A stretch of DNA of 64,000 bases from Mesostigma viride. Lineage: Eukaryota; Streptophyta; Mesostigmatophyceae; Mesostigmatales; Mesostigmataceae. The stretch covers positions 26,597-90,596 of the forward strand of contig RPFO01000004.1 in the NCBI GenBank assembly GCA_009746045.1, written 5' to 3'. Of this stretch, positions 1 to 64,000 are shown piece by piece (the stretch's first letter is position 1; each line of letters opens with the position of its first letter). Under the pieces are notes generated by a model. It saw only the letters and a list, made by a program, of their open reading frames with translations. It did no database searches and was not told the DNA's origin. A program made the translations under genes and the position numbers.

Positions 1-644
1 GGTGTGAGCGTGCAGATTGTCTGAAGGATATTATGCTTCGACCTTGGTGGACGTGACTCAATGCCGGACATTCCCAGGGACAGAAATGCCGGAGCCTCTA
101 GGAGATGAGATCGGCAACAGGGTAGCAATTTAGATTTGTCGGGATGCCTTCCTGCTTTTGTTGGCATGTGTGGTAGAAAGCCAGGACGGCAACTGGAATG
201 CAGTTTCTGTTTGCATGGTTCAGGCAGCAAGATAGTTTTGGCATTCCTGGCTGGACTGACAAGTGTGGCGTGTGTCATGCGTGTGGCATGACGAATGGTT
301 TGGTTCATAGTCGAAGAGGACTCTCACGTAGCGTGTAGTCTCTTCGAGTCTCTCGTTAGTGGCCTTCGTGTTTCTCCCTTTCCTTGGGAGCAAGGCCGGT
401 AGCATGTCATGGAGCGCTGCCTAACTGCGGGCTCGTGAGCATGGAGTGCATCGATATTGAGACTATCAACGTGTTGTAATTGTATTAACTTTCTCAATAA
501 ATTCCGCATGTGCGGCTTCATCATCAGACTGTGCAAAGTGTGTGTTGTGAAAGCATTATTCTGTAGCAGGGGAGGCAATAAGGTGGTCATCAGGCACGAG
601 GGACAGTTCCTTGTCCTCGGCTGAGAGCCCTCCTTTCGTTAATC
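1..644. other. Left flank, no gene recognised
   Basis: No convincing coding sequence on either strand. An AATAAA hexamer lies at 496-501. Position just upstream of the element G gag suggests this could be the leader or 5' LTR of G, but I could not match it to the sequence after the G tail (51206-51936), so no LTR is called. Confidence 0.3.
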
Positions 645-1166
645 ATGGGACAGCTCCTCGCCCACCCCACCGGGCATGCAGTTAAGGCAGGCACGTCAGC
701 TCAGCTCATTTGGGTTTTACCAAAGCTGAGCATGGCCAGCCGCCATGGTGGCGCCGGAGATTGTGGTACGCAGACGCGACACGCCCCTATCGGTGGTCGG
801 GTAGCACGTCCCGCTATTCCTCGTACAGAGGCCATATCTGAGCTGGCCAATGGGCCCTATTCCATGGCCCACACTCACACTCGCGTAGCCGACATTGAGG
901 CTAACGCCGATTTCAGTATCATGCATCCCTCAGATCCCTTGTACGACCATCAATTCTATTATGAGACGCACTCTGCTCGCCCTCGGTCACGCATGGCTAC
1001 CCGAGGCGCCCGTTCTGCGCCTGGTGTTACTGCCCGTGCTCCGATCCCGTCCTACGACCCGGTCGACGACGTACCGGACTTGTGCCCCAGCGACAATGGT
1101 GAGGAACCCGCCGACGACAACGCGGGTGATGATTCCCTCCCTCCGTGGGCTCGATATGTGAGGTGA
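645..1166 (+). pseudogene. Element G gag, N-terminal part
   Basis: Open frame of 173 codons. A start at 732 (MASRHGG...) is more plausible than the upstream one at 645, because the residues before it are unlike gag. The product is polar, Pro/Asp-rich near its end and has no recognised domain. It stops at 1166 while the gag core continues in another frame starting about 1145, so a frameshift (or, less likely, a small intron at the GGTGAGT around 1161) separates the two. Being N-terminal to the gag core and zinc knuckle is the basis for the assignment. Confidence 0.5.
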
Positions 1167-2068
1167 GTGGTCCCCGCCGTCCTGGTGGCAAAGACCGCAA
1201 ACCTGCAGCTTTGCCCACGCTTTCTGTCACTAGGCTGACGCTCGATTGTACAGCCCAACAGATTCTTGATTGGAAACATTCATTGTATCAGGAATTTTCT
1301 CTGTGGGAGGAATACCACGATTGGCGTCTGTCTGACTCTGTTAAGACAGGCCTCATTCGCACTCGTGCTCTTGACCGTGCTGTCGCCTCTCTCTTGGGAT
1401 GTGAAGAAGTAGCCTCCCATACGTACCCTGGTTCGGTAGCTGAGCTGATGGCGCGCATAGAGCGCCGTTGTATTCCCCCTGACGCCGACCGCCGCGAGCG
1501 GTTGGAATTTGGTCGCCTCCGTCAAGGCCAGCGCCATGTTTCGGCGTATATGACCGACTTTGACCTGCGCCTGGCTCGCCTTAAGGACGTCTCAGGTGCC
1601 GAGGCCCGCGCCTGCTTTCTTGAAGGTTTGCACCCAGCACTCCTCGCTGAGGTCTTCCGCCACTTTTCTGAAAGCCGATGGCAGGACCTGCAGCTGCGGC
1701 AGATTCGCCCCTATCTCCTTGGAGTCGCGGACCTCATCATGCCACAACAACGCACGGCCCGCGCGAGCGTGAATCAGTTAGGCGTGATTCATGACCCCGA
1801 CCAGGACGAGTTTGTAGATGAGCTTCAGATCCCCTTTCGTGTGGCCGAGTTGGCTGTGATGGATGCCTCGCGCATCCGCTGCTATCACTGTCAGGAAATT
1901 GGGCATATCAAGCGTGCTTGCCCTCGTTTCCTTGCCGGCGCCCCGGCTACCGCTCGGCTACAATGCCGCAGCGCTCTCTGGCTCCGACCGGCCGCCCTGT
2001 TCCTTTTCAGCGCCCGACCAATACCCTACCTACGGCTGGTCCGACTCAGCGTGCGCCGCGCCCGCTGA
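1145..2068 (+). pseudogene. Element G gag core with CCHC zinc knuckle
   Basis: Structural protein of the retrotransposon particle. The middle of the frame has the pattern of the Retrotrans_gag family: a helical block beginning ILDWKHSLYQEF, then a segment rich in Arg and Leu ending near FLEGLHPALL. A CX2CX4HX4C nucleic-acid-binding knuckle (CYHCQEIGHIKRAC) is encoded at 1880-1921. After the knuckle the natural frame appears to switch to the one open through 2202 (proline-rich linker), so the last 45 codons of this frame are probably out of register. Start codon is not meaningful, because the frame joins the upstream gag part by a frameshift. Confidence 0.8.
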
Positions 2069-2222
2069 ATGAGGTGGATGTTCAACCGCAGGACCCCGCT
2101 GGCAGCCTACCCGCCGACGCGCCGCCTTCCGGTCTACTCGGTGGTAAGGCGGTGTTCGACTCTTTCTCCCGTGACCCGCCTTTGGGGGAGGGGGAAGAGT
2201 AGACCGCCAAGACGGGGGCACC

Positions 2223-2463
2223 TTGCGGTCAGACCCCGCCCCAGTATTTTTGCCAGTATATACCACGCGACTGGGCGAAGCGACCCCACCCTCACCTCCT
2301 CGCGTGCGCCCCTTGCTTCTTTTTACAGCAGGACTCCCAGTGCCTGCGACCGTCACCGACCCAACCCTCGCCACCACCGAGGTTATGACGGTAAAGCTAT
2401 TAGTAGATAACGGTGCTGCCTGCACCTTCGTGAGTGATGCCCTTGTACAGCGCCTAGGATTAA
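2223..2463 (+). pseudogene. Element G retropepsin, N-terminal half (interrupted)
   Basis: Aspartic protease that would cleave the gag-pol polyprotein. The active-site stretch LLVDNGAACTFVSDALVQRL is encoded at about 2398-2457; the usual D-T/S-G-A is D-N-G-A here. The frame is cut at the TTAA at 2460-2463 by element K1, and the rest of the protease resumes at 4368. The upstream linker is proline-rich, as expected between gag and protease. Confidence 0.8.
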
Positions 2464-4367
2464 GGGGAGGGTCCCATGGAAATGTATCAAAACTGAAGCC
2501 CCCTAATAACTACCTAATAACTACAGAAATGCAACTGACAACCACTGAATGATGTTTGGGGACCATAAACATGATGTTTGGGCATGCATACCACCACTTG
2601 ATGGGGGTACTACCCCCAGCCATACACCGGCTATGAGCTAAAAATAGAAAAAAACGCTGTCCGGGGCACATCTTGCCCAGAACAGTGGGAGAACCGGTTG
2701 CATGAAAAGAGTGATACCCATATAAAAATGTTATGGGACATGGTTTCTACCTAATTGGATCAACAAAATCAGCACATCCCTTTGAGTTATTAATTTTTGG
2801 GCCAAAAATACGCTTTTTTAGGCGGGGCGTCCCCATACACACTCATAACACATCAATTAGGCCTAAAAAGTAATAGTCAAATTTTGTCATGACCATAGAA
2901 GGCACTGTCAAAGTTTGGTGGCATTCTGAGCTCAGCTGTAGCAGTTATTAATTTTGGCAGTTGGCCACCTGTGCAGACGCTAAGGAAGGCATTAGTGAGT
3001 ATTAAGGCACACTAACACTTCCTATGCCATCCAAAAGGCTCCTGACCATGCCCAATTCGACCACAATGTACAAGGAGGTGGCTGGGCACGTCATGTGCCC
3101 TTGCCTTACCTCGACACGGGCAACCTGTTGCGTGTGTGCACAACAATGAGGCAGGTAGCTCTACATGCCTAGCCGACACTTCTAAAGCATATTCCAGGTT
3201 TATGGTGTGGGCATCATCCCAAAACCAAGCTCAAACACACCCTAGAAAGCCATATCCACCAGTTGCCCAACAAGGGTAACAACAGACAGTCCACAGAGAA
3301 AGCAGAATTATCATACATGCTGATTGCCAAGGCTTCTCACCATGGTTACCTTGCCTTGCTAGCATATGAATTAGGGCTCTCCCATTTTAGTGGGAGAAAG
3401 GCCAACAAGACAACGATAATCCCTACCTACGTGCAGTTCCACCCATGCAGTATGCCCCTCAGAAAAACCACTGCCACCTTTCTTTCCAGCGCAATTGTTT
3501 GCCAAGAAACAAACTCAAGCTTGTGAGCCTCTAACCACAATGAAGACTCTGCTAAGAAAGGCCGCGTCAATATTCACACAAAACTGAGTGCTGTTAGCAA
3601 TCTCCTTCCAAGAAACCACTCAGCAAATCCCTGACAACTTGACGATATGCCACGGTCACGCTTTGACACATCCCAGCCATGCAACGTACATAAAAACCAC
3701 TGAAAGGTGCCAGGAACCTGACGATGCGCAGCACGGAATGGCATTATACCTGGCGCTAACTGCACAGAAAGAAGCCGAAAACTTGCGTTGATAACCCATA
3801 AAGGAAGCGAAACATTCATAGGGTCACGTTGATCACACGATCGTACCATTACCGGAATTGTCCTTCGCCCAGCGGGGCAAGAAAGAACAACCTTCCATGG
3901 AATAATAAGACGCGCATCCTGCGAGCCTGGAGAGTGTCTTACCGATCATGACGGAAATCTTGCCGAAACCCAGCAAATTTTTTAAAGCTTTACCAATAAC
4001 AATTTAAACGCATCCTTGACGCTAGGTAAAGCCCATAAAACCTGACAATCACCGCCGCCAGCGTGCATTCTAATTTATTCCTCTCGACGAAAAGATCAGA
4101 TTGGACCCCCGTGGCGATGGTCATCTATAAAATCATCGACACTGCAAAAAACGCGAACTCCGCTACGAAGTAGTATCATTTACTCATCGTCTTTAAGATT
4201 CGCTCAGTTTCTCTGCATTCCGCGAGCTATCTTTTTCTACTCTGCCTGAAAGCACATCGCCATGGCCAGCTCCGGTAGGGGTGCGCGCACCGTGCACCAC
4301 TTTTCACGGTACGGACGGGTACCGCGAATTTTTCGGCGCCAAAAATATTCGCGCCGGGACTGTCCCC
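2464..4367 (+). mobile_element. Element K1: 1.9-kb TTAA-flanked non-autonomous DNA transposon
   Basis: Flanked by TTAA at 2460-2463 and 4368-4371. The ends are short imperfect inverted repeats: GGGGAGGGTCCC at the left, and the right end read on the other strand is GGGGACAGTCCC. A second copy (K2) lies inverted at 38400-40289 with the same ends and strong similarity throughout, which fixes the boundaries independently. No transposase is encoded; the open frames inside are short and share no known domain. A TTAA target duplication is used by piggyBac and Kolobok transposons; G-rich ends fit Kolobok better than piggyBac (CCC ends), but that is inference. Excision restores the element G protease frame. 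Confidence 0.85.
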
Positions 4368-4853
4368 TTAACTCCAGTCCCACATGATGTTCCTGTTGCC
4401 ATCCACTATGCGGATGGGCGAACGAGTGTCTCAACAGGAACTGTGAAGCTGCGACCTGTTGTGAACGGGACCCCAATTGATGTCCTTGCCACTGTCGGCC
4501 CGATTACAGCAGCCGATATATTGCTAGGATTAGACTGGCTGCAAGACAACAAGGTACAGATTAACCATGACACCGTGATTGTCTGGTTCCCCGACGGCAC
4601 CCACTGGCTCCCCGACAGGTACTATGATGTTACCCAAGCCACTGTGGTGGACGTTACGCAAGCTGTTGATCCTTGTCATATTCGCTCCCTGGACGAGCTC
4701 CCTGGACGAAGTCCTCATGACCCGTGAGGAACTTCCTGAGCTGGTCAAACAGGAAGGAGAGCTTCAGTGTTTTGTATTGCAGCTTATGGCTGACCCGGCA
4801 TGCATCGATCCCCTCGTCGCTGCTCTGAACGAGATGGGCATAGGATTCACAAC
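4368..4853 (+). pseudogene. Element G retropepsin C-terminal half and linker to RT
   Basis: Continues the protease after K1: residues TPVPHDVPVAIHYADG follow, then the second conserved box ADILLGLDWLQ (hydrophobic-hydrophobic-GLDWL), typical of gypsy retropepsins. The frame then breaks at a 13-bp tandem duplication (4685-4697 and 4698-4710, CTCCCTGGACGA with a final G or A), which shifts the frame. The +1 frame carries on (about 4699-4853) as an acidic helical linker up to the insertion site of element D. Confidence 0.8.
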
Positions 4854-4858
4854 AGAGG
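4854..4858 (+). other. Target-site duplication of element D, left copy
   Basis: AGAGG here is repeated at 19501-19505 immediately after the D right LTR. Joining the flanks with one copy returns the element G frame from the linker into the RT N-terminal extension. Confidence 0.85.
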
Positions 4859-5500
4859 AGTTAGAAAGAGCTCCCAACGTATGTGAGCTCTTGGTCTTTC
4901 ACAGCACGGCTTAGCCAATGTTGCAAGGCAGCAACCTTAAATCTATGCACCAGGCCACGACCGCAGTGGGCACTTCCACGACCAAGGTGGCACCCACGGC
5001 TCGTGCTTTCCGAGATAGCTGGTCATCCCCCATGACCAAGCTATATCCTTTGTGTTGTTCCTCGTTCCCATCGGCGTGACGAGGCACGTGCAGGCGTGCA
5101 AGCAAATCCACAACGTCCACTGGCATCAGTGCAGAGCCAGGACGAACTGGATTTGCCTAGACTCTGCAACCTAGGAAGTACAGGACCTGTCACAAGCCTG
5201 CAAGGCCTAGTATCCTTGCAGCCCTGTGCCAGCTCCAGTACCCACCAGTCACAGGCTGCTGCTCCTCCTGGTCTACGTGGACCACAGTCACGTGATAGAC
5301 AGGCTAAGCCTGTGCAGGCACGGCCTGCCACGTGTCCTGTCCACTACCAGAGGACTGCACCCTAGTCGGCCACGGATGGCTAGGACTTCGGGACTTCATA
5401 TCTTTCTCGTCCCTTGTCTGTTTCAGGCGGTCAGCACGGCGTTGGAAAGGTCTTTCCAAACTGCATCCACTTAGCATATTGGTTGCCCAAAATGCTAACT
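4859..5500 (-). repeat. Element D 3' LTR (642 bp)
   Basis: Matches 12687-13285 plus 19450-19500 with scattered substitutions. Ends are inverted repeats AGTTAG and CTAACT. The minus-strand sequence just outside the inner edge is a purine run (AAAAGAAGAAAGGGTTGG read into AGTTAG), a credible polypurine tract. The same tract borders the 3' LTR of element C. Confidence 0.9.
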
Positions 5501-6506
5501 CCAACCCTTTCTTCTTTTGGAGCTGGACCAGCTTGAAACAAGCCTAACCTTGCTTGTGCCCACTCAGCCACAGACCGCTTGGTCCCTTGGGGTTGATCAG
5601 ACCTGATAGGGCCCAGGGTCCTGCCTCCTTTTGGGTAACAACATATACGCCCTTGGACCAGGCTAGGTGTACTGGCCAGTGAATCAGAGGTCACCCCAGG
5701 TTATCCCCTGACCCCTTGGTCAGCTCCCAACCTTTCCTTGGGAACTTGGTGTTAGATTAAAGTCAAGGCACATTACCTAGTCCAATGGCTGGGATTAAAG
5801 GATGCCAAGAACGTATTATTGTGAGTTCCTGATCTTTCACAGTTATCACAGGCGCCCGTTCTTATGGCGCCCGCCTTGGCCAGCCTTTCCCTTTTATGCT
5901 CAAAGAGACTCAGGTAGCACCTACAAATACTGCCTTATTGGGGAGCCCATGTCTTCACTGGGTGTTAAGCCCAGGAATCACTCATGCCAGGCTGTGGCTC
6001 TGCTGGGGAATTGAACCCCACCCCAACCTCCAGGTTTATAGGTGACCTGGAACTTTACACAAGAGAAACATTACATGAGAACAACATGAGAATGACATGA
6101 CATGATTATGTTTTATTCAAGCATTATATAACCCAGAATGTGGCTCCCTGGCAACCATGTTCCACATGGTCACACAACCAGGTTCTTTATTAGCAACAGG
6201 TTGGAAACAAGCACTAGAAAACATATATACAGCAACCTGTAAGAACCAGCATTCGGGTTGCCCTTGCATGGCCTAACTGTTTGAGGCCAAAGGCGTCGAC
6301 TTAAGTCCTGGCGACTCTTCTGAACCCCATGGGGAGGGCCAGGCATGATTCTCAGCTGGTAGGAGTGACATTCCACACCAACTCCTGTCCAGGAGGGTGT
6401 ACCTAACCCTGAAGGACCGGCTGTCAACCAGTAAGCACCAGTCACCACTTGGTACTTTGGTCAAGCAGCCCACTGGGGACACCCAAGCTGAAGCAAGGCC
6501 TGGTCT
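5501..6506 (-). other. Element D 3' untranslated region
   Basis: About 1 kb between the RNase H stop and the 3' LTR with no coding potential. It contains the polypurine tract next to the LTR and, near 6009-6030, a GGGTTCAATTCCC hairpin-like motif on the minus strand that recurs in element C at about 37228-37242. Confidence 0.6.
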
Positions 6507-7016
6507 CTATGGCCGCCCGTGTAAGGGGTCCATGAGCCCACGGAGCAGGGGGTACTGCCTCTCCGCCTTCTCCTCCAGCTTGGTGAGGGCATCTGCAGGG
6601 TTGTCCACACCAGGCACATGTTCAATGTGAGCTAGGTAGGACATCTCCTTGAGCAACAAGTAGTCAAGGTCCCTGCTCCTGGCCAGCTGCCTGTGCACAA
6701 ATTGCACCATGCCCATGCTATCAGTCCTCACCAGTGTGTGCAGCTGCAACCTACAGGAAGCCACTTGACATAGCTGGTAGAAGAGCTCCCTCAAGTAAAG
6801 AGCAGTATGCAGCCCTTCACAGATTGCCCTGCACTCAGCAATATCACTGCTGGGTGTAACCCTGTTCTGCAACCGACTGTACCAGGTAACAAGTGAGGTG
6901 TGATCTTGCTCCAGGGTAACTAATGCTGCTGCCCTGCCCCTGACCTCTGTGACCTTCCTATTATCCATAGAACTGTCCACATAGAGAACCATGTCAAGGG
7001 GCTTGTACAAATCCAC
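6507..7016 (-). pseudogene. Element D RNase H (copia type)
   Basis: Degrades RNA in the RNA-DNA hybrid during reverse transcription. It has the acidic VDSSMDNRKVTE opening, the WYSRLQNRVTPSSDIAECRA block (equivalent of the copia S-S-T-E-A-E-Y box) and a TDSMGMVQFVHRQLARS block, and it ends near NPADALTKLEEKAE, the copia NPAD-LTK signature. It overlaps the RT frame by about 100 nt in another frame, so a frameshift at about 7000 separates RT from RNase H here. Elements A and E keep RT and RNase H in one frame. Confidence 0.85.
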
Positions 7017-9589
7017 AGGACCCAGTATAGAGGGGGAGACATCATGACAGCCTGCACCACACTCTCAGCACCCACCTCAACCAGCTGGGAATCAGTAAGT
7101 CGACTCAAAACCAGCAAGTCAGGGGCACATATACTTGCAAGCCATGCCAGCATGCCCCTGATGGTAGCACACCTAGCCTGCGTGATGGGCTCCTGCAATG
7201 CATCTACAATCTGCTGTGGGTAGTCCTTACCACCCTCCATCCTGATGAACCACGAGCCCTTGGCTTGGAACAACGTAGCCTGCATGCCACAGAAGACCAT
7301 AGGCTCATTCTCCACCATGTGCTGTATCTTACCCAGCTCAAACCGCTTCTGGATCTTAGCCAAGACAGCCTCAACCCAGTCTGGTGGACCTATGAGATGC
7401 AGGTCATCACCATGCAGTGAGGCAAAGACAGGAAGGCCATTGTGGGACCCTTGGAACAAACAGGGATCCACTGGAGACACAGAAAACCCACAAGTATTCT
7501 TCAAGAATTTCTCTAGGCTCTTTCTCCAGATAATGGGACTGGACCTGAGACCTTCCAACCCTTTCAGAATTCTCAGGTACCTGGCCTTTATCTCTGCTCT
7601 CCATACAGCAGGTACAGTCACAAAGAAAGGAGGGATATCTCTCCAAGTCTGCCTAGCCTGATCTTGGTCACCCTTGAGAAAAGCCCTCTTGAAATCAATC
7701 AGCACAGAGCTATAGGGCACACCCTTAACCAGAAAAGACAGAAATATACACAGCAGAATCCTCCACGTGTCATGCAGCATCCCTGGAGTATAGAGCTCCT
7801 CATCTAACAACTGGCCAGTGCCATGATACTCGGTTACAACTGGTCTGACATGTGGCACCTGGACACCATCTACCTCCTTGAGCTTGAGGACAAACATCAA
7901 TCTGAGCAGCTGGTGAACTTCTGGCAGCTCATCCACAGGTTCTGCACAGTTGGAAACTATCCACTCATGCCCAGAAGCAACAAAGCCAAGAGTCCATGCC
8001 TTAGCCATCTTGGGGCTTTGCATCATCTCGACTAGCTGGCGCCAGGGAATAGGACTGTGAGCAGCTATCTGGTACCTGTTTACCCCTAACTGCCGTGGAT
8101 CAAAGGTGGTTGGGATTATCAACAGGTCCTCAGCTATGGGCTCCTGACCTTGAGGACCCTCAGCTGGCTGACTCCTAACAGCCTTCACCGCCACTGCAAG
8201 ACCCTGGGAATAGTGATATCTTTCAAGGGGGAGGCTGCCCCTGCCTTCTAGTGCCAACTCATCAGAGGTCAAAGTAACCCCTGGCATGCACAAGAAGTTC
8301 TGACCCAGAATGGCAGGCCCCTGATAGCCCTCTACCACACAGAACGTGGTGGGCACCCCTAAGATAGGCACACTCACTTCCCCAAGGATCTTCATGGACA
8401 CCTTTCCTGAGAAATCAGACACAGCAAGGCAACTGGGATGGGACATCTGTAAGCCTACAGCATCCTCTTCCCTGATGACAGACACCTGTGAGTTGGTATC
8501 TACCTCCATTGTAGCTGCCCAGCACGACCCCCACCCCGTGAGCTTGGATACCTTGGGATCATGTTTGCTGCGCATGAGTGCTCGGATGACGTCCGCCATG
8601 AGAGGCCCCCGGGCCTTAGGTGGCTGCCCCGTCCCCTCTGGCCTTGTGACAGTTGCTTCAGCAGCCTCCTCCTGCTCGTCATCTTCCAGCAGGGACAGAC
8701 CATCATCCACCACCAGAGGATTGTTAGCTGCTGCTGCCTGGCTCTGGCCTGGCTCCTCAACCCAGCTGGGAGGGCCTGGCCCGTCTGCAGGCCAGATTGC
8801 ATGTGGCCTTCTTTCCTTGACATGAGCCCAGGACAACCTGTACACGTGCCTTGGATCCTTTTCCAAAGCCACCAGGCAAGATCTGTTAGCTTCTTCCACA
8901 CGAGTGACAACCCCATCCTGCCACTTCCCCCGCTTGCCTGGAATAGATGGTTCCTTCCACATCCTGACCTTCAGCCCCACCTGAGGCCTCAGCACATTCC
9001 AGTTCTTGTCCTTACGTCTCAGCTGGGCAAATAACCTATCTGCCTTCCTAAGACTGGCCTGCACCACGTTCTCAGGCAACAAGCTATACTGCAGGGCCAG
9101 GGGAGAGACAGCCACACCATCAAAGTAATAGTTAACCCTGTGGTTCAGCTGCTCTTCTATCCCCTTACACCAGGCTGCCCTCTCTAAGGCAGATGCCACA
9201 AGTGGCACTGACTCTGCTGCTAGCACCACTGTCTTCACTTCACGTATGGATCTCTCTACAGCCCCTTGCTGCCCATGACTCTCCCTGGGGACTACTACCA
9301 GCTTACAAGGCAGCTGGTCCTGATGCTTGAGCAAACAGTCAAACTGCAAGTCTGCCTGCACACTCTTGCACACCCCAAAGCCTGGGATCAGGGCCTTCAT
9401 ACCCAACAACAAGTGGTGCTCCTGCATACCAGGCAGAACGTCTATCAGCCTGTATCTGCTGAACCTGTCCACCCCCCAATATATACAAGCCCCTGATATG
9501 CTGGATATCCATCTGGATGTCGCCACGCTCCCTAGCAGGCTCCCTAGCATGGGACTGAGGTGGGTGAACAGCATTCTCCTGGCAACCAC
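6920..9589 (-). pseudogene. Element D integrase core - protease - reverse transcriptase
   Basis: 889-codon frame. Domains in order: integrase core from about residue 35 (VDRFSRYRL..., VQADLQFDC with the second Asp, HGQQGAVERSIREVK with the catalytic Glu 31 residues later); an SH3-like basic C-terminal region (KVRMWKEPSIPGKRGKWQDG); a retropepsin-like domain at about 360-450 with VDTNSQVSVI (encoded at about 8489-8503, minus strand) and AILGQNFL; RT at about 550-800 with LIDFKRAFLKGDQ, GLRSSPIIWRKSLEKFL and the catalytic box SLHGDDLHL (HGDD at 7403-7414). The first residues are out of frame relative to the true integrase start, which continues from 9339-10028. The last 30 or so residues are out of frame after the shift into RNase H. 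Confidence 0.85.
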
Positions 9590-10028
9590 AGTTCTCAGCA
9601 GCAGCCTGGCAAGCCTCCCACAAAGGCTCCCTACCTAGCTTCCAAGCAAACATTGCTGCCTGCCCAGAATGCCCAAACATGTGATGCAACCTATGGCCAG
9701 CCTCAGCATAGCTCAGCACTCTGTCAGTACTGACCTGGCGAGACGTCTGAACCGTGTGTGGGGACACATGATCCACTCCTGAGGTTCCAGGGCTTCCCTG
9801 CAGGCCGTCCTGACGCCCCAAGTCAGGCCCTGCACCCTGGACCGCTCCAGGCCCTTCCAGCAAGGTCCCTTGGCCCTCCAGGCCAGCACCTGCTGGAGAC
9901 CCACCACCTGCATGAGGCATAGGGAATTCAGCTGCAGCATTGTTATTGCAATCCAGTGGAAGAACAACATCTTTACACCCTTGGTGCTGCACAAGGGGCA
10001 CACCCCCGTCCTTATGTACATCCAGCAC
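9339..10028 (-). pseudogene. Element D integrase N-terminal region
   Basis: Upstream integrase segment in a different frame. It contains HRLHHMFGHSGQAAMFAWK and CGCQENAV, an HX4H...CXC arrangement in the place of the HHCC zinc-binding domain, then RERGDIQMDIQHIRG with the first catalytic Asp. The useful part ends near 9475, where the register moves into the 6920-9589 frame (YWGVDRFSRYR). The equivalent region of element C is continuous, which shows that the break is secondary. Confidence 0.8.
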
Positions 10029-10050
10029 ACCTTCCCCAAGGGGTGATTGA

Positions 10051-11733
10051 CTATTTACAGGGGATGATGTAGCTAGTCACTGCTGCCCAGACTGGCCCCT
10101 GCCCCAGCAGGCTTGGCCTTCCTGTCAGGACACTCACGACGCCAGTGACCTTCCTTGCCACACACAAAGCATGCTCCACCCTTCTTCCCAGACCCAGCCC
10201 CACCCTTGCCAGGCTTCCCCTGGCCTCCCTGAGGCTGCCCACCCTGCTTGCCCTGGTTGCCTTGAGCTTGGCCCTTGCCTTGCCCTTGGCCACCCTTACC
10301 CTGCTGACCACCAGCTTGCTGGCCCCAACCCCTCCTTGGGAACCTGCACCCTTGCCACCCTGAGCCCCCTGCCTCTGGCGCCTGAAGCGCTTACGCTTGT
10401 TGGGCCTTGCCCCATCACGGGCTGGGTACCCGGGGACATCACCTTGGCCCTGCACAGCGGAGGTGGCATTGCTGCCATGGGACTGGATAGCCTTGCAGGC
10501 AGGATCTGGCTTCCTTATGCTGAGGATTACAAGCTCCAGAGCACGCAAGGAGCCATCAGTCTGGTTAAGAAACATGCGGGCACCGTTCCTCCCATCCACA
10601 CTCAAACCCATACGGTCCAGGAAATAGTCTGCCAAGGCCCTATCTGTGACCAGGAAGCCATACTTGGCCCCCTTGTCCCTGATACGGTTGAGCCTAGCCC
10701 ATTCCTCTGCCACAGGGCCCACTATCTCAAAGGTGTCATACTGATGCTTATAGTAGTTGGTGAGGTTGAGAACCTTGTCAGAGAACTCCTCCCTCAACCC
10801 ATCCAGGAACTGTGCCCAGGTTAGCTTATCCTTGACAGCAGTCCTAGCCTTCTCCCTGACACGCTCTGACGAGTCCCTGTTGCACGTGGACGAGTGAAAC
10901 ACTTGCACTAGGTTGACAGTGGGGTCCACGGAGAACACAACAAGCTCCATGTCCTCTAGCCACTTGTCCAAAGCTTCCTGTGCTAGTGGTGGGTTAAGAG
11001 GCTTTTGTCCATTCATAACAGTGACAGCACTCATGTGAGGTCTCGACCCTGGCAGCGCCTTCACTGGCTCCACCACAGCGGGTGTCACAACAACAGCACC
11101 ACTTGGTCCAGCAGGCACAGGGGAGAGCACATCCACATGAGGCCTCTTACCATTGCCGTCAGCGGAGGGGTCCCTCTTACGCTTCTCCACGGCAGGTTGC
11201 CCATTCGCCACCGTTATTGCATCAGATGCCCAGCGCCCGCGCCTTGCGCGCCTCCTCCACCGAGTCTTCGTGTCGCCTCTTGCTCCCTGGTCGCTTTCCC
11301 CCATCGCCGTCGCTGGCTGGGATCGCCTCTCCCACCAGCGCTCCTTGCCCTTCCCAGGCTCCTGGCTCTCTCCAGCCGGTGCCTCCTCGCCCTTGTCGCC
11401 GTCGCCCGGTTTGCCACGAGGCATTATATACAAGTGGGGACACAACAATAAAGGCGAAGGAAAAGGAAGAACTGACTCAAGCACTGGTGTCGCTGGGGAT
11501 GCCGTGGGCACCGTCCCAGCTACTGACTCAGCACCTGCTTGGTTCGCTGCCTCCAGCTCTCGCTCTTGAGCAGTGGCTGCGATGGGCGTCTCTGGCCGCT
11601 CCTCGTCGCTGCCAGCGGCGTCCTCCCCGTCGGCGTAGGGTCCTAGCACTCTGCTAACGGGTCGCCCGTCTGCAGATTTCTCCACTGGGATCCGGGGCTC
11701 GCTCCCACTCGAGCGATCCCACTCAAGTTTCAC
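10051..11733 (-). pseudogene. Element D gag, main part
   Basis: 560-codon frame. Two-thirds in is the gag core NGQKPLNPPLAQEALDKWLE...FHSSTCNRDSSERVREKART...YFLDRMGLSVDGRNGARMF, closely matched by element C (32200-32700). It then becomes basic and Gly/Gln-rich. The zinc knuckle (CX2CX4HX4C) is present in the DNA near 10125-10166 but in another frame, so a frameshift lies in the low-complexity tail. The N-terminal 120 residues are a variable acidic linker. Confidence 0.85.
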
Positions 11734-11843
11734 CCACCGCGTTCCACCACCCCGCTTGTCGTTGCAGGCCCCACGACCACCGTAGTCGTGTTCGGGCTCT
11801 TGCGGGACGTGCAGCTCAGCACGACGTCGTGCAGCGTACCCTT

Positions 11844-12326
11844 CTACGGTACCGTCGCCTTGTCTATCTGCTGAGATGAACGTTCGATGATCCCCTCTGG
11901 CTGATCAACGAATTGGTAATGGAAGTCTTCTGGCGTTACCTCCCGACCCGTGATGACCTCGACCACTGGATCGTGTGCTTCTGGTTCCGCCGCCCGCGGT
12001 GTGTCGAGTGTTGACCAAATCCCAAATGGTCGTGTGGTTATCACCCACCGGTCTGCGTTGCCTCGTGACTCCTGCAAAAGAATGTTCACGAGGTGTTCGC
12101 ACGTTTGGGAAACCACCTCTGCCGTCGACCAGCCAGGGTTGTCGACCTCGCGCGCCTGCGCTTGCCTGATCACGTCCGGGACTTCAACTCCCGCGCCCAG
12201 CACAGAAGTTGCCACCTGATGGTTGAACAGTCGCTCTGCTCCCAGTCCAATGGCCACTATCTGGCCCAGTGCCTCCCGCGCCAAATCCAGCTGCGACACG
12301 GTCACGTGCCCGCCCTGGTGAGCCAC
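11844..12326 (-). pseudogene. Element D gag, N-terminal domain, second part
   Basis: Contains VSQLDLAREALGQIVAIGLG and RLFNHQVATSVLGAG, which align with element C residues LAGLDLAREALSQIVATALG and RLFNHWVATAVLGEG (31000-31080). Function unknown; it is a conserved alpha-helical region at the front of gag in this family. It is joined to the 12430-12660 segment by a frameshift around 12330-12400. Confidence 0.75.
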
Positions 12327-12429
12327 CTCCAGACCGTAAATCGTCGAGGACAGCTCGTCCCTAGCGACACAAACTTTTCGACGGCCTCTCGCGACAATTC
12401 GCCGGGAGCTGTCGAAGCCTCAATCTGCA

Positions 12430-12660
12430 TCACAATGGGGTCGCTCGCTGCCGGCCCTGCTGCAGTTCCACAAACTGCCACCCAACCTTTCTTCGCCAAC
12501 CCCTTGCCAGGTACGCCGCCTGGACGAAGGTCGATGCGGTGCTCGGATGAGCGTAGGGATGAAAAGGTCGTGTTCGCTCCGGGGCTCCTACCCGAAGCTG
12601 CGGCTGCGAGCTTTGGCTTTGCGAAGGCTCAATGGCCCGCTCCGTCGGCACGTTGGACAT
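12430..12660 (-). pseudogene. Element D gag start
   Basis: The most likely initiator is the ATG at 12660 (MSNVPTERAIEPSQ...), only 26 nt inside the LTR. It is followed by STASTFVQAAYLARGW, which matches NAPTFVQAAYVARHL near the start of element C gag. The frame upstream of 12660 runs into the leader and is not needed. Confidence 0.7.
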
Positions 12661-12686
12661 GAAGATGGAAAGGAGACAATAATAGG

Positions 12687-13285
12687 AGTTAGAAAGAGCT
12701 CCCAACGTATGTGAGCTCTTGGTCTTTCACAGCACGGCTTAGCCAATGTTGCAAGGCAGCAACCTTAAATCTATGCACCAGGCCACGACCGCAGTGGGCA
12801 CTTCCACGACCAAGGTGGCACCCACGGCTCGTGCTTTCCGAGATAGCTGGTCATCCCCCATGACCAAGCTATATCCTTTGTGTTGTTCCTCGTTCCCATC
12901 GGCGTGACGAGGCACGTGCAGGCGTGCAAGCAAATCCACAACGTCCACTGGCATCAGTGCAGAGCCAGGACGCACTGGATTTGCCTAGACTCTGCAACCT
13001 AGGAAGTACAGGACCTGTCACAGGCCTGCAAGGTCTAGTATCCTTGCAGCCCTGTGCCAGTTCCAGTACCCCACCAGTCACAGGCTGCTGCTCCTCCTGG
13101 ACTACGTGGACCACAGTCACGTGATAGACAGGCTAAGCCTGTGCAGGGACGTCCTGCCACGTGTCCTGTCCGCTGTACCAGAGGACTGCACCCTAGTCGG
13201 CCACGGATGGCTAGGACTTCGGGACTTCATATCTTTCTTGTCCCTTGTCTGTTTCAGGCGGTCAGCACGGCGTTGGAAAGGTCTT
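12687..13285 (-). repeat. Element D 5' LTR, outer part (split by element E)
   Basis: Matches the D 3' LTR (4859-5500) from its AGTTAG end. It is interrupted at 13285/13286 by element E; the remaining 51 bp are at 19450-19500. Confidence 0.9.
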
Positions 13286-13630
13286 AGTTGAGTAACTCTA
13301 GAGCCCTAGGATCTGGCTCTAAGTTCCCCATGTCCGTCCGCACGCCTTCCGCTAGCGTCCGCTAAGCCGCCGGCTATAATCCGGCGGTCCGATGCGGTCG
13401 ACCGGTCTAAGGGCGGCGCCTAGGGCCGGCGCCACCTAGGCCCCAGTCCGGGGCCTTATCCGGGTCGGTACGGACAGCTAGTTTGTCCCACGGTTACGGC
13501 TAACCGGATAGGGTTTGCTGGCTAAGACATAAACCAGTGGTGGGCCAGCTCCGACAGCAGTTCTCTGTGTTCACCTTATCCCAAGCTCAACGTGACCGAC
13601 CGCCATAGCTGAGCCGGTCGGGCTTTAACT
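13286..13630 (+). repeat. Element E 5' LTR
   Basis: Begins AGTTGAG and ends TTTAACT (terminal AGTT/AACT inverted repeat). It contains two GC-rich stem-loops: CCGCCGG...CCGGCGG around a loop containing TATAAT (about 13369-13389), and GGCGCC...GGCGCC (about 13415-13433). These could be promoter or RNA-structure elements; no function is shown. Confidence 0.92.
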
Positions 13631-13649
13631 TGTATTCATAAAAATCCCG
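13631..13649 (+). other. Element E leader, 19 nt
   Basis: Only 19 nt separate the 5' LTR from the gag ATG at 13650. There is no TGG at its start, so an ordinary tRNA primer-binding site directly after the LTR is not evident. Confidence 0.6.
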
Positions 13650-16436
13650 ATGGCTTCCGGTACACGGAGCCGCACGGGCGAACACACAGATACGCCAAGT
13701 GGCGAGGCCGCAGGGACCGTCCTGCCACGCTTTAGTGCGGACGAGGCCACGAGGTTGATGCAAACCCTCGTGGCGCAACCTGAACTGGCCAAGCAGTTCA
13801 AGCATCTGATGCTTGCTGCTGACGATGCACTGAATCGCGGCCCTCTCAAGCAAACGGAGGTGCCCGCGGATCTACCTGCCGACTATACGGCGGACGACGC
13901 AGCAGATTTTCTAGCTGCTCTCAAGCGTCTGCGCGATGGACGCGCAGACAAAGATTCGGAGCTGATTGGCAAGTTCCGTGCAGTATTCTGCAGTACAACA
14001 AAGCACCCAAACATTGCCAATCTAGTTCGCATTGCGGACGACAACAAACAAACCTGGGAAGTTTTTTACAACGGTCTAGATGCCCACTTGTCGCGGTCTA
14101 AGGAAGAGGCCGACGAGCAAGCCTTCAACGACTTCGAGGGCTATGCAGTTAATAAGGCAAATTTGCCCGGGGCTGCACGTGATTTCCAGGTCTTCGTGCA
14201 CAAGCACAAGCTGCTAGATACTCTCAAGCCCATTTTCCTGTGCAATCGATTTCTCAAGAAATGCGACCTGTCGTCGGATGTGCATCTGACCATAGCGACG
14301 GAACTCAAAAAGAAGAGTGCCGTCAGTTTCGACGAGGGCATGCTGTATTTGATCTCATGCTGCTTCAAGAGTGCGCAGTCCAAGCCGGCTGCCTCGGCTG
14401 CTCTGCCATCCCTGCGCAAGGTGGATGCCGGCGCGTCTTCTTCTTCAGGCGCAGAGGCTCCAATTACGCGGTCGGAGCTTACGGCCATCCTGAAAAAGGT
14501 CGTCGGCCACGGCAACAACGGGGGCCAGCGAGGGCGCAAGCGCGGGCATGGTGGCGACGCCAAGCAGGGTGATAATCCCCCGGCCAAGCGGCAGCAGGGG
14601 GCGTCTACTGACCGCAAGCAACGCTGTGAGCGCTGCTTCGGACGTCGCCATGTCCGGGATGACTGCCGAGTTCGCCCGGACCTGGAGCTCGAGGACAACC
14701 TTTGCCGCAAGTGCCACGACGTTCTGCGTGGTCACAGCGTGGAGGCGTGCAAGGCCAAGCGCATCGTCGTCCACGGCACACGCGAGGAGTGGGCAGAGCG
14801 ACGGGCAGCACGAAAGTCAGGTGAGAGCACGCTCGATACCCCTTCTTTTGCTCAATGCGTCACGCTGAACCGGGCCGTCGTAGAGCCTGACGTCGTTCCT
14901 AAAAGCAACGTGACTGCATCCTCTGTCTCATTCCGTGATGTGCTCACGCAATCCGTTGATGCTGCTCTGGCTCTGTCGCGCCAGGATCACGTGCTTCCTG
15001 AGCACGGGTCTACAATGCGTGACCTAAGCAATGTGGTGTCTTCTAGGTCGGGTGTGTACAACGCCGAGCGACCAAGCACTACTGCAGCACCCCAGCTAGA
15101 TACTGGGGCGGTTGGGCCTATGAGGAATGTTGTGACAGTGCAAGAGAATGCTGGGCGGGCAGATGTTCTCGGTACACACCACCCTAGTGTGGATCTTCAC
15201 ATTGGCAAGGTGCTCACACGGGCGGCCTTTCGTGCAGCCTCTGAAGCTGCCCAGTTAGCCAATGTCACTACCCCAGTAGTCACCCCACCTGTTGAGAATC
15301 CTGACAATGCCACTGCACCTCAGGCTGTCACCCTGAAACTGTTAGCATACCAGATGCACCGTGCATACGGGCATGAGGCCCAAGCCGAGGTAGAGGGGGC
15401 ACACATGTTGGGGGCACCTTTATACAACGAGCTGAAGAATGTGCGTGCTCAGTGTCCTGCCTGCATCAAGATCAGGAAGAAGTCGCGTAGGCGGCATGCC
15501 AAGACTCCACCCTTGGAGCGAGGGTACCTTGTGGGGGATGTCATGCACATGGAAGGGGGGGACACCTATTTCATAGTCAAGGATAGGTTCAGCAAGGCCA
15601 CCTACATTGAGCCGCTGCCTCACATGTTTGAGGCTGACCTGCACAGGGCTATCAAGATCAGCCTGGCTTTCTTTCATCCCGTAGTGGAGCTCATGCTAGA
15701 CCAGCAGTTCCGCTGTGTGCAAGGTTTGCCGGGGATGGAGGCCGTGGTCATCGTGGGGCGTGAGGATCACGGCAATATGGGCATGATAGATCGCACTGTA
15801 AGCTATGTCAAGACTGTGGCAGCCAAGCGACAGGATAACCCACATGGCAAATCCTACGCGGTCAAGACGGCGTGGTGCAAGGAGCTCATGCATGTGTGCA
15901 ACCATAGGCACGTGCTTGATGTCAAGGGCTTTGGGCTAGTCACGCCTCGGGGGCTGTCAGCGGGCACCTACTCACCCGAGGTAGTAGAGGCATACCAACA
16001 GCATCTACAGGATACCGCCGCCAAGCTGCGGCTCAAGGATGCCACGCTGCCTGATTTGTCTAGCGCTTTTGAGGTCGGGCAGTTGGTCATGTTCCACAAG
16101 GAGAGCTCGCCCAGCGGCAAACGGGGCACCATGCAGGGGCCTGGGGCCATCACAAAGTTAGACTGGCCGCTGCGGGTCATAGACATAGAGTGGAATGATC
16201 GGGTGTATAGGGTACCATGGGCATCGGTGGCAGGCTATAAGCAAGGGGATAGCATGGAGAGTGAGCTGGCAGCCAACAGGGCACTGGGGTGGGTAGTGAA
16301 GGATAATGCGCCTGTCGTAGCATCTGAGGTGGTACCCCACGGGTCGCTCCCAGGGGCAGACACAGCTACACCCCCCCCTCCCCTGGGCCCCAATATGACC
16401 CCGTGGATGGGTGGGATGAGGATGGGGTGGGTTTGA
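13650..16436 (+). CDS. Element E ORF1: gag - zinc knuckles - integrase
   Basis: 928 codons, ATG directly after the 19-nt leader. Residues 1-280 are the gag capsid-like region (helical, with RFLKKCDLSSDVHLTIATEL). Two CCHC-type knuckles follow at about 326-339 (CERCFGRRHVRDDC) and 352-368 (CRKCHDVLRGHSVEAC). The integrase N-terminal HX4H is at about 570 (HRAYGH) and CX2C (CPAC) at 602-605. Catalytic positions: D630 (GDVMHM), D684 (LDQQF) and D714 (GMIDRTV), where relatives A, C and D have Glu. D684-D714 spacing is 29 residues, against 35 in typical integrases. A basic SH3-like region follows (SSPSGKRGTMQGPG). There is no protease between gag and integrase. The last 109 nt overlap the pol frame, which lies in the -1 register. 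Confidence 0.9.
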   Translation: MASGTRSRTGEHTDTPSGEAAGTVLPRFSADEATRLMQTLVAQPELAKQFKHLMLAADDALNRGPLKQTEVPADLPADYTADDAADFLAALKRLRDGRADKDSELIGKFRAVFCSTTKHPNIANLVRIADDNKQTWEVFYNGLDAHLSRSKEEADEQAFNDFEGYAVNKANLPGAARDFQVFVHKHKLLDTLKPIFLCNRFLKKCDLSSDVHLTIATELKKKSAVSFDEGMLYLISCCFKSAQSKPAASAALPSLRKVDAGASSSSGAEAPITRSELTAILKKVVGHGNNGGQRGRKRGHGGDAKQGDNPPAKRQQGASTDRKQRCERCFGRRHVRDDCRVRPDLELEDNLCRKCHDVLRGHSVEACKAKRIVVHGTREEWAERRAARKSGESTLDTPSFAQCVTLNRAVVEPDVVPKSNVTASSVSFRDVLTQSVDAALALSRQDHVLPEHGSTMRDLSNVVSSRSGVYNAERPSTTAAPQLDTGAVGPMRNVVTVQENAGRADVLGTHHPSVDLHIGKVLTRAAFRAASEAAQLANVTTPVVTPPVENPDNATAPQAVTLKLLAYQMHRAYGHEAQAEVEGAHMLGAPLYNELKNVRAQCPACIKIRKKSRRRHAKTPPLERGYLVGDVMHMEGGDTYFIVKDRFSKATYIEPLPHMFEADLHRAIKISLAFFHPVVELMLDQQFRCVQGLPGMEAVVIVGREDHGNMGMIDRTVSYVKTVAAKRQDNPHGKSYAVKTAWCKELMHVCNHRHVLDVKGFGLVTPRGLSAGTYSPEVVEAYQQHLQDTAAKLRLKDATLPDLSSAFEVGQLVMFHKESSPSGKRGTMQGPGAITKLDWPLRVIDIEWNDRVYRVPWASVAGYKQGDSMESELAANRALGWVVKDNAPVVASEVVPHGSLPGADTATPPPPLGPNMTPWMGGMRMGWV
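16373..16379 (+). promoter_or_regulatory. Candidate -1 ribosomal frameshift site in element E
   Basis: C CCC CCT in the ORF1 register fits the X XXY YYZ slippery pattern. It lies inside the 16328-16436 overlap, where the ORF2 frame is open. A GC-rich segment follows. Seen: heptamer, overlap and -1 relation. Inferred: use as a gag-pol frameshift. Confidence 0.4.
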
Positions 16437-18721
16437 CGGGACCTAGTGCACGTAGTGACTCACCTCCTGTGCTAGCCACGGATAATGTGGGAGGCCCGCC
16501 TAGCGTGGCCTCGCCGGAGGGTCAGGGTCCTGCCCATGCGCCTCGCCCACCTAGGGACCTGGCTTCAACGGTCACGGCCTTGTGGCGTGCTCAGGCGCTT
16601 AAAGCGAAAGCTGCATCAGGGGTGGCTCAGGTCAAAACTCTCTCACAGGGGGTCAGGCCGGTTAAGTCAGCCTTGTTTCCTACGTGTAGACCGTGGCAGC
16701 TGGTGGCTGTGGACACGCAAGCATCCGTGTCTATTATCTCTCGTCGGGCAGCCACCCTGTATCCAGTGCTAGAGTCGCCGTACAAATCGGTGACCGACTT
16801 TGCAGGCACTTCGGCATATCAAGTTACCGGGATGGTGGTGCTGCCGGTGTTGGGCATTGACACGCCGTTTCACGTCGTGGATGGCTACGAGGATGTGGCC
16901 TTGCTGGGCGAACCTTTCGTATCATACCCGGGGTTCTCAGTGTCCGCTGACTTGCTGTCAGTCGCGGGGGTGGGCAGCATCCCGCTTCGCGAGTACCACG
17001 CTCCATTGGGGGTGGTGGTCGGGCAGCCCGGCGTCGTGCGGCGCTTACCGATGGCGGCGTTTTCCACACCGCCGCTCGTCCAGTCCATCATTCAGCCTCA
17101 GGATTGGCACCCGCGCAGCTTCGGCCTCCACTCACACTCACTGGCGGCGGATAGCCCTGTGACGTGGGAGCAACTTGTCCTGGACTGTCAAGATCCTCTC
17201 AAGTTTGCTTTGTGGCGCGACGCGTTCATTCGAGCCAAGGAGCAGTGGCGAGAGCGCGAGGTCTACCGAGGATTGGAGAGTGTGCCAGCCGGGGCCACGC
17301 GGTTGCGGTTGAAGTTCGTGCTCACCTACAAGCCGGACGAGACCAACTCTTCGGTGGTGTTCCGGGTAAGGCCCGTGGTCACGGAGACGAAGGGGTCCTC
17401 CCCGCTGGACGCCAAGGATCTTTATACCCCTGGGCTCAACCATGTTTCGCATCGGCTACTGACGGTCATCTACTTGGGCAAGCGGAACGCGGGCAAGGAC
17501 TACGGGATGTGGTGCGGTGACTTTCAGCGGGCATTCCTCCACAGCGACGCTGGGGTCGCGCAGCAAACATGGCAAGGCACCCGCTACGTGGTGAAGGTCC
17601 CGGTGGTCTGGCAGGATGGCACCATTGGCAGCGAGTATATCGAGCTGTTGACAGGGGTGGAGGGGCTGCAGAGCTCTCCCATCATCTTCCGCATTTCCGC
17701 GGAGGAGGTCTTGCAGAGCTTAGGGGCCACGTACCATCGCGCGGATCCTAACTTCTTTGTGGTCCCCACCGGCGTCCCTGGCGAGCCAGCCCTCTTCGTG
17801 TGGCATGGCGATGACTTCAAGCTGGTGGCACCTCGCACCTTTGCTACCCAGTTTCTTGCTGCAGTGGCGGCTAAGTTTCCCCTGGGCAGGGCGGTGGATC
17901 ATGAGGAGGGTAAACCCGTGGTGTTTTGCGGCGTGCAGTCTACGTTGCAGCGGGATTCGCGTTCTGGCGAATGGGTCATGCACATGCAGGATAGCCGCAA
18001 CTATGTGGTTGACCTGCTGGCCGACCTCCCGTCCCCGCTGTTGGCAACCCATGGGCCCTCGGTTAAGGGCAAGCTCGGGTGGTTGGCGGACACGGTGGCA
18101 CCTGATTTGGCGGTGCTCGCTCGCCTGCCCGATGATGTGCTGGAAGGACTAGGGTCCATTCATGTTCGGCGGCAGCTGGCCATGACGCCCGGCATTGTGC
18201 TTCGTGGGCTCGATTGCTCACAGCCGGTGCACCTCGAGATAGTGACGGATGCTAATCTAGAGACGCGCACAGTCAGCCAAGTGCGGGCCCGCATGGGGGC
18301 ACTGTTCTTTATTAGCAATGAGGGACAGCCTGGCATGTTGTTAGATTGGTACTCGCGCTTGCACAGCCGCATTGCCACTAGCCCCAACACGGCTGAATGC
18401 CGGGGCATTGTTTCAGCTATCTCACATGGCATGTGGCTGCGGTACTTGCTGGGTTGGGTATTTGGCTCGTGTGGGTTCACTCTTCACTGGACTAGCACGG
18501 TGCACACTGACTCACAAAGTTGTTTGGCCTTCCTTGACAATCCCTATGCGCGGTCACAGGACGTTGATTACCTCGTACTCGCTGAGGCGGCCTCCTGCGT
18601 CACGCGTCTCCAGCACATCGCGGATGAACTCAATCCCGCGGATGCACTCACCAAGGAGGCGCGGGAGGCTGCCCCGCAGTACGCAGTGTTGCGCAAGCGC
18701 ATGACGATGCAACACCCGTGA
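16403..18721 (+). CDS. Element E ORF2: protease - reverse transcriptase - RNase H
   Basis: The frame is open from 16328; the 16403 start is GTG and is probably not used, so expression by -1 frameshift from ORF1 is more likely. Counting from 16403: retropepsin-like domain at about 98-190 with VAVDTQASVSIIS (DTQA at 16712-16723, Gln in place of the usual Gly) and ALLGEPF; copia RT at about 285-520 with DFQRAFLHS (Asp about 373), GLQSSPIIFRISAEEVL and VWHGDDFKL (HGDD at 17804-17815, about 468); RNase H at about 610-760 with TDANLETR, WYSRLHSRIATSPNTAECRG, TDSQSCLAFLDNPYARSQD and NPADALTKEA. No frame damage. The family is recognisably Ty1/copia by RT and RNase H, but divergent. Confidence 0.92.
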   Translation: MDGWDEDGVGLTGPSARSDSPPVLATDNVGGPPSVASPEGQGPAHAPRPPRDLASTVTALWRAQALKAKAASGVAQVKTLSQGVRPVKSALFPTCRPWQLVAVDTQASVSIISRRAATLYPVLESPYKSVTDFAGTSAYQVTGMVVLPVLGIDTPFHVVDGYEDVALLGEPFVSYPGFSVSADLLSVAGVGSIPLREYHAPLGVVVGQPGVVRRLPMAAFSTPPLVQSIIQPQDWHPRSFGLHSHSLAADSPVTWEQLVLDCQDPLKFALWRDAFIRAKEQWREREVYRGLESVPAGATRLRLKFVLTYKPDETNSSVVFRVRPVVTETKGSSPLDAKDLYTPGLNHVSHRLLTVIYLGKRNAGKDYGMWCGDFQRAFLHSDAGVAQQTWQGTRYVVKVPVVWQDGTIGSEYIELLTGVEGLQSSPIIFRISAEEVLQSLGATYHRADPNFFVVPTGVPGEPALFVWHGDDFKLVAPRTFATQFLAAVAAKFPLGRAVDHEEGKPVVFCGVQSTLQRDSRSGEWVMHMQDSRNYVVDLLADLPSPLLATHGPSVKGKLGWLADTVAPDLAVLARLPDDVLEGLGSIHVRRQLAMTPGIVLRGLDCSQPVHLEIVTDANLETRTVSQVRARMGALFFISNEGQPGMLLDWYSRLHSRIATSPNTAECRGIVSAISHGMWLRYLLGWVFGSCGFTLHWTSTVHTDSQSCLAFLDNPYARSQDVDYLVLAEAASCVTRLQHIADELNPADALTKEAREAAPQYAVLRKRMTMQHP

Positions 18722-19099
18722 GCCACACAGGGTTACGGCTCGGGCGCTTTATGAATACAGCCATAACTCACCCTGTGTTGCTAGCATTCACGAATATCAT
18801 GGTGGTAGTTTTTTTGCTTGTCCTGACCATACCCTAGCCACGTTGGACGGTGCCTTGGGCCCGTCGGCGGGTCACTGGTCCTAATAAATGGGTCACCTTT
18901 TGTCTGGTGGCATAGTTGTTTTTTTTCTCGCTACTTATTACATCACTATTCATGTGTGATCACAAGGGCGCGGGTCGATACCGTGGTGATTTTGACGGCC
19001 TTGAGGCCCCCTTGAGTTCCCTACCTTAGAGGGTTTTGTATGGTCTGCATTTGATGTAATTATTTTGATAATTAATCAAAGAACAAAAGAGTGTGTCGG
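18722..19099 (+). other. Element E 3' untranslated region
   Basis: 378 bp without coding potential between the ORF2 stop and the 3' LTR. A TGTAA motif lies near 19055. The purine-rich stretch AAAGAACAAAAGAG (about 19079-19092), ending a few bases before the LTR, is the likely polypurine tract. Confidence 0.6.
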
Positions 19100-19444
19100 A
19101 GTTGAGTAACTCTAGAGCCCTAGGATCTGGCTCTAAGTTCCCCATGTCCGTCCGCACGCCTTCCGCTAGCGTCCGCTAAGCCGCCGGCTATAATCCGGCG
19201 GTCCGATGCGGGCGACCGGTCTAAGGGCGGCGCCTAGGGCCGGCGCCACCTAGGCCCCAGTCCGGGGCCTTATCCGGGTCGGTACGGACAGCTAGTTTGT
19301 CCCACGGTTACGGCTAACCGGATAGGGTTTGCTGGCTAAGACATAAACCAGTGGTGGGCCAGCTCCGACAGCAGTTCTCTGTGTTCACCTTATCCCAAGC
19401 TCAACGTGACCGACCGCCATAGCTGAGCCGGTCGGGCTTTAACT
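19100..19444 (+). repeat. Element E 3' LTR
   Basis: 345 bp, same length and termini as the 5' LTR with one difference seen. It is followed by the target duplication GTCTT (19445-19449). Confidence 0.92.
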
Positions 19445-19449
19445 GTCTT

Positions 19450-19500
19450 TCCAAACTGCATCCACTTGTCTTAGCATATTGCTTGCCCAAAATGCTAACT
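19450..19500 (-). repeat. Element D 5' LTR, inner remnant
   Basis: Continues the D LTR after element E: matches about 5455-5500 of the left LTR and ends CTAACT. It carries a 5-bp extra GTCTT (about 19468-19472) absent from the left LTR. The AGAGG duplication follows at 19501. Confidence 0.85.
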
Positions 19501-19505
19501 AGAGG

Positions 19506-20200
19506 AACAGGCCCGCTTTGATAAGATCATCGATTCCTCCAAGACGTTTGAGGAGCGAACACCTGCTTATCCCCCGGCCCGCGCTGTGCTCCATCGCATT
19601 CATCTCAAACCAGGTGTGGCACCCACACTCACCAATGTATAGAATGGGCCCAAGCGAGCTCAAGGAGCTCAAGCAAATCCTCATTTCCCTGCTAGACTCT
19701 GGTCTTATAGAACCCAGTAATAGTCCCTTCTCCGCAGGTGTCCTTCTGGTCCCCAAGCCCAACGGCAAGTGGCGACTAGTTACGGACTACCGAAAGCTGA
19801 ATGATATTACCATCAAGTCAAAATACCCCCTTCCTAGGATAGATGACATTTTCAACAAAGTCCAAGGTGCAACGTGCTTTACTGTCCTAGATTGTGCAGA
19901 TGGCTTTTGGCAGTTGCGTATCGCTCCCAAAGATTGCGCAAAAACGGCCTTCGCCACCCCATTCGGCCACTATCAATTCAGAGTAGCAGCCATGGGTCTC
20001 TGTAATTCTCCTGCCAGCTTTCAGATGTTGATGAATGAAGTCATGCGTCCTGTCATGGGCACGTCTTTACTGCCCCAAGTACCTCAGGACCTCAAAGACC
20101 CAGATCCAACTGCTGCTCCTGTCCCCATTGCACCTCACAAACGGGCAATGCGCTGTACCATATATGGACGACATCCTCATTTATTCTCGAACCTTTGATG
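19506..20200 (+). pseudogene. Element G reverse transcriptase (Ty3/gypsy)
   Basis: Copies the element RNA into DNA. After a short N-terminal stretch in one frame (to about 19650), the RT fingers and palm are open in the next: RMGPSELKELKQILISLLDS, GVLLVPKPNGKWRLVTDYRK, YPLPRIDDIFNKVQGATCFT, LDCADGFWQLRIAPKD and GLCNSPASFQMLMNEVM. The catalytic YMDDILIYSRTF is encoded at about 20162-20197 but in a different frame, so a frameshift lies between about 20060 and 20160. An extra segment of roughly 35 Pro-rich residues sits between the FQMLMNEVM box and YMDD, longer than usual for gypsy RT. Confidence 0.88.
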
Positions 20201-20946
20201 ATGATTCATTGTGAGGATGTACAAGCTGTTCTCGACATTATGGAAGCCAACCATTTGTGGGCCCGCCGAGCCAAGGTTCGTGCTGGCCAAAGTGTACCAT
20301 TTCTCGGCCACATCCTGTCCGATAAGGGTGTCGCTACAGATCCTGAGAAAATCGCATCTGTACAAGAATGGCCTGTCCCAACGGACGTCAAGAGCATTCG
20401 TAGCTTCCTAGGAATGGCATCCTACTATAGGCGATTTATCCCCCGCTTTGCAACCATTGCCGCTCCCATTAATCACCTCTTGAAGAAGGACGTGCCCTTT
20501 GATTGGACGCCGGAGTGCCAGCAAGCCTTTGACCTTCTCAAGTCCCGTCTGACCACAGCCCCGGTGCTGATCTTGCCTGACCCCAGCAAACATTTTGTGG
20601 TGGCGTGCGATGCCAGCAAGGTGGCCATCGGCGGTGTGCTACTCCAGGACCATGGAAACGGCCTACAACCGATAGAGTACATCACACGCACTATGATTCC
20701 TGCAGAGCGCAACTACCCCATACATCAACAAGAGCTCTTGGCTCTCGTTTACTGCTGCCATACGTGGAAACACCATCTGCTGGGCGCGCAATTTGATGTG
20801 GCCTTGAGTGAAACCAATGAGGCAGACCCGTATCGCCTGATAATTCATACGGACCACTGCCCTTTAACACACGTGCTGACACAACCCAATCTGGTGCCCC
20901 ACATGGCCCGTTGGCTGGAATTTCTAGCCCAGTTTGCCCCTTTTAA
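20195..20946 (+). pseudogene. Element G RT connection and RNase H (interrupted)
   Basis: Starts just after the YMDD box. It contains FLGHILSDKGVATDPEKIAS and SIRSFLGMASYYRRFIPRFA (gypsy thumb/connection), then RNase H with FVVACDASKVAIGGVLLQ, HQQELLALVYCCHTWKHHLLG and IHTDHCPLTHV. It ends at ARWLEFLAQFAPF, where piggyBac-like element P is inserted at TTAA. The next residues (IQYVKGAENIVPDALSRR) are found after P. Confidence 0.9.
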
Positions 20947-22289
20947 CCCATAGTCCGCTGACCCATTTTGGGCACTTTCATACCCCTGAAAATGAAAAAA
21001 ATCATAACTCACAGGCCACAACTCCAAATACCCCCAACCAAGATGCTAGGAGTATCTACACTTCAAGGGCTTTCAGAATATGCAATAATACCATGGCTTT
21101 ATCAAAGCATTTGGATGATAGCTCTAGTCAAAGTTGGCCAAAAGACGATCTTTTTTCCCCAAGGAAAAGTTAACCCCCCACTTTTTTCCCAGGGAGGGTA
21201 GGGAACCTCAATACCAACATAGGACAACTTAGTTGGATAGTCCAATGGGGGTTTCCTTGGGTCAGACCACCCGGATAACCCATTACCTCTATATAACGTG
21301 CTCATATATGTGTGTGGGTTACGCGCGTGTAAACAGCTATCTATGACATGCAACACAATAATGCATTATAAAAAGCTATAAAATGCTGCCAAAAGTGCTG
21401 GAATACAAACACGTTGCCTACCTGCACTAACGGAATGATACACTCCAAAGATATGCCATAAACTGGGCACTTTCAGGGCTGAAACCACTCTCTACAACAG
21501 GCATGAAAGCTTGCTGAAATATGCAAAGATAAAATCGTCATGTATATTGCATGGGAGACGAATTCCGCTGCAAACAACACGCAAATACGTTGTCGTACCC
21601 AGCTCGTTCATGTCCTTCCCGGGGTCCGCTGGCCGGGACCACCATAACTCACAGATACCGTGGCTCTACGGGCATAGGCCGCCATAGCCGCGTCAAGCAT
21701 GCATCCTTTATGATTACCAGGTTGATGTTTCGTTCAAAGATGACCTATAAATGCGTCCGCATTCGCAGCAAATGCTGCAGGGGACATCCCGTAGCAAACC
21801 TGGATGCTCGGGCTGGCGCAGACTGCCCGGCCATAAGGAGAAAATCGACATATGATAGGCGATGACTTGTCTGGCACTGACGACCAAGAAGGCAGTATTT
21901 TCCTACCTGTATTTTCCCAATCCTAAAAATCTGGCCATGCCTGACCTACGAAAATCACGCATCATCATTCTGAGCAACATTCTAAACCGTTTCTAGCCGC
22001 GAGACGCAAATTTCCCTGATAACGGCACGTTGGCAGCCATATCTCGTTGCGCGCGCGCGCGAGTGAAAATTTCCCGCCAAAGTCACGTGATACTTTCTCA
22101 ATGCACGTTGTAATTACCAAGCTATGGCGAATAACCCCCCCAAACCTATGCATCACCTTCGTCCCTAAGTGTTCCCAGACCCACCGGACAACTTCCCTCC
22201 GTCACGGGTGGCGCGGCGCTCCGGGAATTACGTGGTTTATTACGTTAAGTCAAAGTGTATGCGATCACATACACTTTTCGGACTATGGG
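20947..22289 (+). mobile_element. Element P: 1.34-kb piggyBac-like non-autonomous transposon
   Basis: Flanked by TTAA (20943-20946 and 22290-22293). Perfect inverted ends: CCCATAGTCCG at the left and CGGACTATGGG at the right. CCC ends plus TTAA fit the piggyBac superfamily. No transposase frame; the interior is AT-rich with a CG dinucleotide run near 22048-22060. Removing P with one TTAA rejoins the element G RNase H/integrase linker in frame. Confidence 0.88.
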
Positions 22290-22293
22290 TTAA

Positions 22294-22690
22294 AATCCAA
22301 TATGTAAAGGGGGCTGAAAACATTGTCCCAGACGCGCTGTCCCGGCGCTCTGACTATTTCTTTTACTCTGACATGGACGTGCTGAATACCACGGTGGTCC
22401 CCTCTCCTATCCCAATTGTACCATCCTATGGTGCTACCCCGGACACCGAGGAATATCATGACTTATTTCATGTCCCCATGGCCCTGCCCGACTTGCAGTC
22501 CTACTGTCCTCTTGCGCCTGAGGGCAGGTCTATACCTCCGGTAGGGGGGGAGGGATCTGACCCAGAGATTCAAAAACTTTTGCGCGTCCCTCTGTGTCAT
22601 GTGGCCAAACAGGTTTATAAACCTTTAGAACCTGTGGGGGAGCCCCTATTGTTCGGTAAGGCTGCGGCTGACGTTTTCAAGCCAAATTAA
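22294..22690 (+). pseudogene. Element G RNase H end and linker to integrase
   Basis: Resumes after P with IQYVKGAENIVPDALSRRSD, the conserved gypsy (P)GxxNxxADALSRR box closing RNase H. An acidic, poorly conserved linker follows and ends at a stop at 22690. Integrase restarts in a new frame at 22709. Confidence 0.85.
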
Positions 22691-22708
22691 GCCGACACCG
22701 ACGTCGCC

Positions 22709-23857
22709 ATGCCTGACTCTGACCTCGAGCGGCTGATTAGTCGTTTCACGGTAACCGAGCCAGAGGCACAAGCCGCTGTAGCTGCTCACCCCCAACGGAT
22801 GGGAGACTATCCTTGTCGGTTCGAGGTAGGTTTTCTGTACGTCCAGCTCCCGTCTGAAGCGTGGAAATTGTACGTTCCAGCCTTATGTCGCCCATCCCTT
22901 CTTTACGAGCTCCATGACGCTGCTCTGGGCGGTCACAAGGGCTCCCAGCGCCTAGTGGAGATCCTCCGCCGGTCGTACTACTACTGGCCACATATGCGTC
23001 GCGACGCCGAGGAATACGTTCGTACGTGCCAGTCTTGTCAGATTATGAAGCCCCGTAATACCGGGTCCCAAGCGGAGCCCCAAGAGATCCCTGACCCATT
23101 GCGCCCGTGGGACAGCATTATGATGGACTTCGTAGGCCCATTTAAGAAGTCCCCTAAGGGCAATGCTCAGATCCTTGTTTTTGTGGATCGCCTTACTAGG
23201 CGCTGCCACTTGGTGCCATGTCCCTTGACCCTCACCTCCTGTGACTGTGCCCTATTATACCTGCAGAACGTTTTCAGATATATCATGGTCTTAGCCGGCA
23301 GTTCATTGCTGATCGTGATAAGCTGTTCACTGCCTCTTTCTGGCAAGAGTTCTTCGCAGCCTTGGGCACCAAAGTACACCTTGGCACCGCCTACTACAGT
23401 TCGTCCTCCCATCTGGTTGAGCGTCTTAACCGCGTGATTGAGGAGGCCCTCAAGCATTACGTGAGTAGTGATGGTGGTGATTGGGAGGATTACTTACCCC
23501 TCATAGAGTTCTCCCTCAACAACTCTCCACATTCTGCTCATGGGATGACCCCCTTTCTGCTCGATACTGGACAGCACCCGTTGACTCCCACCGATTTGCT
23601 GACTAGTCCCCTTCTTACCCAGGACACACTCAAGCGCAGCACCATTCAAGGAGTGAATGAGCTGTTGAGTAAGATGGTTAAGTCCCATGAGAGCGCAGTG
23701 ATCGGCTATCGTGCCGCTCGACAGAAGTACATGGCCCGCATCCGCGCCTCCCTTGACCGTCGCACTCCGCCTATTCAGGTAGGTGATCTTGTTCTGGTAG
23801 AAGGTCCCCAGCTCGGCCGTTTTGCTCACAAGGTCGAAGCTGATCTCGAGGCAAAAC
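22709..23857 (+). pseudogene. Element G integrase, N-terminal and catalytic parts
   Basis: Inserts the element DNA into the genome. The HHCC zinc domain is visible (LHDAALGGHKGSQRL...YVRTCQSCQIMK). The first catalytic Asp is in DSIMMDFVGP. A one-base frameshift near 23280 separates this from the second half (open about 23275-23907), which carries DRDKLFTASFWQEF (second Asp) and SSSHLVERLNRVIEEALKHY (Glu). The coding sequence is then cut after LEAK at 23857 by element A; the last residues of the second frame, up to 23907, are LTR sequence of A. The chromodomain end lies at 49539. Confidence 0.9.
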
Positions 23858-24314
23858 AGTTGGAATGCGTCGTGAGACGTAGGACAACTGACGAAAACTG
23901 GAAATGAGAATGACGATTGTATTAGCAATAATACAAGGAATGTAATGAAAGCTTGAGGGCTCAGGATGGAACTGGGCAAACTCGGGTGCTGCGGCACTCC
24001 CCAGTGCTACGCCTATATGCCTATGGCAGCGCTACCTGCAGCGCCTACCAGTGGACAACTGTACACTGAAATGCCATGCGACCACGTCACTTGCAACCAG
24101 CTAACACTTGGCCCGTCAGACCCGGCTACACCGGATCTGGCGGGTCAAGCTAGAGCCTAGGAACAGTCTGGCACGCACTACACGTCCGTCCACATGACAC
24201 CGCAGGACCGTACGCCCTGCCGTACAGTACTAAGGTGTCCCGCTCAGCCGCGGTAGGCAATACGCGGCGCGCAGGCCGGAAATCCGTGTGTCAGCCTAAG
24301 CATCTCATCTAACT
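23858..24314 (-). repeat. Element A 3' LTR
   Basis: 457 bp, paired with 49082-49538; about five differences noticed (for example near 23896, 24064 and 24092). The minus-strand purine-rich GAAAGGAAAACATAATGGG directly abuts the LTR and is the likely polypurine tract. Confidence 0.92.
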
Positions 24315-25388
24315 CCCATTATGTTTTCCTTTCAGGTTGAAGGCTAGCGACTTCAAGCCTGATCCTGCCCAGCCAGTAGGAGACTGACTCCAAGCTGACT
24401 GAGGTGCTGAGCAACTGACACCCATACTGCAACATCTGGACTGAAAAAGATGGGCCGCCCCAGAACTCGTGCAATACTTCTGGTGGCATCAAGTTTAGCT
24501 CAACATGCCCGGGGAGTTCCTCCTCCTCGCGAGCTCACAAGGGAGATAGCTATGCCTGTCTGCCTATCCAGGGAGTGCATCACCAGCCAAGAGAGCCACT
24601 GAAAAAAAATGCCAAGGTAAACCGTTTAAGAGGTTCCATATGGTTCCATCATCATCGCCCGCTCAGAAAAAAAAACACCCAGCCAGGCTGGGTCAACTGA
24701 GCTCAGGTCACCTGCAACCTGAGGAGTGACAGTAGGCAGGTTTATTGCACCCTGCACTGTCCATGTTGCACCTGCACAACATGTGAGGACCAGCCACCCC
24801 TGCCCTGCGCAGTGGTGGCGCAAGTCCTAGTGACAGGTGACAGGAATATGACATCCTGGACCTGTCCACGTTGCACCTGCACAACGTGTGTGGACCAGCC
24901 ACCCCTGCCCTGCACAGTGGTGGCTGAAGTCCTGGTGACAGGTGACAGGAATATTGCATCCTGCACCTGGGCTGATCACATTGTACTAGACAACATGACA
25001 GCACCCATGCCTTTACTGCCACTGAACAGTGAGGCCAGGTGGCCCAAGAGATCCACAGTAAACTGGGGTCCTGGGTAACCACCTGTCAAGGGAGCTTTGA
25101 CCCTCCACTTGAATGGGAGGCACCTGAGCCACTGAGCTCAAGGCCAATCCACCAAGGCATACAACCCTAGTGGAGAAAGAATGTGAGATACATCCCCTGC
25201 CCACCTATGAAGGTGGGCATCACGAAATTCCATGGGTGTGAAAAAATCAAAACAGATTTTATTGGCATAGGGCACGCAGGTGCATAAAAACAGACTCCAA
25301 CCAACCCCTTACTGGAAGCACAACCTGCCCCTTGGACCTGCCCAAGGGGTACTGGGTTACCTAGGCGGCCCTGGTGAACAGGACCCTG
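24315..25388 (-). other. Element A 3' untranslated region with a two-copy repeat
   Basis: No coding potential. Two direct tandem copies of about 105 bp occupy roughly 24757-24862 and 24863-24967 (TTGCACCTGCACAACRTGTG ... GACAGGTGACAGGAATAT). An A-rich run lies at 24601-24610. Confidence 0.6.
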
Positions 25389-27906
25389 CTAGGCGTCCCC
25401 CCGATGGAGCAGGGTTGCCTGCTTGCCATACGGGTTCATCAGGTGGTACAACAGCTGATATTGATCAGCTGCCTGCTGAGGCACCTTGGTGAGTGCATCA
25501 GCAGCGTTGTGCTTGTCCTCCACGTGACGGGTGGACTCCCAGTAGGTGCACTCCTGTTTAAGGACCACCCAGTCAAGATCAGTGTGCACAGCATAAGGGT
25601 TAGCAAGGAAGCTGAGGACTGACTGACTGTCAGTGAGCAAGTGTGCCACCACCCCAGCACTGCTGCCTGCTTGCATCTGCAACCAAAACAGCACGTGATT
25701 CAAGTACCTGGCATGAAGCACTGCTGACACCACTGCCCTGCACTCAGCAGCATTGCTGCTGACAGCCTTGCGTCTGTGCAACCGGCTGTACCATGAAATG
25801 AGAGACAAGGGTGCATCATCATTCTGCACAAAATACAAGCCTGACTCCCTTGCTTGCAACTTGGTAATCTGCCTGGACTCCATGGAACTATCCATCATAG
25901 CTTGGATGTGAATGGTTTTGTGGAGATCCAAGGAATGCAAGATAAGGGGAGGGCCTTCCTGGAGAGTTTTGGTGATGGCTTTGTGACCTACTTGCATCAA
26001 GACATCATCATCAACTCTGCTAACCACAGCCAGGTGAGGTGCACAAGTTGAGCACAACCACCCCAGCTTGCCTCTAATGGTGGGACAGGCACCAGGTTTG
26101 ATTTTTGTTTGCAGAACCTCCAAGCAGCTGTGCATGTAATCATTGGGAGAGTAAAGTGCACACACCCACTGGTTTTTATGCTGCTGGAGTTGTAACATTG
26201 TGCCACAAAATTTTATGGCAGTGGTGCCCAGCTCTACTTGCTTGCCAATCTCAAAATGCTGTGACACTTGTTGAATAAACTCATCTACAGCACGCCTTGG
26301 CCCAGCAATCAGCTGATCATCCCCATGCCACACAAAGGTGATTATGCCATGAGGGTGTGGGACCACAAAGAAGCAAGGGTCTATGTCATCATATCTAGCC
26401 CCTAGCTTTTCAAACACAGCCTGAGCTGACATCCTGAAAATGCGAGGAGCTGATTGCAGCCCTTCAACACCTATGTTAGCTTTCAGGTACTGCTGAGGGA
26501 TGTGTTTTGCCCAGACTCTGGGAGTGGAGACTACATACACCTGACCATGCCACACTTGTTGTGCTATCTCAGGTGAGCCCTTCAAGAAAGCCCGTTTAAT
26601 GTCTGTAGCCTTACAAACATAGTCATCCCCGTCATTGAGATGACCCACAAAGACAGGCAGCAATATTTTTAGAGAGGTTTGCTGAATGCCTGGCGTGTAC
26701 AACTCTGCCTCTGTCAGATCAGTGGTGCCCTTGAACTCTGTCACACAAGGTCTAGCATGGAAAATGACTGACCCATCTGCTGCTGGCTTATGTTTGCACA
26801 CAAACTTCAGGCGCAAGTGCTTACACCCTGCAGGCTTTTTGTCAATAGGTGTGACAGGTGGAGTGTGAGAGGGGCTTAGAGGATCTGGCACTACCCATTC
26901 TTCCCTGGCCTTGTTGAAGGCCTCCACCCATTTTAGGAAACCTATGTGTGTGCGACAATCTTGCTCTATCTGTTCATAAGAAAGAGGAGACATTTTAGCC
27001 ACATCATGCTTGCCCAATCCAAAGGAGGTGGGATGAAGTTTTTGGTTATGAACCAAGTCTGCCACACAAGGTTCTTGCCCTGGGGCATACTTGGGGGTAG
27101 CAAATTTTACAGAAGCAATGTTGGTGTGAAGAAGTTTTTGAAGAGAGATTTTGAAATGATTCAGATCAACACCACCCAGGTCCTGGATGGCTAGTCTATT
27201 GCTGGAGATAATGACACCAGGGTAAGAGAGAAAAGGATCACCCAACAAGGCATTGCCTTTATAAACTTCCAATACCTGAAAAGGAGTTGGGATACCAAGT
27301 AAAGTCAACATGACCTGACCTTGTACCTTGAGAGATGACTGCCCTGAGAAATCAGCCACATGTTGCCATGGTGAAGGTTCCAAAGGCAAATGGGGCACAG
27401 CCAGGGCACTGATAATGCTGACCTGGGCTTGTGTGTCCACTGCAACCATAAATGGGCTATTGTCATTCTGCCCAACCTTCCCCACCTTAGCTGATCCTGC
27501 AGCAGTTTGAGCTTTAGTAGCTCTATGAGCTGATTGTAAAATGCGAACAGCTTCTGCTAGGCTGCGTTTGGAAGGTGCAGCTAGTGGCTGAGCTATGTTC
27601 ACAAGTGAAGAGGTGATAGGTTGCTGATCACCTGTTTTGCCAGTTTGACCCTCTGCTGCAGGGGGCCAAGCCTGCAATGACTGCCTGCAATCATCAAGGG
27701 TGACCTGGGTGTCACAGTGGGTGTGGCTCTCACACTCACCAGTGGGTGTTCCAAACAACCACTCACTGGGCAACGCTGGGATGCCAGGCAACTGTACAGG
27801 GCTGTCGGCCAACAGCTCTTCCTCCTCTGCCACGTCTGACACAGTTGGAAAATACAATTTCATCCTGTAAGGTGAACACCTGTGAATCTTACCCGTGTCA
27901 TTGTGT

Positions 27907-27917
<11 letters not shown>
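25389..27917 (-). CDS. Element A protease - reverse transcriptase - RNase H
   Basis: 842 codons, one open frame on the minus strand. The first 40 residues are the end of the integrase C-terminal region (LVKHNDTGKIHRCSPYRMKL), reached by a one-base shift from the upstream frame. The retropepsin-like domain has VAVDTQAQVSIIS (DTQA at 27426-27437, about residue 161) and ALLGDPFLSYPG. RT has ATDIKRAFLKGSPE, GVEGLQSAPRIFRMSAQAVF and VWHGDDQLIAG (HGDD at 26316-26327, about residue 531). RNase H has DSSMESRQITKLQ, WYSRLHRRKAVSSNAAECRA, LLTDSQSVLSFLANPYAVH and NAADALTKVPQQ. All catalytic acidic positions expected for RT and RNase H are present. The start is a frame opening, not a true initiator. Confidence 0.88.
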
Positions 27918-30228
<2,311 letters not shown>

Positions 30229-30233
30229 GCCCC

Positions 30234-30608
30234 AGTTAGCATACTGGGTCACCAATGTGCTAGATGGATGCAGGTTGAGGAGACCTTTCCAACGCCGTGT
30301 CAACCGCCTAGAACAGACAAGGGACTAGAAAGTTATCAAGTCCCGAAGTACTGCCGACCGGTGGGCGAGGGCGGGACACACTCAGGGCATAGTGGACAGG
30401 ACACGTGGCAGGCCGTGCCTGCACAGGCTTAGCCTGTACTCTCACGTGACTGGGACACAGTGTACTGAGGGCTCAACGGTACTGTGGCTAGTAGAAGCCA
30501 GTAACCAGCCAGCAGGTCTGCAAGGATGTAAGTCCTTGCAGGACTGTGGCAGGTCCTGTGCTGTCCTAGACACAGGATAGCCAGAGATTCCTGTATGCTG
30601 CCTGCAAC
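30234..30608 (+). repeat. Element C 5' LTR, truncated
   Basis: Matches the first 370 bp of the 3' LTR (from 37703), then similarity stops abruptly after GCCTGCAACAA; the last 280 bp of the LTR are missing. The sequence after the break resembles the short gag leader of D (ACTATTGCTTCC against CTATTATTGTCTCC), so the deletion removed the 3' part of the LTR up to the leader. Confidence 0.8.
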
Positions 30609-30636
30609 AATCGTACTATTGCTTCCAAGCGCTTTC

Positions 30637-30915
30637 ATGTCTGGTTCATCGTCAAGCAGCCACGGTGCTGGTGAGGCGAACGAGCAGAGAGACGCGCAAG
30701 CGTTTTTCCCCTACCGTAACCAAGCAAACGCTCCAACATTCGTGCAAGCGGCCTACGTAGCGAGGCACTTGGCAGAAGAGGGGTGGGTGGCGGTGAGTGG
30801 GGGAGGCAGCAGGCCAGCGGCGGCGGACCCGATTATACAACGGGCTCGCGTCGTGATTTCTCCAGGTGAGACGGGGCGAGTGCATGGCGGTGGAAGAGTT
30901 GGTGCGCATTCGTGA
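30637..30915 (+). pseudogene. Element C gag start
   Basis: The ATG at 30637 (MSGSSSSSHGAGEAN...) corresponds to the D start at 12660. NAPTFVQAAYVARHLAEEGW matches D. The frame runs into a stop at 30915 while gag continues from about 30866 in another frame. Confidence 0.7.
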
Positions 30916-31768
30916 CGCGCTAGCTGAAACTGCTAATCGTGTGGAGGTCGCTTATCAGGGCGCCCATATCACGCTTGCCGGTCTCGACCTTGCCAGGGAG
31001 GCGCTTAGCCAGATTGTGGCAACAGCGCTCGGCAGCACCAGACTGTTCAACCACTGGGTGGCGACAGCAGTGCTAGGAGAGGGGGTACCAGACGCCGACA
31101 TCATCCGAAACGCGCGTGCTCGGGAGGCGGTGAATCCTTGGAGCACGGCGGAGGTATTTGCCCAAACCATTGAGAATCTTGTTGCTGTCCTTTTGCAAGA
31201 GTCGAGAGGGTACGCAGACAGGTTCTATATTACCACGCAGCCTTTCGGAGTGTACTCCAGGCTTGATACACCGAGGCCGGAAACCACCACTGCGTGGGGT
31301 CCGGAGGTGGAGATTGTCACAGGGGTCGAGAAGACGCCTGAAGACGTCCATTTCGAGTGGACTGACAAGCCAGAGGGCTCCGTCAAGCGCTCAGCCCAGC
31401 AGATAAACGAGGGCGACGGCACTACCGAGACCTACGAGGCAAGGCAGAGAGCTGATCTGCATATCCCTCGTGAGGTGACTCACGAGTACGATCGTTACGG
31501 CCGAGGCGAGCAGAACGAGCTTGTCGGCGGCGGTAAGCGGTGGGTACGCGATCTTGCTTGGCATCGCAACCCAGGTGAGACACAACATCCAGTCGAACGC
31601 AAGGAAGACGGGCGACCTGTGACCTGCGTGCTGGGAGAGTTTAACCCAACCTCCAGATTGTCGCAGAGGCAGCAGCAGCCACCTCGGTTGCTGAGGGTGT
31701 TGAGCAGCGTCCAGACCGTGAGGAGGGGCAGGCGAGTGCAAGCCAGGAGGCGGCCTCGTCTGGAGTAA
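30866..31768 (+). pseudogene. Element C gag, N-terminal domain
   Basis: Conserved helical region with LDLAREALSQIVATALG and RLFNHWVATAVLGEG, STAEVFAQTIENLVAVLLQE and a DTPRPE turn, all matched in D (11844-12326). No catalytic motif. It ends in an Arg/Gln-rich, probably out-of-frame tail; the next 330 bp (Gly/Arg-rich) link to the gag core. Confidence 0.75.
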
Positions 31769-32102
31769 GTGCGTGAGCCTGAGGGTTCCAGCAGCCATAT
31801 CTGCGTGTGTTTTCTGTGGTATTCTATAATGCTTCGTAACACGCGCGGGGGCGGCAGCGGGAGCGGGGCGGGAGCGGGGGATGGCGGGGGTGAGGCAAGG
31901 GCAGACACAGGAGCCCCGCCAACGTCGTGCCAGAGGGACAGGCAATCCCAACGGCAGAGGGCGTCAATGGCAGGAGGGCATCCAACCGGAAGAGGAAAGA
32001 GGTGGCACAAGGGGAGGAGCGTGCAGGGTGGCCAACCGACGGCGTGGTGCTGACGGGGGAGGGCCAGAATGATGCTGAACGGCAAGCACCTGGTAAGAGA
32101 CC

Positions 32103-33176
32103 ATGTGTGCCTCCGTCTGGTGTTCCTGCAGCTATGTTCCTGCGCCATTAGCACCAGTAGGAGCTGCTGTCATTGGCAGTGACCCTCGTGCTTTGCCTGG
32201 GACTAGACCTCATATGAGTGCTGTGGCTGTGATGAATGGCCAGAAGCCTCTCAAGCCTCCTGTGGGACAGGAAGAGCTAGACAAGTGGTTGGAGGATATG
32301 GAGCTAGTTTCATGCTCTGTAGATCCCACTGTCAACCTTGTGCAGGTATTCCACACATCCACGACTAATAGGGATTCAAGTGAGCGTGTGAGGGACAAGG
32401 CTAGGCAAGCTGTCAAGGACAAGCTGACTTGGTCTCAGTTCCTAGAGGGCCTACGTCAGGAGTTTTCTGATAAGGTACTCAACCTCACTAATCACTATAA
32501 GCTCAGCTATGATACCTTTGAGATCAAGGGCACAATAGCTGAGGAGCTGCAGCGGCTCACACGCATCAGGGAGAAGGGGGCCAAGCATGGCTTCAATCTG
32601 ACTGATAGAGCAGTGGCAGATTACTTCCTGGATCGCATGGGGCTGAGTGTGGATGGGAGAAATGCAGCTAGGATGTTTGCTGATCAGACAGATGGGACGT
32701 GGCCAGCCTTGCAAAAGGTTATTTTCAATATCCGTCCATCTGACAATGCTGCTTGCAAGGCAATCCAGGTGACTGGTGCCCCTTCAGCCTCCGCTCATCA
32801 GGTCCATGGTGACGCCCCTGGGCAGGGTGCTCAGGGAGAAACCAGACCTAGTAGGCGTCAGAGGGCTAACAGGCGCAGGCAGAATGGTAACCAGGGTGGC
32901 AAGGGCCAGCAGCAGGGATCCAAAGGCAAGGGTCAGCAGCAGGCTGGTGGTCACCAGGGTGGTCAGCAGAACAAGGGTGGCCAAGGGCAAGGCAAGAGCC
33001 AGGGCCAGGGCACCCAGGCCAGTCAGAGCAGCCAGAACCAGGGTGGCCTGAAGAAGGCTGCTGCTGGGAAGGATGACAAATGCTTTGGATGTGGCAGGAC
33101 GGGTCATTGGCGACGTGACTGCCCAGACCAGGCCAAGTCTGCTGGAGCAGGCTCTGGCCAGGTGGGTAAGCCATGA
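32103..33176 (+). pseudogene. Element C gag core and zinc knuckle
   Basis: Contains MNGQKPLKPPVGQEELDKWL, FHTSTTNRDSSERVRDKARQ, TWSQFLEGLRQEFSDKVLNL and YFLDRMGLSVDGRNAARMF, then a Gln/Gly/Lys-rich basic segment and a clean CX2CX4HX4C knuckle (CFGCGRTGHWRRDC) near the end. The true start is upstream through the Gly/Arg linker. It ends at TGA 3174-3176 of the 33-kb segment (33174-33176), followed after a few nt by the integrase frame. Confidence 0.85.
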
Positions 33177-33182
33177 CTTGAG

Positions 33183-35375
33183 ATGTTGTCCCCTGTAAAT
33201 AGTCAATCACCCCTAGTGGGACGAACAGTTGTACATAGTAATGGGGGTGTCCCTCTTGTGCAGCAGCAAGGGGTTGGGAATGATGAGGTGCTTCCACTCA
33301 ATGATTGCAATAACGCTGCTGCAGCAGTGGAATTCCCTGTGCCTGTGGCAGGTGCAGGGTCTCCAGTTGTTGGGGTTGACTCTGGGAGTCAAGCCGCCAG
33401 ACTGGAAGGACCTGCAGCTTCTGTGGGAACCGGGGCTGGCTCTGGGAGCCGAGCTACCTTGGAGGAGGTCCCTGGAGCAAGAGAACAGCAGGTGGGTCGT
33501 GCTATCCCAAGCACACAGTCTTTGTCACGTTCCTCTCTGTGCAGCCAGGCTGACAGGGGGTTGAGCTATGCTCAGGCTGGAAACACTCTACACCATATCT
33601 TTGGCCACTCTAAGCAGGCAGAGATGTTTGCTTGGAAGATTGGCAAGGAGCCTTTGCTAGAGGCCTGCAGTGCAGCTGCTCAGAATTGTGTCTGTCAGGA
33701 GAATGCTGTTCGCCTCCCACAGTCCCATGCCAGAGAACCTGCTAGAGAGCGGGGGGATATCCAGGTGGACATCCAACACATCAGGGGCATGTATCTGTTG
33801 GTGGGGGTGGATAGGTTTAGCAGATATAGGTTGCTGACCATTCTTCCTGGAATGCAGGAGCATCAGCTGTTGATGGGTCTCCAGTCTTTGTTGCCAGGCT
33901 TTGGGGTGTACACCAAGGTGCAAGCTGACTTGCAGTTTGACTGCTTGATCAAGCTGGCTGACCAGCTTCCTTGTAAGTTGGTAGTGGTCCCTAGGGAATG
34001 CCATGGGCAGCAGGGAGCTGTAGAGAGATCTATACGTGAAGTAAAAACAGTGGTGCTAGCAGCTAGGAGTGTGCCTGTTGTGGCATCAGCTCTAGAGAAA
34101 GCAGCTTGGTGTAAGGGGATTGAGGAGCAGCTTAACCACAGGGTAACCTATTACTATGATGGTGTGGCAGTCTCTCCCCTGGCATTGCAGTTTGGTATGC
34201 TATCACAGGACGTGGTGGCAGCCTGCCTGAAGAAGGCAGACAGGGTGTTTTCCAGATTGAGGCGTAAGGACAAGGGTTGGAAAATGCTGAGGCCCCAGGT
34301 GGGACTGAGGGTCAGGATGTGGAAGGAACCGTCATTACCAGGCAAGCGTGGCAAGTGGCAAGATGGGCAGGTAACCCATGTTGAGGAAGCTAACCATTCT
34401 TGTCTGGTGGCTTTGGAGAGTAATCCCAAGCACGTGTACAGGCTATCCTGGGCTCACGTCAAGGAGAGAAGGCCAACTGCAATCTGGCCTGAAGACGGCC
34501 CTGATCCTCCCTTGGAGGGAGATGAGCAGGATGAGAGCCAGGCAGCAGATGCTAACCCACCATGCTTGGATTATGGTCTGTCCTGGATGGATGAGGGTGA
34601 GCAGGAGTCTGCTGAGACGTCTGTCACAAGGCCAGAGGTGGCCAGGGCTGCACCACAGTCCAGGGGGCTGCTTATGGCGGACATCATTCGAGCTCTGCAG
34701 AACAGCAAGCGTGATCCCAAGGTATCTAAGCTCACGGGATGGGGGTCATGTGGGGCACCAGCACTAGAAGTGGATACCAACTCACAGGTGTCCATTCTAA
34801 GGGTAGAGGATGCTGCAGGCTTGCAGTGGTCATCCCCTAGCTGCCTAGCTGTGTCTGATTTCTCTGGGAATGTGTCCATGAAGATCTTGGGAGAAGTGAG
34901 TGTGCCTATCCTGGGGGTGCCCACCACGTTCAGTGTGGTTGAAGGGTATCAGGGGCCTGCCATTCTAGGTCAGAACTTCTTGTGCTTACCAGGGGTGAGG
35001 ATATCCTCTGAGGAGCTAGCATTAGAAGGGCAGGGCCGCCTTCCCTTGCAGAGATATCGCTACTCCCAGGGTCTTAGTGTGGCTGTAAGGGCTGTGAGGG
35101 GTCTAGAGGCAGAGGGTCCTGATACAAAGGAGCCCATTGCTGGGGACCTGCTGATCCTCCCTACTACGTTTGACCCACGTGAGTTGGGTGTGCAGAGGTA
35201 CCAGATCCCAGGAACGAGTCCTGTACCTTGGCGCAAGCTAGTGGAGATGATGCAAAGCCCCAAGATGGCTAAGGCATGGACTCTTGGCTTTGTTGCTTCT
35301 GGGCATGAGTGGATAGTTGCCAACTGTGCAGAGCCTGTGGATGTCCTCCCTGAGGATCACCAGCTGCTCAGTTGA
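33183..35375 (+). pseudogene. Element C integrase - protease - RT start
   Basis: 730 codons. Integrase: LHHIFGHSKQAEMFAWK with CVCQEN (HHCC-like); RERGDIQVDIQHIRG (first Asp); VQADLQFDCLIK (second Asp); HGQQGAVERSIREVKTVV (Glu, D-X31-E); and RMWKEPSLPGKRGKWQDG. The protease follows with LEVDTNSQVSILR (DTNS at 34773-34784, about residue 531) and AILGQNFLCLPG, then the RT N-terminus (SPKMAKAWTLGFVASGHEWI). It ends by a frameshift at about 35372, where MFVLKLKEVDGV continues. Confidence 0.87.
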
Positions 35376-36414
35376 TGTTTGTCCTCAAGCTCAAGGAGGT
35401 AGATGGCGTGCAGGTGCCACATGTTAGACCAGTTGTGACTGAGTACCATGGCACTGGACAGTTAGCAGATGAGGAGCTTTACACACCAGGGATGCTGCAT
35501 GATACATGGAGGATTTTGTTGTGCATTTATTGTCTTTTCTGCAGAAGGGGATACCCTATAGCTCTGTGTTGGTAGATTTCAAGAGGGCTTTTCTTAAGGG
35601 TGATCAGCAGGAAGCACAGGATACTTGGCGCACAATACCCCCTTTCTTTGTTAAGGTGCCTGCAGTGTGGAGGGCAGAGCTGAAGACGAGGTATTTGAGG
35701 ATTCTCAAAGGCGTGGAAGGCCTTAGATCGAGTCCCATCATCTGGAGGAAGAGCTTGGAGAAGTACCTCAGGTCTGTCTGTGGTCTCTCAGTCTCTCCAG
35801 TTGATCCTTGTCTGTTTCAGGGTAGCTATGAGGGGCTGCCAGCGTTTGCCTCCCTGCATGGTGATGATCTGCATCTCCTGGGCCATCCCACTTGGCAAGA
35901 GTTGACTCTGGCCAGGATCCAGAAACGGTTTGAACTGGGTAAGATCCAGTACATGGTTGAGAATGAGCCCATGGTGTTTTGTGGAATGCAGGCGACCTTG
36001 GTCCATCAGCAGGGTACATGGTCCATCCAGCTGGAGGGTGGTAAGGATTATCCTCAGCAGATCATAGATGCCTTGCAGGAGCCCATCACCCAGGCCAGAT
36101 GTGCAACAATACGAGGTATGTTGGCATGGCTGGCCAGCATTTGTGCTCCTGACCTGTTGGTACTGAGTCGGTTGACCGATTCCCAACTGGTTGAGGTGGG
36201 TGCTGAGAGAGTGGTAGAGGCTGTTCGCATGTCTCCCCCTCTCATGCTGGGTCCTTTGGATTTGTACAGGCCTTTTGACATGATGCTCTATGTGGACAGT
36301 TCTATGGATAGTAGGAAGGTCACAGAGGTCAGGGGCCGTGCAGCAGCATTAATATCCCTGGTGCAGGAACAGTCCTCTCTGGTCTGCTGGTACAGTCGGT
36401 TGCAAACAGGGTAA
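35372..36414 (+). pseudogene. Element C reverse transcriptase palm
   Basis: Two overlapping frames carry the rest of RT: 35372-35575 (KLKEVDGVQVPHVRPVVTEY, EELYTPGMLHDTWRILL) and about 35506-36414 (VLVDFKRAFLKGDQ, GVEGLRSSPIIWRKSLEKYL, SLHGDDLHLLG with HGDD at 35857-35868, ending in RNase H residues VDSSMDSRKVTEVRG). A frameshift lies at about 35510-35540, another near 36410. Confidence 0.87.
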
Positions 36415-36767
36415 CTCCCAGCAGTGACATTGCTGAGTGCAGGGCAATCTGTGAAGGGCTTCATACTGCTCTTTACTTGAGGGAGCTATTTTACCAGCTA
36501 TGTCAAGTGGCTTCCTGTCGGTTGCAGATGCACACACTGGTAAGAACTGACAGCATGGGCATGGTGCAGTTTGTGCACAGGCAGCTGGCCAGGAGCAGGG
36601 ACCTTGATTATTTGTTGCTCAAGGAAATGTCTTGCTTAGCTAACATTGAACATGTGGCTGGCGTGGACAACCCTGCAGATGCTCTCACCAAGCTGGAGGA
36701 GAAGGCTGAGCTGCAATACCCTTTGCTTCGTGGGCTCATGGCCTCCAAGGGGGGAGGGCCAGAGTAG
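36415..36767 (+). pseudogene. Element C RNase H, C-terminal part
   Basis: Continues the SSDIAECRAICEG block (near 36420-36460) and then LVRTDSMGMVQFVHRQLARS and DNPADALTKLEEKAE, matching D closely. The stop at 36765-36767 ends the coding region. Confidence 0.85.
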
Positions 36768-37702
36768 ACCAAACAGCCTTGCTCTAGGTGGGAGGCATCC
36801 CAGTGGGCTGGGCAGCCACGTGGTGGCTGACAGCAGGTCCTTCAGAGTTCAGACACACTCTGCTGGACAGGGGTCAGGGTGGAGTCACTCCCCTGGCTGA
36901 GAATTTCGCCTGGCTCTGTCATGGAGCTGCAGAAGAGTCTTAAGGACTTTGTAATGGGCCTTGGGTCTTCATGGAATGGACCCTGCAAGGGCAGCCCAAG
37001 TGTTGGCTCTAACAGGTTGCTGTACATTTGTATATATTCTCTGTAACCAACCTGTTGCATGCTAATAAAATCCCTGGTTGTGTGACCATGTTGGACGTGG
37101 TTGCCAGGGGCCTCACTATGGGTTATACTCCTTTATAATAAAACATAATCTTGTTATTGTCATGTCTTGTTGTTTGTGATGCTCAGTTCCAGGAGCTGAT
37201 CCAAACCTGGAGGATATGGGGTGGGGTTCGATTCCCCAGCTGACCTCAGCCTGGCATGTATGAATCCTGAGTGAGACTCAGTGAGGACATGGGCTCCCCA
37301 TGTGTTGGCTAACATTTGTCAGGGCTCTCTCAGTCTTTGGAAGGATTTAAAAGATAAAGGAGGCTCCGTGGCGGGCGCCATATGAACGGGCGCCTGTGAT
37401 AACTGGATGACCAGGAACTCACAATAGTACGTTCATGGACTCCTCTATCCAAACTCCTCTGACTAAGTGAAGACCTAACTTTAATCTACACCAGGTTCCC
37501 AAAGAAAGGGTTGGGATGTCATGTGGGTCAGAGGGCAACCTTTGAACCAATGAGCAGGCCTAGCTAATATTTGGAGGCACCTCAGGTTCCAAAAGAAAAG
37601 GCAGGTCTGGTCTCTGGGAGGGATCAGATGTCTGAAGGCTTGTGGGGACAGTGGCTGATAGGTTCTCAGGCTGGTCCAAGCTCCAAAACAAGAAAGGGTT
37701 GG
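36768..37702 (+). other. Element C 3' untranslated region
   Basis: No coding potential. TGTAA near 37043, AATAAAA near 37063 and a second AATAAAA near 37137 are possible 3'-end signals. It contains GGGTTCGATTCCCC at about 37228-37242. The AACAAGAAAGGGTTGG just before 37703 is the likely polypurine tract, shared with D. Confidence 0.6.
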
Positions 37703-38355
37703 AGTTAGCATATTGGGGCACCAATGTGCTAGATGGATGCAGGTTGAGGAGACCTTTCCAACGCCGTGTCAACCGCCTAGAACAGACAAGGGACTAGAAA
37801 GTTATCAAGTCCCGAAGTACTGCCGACCGGTGGGCGAGGGCGGGCACACTCAGGGCATAGTGGACAGGACACGTGGCAGGCCGTGCCTGCACAGGCTTAG
37901 CCTGGACTCTCACGTGACTGGGACACAGTGTACTGAGGGCTCAACGGTACTGTGGCTAGTAGAAGCCAGTAACCAGCCAGCAGGTCTGCAAGGATGTAAG
38001 TCCTTGCAGGACTGTGGCAGGTCCTGTGCTGTCCTAGACAAGGGATAGCCAGAGATTCCTGTATGCTGCCTGCAACAAGGATGCAGGGCAGCGATACGAG
38101 GCTCTGGCAATGTAGCGTTGCCCAGCGTTGCTCATGACCGAGGAACAAGGATGGAACGAGGTTGCATATAGCTCGAGGCTCAACGAGGCAACGAGCGTCT
38201 TCACACACGAACCTTGGTCGTCACGACGAGTGGCGAGCCTATCGAGGGTCGTAGGCCTGGTGTGAGGATAAAGGTTGCTAGCCAGCAGCCTAGGGTCATT
38301 CCAGCCGGCAAAGACCAGGAGCTCACAAGCTCTGCTGACGAGTTGCTGTGCAAAT
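37703..38355 (+). repeat. Element C 3' LTR (653 bp)
   Basis: Begins AGTTAGCAT like D. The end is set by the GCCCC duplication and by restoration of the A gag frame, giving ...GTGCAAAT and not AACT. The GAGCTCAC...GAG stretch near its end parallels the GAGCTCAC...GAGCTC hairpin at the D LTR end. Confidence 0.8.
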
Positions 38356-38399
38356 GCCCCTGCCCTTGCCCTTGCCCTTGCCCTTGCCCTTGCCCTTAA
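38356..38399 (-). pseudogene. Element A gag fragment: Gly-Lys repeat between C and K2
   Basis: About 44 bp of GGGCAA repeats, encoding GKGKGKGKG on the minus strand. It is stranded between the element C and K2 insertions and links the gag segment at 40294-40678 to the poly-Asn segment at 30228. Confidence 0.8.
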
Positions 38400-40289
38400 G
38401 GGGACGGTCCCGGCGCGAATATTTTGGCGCCGAAAAATTCGCGGTACCCGTCCGTACCGTGAAAAAGTGGTGCACGGTGCGCGCACCCCTACCGGAGCTG
38501 GCCATGGCGACGTGCTTTCAGGCAGAGTAGAAAAAGATAGCTCGCGGAATGCAGAGAAACTGAGCGAATCTTAAAGACGATGAGTAAATGATACTACTTC
38601 GTAGCGGAGTTCGCGTTTTTTGCAGTGTCGATGATTTTATTGATGACCATCGCCACGGGGGTCCAATCTGATGTTTTCGTCGAGAGGAATAAATTAGAAT
38701 GCACGCTGGCGGCGGTGATTGTCAGGTTTTATGGGCTTTACCTAGCGTCAAGGATGCGTTTAAATCGTTATTGGTAAAGCTTTAAAAAATTTGCTGGGTT
38801 TCGGCAAGATTTCCGTCATGATCGGTAAGACACTCTCCAGGCTCGCGGGATGCGCGTCTTATTATTCCATGGAAGGTTGTTCTTTCTTGCGCCGCTGGGC
38901 GAAGGACAATTCCGGTAATGGTACGATCGTGTGATCAACGTGACCCTATGAATGTTTCGCTTCCTTTATGGGTTATCAACGCAAGTTTTCGGCTTTTTTC
39001 CGTGCAGTTAGCGCCAGGTATAATGGCTTCCGTGCTGCGCATCGCCAGATTCCTGGCACCTTTCAGTGGTTTTTATGTACGTTGCATGGCTGGGATGTGT
39101 CAAAGCGTGACCGTGGCATATCGTCAAGTTGTCAGGGATTTGCTGAGTGGTTTCTTGGAAGGAGATTGCTAACAGCACTCAGTTTTGTGTGAATATTGAC
39201 GCGGCCTTTCTTAGCAGAGGCTTCATTGTGGTTAGAGGCTCACAAGCTTGAGTTTGTTTCTTGGCAAACAATTGCGCTGGAAAGAAAGGTGGCAGTGGTT
39301 TTTCTGAGGGGCATACTGCATGGGTGGAACTGCACGTAGGTAGGGGTTATCGTTGTCTTGTTGGCCTTTCTCCCACTAAAATGGGAGAGCCCTAATTCAT
39401 ATGCTAGCAAGGCAAGGTAACCATGGTAAGAAGCCTTGGCAAGCAGCATGTATGATAATTCTGCTTTCTCTGTGGACTGTCTGTTGTTACCCTTGTTGGG
39501 CAATTAGTGGATATGGCTTTCTAGGGTGTGTTTGAGCTTGGTTTTGGGATGATGCCCACACCATAAACCTGGAATATGCTTTAGAAGTGTCGGCTAGGCA
39601 TGTAGAGCTACCTGCCTCATTGTTGTGCACACACGCAACAGGTTGCCCGTGTCGAGGTAAGGCAAGGGCACATGACGTGCCCAGCCACCTCCTTGTACAT
39701 TGTGGTCGAATTGGGCATGGTCAGGAGCCTTTTGGATGGCATAGGAAGTGTTAGTGTGCCTTAATACTCACTAATGCCTTCCTTAGCGTCTGCACAGGTG
39801 GCCAACTGCCAAAATTAATAACTGCTACAGCTGAGCTCAGAATGCCACCAAACTTTGACAGTGCCTTCTATGGTCATGACAGAATTTGACTATTACTTTT
39901 TAGGCCTAATGGATGTGTTATGAGTGTGTATGGGGACGCCCCGCCTAAAAAAGCGTATTTTCGGCCCAAAAATTAATAACTCAAAGGGATGTGCTGATTT
40001 TGTTGATCCAATTAGGTAGAAACCATGTCCCATGACATTTTTATATGGGTATTACTTTTTTCATGCAACTGGTTCTCCCACTGTTCTGGGCAAGATGTGC
40101 CCCGGACAGCGTTTTTTTCTATTTTTAGCTCATAGCCGGTGTATGGCTGGGGGTAGTACCCCCAACAAGTGGTGGTATGCATGCCCAAACATCATGTTTA
40201 TGGTCCCCAAACATCATTCAGTGGTTGTCAGTTGCATTTCTGTAGTTTAGGGGGGGTAAGTTTTGATATATTTCTATGGGACCCTCCCC
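38400..40289 (-). mobile_element. Element K2: second copy of the TTAA transposon, inverted
   Basis: 1,890 bp, flanked by TTAA (38396-38399 and 40290-40293), with ends GGGGACGGTCCC and GGGACCCTCCCC. Read on the minus strand it matches K1 over its whole length with scattered differences. No transposase. Excision restores the A gag frame (LLGQMFKGKGKG). Confidence 0.88.
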
Positions 40290-40689
40290 TTAAACATCTG
40301 CCCCAGCAGGGACTTCACCTCTGCCATGGTGACAGGCCTCTTGCTCCTATCTTCCCTCTCCCTCTCCTCCTCCTCCTGCCCCTCCCCCCTGACCCTCTTT
40401 ACAGAGGTGCCCATGCCCCCCTGGCTGAGGGGGGCCAGGGCCAGCTTGATATAATCCAATGCCTCCTTCATGTCCTCCCAGTACTTTGCCATTCCTGTTG
40501 CAAGCATAGCGTAGGTGTTTTTGTCAAGTTTGAGTTTCTCCAGGAAAGCATGCAGCAAGAACTTGTGATCTAGCTGCTGGACATCAGGACGGGCTTTGAT
40601 GGCTAGCTCATATTTCTTGGTCTCAGCCACGTAGTCTACGGAGGTGACCCTGTATTCCTCTACCCACCTGAATGCCCCATACATATCCA
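40290..40689 (-). pseudogene. Element A gag, capsid C-terminal segment
   Basis: Minus-strand continuation of A gag between the LINE and K2: GAFRWVEEYRVTSVDYVAET, LDHKFLLHAFLEKLKLDK, then acidic/basic EEEEREREDRSKRP and VTMAEVKSLLGQMFKG. It is the conserved downstream half of the gag core; the upstream half is at 46884-48033. Confidence 0.8.
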
Positions 40690-40693
40690 TTCA

Positions 40694-41466
40694 TGCAACG
40701 TGCGGTCTGAGGCAGGGGAAAACATGCGTGGACGATAGGAATTATAGCACCGGCGGGCTTCCAAGTGCCGGACGGCAGGCGGTACCACCATTCCGTGGCA
40801 GCTTGGCCCAGTTTGCTACCGGCTGGCACACGTTTTCAGTGCATTTTGGGCTCCAGATTTAAATGCAACGTGCGGTTTGAGGCAGGGGAAAACATGCGTG
40901 GACGATAGGAATTATAGCACCGGCGGGCTTCCAAGTGCCGGACGGCAGGCGGTACCACCATTCCGTGGCAGCTTGGCCCAGTTTGCTACCGGCTGGCACA
41001 CGTTTTCAGTGAATTTTGGGCTCCAGATTTAAATGCAACGTGCGGTTTGAGGCAGGGGAAAACATGCGTGGACGATAGGAATTATAGCACCGGCGGGCTT
41101 CAAAGTGCCGGACGGCAGGCGGTACCACCATTCCGTGGCAGCTTGGCCCAGTTTGCTACCGGCTGGCACACGTTTTCAGTGAATTTTGGGCTCCAGATTT
41201 AAATGCAACGTGCGGTTTGAGGCAGGGGAAAACATGCGTGGACGATAGGAATTATAGCACCGGCGGGCTTCAAAGTGCCGGACGGCAGGCGGTACCACCA
41301 TTCCGTGGCAGCTTGGCCCAGTTTGCTACCGGCTGGCACACGTTTTCAGTGAATTTTGGGCTCCAGATTTAAATGCAACGTGCGGTTTGAGGCAGGGGAA
41401 AACATGCGTGGACGATAGGAATTATAGCACCGGCGGGCTTCAAAGTGCCGGACGGCAGGCGGTACC
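40694..41466 (+). repeat. LINE 5' tandem array, about 4.5 units of 170 bp
   Basis: Units start at 40694, 40865, 41035, 41205 and 41375 with GCAACGTGCGG; the fifth is cut at 41466 in GGCGGTACC. Copies are almost identical. By analogy with mouse L1 monomers, the array may be the promoter; nothing in the sequence proves this. Confidence 0.92.
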
Positions 41467-41578
41467 GCGACCGCAGCGCGTTGGGGGGCTGCCGCCCCCC
41501 AAACCCCCGCGTGGGGGGCTCCGCCCCCCACACCCCCCGCCCCCCCCTCGGTGGCTGCCACGCCTGCCCTGATTGTTC

Positions 41579-42337
41579 ATGGACGACCCACGACCCCCTT
41601 CGCCCAACGGCTCCCCCGCTCCCCGGTTGGCGCCTCGGCGGTCCTCTCGGCTTGCGGCCCTTCTTGCGGAGGTGGGCGACCCGGCTGCGGGGGGCTCGGG
41701 CGCCCCGGTCTCCCCCTCCTTGGTCTGCGAGGTCTGCCGGAGCGGGCACCGCGGGCACCACATGTTAGTTTGTGATGCTTGCAATTCCGGGTGGCACTTG
41801 CAGTGTCTTACTCCCCGGCTCTACCGGGTCCCGCCGGGCTCCTGGACGTGCCCGCGCTGTCCCCCCGGCGGGCCCCCGGGCTGCCCTCCCCGCTGGGTGC
41901 TCCGGCCCCCTGCCCCGTGTGCCCCCCTGCCGAGGCCCTCGGGGCGGGCCGTGGCCTGCCCGATGGGGCCGCCGTTGCTCGGGCCCTGGCGCCCTCGGCC
42001 CCGGGGCCCCACCCGTCGCCTGGCCCCGCCGACGGGGGCGCGGCGCTGTCGCCTGGGCTGGGCCCGGCCGACCCCCGGCGGGCCTGGCGACCCCGGCGCC
42101 CGCCCCCGGCCCCTCGCTCCCCGACGCTCTGGCCTCCCTTCCCCCGGCCGCGGTTGGCCACCCAGCCGCCACCCCCGTCCTTGCCGCGTGGGACGGCGGC
42201 CCCCGGGCCCACGCGTTCACCTCGTGGCCGCCCTCGCACATTGTCGGCGTGGTGGGCCGCGCCACCTTTTCTTGGGCGTACTGCCCTTTGTTGCTGGACG
42301 CGGTCGGGCTCCAGGCCGCCTTCCCCTCGCTCCCTAG
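41579..42337 (+). pseudogene. LINE protein, N-terminus with PHD finger
   Basis: ATG at 41579 (MDDPRPPSPNG...). A canonical PHD-type Cys4-His-Cys3 finger follows: CEVCRSGHRGHHMLVCDACN, then GWHLQCLTP and SWTCPRCPPG, encoded at about 41733-41865. PHD fingers bind histone tails, so chromatin targeting is an inference. After about 42000 the frame is low-complexity Pro/Arg, and the natural frame moves to 41772-43658. Confidence 0.85.
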
Positions 42338-42990
42338 GCCCCCGGCCTTCCTGGCCCTAGTTGCGCAGGTGCGGGCGACATTTCTTTCCGCCGCCCCCCC
42401 GGTGACGGCCTCGACTCTTTGGGGGTATGTCTTGGAAGGATATCACGCCGGCTGCCGGCTGCCGTGGCATCTCCCGGCCGCCCGGCAGGAAGAGCTGCTT
42501 TCCCTGGACGAGCGGGTGGGTCAGGAGGTGGTCGAGTTCGTCACGGCGGTGGCTCGAGACGCACAGGTCTCGGTGCGGGCGGCCTACCTCGCGGGCGGCG
42601 CCGACCTGGGCCTCATGTCCCCGCGGCAGCTTCGCCTCTTCTTGGACGCCCAGGCCCCGCCTCCCGGCCCGGTTGCCAGTGGGGGCTTTCTCATCACCTC
42701 CCTCAGCCTGGCGCAGGCCGCCATGCTGCGTGTGGAGTTCGGGGCCCCCATCGCGGTTCAGGGCGGCCAGGCCATCTTGGTGGACTCGGCCGGGCGCGCC
42801 CAGCCCCTAACCGCGGGGACGCCTGTTTCTGCCTTCCTCCACGACATCCTGGAGTTGGCAGGCATCCCGCACGAATGGCACCCCGCGGCTGACCAACCGG
42901 TCGGCATCCTCTCGCGCGCCCAGATTGCCGCTCTCCCGGGTTGCTGGGAGGCCGGCTGGGACCCGCCCCCCCTCATGTCCGGTCCCTTCT
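42140..42990 (+). pseudogene. LINE protein, middle region of unknown function
   Basis: In the frame open from 41772 to 43658, the stretch from about 42140 is protein-like: HAFTSWPPSHIVGVVGRATF, GYVLEGYHAGCRLPWHLPAA, DERVGQEVVEFVTAVARDAQ, and LFLDAQAPPPG. It contains a BTB/helical-looking segment, but I do not recognise a family. The register is lost near 42990 just before the RING finger. Confidence 0.6.
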
Positions 42991-43900
42991 GGAGGGGGAC
43001 GACCCCGAGTCGGGCTCCTGTGCCATCTGCCTTGAGCCCTTCCGGCCGGGGGATGGCTTGTGTCGCCTGCCCGCGTGCGGCCACACATTCCATCAAGCGT
43101 GCATCGCGCGCAGCTTGCTCCACTCCGTGCCGCGCTGCCCGTTGTGCCGGGCTGTTGTGCCGCCCCCTGGGACTGCGCTTCCTCTCGGCCCGCCCCCGGT
43201 CTCGCTGGGTCCCCTGCCGGGTCCCCACCGGGCCCCGGGGCCAGCTGCCTCCCCGACCCCTCGGCCGCCGCCCCCGGCCTCGTTGCCGGGGCCTGGGGTG
43301 GTCGCGGGCGCGCTGGCGAGTCCCCCTGGGAGGGGCGCCGGCGTTCTCGATCCCCCTCCGCTGGGGGTCTCCCCGGTGGGCACTGCCTCCTCCGTGGCCC
43401 CGGCGGGCCTGCCGGGCGCTGGTCGGGTCGTGGTGCGCGCGCCTGCCGGCCCGGCTGGGGAGACGCCGCAGGCCCCACGTCCTGCCTTTGCTGGCGCCGC
43501 TCCCCGCCACTCAGCGCCCGCCGACGGCCTTCACCGGTGTGCCGTGCTGCTTCCCACGGGGTCCCCGTGTGCGGGTGTGTTCCACAACCGTAACCTCCTC
43601 TGCCAGCACCTTCGCGCTGTGCACCCCGATCTCGGCGCGGCGGATCTGCAGGCCATGAGCTGTTACCGGTGCCCGGAAGCTCACTGCCAGCGGGTGTACT
43701 CCATTCACGGGCGCGCTCAGCACGCGCGCGCCTGTGTTGCTCAACGGCCCCTCAACCGGCCAGCAGTCCCGGCCCCCTCCCCCCTCCCGCCTCGGCTCCC
43801 ACCGGCTCCCAGCCCCCGCCGCCCGACTACTCGGCCAGTTGGCGTTGGCTTGACACGGTTCCCTGGGATGCATGCGCCATCAACCCGACGTCTACCCTGA
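42990..43900 (+). pseudogene. LINE protein, RING finger and C2H2-like zinc fingers
   Basis: Frame 42941-43900. RING-H2 finger: CAICLEPFRPGDGLCRLPAC, GHTFHQACI, and CPLCRAVV (about 43018-43160), a typical ubiquitin-ligase fold with all eight ligands. After a long Pro-rich linker come CAVLLPTGSPCAGVFHNRNL with HLRAVH, and CYRCPEAHCQRVYSIHGRAQ with H and C, which are C2H2/C2HC fingers like those before the RT in R2-type elements. The frame is then lost near 43800. Confidence 0.85.
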
Positions 43901-44580
43901 CCGACCTCCCCCACCGCGCGCGTAGCCTTTTCGCGCAATGTGCAATCGTTTCTCTCCGGCGCATGCACGCCGCTCCGGACGACCCGCTGGGCTTTAAACT
44001 GCACATGGTGACCCCCCGCCTGCTCCTCACCCCTCTCGGGCGTGGTGTGCGCGGCCTCCAGGGTGCGGTTATTGCCCGTTGCCGACGCTTTCTGCAGGGG
44101 GACTGGGAGGGGCTGTTTGGCGTGCCGCCCCCGCGCACGGCCCGGCTGTCGGGGGAGGTCAACTTCGAGCGGGTGGCCGCCGACGTCATCCGCCTCGTCC
44201 GCGAGGGGCAGCTCAGCCGGGCCATGACCCGCTTGGAAATGGCCAAGCTCGCCCCCGCCAATGCGGCTACCCTGGCGGCCTTGGAGGCTCTTCACCCTGC
44301 GGAGCCCGGATTCCAGCTGCCCGTGCCGGACCCCCTGCCGGCCCCCCTCCGGCTGGACCGCGACTGCTTCCTGGAGGTGATGCGTGCGGTCCCGCGGGCT
44401 TCCTCTACCGGGCCGTCGGGCTGGCGCTACGAGCACTTGGAGGTCCTGGTGGGGCATGGGGGCGAGGACATTCTCTTTGACACCCTCATTGACCTGGCGG
44501 CTGGTCGCGTTCCTCCCGCTGCGCGCGAGTGGTTAGCGGGCGCTCGCCTCCTCGCTCTGCTCAAGGGTGTCTTGCCCCCC
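43800..44580 (+). pseudogene. LINE protein, pre-RT region and RT fingers
   Basis: Frame 43669-44643. From about 43835 the protein reads SWRWLDTVPWDACAINPTST, then GKLHMVTPR-like residues and LRLDRDCFLEVMRAVPRASS with TGPSGWRYEHL, the RT motif that precedes the palm in RLE-type elements. It ends in frame damage at the run of C at 44574-44582. Confidence 0.85.
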
Positions 44581-46739
44581 CCGAGGGCAAGGTGCGCCCG
44601 ATCGCCTGCGGTGAGGTGCTCCGCAAGCTCGTGGGCAAAGTGATCTGCCGCCAAAAGGCGCCCGAGCTCCGTGCCTTTTTCTGCCCGCCCCTCGCAGCGG
44701 GTGAGACCTCGGTGGCGGCCCAGCTGGGGGTGACGACTCCAGGCGGGGCGGATATCCTCATCCATTCGGTGCAGGCCTACCTCGAGGCCCACCCCACCCA
44801 CGCTGTCGTCAAGGTCGACTGCCACAACGCGTTCAACAGTCTGTCCCGCGCCAGCATGTTTGCGGCCGTCATGGAGTCCTTCGAGGACTTGTACGCTTGG
44901 ACAGCCGTGTGCTACGGCCAGCCCGGCCAACTGGTTCACATCATGGAGGACGGCACTCGCGGCGGCCTGCTGTCGCGGTCGGGCACCCAGCAAGGGGACC
45001 CCCTGGGACCCCTGTACTTTGCCGCCCCCCTCCAGGGTTGCCTCCAAGCGGTCCATGCTGCCCACCCGGCGGTCGCTATTCAGGCCTACTTGGATGATAT
45101 CTACCTTCTGGGCCCTGTGCCGGACACCACCGCGGCTCTGCTGGCACTGCAGACCGCGGTGGCCGACATCAACCTCCAGTTGACCCTTGCCAAGTGCGCG
45201 GTGTACTCGCCCCAAGGTGATTGCTCCGGCTTTCCGCCCCAGCTCTTGGGCCGGGACGAGCGCCTCCATGGGTTGGATGTCCTCGGCGTTCCGGTTGGCG
45301 ACCCCGCGTTTGTCATCGATGCTCTGCGGGCCGCCCTCGAGGCACGCACTGAGGTACTGCCCTTGATTGCGCGCCTTCATGATTCGCAGACCAAGGGTCT
45401 GCTTCTGTGGTTTTGCGCTCACCCTCGCGTCGTTCACTGGCTCCGGGGCGCTCTTCCGTCTCAGGTCCGGCTGGCCGCCGAGGGCCACGACGAACGCATC
45501 CAGTCGGCCTTGGCGCAGCTGGTCCCGGGCCCCGACCTCCCGCCACATGCTATTCGCATTGCCTCCCTGCCTGCACGGATGGGTGGCTGCGGTCTGACTC
45601 GTGCCGCCCGGCTGGCCCCAGCAGCATTTTTGGGCTCCGTCGCTCAGTCGTGGGCGGAAAGCTGCCGGCTCCTGCCCCTTTTGGCAACGGCAGCGCCTGA
45701 CCTCCTGGACCCCAGCAGCCCTTTGCCCTTCGTCACCGCCATCCAGGAGGCCTATGCTGAGATCCAGCAGGCCTGTTCTCCCGTCCGTGCCGCTCAGGCG
45801 GTACAGCGCCACCTCCCTCGCGGCACTCCCTCGGTCGCCTCCGTTCAATCTCCCGCCGCATTCCCTGCTCGCGTCATCGATAAACACCAGAAAACCTACG
45901 CGGGTATTCTGCACACGGCTGATTGGATTGCTCTTTTCGCGGACCTCAACGCCCAGGGACGTGCGTGGCTGTTCTCGCTTTCCTTGCGGAGTGTGGGCTC
46001 GGCGTACCTTCGTGCTCTTCCCATGGCCCCCCCATTCGCCTTGGCTCCCAGCCACTACTCGGTGGCGCTCCGGCACCAGCTATTTGCCCCGCAGCCTCTT
46101 GTTCCGGCCGGGCGGCCTTGTGGTAGCTGTGGGCAGCCGCTGGATCCCACGGGGACTCACTACCTTGCCTGCATGGGGGGCCAACAGAATCAGAATTGGT
46201 ATTTGTATTTGCACACTGTCCTCCTGACGGTGGTGCTCGCCATGATTCGGTCGGTTTTCCCCCACGCGAACATCCGGTCCGAGGATGCGGATGGCGCTGC
46301 CTTCTATTCCCCCAACCACCGGCCTGACATCGTGGTGCTGGACTTTGAGGGGGGTGGCCGGCATCTGCTTATTGACGTTTCGGTGGCGCGGCCCTTGGCT
46401 CTTAGCCACGTGGCTGGGGCCTCCCTCACGGCAGGTTACACGGCGGACCGGGCGGAGCGGGCCAAGCTCCTGGCCTACGGCGACGTCGGGCACCATCGTG
46501 TGGTGCCCTTTGTCCTGGAGGAGTTTGGGGCCATGGGGCCCCTGACCTCCGCCTTCTTCAAGGAGTGTTGCCGGCTCCGGGAGGATCGGCTGGACCTGGA
46601 GGGCCAGCGGGCCCCATGGTCGGCGCGGACCTGGACGTCATATTGGCGTCAGCGCTTGTCGGTGGCGCTGACTCGGGCCATGGCTGACATCATGCTCCGC
46701 CGTACGCGGGCTGATTTTGCGGTGCAGCAGGGCTATTAG
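44575..46739 (+). pseudogene. LINE reverse transcriptase palm and restriction-like endonuclease
   Basis: The useful part of frame 44529-46739 starts at PPEGKVRPIACGEVLRKLVG. RT boxes: VVKVDCHNAFNSLSRASMF (first Asp), RSGTQQGDPLGPLYFAAPLQ, and AYLDDIYLLGP (YLDD at 45087-45098). The thumb and linker follow. The C-terminus has the CX2CX7HX4C knuckle (CGSCGQPLDPTGTHYLAC) and a PD-(D/E)XK-type core (RPDIVVLDFEGGGRHLLIDV) at about 46319-46380, the restriction-like endonuclease that nicks the target for target-primed reverse transcription. TAG ends it at 46739. Confidence 0.9.
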
Positions 46740-46883
46740 GTTCCTCCCGTTAGGCGTTTCCATTGGTCTTATCGTAGTATAGAGCTTTGACATGGCTCTG
46801 TATATAGGTTTATAGCTGGGCGTTTGCTTTGGTTTGAGTGATTTCACTCTGCTGTAAGTAATTATATTTTTAATACATATCCA

Positions 46884-48033
46884 CAGATGAGGGGGTGGAG
46901 AGTAGGTCAGTTAGCTCCTTCATGAAGGCCTCCCAGACTGCCCTAGCCTGTGTGTCCTGCCACCTGGGATACCTACGCTGGAAGACAAGGATGAGATTCT
47001 GAATCTGAGAGGAGGACTGATGGTAAAAATCCCCCTGCATGAGAGATCCAAACCAGTTCTTGACATTCAGTTCCTCCCTAGCCAGCTGGAGAGAGAGAAG
47101 TACATGATTCCCCTGCTCCCTAGTATGCCCCTCAGGCAACCCCCTGACATTGATCCTATCCACAGGACGGTTTTCATTGTATGTGGGCCACCTGGAGGGG
47201 GATGCAGGGGGTGAGGGAGAAGATGGGGTTGCTGCTGCAGCATTCACAGGAGAGACATGCTGCGAGGGAGGTGCTACTTGAGTGAGCTGAGCAGGAGGGG
47301 CAATCATGGGCTGCGTAGGATGGGTAGGCAACATAGGGGTGGGCTGGGTGGGGGTGTGAGTATGTGTGACTTCCCGCCTCCTGCTGCGGGCCTCCTCCCA
47401 GTCATGGAAGGTGGGAGAGAGAGACACGTCATCGTCAGTAGGGTTAGTAAAATCATGATGCAGCCAGGTAGGCAACCACCTACCCGCCCCTGTCATGATG
47501 GCATTGTGCAGGAGCTCCAGGCGTCGCACCAGGCGAAGCCTGTCACCCTGCACCCTCCTCCCTGAGAGGAGGGCCTGCAGGGCAGGCAGCAAGTCGTCAC
47601 ACACCCTATGTGTGTCCACGTGGAGGTTGGGCAAGCCCAGTAAGTGCGTGATAATCGCACACACCAGACTGCCCGCCTCCGCGATGTGCAGCCGCTGACT
47701 CCTGTCAGCCAGCCCGCGGAAGGAGGCTGTGGCAGCCTGAATGGCCCGCCACACAGGCTCATCCCCCAGGGTGATGAAGTCCCGACCTTCCAGATCACCC
47801 TCCAGCCTTGCCGGCTGCTGCCCCGCCATGCAGGGTGGGACCCTGAGGCCCACCCGGCCCAGCCAAGGCCTTGTCCTTGGTGCGACTGGAGGGGTCCTGC
47901 CCCCCAGAGCCGCTGGAGGTGCCAGTGACACCCTCCATGGGAGTTTCCTCCCCCGCCTGCGCCGGAAGCGCCGGCGTCGCTGCCGGGGTCCCTGCGACCC
48001 CGGGAGCTGGCGTCGCCGCCGGGGTCCCTGCAA
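46884..48033 (-). pseudogene. Element A gag, capsid N-terminal segment
   Basis: Minus strand. It contains GRDFITLGDEPVWRAIQAAT, RRLELLHNAIMTGAGRWLPT, a Pro/Thr/Gln-rich linker and LSLQLAREELNVKNWFGSLM with VFQRRYPRWQDTQARAVWEA. The last residues (SSVDMY) meet the LINE insertion at 46883 and continue at 40689. The first 60 or so residues of this frame are Arg-rich and out of register. Confidence 0.75.
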
Positions 48034-48142
48034 CCCCGGTGGCCTCCTCAGCCACCTGGCCCCCCACGCTGGGCGGGGGAGCCGGCTGCTGAGGCTGGAC
48101 CCTCTGCCCTGCCAGAGGGCCCTGGGTGGTTACACCACCCAT
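47795..48142 (-). pseudogene. Element A gag, Pro/Ala repeat linker
   Basis: Frame with an imperfect repeat VAGTPAATPAPG (two or three copies) between the N-terminal and capsid domains. The register continues the 48130-48831 frame after a shift. No recognised domain. Confidence 0.5.
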
Positions 48143-48831
48143 TGGTGTGGTAGGGGCGACTGCCGCCCCGCGCTCCGTCGCAGGTGAATCGCAGCCGCCT
48201 CGCGCCTGTCATCGCCCCAGCCAACTGGCGTGACTTGGGGCCACGCAGGCAACGGGGTCAGCGCGATCTCCTGCTTGGCCACCACGCGCAGCGCATCTCG
48301 CTGACGCTGCCTGGATGCCCACTGATCCACAGTGCCCGGATTGTGCTTCGGCCTGTTGGCAAAGCACCACATCCAGACCGCCACATGGATCAAGTTGAAC
48401 TGCATCCGCAGACGACGCTCGAGCATCGTGTGCGTCCGATGAACATCGATCGCGTGCGACGGCTCATCGGCAGTCAGCTGAAACCGCTGACGAATGATCC
48501 AGCCGTTCACGGAGATGAACGCTGGAATGTCATCTTCCCCGATGGGGAGAAGATACGGCAGGCGCCCGAACTCGACAGGCGGCGGAACATGCGCACCATA
48601 TCGATCAATGTCCAGGATGGCCATTTGGCGGCCCACCGAGAGGTTACCAGACGTCGCCGGCGTCTGGGAGGAAAGCTCTATCGAGGTCCGCGGCCTGAGT
48701 CGTGGGCGGCACCTCCCCGTCCTCTTCCGAGGAATCGCTTCGTTCACGACCCCCATCACCTGCGATGGGGGTGTCACGTGCCCGGGGGTCCTGCCCCCCG
48801 GGTGCCATGGCAGACGAGCCGCCAGTGGCAA
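48130..48831 (-). pseudogene. Element A gag, N-terminal domain
   Basis: Minus strand. Protein-like from about 48700 downwards: SSQTPATSGNLSVGRQMAIL, FGRLPYLLPIGEDDIPAFIS, RRLRMQFNLIHVAVWMWCFA, and RQRDALRVVAKQEIALTPL. Not recognised outside this element. The upstream part is carried by the 48644-49045 frame. Confidence 0.65.
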
Positions 48832-49045
48832 ACGGGCGTCCTCTCGCCAGCCCCCGGGCGCCGGCCCCCACCTGCGGGGTCCGACGCCGTGGGTGATCGG
48901 CGACCACCGTGCGGAAGGTGACGTTGGGCGTCACCCTCGGTGCCTCGGTGGCGGAGGGCGAGCCCTCCGGCGAGAGGCGGGGGGATGTGCGCCTGGCAGG
49001 CGCCTTCCCCCTGTTGTTGTCCTTGACGTTGTTGTTGGAAGCCAT
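48644..49045 (-). pseudogene. Element A gag start
   Basis: The ATG at 49045 (MASNNNVKDNNRGKAPAR...) lies 36 nt after the 5' LTR. The protein is basic then acidic (SDSSEEDGEVPP) and disordered. The frame stops at 48644, with a shift into 48130-48831 around 48660-48700. The leader begins TGGACTGAAACAG directly after the LTR, the only one of the four elements with the TGG expected of a tRNA primer-binding site. Confidence 0.7.
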
Positions 49046-49081
49046 GTTTTTTTGTTGTGGAAAAAAAACTGTTTCAGTCCA

Positions 49082-49538
49082 AGTTGGAATGCGTCGTGAG
49101 ACGTAGGACAACTGACGAAAGCTGGAAATGAGAATGACGATTGTATTAGCAATAATACAAGGAATGTAATGAAAGCTTGAGGGCTCAGGATGGAACTGGG
49201 CAAACTCGGGTGCTGCGGCACTCCCCAGTGCTACGCCTATATGCCTATGGCAGCGCTACCTGCAGCGCCTACCAGTGGACAACTGCACACTGCAATGCCA
49301 TGCGACCACGTCACTAGCAACCAGCTAACACTTGGCCCGTCAGACCCGGCTACACCGGATCTGGCGGGTCAAGCTAGAGCCTAGGAACAGTCTGGCACGC
49401 ACTACACGTCCGTCCACATGACACCGCAGGACCGTACGCCCTGCCGTACAGTACTAAGGTGTCCCGCTCAGCCGCGGTAGGCAATACGCGGCGCGCAGGC
49501 CGGAAATCCGTGTGTCAGCCTAAGCATCTCATCTAACT
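49082..49538 (-). repeat. Element A 5' LTR
   Basis: 457 bp, paired with 23858-24314. AGTT/AACT ends, followed by target duplication AAAAC at 49539-49543. Confidence 0.93.
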
Positions 49539-49925
49539 AAAACTGCGCCCTTACTTCCTTGGACCCTATAAGGTAGTGGAGCAGCGCGGTGATGTCACCT
49601 TTCGCGTAGCTGTCCCTGAAACATGGGGCACCTCCGGTGTTTTCCACCGCAATCAACTCAAGCTCTACCACCAGAGTTCGTTTCAGGGACGGGAGACCCC
49701 TCCGGCGCCCTTGGAACACAATCCGGAGACGGGAGACATGGAGGATGAAGTGGCTGCAATCATTGGCCACCGCGACGTCAAGAAGGGTCGCGGAAACCTC
49801 CGCCAATACCGCGTCAAATGGATGTATTCCAGGACAGATGTAGAGAACAGTTGGTTCTCCGAGAAAGAGTTGGAAGGGTGTGCCCGTCTGTTGTCTGAAT
49901 ACAAGGCCTCTCTCAAAAACAAGTA
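49539..49925 (+). pseudogene. Element G integrase C-terminus with chromodomain
   Basis: Continues G integrase after element A: the GPYKVVEQRGDVTFRVAVPE and FHRNQLKLYH pattern of the gypsy integrase C-terminal barrel, then a chromodomain (VAAIIGHRDVKKGRGNLRQY, RVKWMYSRTDVENSWF, LEGCARLLSEY). The chromodomain defines chromoviruses and binds modified histones to steer integration. It ends KNK-stop at 49926. Confidence 0.9.
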
Positions 49926-50516
49926 AGCTTACAGAAGTTCCTAGATTGTTGTGCGTTCGGTTGGTTGTCCCCTCCCATGTCAACAGATGTCACCACGCGG
50001 CAAAGAACCGCAGAGGAACCCCAGCCCGCCACGCAATCCGGGCGGAAGCGTCCCCGTGAAAGTACCGATTGAGGAAGAATTGGGCTCTGAACCGGAGGAG
50101 CATTACATGAGGAGGAGCATTATGAGGAGGAGCATTATGAGGAGGAACAGTATGAAGAGGGCCAGTTCGAAGAAGAGTATGAGGAGAACCCTGAGTTCAC
50201 GCATGCTGAGTCTTACCCGGTTGAGGCCGACCCGACCTCCCATGAGCAGGCGTACCAACCTGAGCAACCATGTCCAGATGGTCCAGGTGTTCTCCCTCTC
50301 CCGAGCATGGAGCCCTCCCCGTGGATACAAGCGCAGCCCGGCCCGTCACAGCCAGTCGGGTATGTGTTGGCGCCGCCATGGACTCCGCAGGCTTCACCGT
50401 ATGGTGGTTATGGAATGGTGCTGTTACGTCCTAAACTTCTACCACCACCTCTACCTCTACCTGACCTAACGCTACCTAAACTAGTCAGACCACCTCCGTA
50501 CTTAATCCCCTAGCGA
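49926..50516 (+). pseudogene. Element G acidic C-terminal tail (decayed)
   Basis: After the chromodomain stop, a frame from about 50110 to 50516 encodes EEHYEEEQYEEGQFEEEYEE and a Pro-rich stretch ending PPPYLIP. It probably belongs to a downstream accessory frame or 3' extension of G. Two shifts separate it from an upstream ATG at 49978. No family recognised. Confidence 0.4.
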
Positions 50517-51205
50517 AAGACGAACGAGACGATCCAGATCTCAATGCATTCACGTATGTATTACTATAATACGCCAGAAGCCATTTACACAAACCCGTTT
50601 ACTCCAGGAATAGAGGAAGGAAACACAACTACACTGCCGTGACCCAAGCATTGCAGCCATTCCCGAGCCGGAGCATTATGAGGAGGAGCATTATGAGGAG
50701 GAACAGTATGAAGAGGGCCAGTTCGAAGAAGAGTATGAGGAGAACCCTGAGTTCACGCATGCTGAGTCTTACCCGGTTGAGGCCGACCCGACCTCCCATG
50801 AGCAGGCGTACCAACCTGAGCAACCATGTCCAGATGGTCCAGGTGTTCTCCCTCTCCCGAGCATGGAGCCCTCCCCGTGGATACAAGCGCAGCCCGGCCC
50901 GTCACAGCCAGTCGGGTATGTGTTGGCGCCGCCATGGACTCCGCAGGCTTCACCGTATGGTGGTTATGGAATGGTGCTGTTACGTCCTAAACTTCTACCA
51001 CCACCTCTACCTCTACCTGACCTAACGCTACCTAAACTAGTCAGACCACCTCCGTACTTAATCCCCTAGCGAAAGACGAACGAGACGATCCAGATCTCAA
51101 TGCATTCACGTATGTATTACTATAATACGCCAGAAGCCATTTACACAAACCCGTTTACTCCAGGAATAGAGGAAGGAAACACAACTACACTGCCGTGACC
51201 CAAGC
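50114..51205 (+). repeat. Tandem duplication, two 536-bp copies
   Basis: 50114-50649 and 50670-51205, offset 556 bp, with a 20-bp spacer (50650-50669). No difference was seen between copies on reading. It includes the acidic-tail frame and 130 bp of noncoding sequence. Confidence 0.9.
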
Positions 51206-51936
51206 CTATATGTGTCAATTCATTTAACACACGCCGAGTGCCAACACGAGGGGCAGAACGTGCATAAATGATCACCAATGGTCCAGCATGCTCGGGCCGA
51301 CCTGGCCCTCGCCTACAAATGTACAGATGCACGCTGGTCCACTACATTCTGGCCGAAGGATAAGGACCACTAATAAAGTACGCGGCGCGACGCCCAAAAG
51401 CATCCAATGCACCACAGTACTGTTACGAGGACAACAGTGTCCCAGTACAAGCTACACGTAAACCTAGGAACGACCGAGGCAAAGGACCTAATTTACGTCC
51501 GTAACTACAACGAATTGTTACGCGACGTAACACCTCCCCCCCCCACAAAGGTAGGGAGCCCTCTCCCTACGCACAGGGAGGAAACCAAGGGGTAGGAAGA
51601 ACCTAATGCACCCAGCACACACCAACACAGTCGACAGGCCATCCAAGATACAAAGCACCAACAAGTTAACTCGGTTCCACCCCGAGTGGTGTAGGGTTAA
51701 CCAGCACCAAGCCTAGTGGGAGGATCCCCTAACTGCCTGGCACAGAGGCCTTGCCGGGAGGGACGTCACTGGGCAGGACACACAGAGTAAACAAATCGGC
51801 ACCAAGGACCAAGAACGACCAATCAACTGGCCAGAATATGAGGGCGACTCTATATACCGGAGGGACAACACCCTCAGGTCGGGCCTAAGGCCCTCTATCT
51901 AGTTGCCGTCAGTCTGGTAAGTGCCACGCGAGGCCA
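51206..51936 (+). other. Noncoding segment with promoter-like motifs
   Basis: No gene seen. CCAAT at 51819-51823 and TATATA at 51851-51856 lie about 30 nt apart on the plus strand, followed by CTG-GTAAGT at about 51915, which resembles a splice donor. This could be a 3' LTR promoter of G or a host promoter. The last 35 bp (51899-51933, minus strand) may encode the C-terminus of gene X. Confidence 0.35.
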
Positions 51937-51965
51937 GGGTGGTTTTACCGGATTAGGATACATTT

Positions 51966-52495
51966 TTTTGTCTAGGATACATTTGATGCAGTGTGCAGTT
52001 TTCAGATGTGTTTGTGGGGGTTGATTGCGCCTAGCATGCATTTTATTGAAGCAATGAGTTTCCCAAGATATACATTATATAAACTAAGACAATTGACCCA
52101 TTAACGCAATGAGACAACATCAATGAGACAACATATGCCAATTGAAGGCTGCCCGCAACTTTATTCCAAGCTCATTATTATATGATTCCAAGACCATAAC
52201 TCTTCCAAGACCGTACATCTTCAAGATATAGCACTACAGACACCCACGCGGCTTCCGCGGTCATCACGCTCCTCCTCCAAGACAACTCAACCTTACAGGA
52301 CGTTGGGCCATCATACGTCCGGAATAATTGTGTCACTTATTACATAACCAAACTTTTTGAGGGATCGCCATGGTTGCATGGTTTCAACACATGCGCCCTG
52401 CACTCATGTGCATCAAAGGTGTTGCGTAGTGCCAACTCAGTGTCAAAGAACTGATTCAATAATATTTCCCGTATGGCCATGAAGGCCCACATGAG
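51966..52495. other. Element T left interior, noncoding
   Basis: AT-rich, no coding potential seen. It carries the subterminal TAGGATACATTTGATG at 51972-51988. Confidence 0.5.
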
Positions 52496-52580
52496 TTAAA
52501 CATGGCCGAGAGTGATTGCATCATCCTTCTTGGCGACATCGGTCTTGACGACGTCGATGGGGAAGACGGCAGCACCTGCA
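52496..52580 (-). other. Candidate terminal exon in element T
   Basis: On the minus strand an AG acceptor after a T-rich stretch (about 52580-52600) precedes an open segment encoding AAVFPIDVVKTDVAKKDDAI-TLGHV and a TAA stop. The protein-like composition and acceptor suggest a last exon of the minus-strand gene whose 5' part is at 54107-54741; the intron would contain the minisatellite. Not recognised as a family. Confidence 0.35.
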
Positions 52581-52769
52581 TGTGAACAAAAGAATCCATG
52601 AACTGTGGCATCCAAAGGCAACAACATATTAGCATCCCATTGAACACGCAGCCACGCTGACCCGGCCATCCAGCCGCCCACGCAGCCACAGAGCCAGCCA
52701 GCCACGCAGTGACGCACCCACCCAGCCACACATCCACGCATCCACGCACCCGGCACCCCCCCCCCCCCC

Positions 52770-54030
52770 CCAGCCAGCCACGCAGCCACGCAGCCACGCA
52801 GCCACGCAGCAGCGCAGCCACGCAGCCACACAGCCACGCACCCTCCTTTCCAGCCACGCAGCCACGCAGCCACGCAGCCACGCAGCCACGCAGCCACGCA
52901 GCCACGCAGCCACGCAGCCACGCAGCAGCGCAGCTACGCAGCCACACAGCCACGCACCCTCCTTTCCAGCCAAGCAGCCACGCAGCCACGCAGCCACGCA
53001 GCCACGCAGCAGCGCAGCCACGCAGCCACACAGCCACGCACCCTCCTTTCCAGCCACGCAGCCACGCAGCCACGCAGCAGCGCAGCCACGCAGCCACACA
53101 GCCACGCACCCTCCTTTCCAGCCAAGCAGCCACGCAGCCACGCAGCCACGCAGCCACGCAGCCACGCAGCAGCGCAGCCACGCAGCCACACAGCCACGCA
53201 GCCACGCAGCCACGCAGCAGCGCAGCCACGCAGCCACGCAGCCACGCAGCCACGCAGCAGCGCAGCCACGCAGCAGCGCAGCCACGCAGCCACACAGCCA
53301 CGCACCCTCCTTTCCAGCCACGCAGCCACGCAGCCACGCAGCCACGCAGCCACGCAGCCACGCAGCCACGCAGCAGCGCAGCCACGCAGCCACACAGCCA
53401 CGCACCCTCCTTTCCAGCCAAGCAGCCACGCAGCCACGCAGCCACGCAGCCACGCAGCCACGCAGCAGCGCAGCCACGCAGCCACACAGCCACGCAGCCA
53501 CGCAGCCACGCAGCCACGCAGCAGCGCAGCCACGCAGCCACGCAGCCACGCAGCCACGCAGCAGCGCAGCCACGCAGCCACACAGCCACGCACCCTCCTT
53601 TCCAGCCACGCAGCCACGCAGCCACGCAGCCACGCAGCAGCGCAGCCACGCAGCCACACAGCCACGCACCCTCCTTTCCAGCCAAGCAGCCACGCAGCCA
53701 CGCAGCCACGCAGCAGCGCAGCCACGCAGCCACACAGCCACGCACCCTCCTTTCCAGCCAAGCAGCCACGCAGCCACGCAGCCACGCAGCCACGCAGCCA
53801 CGCAGCCACGCAGCCACGCAGCCACGCAGCCACGCAGCCACGCAGCCACGCAGCCACGCAGCCACGCAGCCACGCAGCAGCGCAGCCACGCAGCCACGCA
53901 GCAGCGCAGCCACGCAGCCACACAGCCACGCACCCTCCTTTCCAGCCAAGCAGCCACGCAGCCACGCAGCAGCGCAGCCACGCAGCCACACAGCCACGCA
54001 CCCTCCTTTCCAGCCAAGCAGCCACGCAGT
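52770..54030. repeat. Minisatellite with 8-bp core CAGCCACG
   Basis: About 1.26 kb of CAGCCACG with variants CAGCAGCG, CAGCCACA and CAGCCAAG. A recurring spacer CACCCTCCTTTC breaks it into about nine blocks of variable length. It begins after a run of C at about 52757-52770. Long open frames in several registers are by-products of the repeat. Confidence 0.95.
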
Positions 54031-54093
54031 CACACAGTCAAATCCCCCCTACACCCCCCCCCCCACACACACACCCACCCCACCCACTCAACA

Positions 54094-54242
54094 CTACACG
54101 AATGACTCACAAAGAACTGCTGCACCACCGATGATCCCTGCGGGAACTGCTCTGCTGCCGACGGTCCCTGCGAAAACTGCTGCAGTGCCGACAATGCCTG
54201 TGGAAACTGCGACATTGCCGACGCTGCCTGCGGGAACTGAAG

Positions 54243-54299
<57 letters not shown>

Positions 54300-54348
54300 A
54301 GTTGTTGCTGCAGTTGCTGCTGCAGTTGCTGCTGCAGTTGCTGCTGCA

Positions 54349-54393
<45 letters not shown>

Positions 54394-54741
54394 GCTGGAC
54401 CACTTGTTTCTGCACCTCTTGACGCAGCTGCAAACCAAGCTCTTCAACCTTCTTGCTTTGGTTCTCCATAGCTCGTTGCATCTCTCTCATCGTCTGTTCC
54501 ACGCCCACCAGTACGGGGGTCGGCGGCGGCAGCGGCTGGGTACGCTCTGGCTGGGTGCGCTCTGGCTGCCGTGCAGGACCTTGCCACATCGGCCGGCGCA
54601 TTGGTGGTTTGCACCGGCCAAAAAATCTACTTTCATGGCACCAGATTTCTTTCCTAGCACCCATTTTCTACAATCGTCCCCGGCATAACACAAATCAATC
54701 AATTCGTCCATGTCATCGCTTCGGCTATCAGCATCGGGCAT
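54094..54741 (-). pseudogene. Element T polyQ reading frame
   Basis: Minus strand. A first segment starts at 54741 (MPDADSRSDDMDELIDLCYA) and a second frame from 54664 carries HESRFFGRCKPP, a Pro-rich linker and a coiled-coil-like QTMREMQRAMENQSKKVEEL followed by about 45 Gln. A one-base shift or a small intron joins the two. Downstream is a degenerate 30-bp tandem repeat (54115-54240). No known domain; a chromatin or transcription role cannot be claimed from polyQ alone. Confidence 0.4.
54243..54390. repeat. (CTG/CAG)n tract
   Basis: About 148 bp of CTG with regular CAGTTG interruptions between 54299 and 54352. It encodes poly-Gln on the minus strand. Confidence 0.95.
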
Positions 54742-54898
54742 AGTTCCCGTGGCTAGTGCCCATCATTCTTTCCACCTTGAGCGGGGCGAAGTCACGAATT
54801 CAAGCGCGAAGTGCATTTGAATCAAGCGGGAACTGGGTGACACTCCTTGAAGACGTGCAGCTCCAAGGCATGCAAATGATGCAATGTATGAAAGATAC

Positions 54899-55890
54899 GA
54901 TACGCAAAGTTCAGGTGTTCAGGTGAAGCCGTGAAGACGTGGTGAAGACAGGTGAAGACGCGGTGAAGACGTGAAGACGTGAAGACGTGAAGACGTGAAG
55001 ACGTGAAGACGTGAAGACACGATACGGCAAGTTCAGGTGAAGTTCAGGTGTTCAGGTGAAGCCGTGAAGACGTGAAGACGCGAAGACGTGAAGACGTGGT
55101 GAAGACAGGTGAAGACGCGGTGAAGACGTGAAGACGTGAAGACGTGAAGACGTGAAGACGTGAAGACACGATACGGCAAGTTCAGGTGAAGTTCAGGTGT
55201 TCAGGTGAAGCCGTGAAGACGTGAAGACGCGAAGACGTGAAGACGTGGTGAAGACAGGTGAAGACGCGGTGAAGACGTGAAGACGTGAAGACGTGAAGAC
55301 GTGAAGACGTGAAGACACGATACGGCAAGTTCAGGTGAAGTTCAGGTGTTCAGGTGAAGCCGTGAAGCCGTGAAGCCGTGAAGCGTGAAGCCGTGAAGAC
55401 GTGGTGAAGACAGGTGAAGACGCGGTGAAGACGTGAAGACGTGAAGACGTGAAGACGTGAAGACGTGAAGACACGATACGGCAAGTTCAGGTGAAGTTCA
55501 GGTGTTCAGGTGAAGCCGTGAAGCCGTGAAGCCGTGAAGCCGTGAAGACGTGGTGAAGACAGGTGAAGACGCGGTGAAGACGTGAAGACGTGAAGACGTG
55601 AAGACGTGAAGACGTGAAGACACGATACGGCAAGTTCAGGTGAAGTTCAGGTGTTCAGGTGAAAGCCGTGAAGACGTGAAGACGCGAAGACGTGAAGACG
55701 TGGTGAAGACAGGTGAAGACGCGGTGAAGACGTGAAGACGTGAAGACGTGCATGCAAGGTATCAAAGATACGATACGCCGCAAGTTCAGGTGAAGTCGTG
55801 AAGACGTGAAGACGTGAAGACGTGAAGACGTGAAGACGTGAAGACGTGAAGACGTGAAGACGTGAAGACGTGAAGACGTGAAGACCAGGA
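54899..55890. repeat. Minisatellite with 8-bp core GTGAAGAC and higher-order period near 149 bp
   Basis: The core GTGAAGAC is repeated about 100 times. The insert GATACGGCAAGTTCAGGTG starts at 55021, 55170, 55319, 55475 and 55624 (variants at 54899 and 55772), giving spacings of 122, 149, 149, 156, 149 and 148 bp. Confidence 0.95.
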
Positions 55891-55984
55891 CTGTCACGTG
55901 AAGACTGGGACGTGAAGGCAAGTTGCAGCACTCGGCCGCTGCAGTCGCACGCAGGTAGAAACGAGTATTGCTGCTTGAATCTGT

Positions 55985-56275
55985 CAAGACCCCATCGAAT
56001 GTAAAACAGGTTTTTCGTAAAGAAATCCGATTCGTGGGCGGGCTTTACATATTGCTTCTGTCCAAGCACTACCGGATGTTAAACAGTATACTTCTTGAAG
56101 AAAGTTGGGGCTTTGTTGGGCGTCACATTTGACCGGTGGGCGGAGTTTCCTGCTTCTGTGAAGGCGCCATCGAATGTAGATCAGTAGATTTTCTAAAGAA
56201 ATCTGAGTTGTGGGCGGGGCCTTTATTGCTTGTGTCCATCCACCACCGGATGTAGAACAGTAGACTTATTGAAGG
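55985..56275. repeat. Degenerate repeats of about 75-110 bp
   Basis: Three imperfect copies sharing CCATCGAATGTA, CTAAAGAAATC, GTGGGCGGG and TTGCTTCTGTCC segments (about 55990-56070, 56070-56160, 56160-56270). No coding potential; origin unknown. Confidence 0.6.
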
Positions 56276-56415
56276 TGAATCACGATACAACAGCTGTAGT
56301 TGACAACATCATGACCGGCACATCTTTCCCCCACCGCTGCTCAACCCGGTCCCCCCCAAACTCCTCCACACTTGCCCACCTTTCCACCCTCCTCCACGGC
56401 CCGTTGTGTTTGCAG

Positions 56416-56460
56416 GCGTTGGCACAAAGGGAGGAGGCCGTGCGAGCCGGGAAACTCACG
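56416..56460 (+). pseudogene. CFAP299: CFAP299-like exon, first fragment
   Basis: 45 nt between a pyrimidine-rich TTTGCAG acceptor and a GTATGG donor, phase 0, encoding ALAQREEAVRAGKLT. From memory, animal and protist CFAP299 (formerly C4orf22, a cilia/flagella-associated protein) has a closely similar ALAMREED...GKL segment directly before the next exon's motif. It lies inside element T and appears to be a captured fragment. No upstream exon was found. Confidence 0.65.
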
Positions 56461-57148
56461 GTATGGTTTGATTTCTAGTTTTGTATTAGGACCCTAGGGT
56501 AGCTATGTTATATAGGCATGTCTGACAGCATAGCTCACCATTTCATTACCATGGGATGCTGAGCATACCATTTCCAGAGAGGTAAGTCAGTCACTCTTCG
56601 CAGTTGACAAGTCAGAGAAAGCAATCAAGTGCAGCGTTCACAACTCTTGCCGCTCGTAACCTTTTGTCTGCCCGGTTTGGCAGCTCCCTGTCTTTGCTTT
56701 CTCTCGTATTTCTTTCTTTTGTCTCTTTTCTACATCTTTCTTTGCTAATTCTTGAATATATGATGCTATTGTAGCATCCTTCTAGGCGGATCGCTCTTAA
56801 TATCCTTCTCGCGCACGTTTCCTCGCTTTTTCTCATGTAAGAGCGTCTTCCCTGCCCATGCAGCGTGTACCTGGTGTGTGTGGCTCTGCCTTGCCAATCA
56901 CAACTGACCGACATGCTGGTCAGGCACTGCAGGTCGTTGCCCTTGCGTGTGTGAACCTGCTGTTTTGGCTGTTCCCATGGCCGCTGCGTGTGTCCGTGAA
57001 TGATACCATGGGAGGGAGACTTCTCCCATGGGTCCCCTTCGCTGACACTCGTGATGTAGGTTCGCGTCGACTTGTTTCTCTCACTGTGCCCATATTGGCC
57101 TCGCACGGCTTTGTCTCTCATTCCTTGTTTGCATGCGGCGGCGTGTAG

Positions 57149-57190
57149 ACCATCATCTTCATCCGAGACCGCAACAGCAAGGGCCAGGAG
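57149..57190 (+). pseudogene. CFAP299: CFAP299-like exon, second fragment
   Basis: 42 nt between a TAG acceptor (GCGTGTAG) and GTGAGT donor, phase 0, encoding TIIFIRDRNSKGQE. It matches the most conserved CFAP299 stretch as I remember it (IFIRDRNS.GQE). The expected next residues (a GYIDYAHR-like segment) are not found in the following 250 bp, so the gene copy ends here. The 688-nt interval 56461-57148 would be the intron. Confidence 0.7.
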
Positions 57191-57394
57191 GTGAGTAATT
57201 GCTGAGGGCATGGCTCCTATCCCCTGATGAGTCTAGCGCCATGTACCACCCTCTATGCCTGCATATAGGTGACGCATTGAAAATGCAAGCATCTTACTAG
57301 AAGTAGCACGGGCCTCCGAGGTGAGATTTTGCGCAGGCCTCATGATCCCAATGGACCTGCGAAGCGCATGGCGCGCATGGGCGGCCGGCCGGCG

Positions 57395-58380
57395 CAGCTG
57401 GCATGCGGCGGGGCGGGGCTGTCGACGGGCGGCGGGGCAGGGCCGTCGGCGCGCGGGGGGCCAGCGGCGCTGCCGGTGCGCGCGGGCGGCGGGCCGGCGC
57501 ACCTGGCATGCGGCGGGGCAGGGCTGTCGACGGGCGGCGGGGCGGGGCAGTCGACGGGCGGCGGGGCAGGGCCAGCGGCGCTGCCGGCGCGCGTGGGCGG
57601 CGGGCCGGCGCAGCTGGCATGCGGCGGGGCGGGGCTGTCGACGGGCGGCGGGGCAGGGCTGTCGACGGGCGGCGGGGCAGGGCTGTCGACGGGCGGCGGG
57701 GCAGGGCCGTCGGCGCGCGGGGGGCCAGCGGCGCTGCCGGCGCGCGCGGGCGGCGGGCCGGCGCACCTGGCATGCGGTGGGTCGGGGCTGTCGACGGGCG
57801 GCGGGGCGGGGCAGTCGACGGGCGGCGGGGCAGGGCCGTCAGCGCGCGGGGGCCAGCGGCGCTGCCGGCGCGCGTGGGCGGCGGGCCGGCGCAGCTGGCA
57901 TGCGGCGGGGCGGGGCAGTCGACAGGCGGCGGGGCGGGGCAGCCGGTGCGCGGCGGGGCGGCGCCGTCGGCGGGCGGCGAGGTGGCGCAGCCAGCGCGCA
58001 GCGAGGTGGCAGCGGCGGCGCAGCCTGCATGCGGCGGGGCAGGGCTGTCGACGGGCGGCGGGGCGGGGCAGTCGACGGGCGGCGGGGCAGGGCCGTCGGC
58101 GCGCGGGGGCCAGCGGCGCTGCCGGCGCGCATGGGCGGCGGGCCGGCGCAGCTGGCATGCGGCGGGGCGGGGCTGTCAACGGGCGGCGGGGCAGGGCCGT
58201 CGGCGCGCGGGGGCCAACGGCGCTGCCGGCGCGCGTGGGCGGCGGGCCGGCGCAGCTGGCATGCGGCGGGGCGGGGCAGCCTGTCGACGGGCTACGGGGC
58301 GGGGCAGCCGGCGCGCGGCGGGCCGGCGGCGCAGCCGGCGGGCAGCGGAGCGGCGGAGCGGCGGAGCGGCACAGCCGGTG
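57395..58380. repeat. GC-rich minisatellite, core about 24 bp
   Basis: Alternating units such as CTGTCGACGGGCGGCGGGGC and a longer block containing CTGGCATGCGGCGGGGC, which recurs at about 57399, 57504, 57614, 57766, 57894, 58150 and 58257. All long open frames across it are repeat by-products. It leads without a break into the frame of the next gene. Confidence 0.92.
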
Positions 58381-58401
58381 CCTGAAAAACGCGGTCGCTC
58401 A

Positions 58402-59932
58402 ATGAAGGTGCACCACGCCGTCTTCTTCCAGGTACAGGGCAACACAGAGACCTGGTTGTCCTACCGGACCACGGAGTCCCAAAAGACGCCGTGGCAGCCC
58501 GCGGGGACTCGACAGGAAGGCGCGCCACGGTGCGGGAAGGCGATGACACAGCCATACAGGTTTGATGCGGAGGGGCGGCCGCTGTTTGGCGTCCGACTTG
58601 TGGATCCAGACCGCATTCCGATGTTGCAGGACACCCCAGCCTTCGCACCATTGAACATGGAGTTTCTGGGGAAGGAGCTGGAGTCGATCAAAACAAGGGT
58701 CGAGAAGTTGCCCCATGGCATCTGGCAGTGGTACTTTCCGCCCGACACCATCAAGCCAAACAAGGCCTTTTTTCGCAAGTCAAGTCCCACATGCCCCTGA
58801 GGAGGTGCCTGAGGAGTGGCGCCCTTTGCCGTGGCCATCTCGCGCGGACATCTCCGCCCTGCGTGAGCACGATGCAGCGCCTGAACCACCACCGACGCAA
58901 GAAGAGCACTTCATGGCGTTGGTCGACGCAGAGGCGGTGCGCGTCACCCCGCTGGTAGACCGAGTTCGTCATGATGGCCACACACAGCAGGAATGGGCGG
59001 CAGAAGACAGGGCCATGGCAGCCAAGGTCGCTTACTTGAAGCGCATGCAAGGCGTTGAGAAAGGCTCCGCTGTTCTATACTGGCACCCTTCAGCTGGTAT
59101 TCTCTGCAACTCGAAGCTCACGTGGACTCCAGTCCTCGTTGGCATCATCAAGGAGGTGGTTGCGAAGGAGGATGGCGGCCAACCTTCTATTGAGCTCTTT
59201 GTATACCGCGCTAAGCATTTGCATGACACGTGGCACCCGTGGAATACAGACATTGCGCAATGGCCCCATCCGCCAACCACTGCGGCGCACACGGTGATCA
59301 TCACCGCCTCAGACCTCGTCTTGACACAAGTGGTGGGCAAGCGAGGTCAGCCGCCCCATGGAGTCTCCTTGGGTGCGAACAAAAAGCTCACCAAGGAGTG
59401 CCTAAAGGCGCTGAAGGAGGTGCCCTATGACGCGGAACACCCGGTCGTGAAGTGGCAAGATGCTGAATGCTCGAAGGGCATCGTCGGCATGGCGAAGGCA
59501 TGCTGGGAAGGCGTAACGCTGCAGGTCAAGAGTGGCAGCCGCAACCTCGTAGGGCAAGTCGTGTGTCATTGGGCGTCGGAGCGTGTGACATCCGCGGACG
59601 GTCGCACCGAAAGCCGGGACGGCAGGTACCATGGTCGTGTCGCTGTTGTCGACACGCAAAACGACATGGTAGCCATGTACTGGGGTGCCCGTTGGGAGGA
59701 GGACGCGGTTTCTTGCGTGCCTCTCCACGAGCTGGAGGCACAGATCTGCGGGTGCCCCGGTGTGGTCGTCCCTGCGTTGCAAGCGCCGGATATCACCCTG
59801 GCCGAGGCTCGATTGCGCGAGATGGTTCCACCCAGCGACGTTGTGGCGGAGAACAACAACGCAGGCGCCTCCCGGCGTCGGAAGCGAGCGCTCATCCTTG
59901 CCGATGACGATGACGACGACGACGACTGCTGA
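58402..59932 (+). pseudogene. Element T protein of unknown function, basic and acidic tail
   Basis: MKVHHAVFFQVQGNTETWLS opens a protein-like frame at 58402, to about 58780. A frameshift near 58775 moves it to the frame ending at 59932, the two together about 510 residues. Notable segments: GSAVLYWHPSAGILCNSKLT (possible SH3/BAH-like strand pattern), FVYRAKHLHDTWHPWNTDIA, and a C-terminus SRRRKRALILADDDDDDDDC that looks like a nuclear localisation signal plus acidic tail. I do not recognise the family and see no DDE or HUH catalytic motif. Position as the longest gene inside element T makes it a candidate mobility or accessory protein. Confidence 0.5.
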
Positions 59933-59944
59933 AGCGCAAGCAGC

Positions 59945-60345
59945 GTTGTTGTCATTGAGCTGCTCATGTGCTGCTGCTGCTGCTGTGCTGCCATGCTATT
60001 GCTGCTGCATTGCTGCCGTGCTGCTGCTGTGCTATTGTGCTGATGTGTTGCTGCATTGCTGCCGTGCCGCTGATGTATTGCTGTCGTGCTGCTGTGTTGA
60101 TGCACTGCTGCATTGCTGCCGTGCTGCTGAGCTAGTACTGCCTATTAGTGAATTTCCTATCAATGGACTATAGTCCACTGATAGGAAATTCAGGAATCGG
60201 CATACTAAGTTGCTGCTGCGCTGACTTGTGCTCCTGCTATGCGGCCGTGTTGATGTGCTACAGTTGTGCTGCTGCTGTGCTACGGTCATGCTGCTGCTGT
60301 GTTGCTGGGCTGATGTGTTGTTGCATTGATGTAGTGGCTATTGTT
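59945..60345. repeat. CTG-rich degenerate repeat
   Basis: Imperfect TGCTGCTGTGCT-type units on both sides of a palindrome. No gene. Confidence 0.75.
60150..60191. repeat. 42-bp near-perfect palindrome
   Basis: GAATTTCCTATCAATGGACT-A is followed directly by its reverse complement with one mismatch (A/G). Partial pairing extends to about 60139-60202. No spacer, so it could extrude as a cruciform. Confidence 0.9.
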
Positions 60346-61200
60346 CCGCTACTACAATTTGCTACTGATGCCGCTGCTGGTGCTTTTTTGCATGTCAGTG
60401 CCCGCTATGTTCACACCACTGTTGCCGCGGTTGGTATCGCGTGATTTCCACCGGTTGTGCGTTGACATGTGTTACTCATGCATTTCCCCCTATATTTGGT
60501 AGCACGCGGTTTCGCGTTAGTTAGGTGCAGACAGCTGCATGTAGACAAACATCTTGTTTAAGTCGGTCAATTAACTGTTCTTGACGCATCATGGTCCAAG
60601 TCGACCGACCTGTAGGGACCAGTAGAGCAATTGTCTAGGAGAAAGAGCGTGATCGCTGCAGAAGCCGCGTGGCAGCCGTGGCTGCTGTAGTACGACCTGC
60701 ATATATATGGATACTGTATTTGGATACTGGGTTGTTTATCAATTCTGGTTTTAATTTATTTAGTGTACCTGGTGTTGGCATGCCAACTCAGTGCTAAACT
60801 ACTTTATGCACAATGATGCAACTTGATGCTATAGTGACGTGCCACGATGTAACTTTATTAACTTCACCATTAGTCATGGGGTCAATAGGATTGCTCATTA
60901 TGCCATGTTAACATGAACCATGGGTTACGTAATAGTGAAAACAGTAATCATGATGCTCCACTTGAAGTCTCCAACATGGTCATGTTTGGAATTTTATTGA
61001 TCATACTTACAATATATGAAAAGAGACAACAAACGTGGAAGCATGGCACGCCGAGGCCGATAATATGTGTGAAATATGAAAAGAGACAACATCTTTGGCA
61101 AGCATGATCATATCATGCTTGCCAAACATATTAATGATATCGACCATGTCCAGAAACCATGTTTGCCAATGGTGCATTTAGGATACATTTGAAGCCGTGC
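60346..61200. other. Element T right interior, noncoding
   Basis: AT-rich, no convincing gene. Two short direct repeats of GAAAAGAGACAACA lie at about 61018 and 61077, and ATCATATCATGCTTGCCAAAC at about 61108 is close to an inverted copy of the preceding 20 bp. The subterminal motif is at 61177. Confidence 0.45.
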
Positions 61201-61229
61201 AAATGTATCCTAATCCGGTAAAACCACCC

Positions 61230-62379
61230 CCAGCAGAACATCCAGATACGCATGGTAGTGGGCCACGTCGTCGGCATTATCATGCCTATCTACAGTGAGG
61301 AAAACATCGGCCCACACGCCATCAGGAAAAAGGCCCAGAAAGGCCCAGTAATACCTATGCTGCGTAAGGACCACCTGGCCACGGGCCCAGTCCAGGAAGC
61401 CGCAGGCAAAGAGGCGTAGGAAAGGCTCTACCGCGAGCAAACAGAGAGCCCGCAGGAGTAGGCGATAATACCGGATCCGATGACGCAGGCCCGTCGGGAA
61501 GAACAGATCTAGCAGAGGCTCCACATTAGCCGGCCACAACCTGATGTGCCGAACCTCACGTGAGCGCCACCGACGAGCGCACTGTCGCGACCCGAACGTC
61601 TCTAGATAGTCGCTAGCCCGAGGGGGAGGATGGCCGCGGGAGTCCAGTCCCTGGCCCGGGAGGGGCGCGGGCCGGCGGGCATCCCACTTCAAGTGGGGCT
61701 GCAGGAGAACCGCACCGTACGTAGCACCAGGCACCGCAGGATACTCGACCGTAAGGGCATCTGAGGCCATAATGCCCAGAGGCGGAGGGTAAGCCCACTG
61801 GTAACCACCGTAGGTGTCCAAGTCGTTGTGACGCCTCGCCCAAAGATACAGGACTCGCCGAACCAGGATCTCACCCTGGAACACAGGATCTGCTAAGACA
61901 ACCATGTCGCACGGAGGCCGATCAGTATCAATGGGTAGGTTACGGTCACGCGGCGCCCGACACACCTGGGAGAACCCATAGGACATGGGCGAAACAGCCA
62001 GCTCGGCAGCGACGCGCGGCAGGTCACACTGTCGGCAGGCGATCGCAGACATACGGTACCCAGGAACTGGCGTATCTCGCGACTCCGGCGTAGCATGCAC
62101 CACAGAGGGGGCCCGATTCCGGTCGCCCTGGGACAACTCCCTTAAGGAGTCGGAAGCGCGGAGGGCGCGATGATCAATGCCGCTGGCCCTAACAACCGCC
62201 GCCAAAGAGCGCGGAGCTGAAGGGGCCGGAACCGAAACAGGGGTAGGATCCTGCACAGGCGCGGAAGGCGCCGGCGCCACAGGAGGTCGCGACGGACCCG
62301 CTGCCGAAGGAGACCGCGACGGACCCGCCACCGCAGCTGGGGACCCGGACTCAGGTGGAGGCGCACCCTCAGGCCACAT
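61230..62379 (-). pseudogene. Gene X: unrecognised protein interrupted by element T
   Basis: Minus strand, ATG at 62379 (MWPEGAPPPESGSP...). The first 100 residues are Pro/Ala/Ser-rich and disordered. A globular part follows: CRQCDLPRVAAELAVSPMSY, DPVFQGEILVRRVLYLWARR, HIRLWPANVEPLLDLFF, and RYYWAFLGLFPDGVWADVFL. The frame enters the T inverted repeat and stops there. Skipping T with one CCA kept, the frame would run on to 51899 (ending DGN-stop). No family recognised; the hydrophobic helices are amphipathic-looking more than membrane-spanning. It could be a gag-like or accessory protein of another element. Confidence 0.55.
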
Positions 62380-62411
62380 GTTGACCGGGTTGGCAAATAC
62401 GGGTACGGGGT

Positions 62412-62482
62412 ATAATACGCGGACCTAAAATACGCGTATTATACGTGGAGGGTGTAAAATACGCGGCGGTAAAATACGCGAC
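62412..62482. repeat. Four ATACGCG motif repeats upstream of gene X
   Basis: TAAAATACGCG or close variants at about 62412, 62426, 62455 and 62470, the second forming the palindrome AATACGCGTATT. They lie 30-100 bp upstream of the gene X start and may be regulatory, or the terminus of a small element. Confidence 0.5.
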
Positions 62483-62805
62483 AGTTTTTGTAGTCCAATT
62501 GTCAGTCACCCAATTAGCACGCTCCTTGATGATGGTCATGCAGTTATTGCAACTGAAATTTGGTGTATATGCTTATTTATTAACATCTTCCATTTATGCC
62601 CGGCAATCCTATCTGATTATGATTTGTTAGATGCAGGGGGGAGCAGGCTGCAACGGGCATTGTAAGGATTAATCAATTAATTAGTTAATTGTAAGGAAAG
62701 CCATCCACTATATAATGCATGAGAGGACATATATAAGACACAACTTATAAGGACCATGCTCTCAAGGATCCCACAACAAGCTCCATACACATACACACAC
62801 ATTCG
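62483..62805. other. AT-rich spacer
   Basis: No gene seen. It contains the palindromic AT-rich stretch TTAATCAATTAATTAGTTAA near 62669-62688. Confidence 0.4.
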
Positions 62806-63298
62806 TTATTGACAAAATGCACAACAGCAGAGGATATAAGACACAAGGACCTTGCTCTCCTTCTTCTTCACGAGAAGCTCGCCACCCAACAACTTCCGAG
62901 AAGGAGGGGTGGCGTGCCCTCCTTTGTACTGGATCATGCCGGCCACCATCTGCTTGAAAGATCGAGGCGCTCTCAGCCGCATTGAAGGCAATGCCGTTCT
63001 CGATAAAAAATTCGGCAGCCAGCAGCTGGACACCTTGTTCGTCGACGGGAACCAGCCATTTGGTGATGCTCAGCTGGCCTTTGCTGGGAACCGACGACAA
63101 GTCAGCCGGCGCAGCCCCTCCTATCTCCGCCATTGCCCTGTTCAAATTGTGATGCTTCTTGGCGTCTGACTTCCCCTGCCAGCCGTTAAGAATGTACTCC
63201 AGCACAAGTACATTTTGCGTTTTTCCAAGTTTCTTGTTTTTTGCTTGTTTCAAGTTCAGTTTTGCATAAAAAGTGTCCCCATAGCCCCTGGATCTCAT
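62806..63298 (-). pseudogene. hAT transposase N-terminal fragment, frameshifted
   Basis: Minus strand. KLGKTQNVLVLEYILNGWQG and MAEIGGAAPADLSSVPSKGQ precede AAEFFIENGIAFNAAESAS, the hAT-family signature in which an FF...GIPFN..ES..F motif precedes a QM helix. The continuation FKQMVAGMIQYKGGHATPPS and RKLLGGELL is in another frame (62806-63033), so one base has been gained or lost near 62960. The DDE catalytic part and the dimerisation domain are absent. Only a fragment remains. Confidence 0.65.
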
Positions 63299-64000
63299 CT
63301 GGAGGTAGTTGAACTAGTATATGCTACAATATACTAGGTTGTACTATTTTCTACTACATTTATACTATAATGTACTAAATTGAACTACATCTGAACTAAA
63401 TGTAACTGTGATTGATGCCCCTGTAACGTCTCCCAATGCTCAATAACAGGTCTGGCCACCATTGGTGACCTCCTAGAGCCATTCACAGCTGCATTTCGTG
63501 GATCACCGCACAAAAAAAAAATGTTTACTTAGCCTTATCAACATGGGAATGAGGGCTTTGGTGTGCAAACATGCATGTGTGCTAAAAATTGGACATTCTG
63601 ACACTGCGAGAGAGTCTGGTAATACTTAAGCACTCAGGTCATGATCGAAGTATAGAATGAACTGATGCAAGCAATCAAGCATTATGCAAGGAATGGAATG
63701 CTGCAATGAATTTTAGCAGTAATACTTGCAACTAGGGAACACACGATAAAGTCACGAATCTGAACATGCATTGTGCCGTCATGGCACATGCATGAACATG
63801 TACACGAACAGAGGGAGAAGATGGGGCCGGGGCGGCGGGGGCGGATGGGCCGGGTGGCAATGGGCGTTGGGGGGTCAGGGGGCTGGGGTTGGGTTGGGTG
63901 GGTGGGTCATTGGTGCAATGTTTGGAGTTGGGGCTTGTGTGTGTGGGGGGGGGGGGGCATCGGGATTGCCATGCACGTGCACGTGGGCGTCCGCGTGATC
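63299..64000. other. Right end: AT-rich then G-rich low-complexity sequence
   Basis: 63310-63400 holds degenerate TACTA-type repeats. 63820-63958 is a G-rich strand with many GGG/GGGG runs, ending in a run of G at about 63945-63957, with G-quadruplex potential. No gene seen. Confidence 0.6.

What the first reader, a model, noticed from the sequence alone, without database searches (positions are those of the whole stretch)
13650..18721. Copia-like lineage with the protease after the integrase (gag-IN-PR-RT-RH)
In intact element E the integrase (D630, D684, D714 of ORF1) ends before the retropepsin-like motif DTQA at 16712, which is directly followed by RT and RNase H. No retropepsin motif occurs between gag and integrase. 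The same order is visible in A (27907-30228 then 25389-27917), C (33183-35375) and D (9589-6920, minus). Ty1/copia elements are known for gag-PR-IN-RT-RH and Ty3/gypsy for gag-PR-RT-RH-IN, so this order is neither. Four elements of three families sharing it rules out a single rearrangement.
Basis: partly seen in the sequence, partly recalled or inferred. Interest (0 to 1): 0.9.

Follow-up and report, generated by a model that had tools for sequence, protein, structure and literature searches.

The report
Algal retrotransposons with a relocated protease
Several jumping genes of the copia kind in a freshwater green alga carry their protein-cutting enzyme after, not before, the DNA-inserting enzyme, with an altered cutting site; this breaks a gene order that is used to define the whole superfamily.

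Summary

Not in the finding: the catalytic motif is DTQA, DTNS or DTMA; Asp and Thr are invariant, but the usual Gly is absent in 5 of 5. The enzyme is either an active protease of modified type (favoured) or a pseudoprotease. Corrections: D[ST]G[AS] tetrapeptides do occur in the E and C spacers, without a protease around them; sharing by three families argues for one inherited rearrangement. PMC text searches found no such order described; subscription literature and other algal genomes were not searched.

The parts
13286..13630 (+). Element E 5' LTR (345 bp, AGTT...AACT termini); target duplication GTCTT at 13281-13285
13650..16436 (+). E ORF1: gag with CCHC knuckle (C326, C329, H334, C339; 14625-14666) followed by integrase
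   Evidence: no Pfam match
15354..16270 (+). E integrase (end approximate): HHCC (H570, H575, C602, C605), D630 (15537), D684 (15699), D714 (15789), basic C-terminal domain with GK.G...GPG
16328..16436 (+). Overlap of E ORF1 and E ORF2 (ORF2 in the -1 frame), C-rich, between IN and PR
16403..18721 (+). E ORF2: PR-RT-RNase H
16676..17029 (+). E retropepsin domain: VDTQAS (catalytic Asp 16712-16714), LLG 65 residues later (Gly 16907-16909)
17240..18700 (+). E RT (HGDD at 17804-17815) and RNase H (VTDAN at 18242, ADALTK near the end)
   Evidence: by motif and by alignment with A
19100..19444 (+). E 3' LTR; target duplication GTCTT at 19445-19449
27907..30303 (-). Element A ORF1: gag remnant with long Asn run, CCHC (C400), integrase D583, D636, E666
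   Evidence: rve E 0.0075, below cut-off
25389..27917 (-). Element A ORF2: end of IN, PR, RT, RNase H
   Evidence: RVT_2 2.5e-9
27129..27470 (-). Element A retropepsin domain (VDTQAQ ... LLG)
32103..33176 (+). Element C gag with CCHC (zf-CCHC 2e-5), ending at an in-frame TGA at a position shared with D
33183..35375 (+). Element C: integrase (D196, D249, E281) and PR in one open frame
   Evidence: rve 0.012, below cut-off
34743..35083 (+). Element C retropepsin domain (VDTNSQ ... ILG)
35506..36414 (+). Element C RT and start of RNase H
6920..9589 (-). Element D: integrase (part of core and C-terminal domain), PR and RT in one open frame
8190..8530 (-). Element D retropepsin domain (VDTNSQ ... 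ILG)

Best explanation
These are copia-type LTR retrotransposons of Mesostigma viride in which the retropepsin lies between integrase and reverse transcriptase (gag-IN-PR-RT-RH). Shown: the order in four elements of three families; the retropepsin fold of the post-IN domain (as predicted); its conservation; no retropepsin found elsewhere in them. Inferred: one ancestral event moved or captured the PR downstream of IN and the gag-proximal PR was lost. The relocated PR works as a homodimeric aspartic protease, one catalytic Asp per subunit, that cuts the gag-IN-PR-RT-RH precursor in the particle. It tolerates Gln, Asn or Met where other retropepsins have Gly. The families then solved gag/pol expression differently: an in-frame UGA after gag in C/D, and a frame change between IN and PR (E) or at the end of IN (A).
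Against: The Gly of D[ST]G is replaced in all five members, so catalysis is not assured. Profile search of the PDB by sequence found no protease: 2 hits, neither a protease, E 0.53 and 1.3. E's two ORFs match no Pfam family at all, and E and D give no rve match; Pfam and PDB sequence matches for PR and IN are all sub-threshold. The AF2 alignment had only 5 sequences and mean pLDDT is 54. Bare D[ST]G[AS] tetrapeptides lie in the gag-IN spacers of E and C (about 2% each by shuffling), more than chance readily gives. The frame changes in E and A may be mutations. No second species with the full order was found.
Confidence: 0.72

Rival explanations
1. The post-IN domain is a pseudoprotease: it keeps the retropepsin fold and dimerises (a structural or assembly role), but the Gly replacement has killed catalysis. 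The polyprotein is cut by a host protease or hardly processed.
For: Gly of D[ST]G replaced by Gln, Asn or Met in 5 of 5; D-S/T-G-A is the consensus of retroviral proteases (passages of PMC6952103), its Gly near-invariant (recalled).
Against: Catalytic Asp and the Thr after it are invariant in 5 of 5 while PR identity to E is only 34-48%; dN/dS is like that of IN; no other protease was found in the elements.
Confidence: 0.22
2. A very divergent copia protease still sits at the canonical place between gag and IN (E around 15099, C around 33378), and the post-IN domain is an extra copy.
For: LDTGA in E and VDSGS in C; two of only three such tetrapeptides in 39,621 aa of long six-frame segments.
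Against: A's spacer is 74 aa with no such motif. The C motif aligns to a non-matching stretch in D. No hydrophobic-hydrophobic-Gly at the right distance. hhalign of the PR profile with the three spacers gives probability 0.1-0.2% (no positive control of that hhalign test was run). No Pfam protease match in the spacers (whose filters drop most weak matches).
Confidence: 0.07
3. The order is an artefact of chimeric assembly or of nested insertion.
For: The window is full of nested elements; D is interrupted in its LTR by E, and A has no LTR pair found and ends next to C.
Against: Four elements at four places on both strands; E is whole between 99.7% LTRs with matching 5-bp duplications; IN-PR lie in one open frame in C and D; gene models P0002 and P0005 of the Mesostigma annotation carry PR-RT and a short IN tail-PR.
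Confidence: 0.02

Closest known systems
Ty1/copia superfamily (Pseudoviridae)
   Same: RVT_2-type RT, integrase upstream of RT, RNase H last, CCHC gag, 5-bp target duplication.
   Different: PR after IN instead of before it; modified PR motif; HGDD instead of the usual YxDD in RT (usual form recalled); LTR termini AGTT...AACT.
Gmr1 group of Ty3/gypsy
   Same: A lineage whose pol order departs from that of its superfamily (named as Ty1/Copia-like INT order in a passage of PMC2774666).
   Different: Gmr1 is gypsy-type and, as recalled, PR stays first in pol; here the RT is RVT_2-type and PR itself is displaced.
Ddi1 retropepsin domain and retroviral proteases
   Different: D-T-[QNM]-[AS] instead of D-[ST]-G-A; sits inside a retrotransposon pol.
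Diatom copia elements (CoDi)
   Same: Algal copia-type elements.
   Different: The selected copia elements of two diatoms have pol order PR, IN, RT, RH (passage of PMC2806351).

Membership tests
Ty1/copia (Pseudoviridae) | RT of the RVT_2 type | tested here: met
   A 2.5e-9, above cut-off; D 1.1e-4 and C 0.05, below cut-off; E and P0002 no match on their own, but E is 39% identical to A
Ty1/copia (Pseudoviridae) | Integrase upstream of RT-RNase H | tested here: met
   All four elements
Ty1/copia (Pseudoviridae) | Order gag-PR-IN-RT-RH | tested here: not met
   PR lies after IN in 4 of 4 elements; no PR found before IN
Ty1/copia (Pseudoviridae) | 5-bp target duplication | tested here: met
   GTCTT on both sides of E
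Ty1/copia (Pseudoviridae) | TG...CA LTR ends (recalled) | tested here: not met
   E LTR is AGTTGAGT...TTTAACT
Ty1/copia (Pseudoviridae) | RT groups with copia in a phylogeny | not tested
   No outside copia reference sequences could be obtained
Ty3/gypsy, including Gmr1 | RVT_1-type RT | tested here: not met
   No RVT_1 match in E, A, C or D, while the window's own gypsy RT gives RVT_1 1.5e-20
Retropepsin | Retropepsin fold | tested here: met
   predicted model
Retropepsin | Catalytic D-[ST]-G | tested here: not met
   D and T kept, G replaced in 5 of 5
Retropepsin | Second motif hydrophobic-hydrophobic-Gly | tested here: met
   LLG, LLG, ILG, ILG, LIG
Retropepsin | Aspartic protease activity | not testable with these tools
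   needs an assay

The most novel reading that the evidence does not exclude
A deep lineage of copia-type elements lost the gag-proximal copia protease and replaced it with a retropepsin of another stock (Ddi1/gypsy-like) inserted between IN and RT. This enzyme cleaves with a D-T-[QNM] active site, which I know from no other retropepsin (recalled, not searched). In some families integrase is translated on the Gag side of the frame change, so it is made in Gag-like amounts.
Probability: 0.25. Interest if true: 0.8.

Novelty: new variant of a known kind. Interest (0 to 1): 0.62.

Why it matters
Domain order is used to sort LTR retrotransposons: a survey of 80 plant species removed, in every case, elements with domains in unexpected order as likely mispredictions (passage of PMC6317226), so lineages like this would be filtered out. 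It shows that the protease can be relocated within copia pol and stay under selection. It also offers natural retropepsins without the active-site Gly, a residue usually regarded as indispensable (recalled). It makes testable how integrase dosage and precursor processing change when PR is downstream of IN.

Tried and rejected
Canonical-position protease in the spacers: rejected on Pfam, hhalign, HMM scan, length of A's spacer and non-conservation between C and D; the two bare D[ST]G[AS] tetrapeptides remain unexplained and are reported. Relatives elsewhere: phages none. Viral contigs: no pattern match for E ORF2; the RT profile gave 89 pattern matches and the PR profile 181, none confirmed. 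Genome contigs (prokaryotes): 166 pattern matches, none confirmed. These tools warn that records near the window's own genome may be left out. Protein database: 5 proteins in three searches, each scoring only the 8000 candidates sharing most words: four Mesostigma models and one RT fragment filed under Prorocentrum lima. PHROGs (4 proteins) and NCBIfam (6 proteins): no match. PDB sequence search with the RT profile gave 7 hits, none named as an RT; with the PR profiles no protease. Primer binding site: the bases after the LTRs were printed but no primer was identified. LTRs of A: none found. Programmed frameshift in E: two heptamers of the X XXY YYZ kind in the right phase lie in the overlap (16373 and 16385), but the stretch is C-rich and a plain indel cannot be excluded. 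Literature: ten searches. Searches for written-out orders such as int-pr-rt and int-prot-rt returned 0 papers, as did. The two Mesostigma genome papers, seen as passages only, give repeat content and methods, no domain order. Passages of PMC5890265 on dinoflagellate and charophyte retrotransposons gave nothing on this order.

Full report
Setting. Proteins of the window match EukProt models of Mesostigma viride (jgi/Mesvir1): P0001 is 100% identical (rounded) over 81% of E ORF2, P0003 likewise over 70% of C's ORF, and P0005 is 95% identical to A over 40%. The host is therefore a streptophyte alga. A genome paper, seen as passages, reports LTR retroelements as the largest repeat portion there (27.9%; PMC6947507).

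Anatomy of E. LTRs 13286-13630 and 19100-19444 are 345 bp with one mismatch, ends AGTT...AACT, flanked by GTCTT on both sides. E lies inside the right LTR of element D. ORF1 (13650-16436) holds gag with a CCHC knuckle, then an HHCC motif, D630, D684 and D714. ORF2 (16403-18721) holds VDTQAS at 16709, LLG whose Gly is 65 residues after the Asp, then RT with HGDD, then RNase H ending in ADALTK. ORF2 is in the -1 frame; the open overlap is 16328-16436. Neither ORF matches any Pfam family; E's domains are read from motifs and from alignment with A, C and D.

Same order elsewhere. A (minus, 25389-30303) has CCHC, IN (D583, D636, E666), PR, RT, RH; no LTR pair was found for it. C has gag (32103-33176), then IN and PR in one frame (33183-35375), then RT (35506-36414). 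D has part of IN, PR and RT in one frame (6920-9589, minus), with frame damage upstream. C and D are one family (75-91% complementary over ungapped stretches); E and A are 39% identical over ORF2. P0002 is a fourth family with PR-RT-RH, 46% identical to E; its upstream part is unknown.

Is it maintained? Between C and D, dN/dS (NG86, 95% bootstrap) is 0.18 (0.10-0.31) for PR, 0.17 (0.10-0.24) for IN from GVDRFSR on, 0.07 for RT and for gag, 0.21 (0.12-0.40) for the stretch after PR, and 0.46 (0.26-0.83) for the IN-PR linker. PR evolves like an enzyme of the element; its interval overlaps the lower end of the linker's.

The active site. Across five sequences the Asp and the following Thr never change; the third residue is Gln, Gln, Asn, Asn or Met, the fourth Ala or Ser. 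The consensus elsewhere is D-S/T-G-A (passages of PMC6952103). The same paper says Ty1 PR resembles Ddi1 more than HIV-1 PR in some features, so the Ddi1 match does not by itself show a non-copia origin.

Is there another protease before IN? No Pfam protease model matches the gag-IN spacers of E, A and C at E up to 10, though the filters drop most weak matches. hhalign of the PR profile with the spacers gives 0.1-0.2%. A's spacer is 74 aa. E has LDTGA and C has VDSGS; shuffling gives 2.0% and 2.2% for such a motif in each, and only one further D[ST]G[AS] occurs in long six-frame segments, inside A's integrase. C's motif is not conserved in D. They could be relics of an ancestral PR or chance.

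Integrase and RT. rve matches are weak (0.0075 in A, 0.012 in C; none in E or D), but the integrase profile's top three of four PDB hits are integrases (E 0.12-0.52), and it aligns co-linearly with the window's own gypsy integrase over the CxxC and first-Asp stretch (hhalign E 0.01, but probability only 4%). RT is RVT_2 type (A 2.5e-9), and no RVT_1 match appears in these elements.

How it probably works. Gag assembles; readthrough or frame change yields the longer product; PR dimerises within the particle and cuts the precursor. All of this is inference. In C the gag frame meets a TGA (33174-33176, TGACTT); D has TGACTA at the same aligned position (10077-10079, minus), in frame with its downstream ORF 9339-10028. 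The ATG that follows in C is absent in D, which favours readthrough over restart (D's gag is damaged, so its upstream frame is uncertain). In E and A the frame change is at or after the end of IN, so IN would be made with Gag; whether this is programmed is unknown.

Known or new. In text passages, plant copia elements are GAG-PROT-INT-RT-RH after elements of unexpected order were removed (PMC6317226), and the selected copia elements of two diatoms have PR, IN, RT, RH (PMC2806351). Gmr1 is a recognised case of a departed order (passage of PMC2774666). Searches for written forms of IN-PR-RT found no paper. I know of no description, but only open PMC text was searched. Because the superfamily's order is tested and not met, I call these copia-type elements with a variant order rather than plain Ty1/copia members.

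Noticed in passing
33174-33176 (C) and 10077-10079 (D, minus): TGA at the same aligned position between gag and IN in C and D (TGACTT, TGACTA), a possible leaky stop; the ATG after it in C is absent in D.
   Followed up: partly
17804-17815 and the same site in A, C, D, P0002, P0004: RT catalytic motif is HGDD in all six, where copia RTs usually have YxDD (usual form recalled).
   Followed up: no
P0004 (protein database): An RT fragment filed under the dinoflagellate Prorocentrum lima is 62% identical to A over 287 positions: contamination, horizontal transfer or a shared lineage.
   Followed up: no
16328-16436: Frame change between IN and PR in E, in a C-rich overlap with two possible -1 slippery heptamers.
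   Followed up: partly
13281-19449: E is nested in D's right LTR; E's LTR ends are AGTT...AACT rather than TG...CA.
   Followed up: yes
29120-30240 (minus): Asn run of more than 300 residues, broken by a few Asp, in A's gag-side ORF.
   Followed up: no
19518-23437: Broken Ty3/gypsy element with RVT_1, RNase H and Integrase_H2C2.
   Followed up: no
41573-46739: RVT_1 protein (44529-46739, 6.6e-11), probably of a non-LTR element, with PHD- and RING-like cysteine patterns in upstream ORFs (by eye).
   Followed up: no
23858-24314 and 49082-49538: 457-bp repeat, 99% identical, perhaps LTRs of another family.
   Followed up: no
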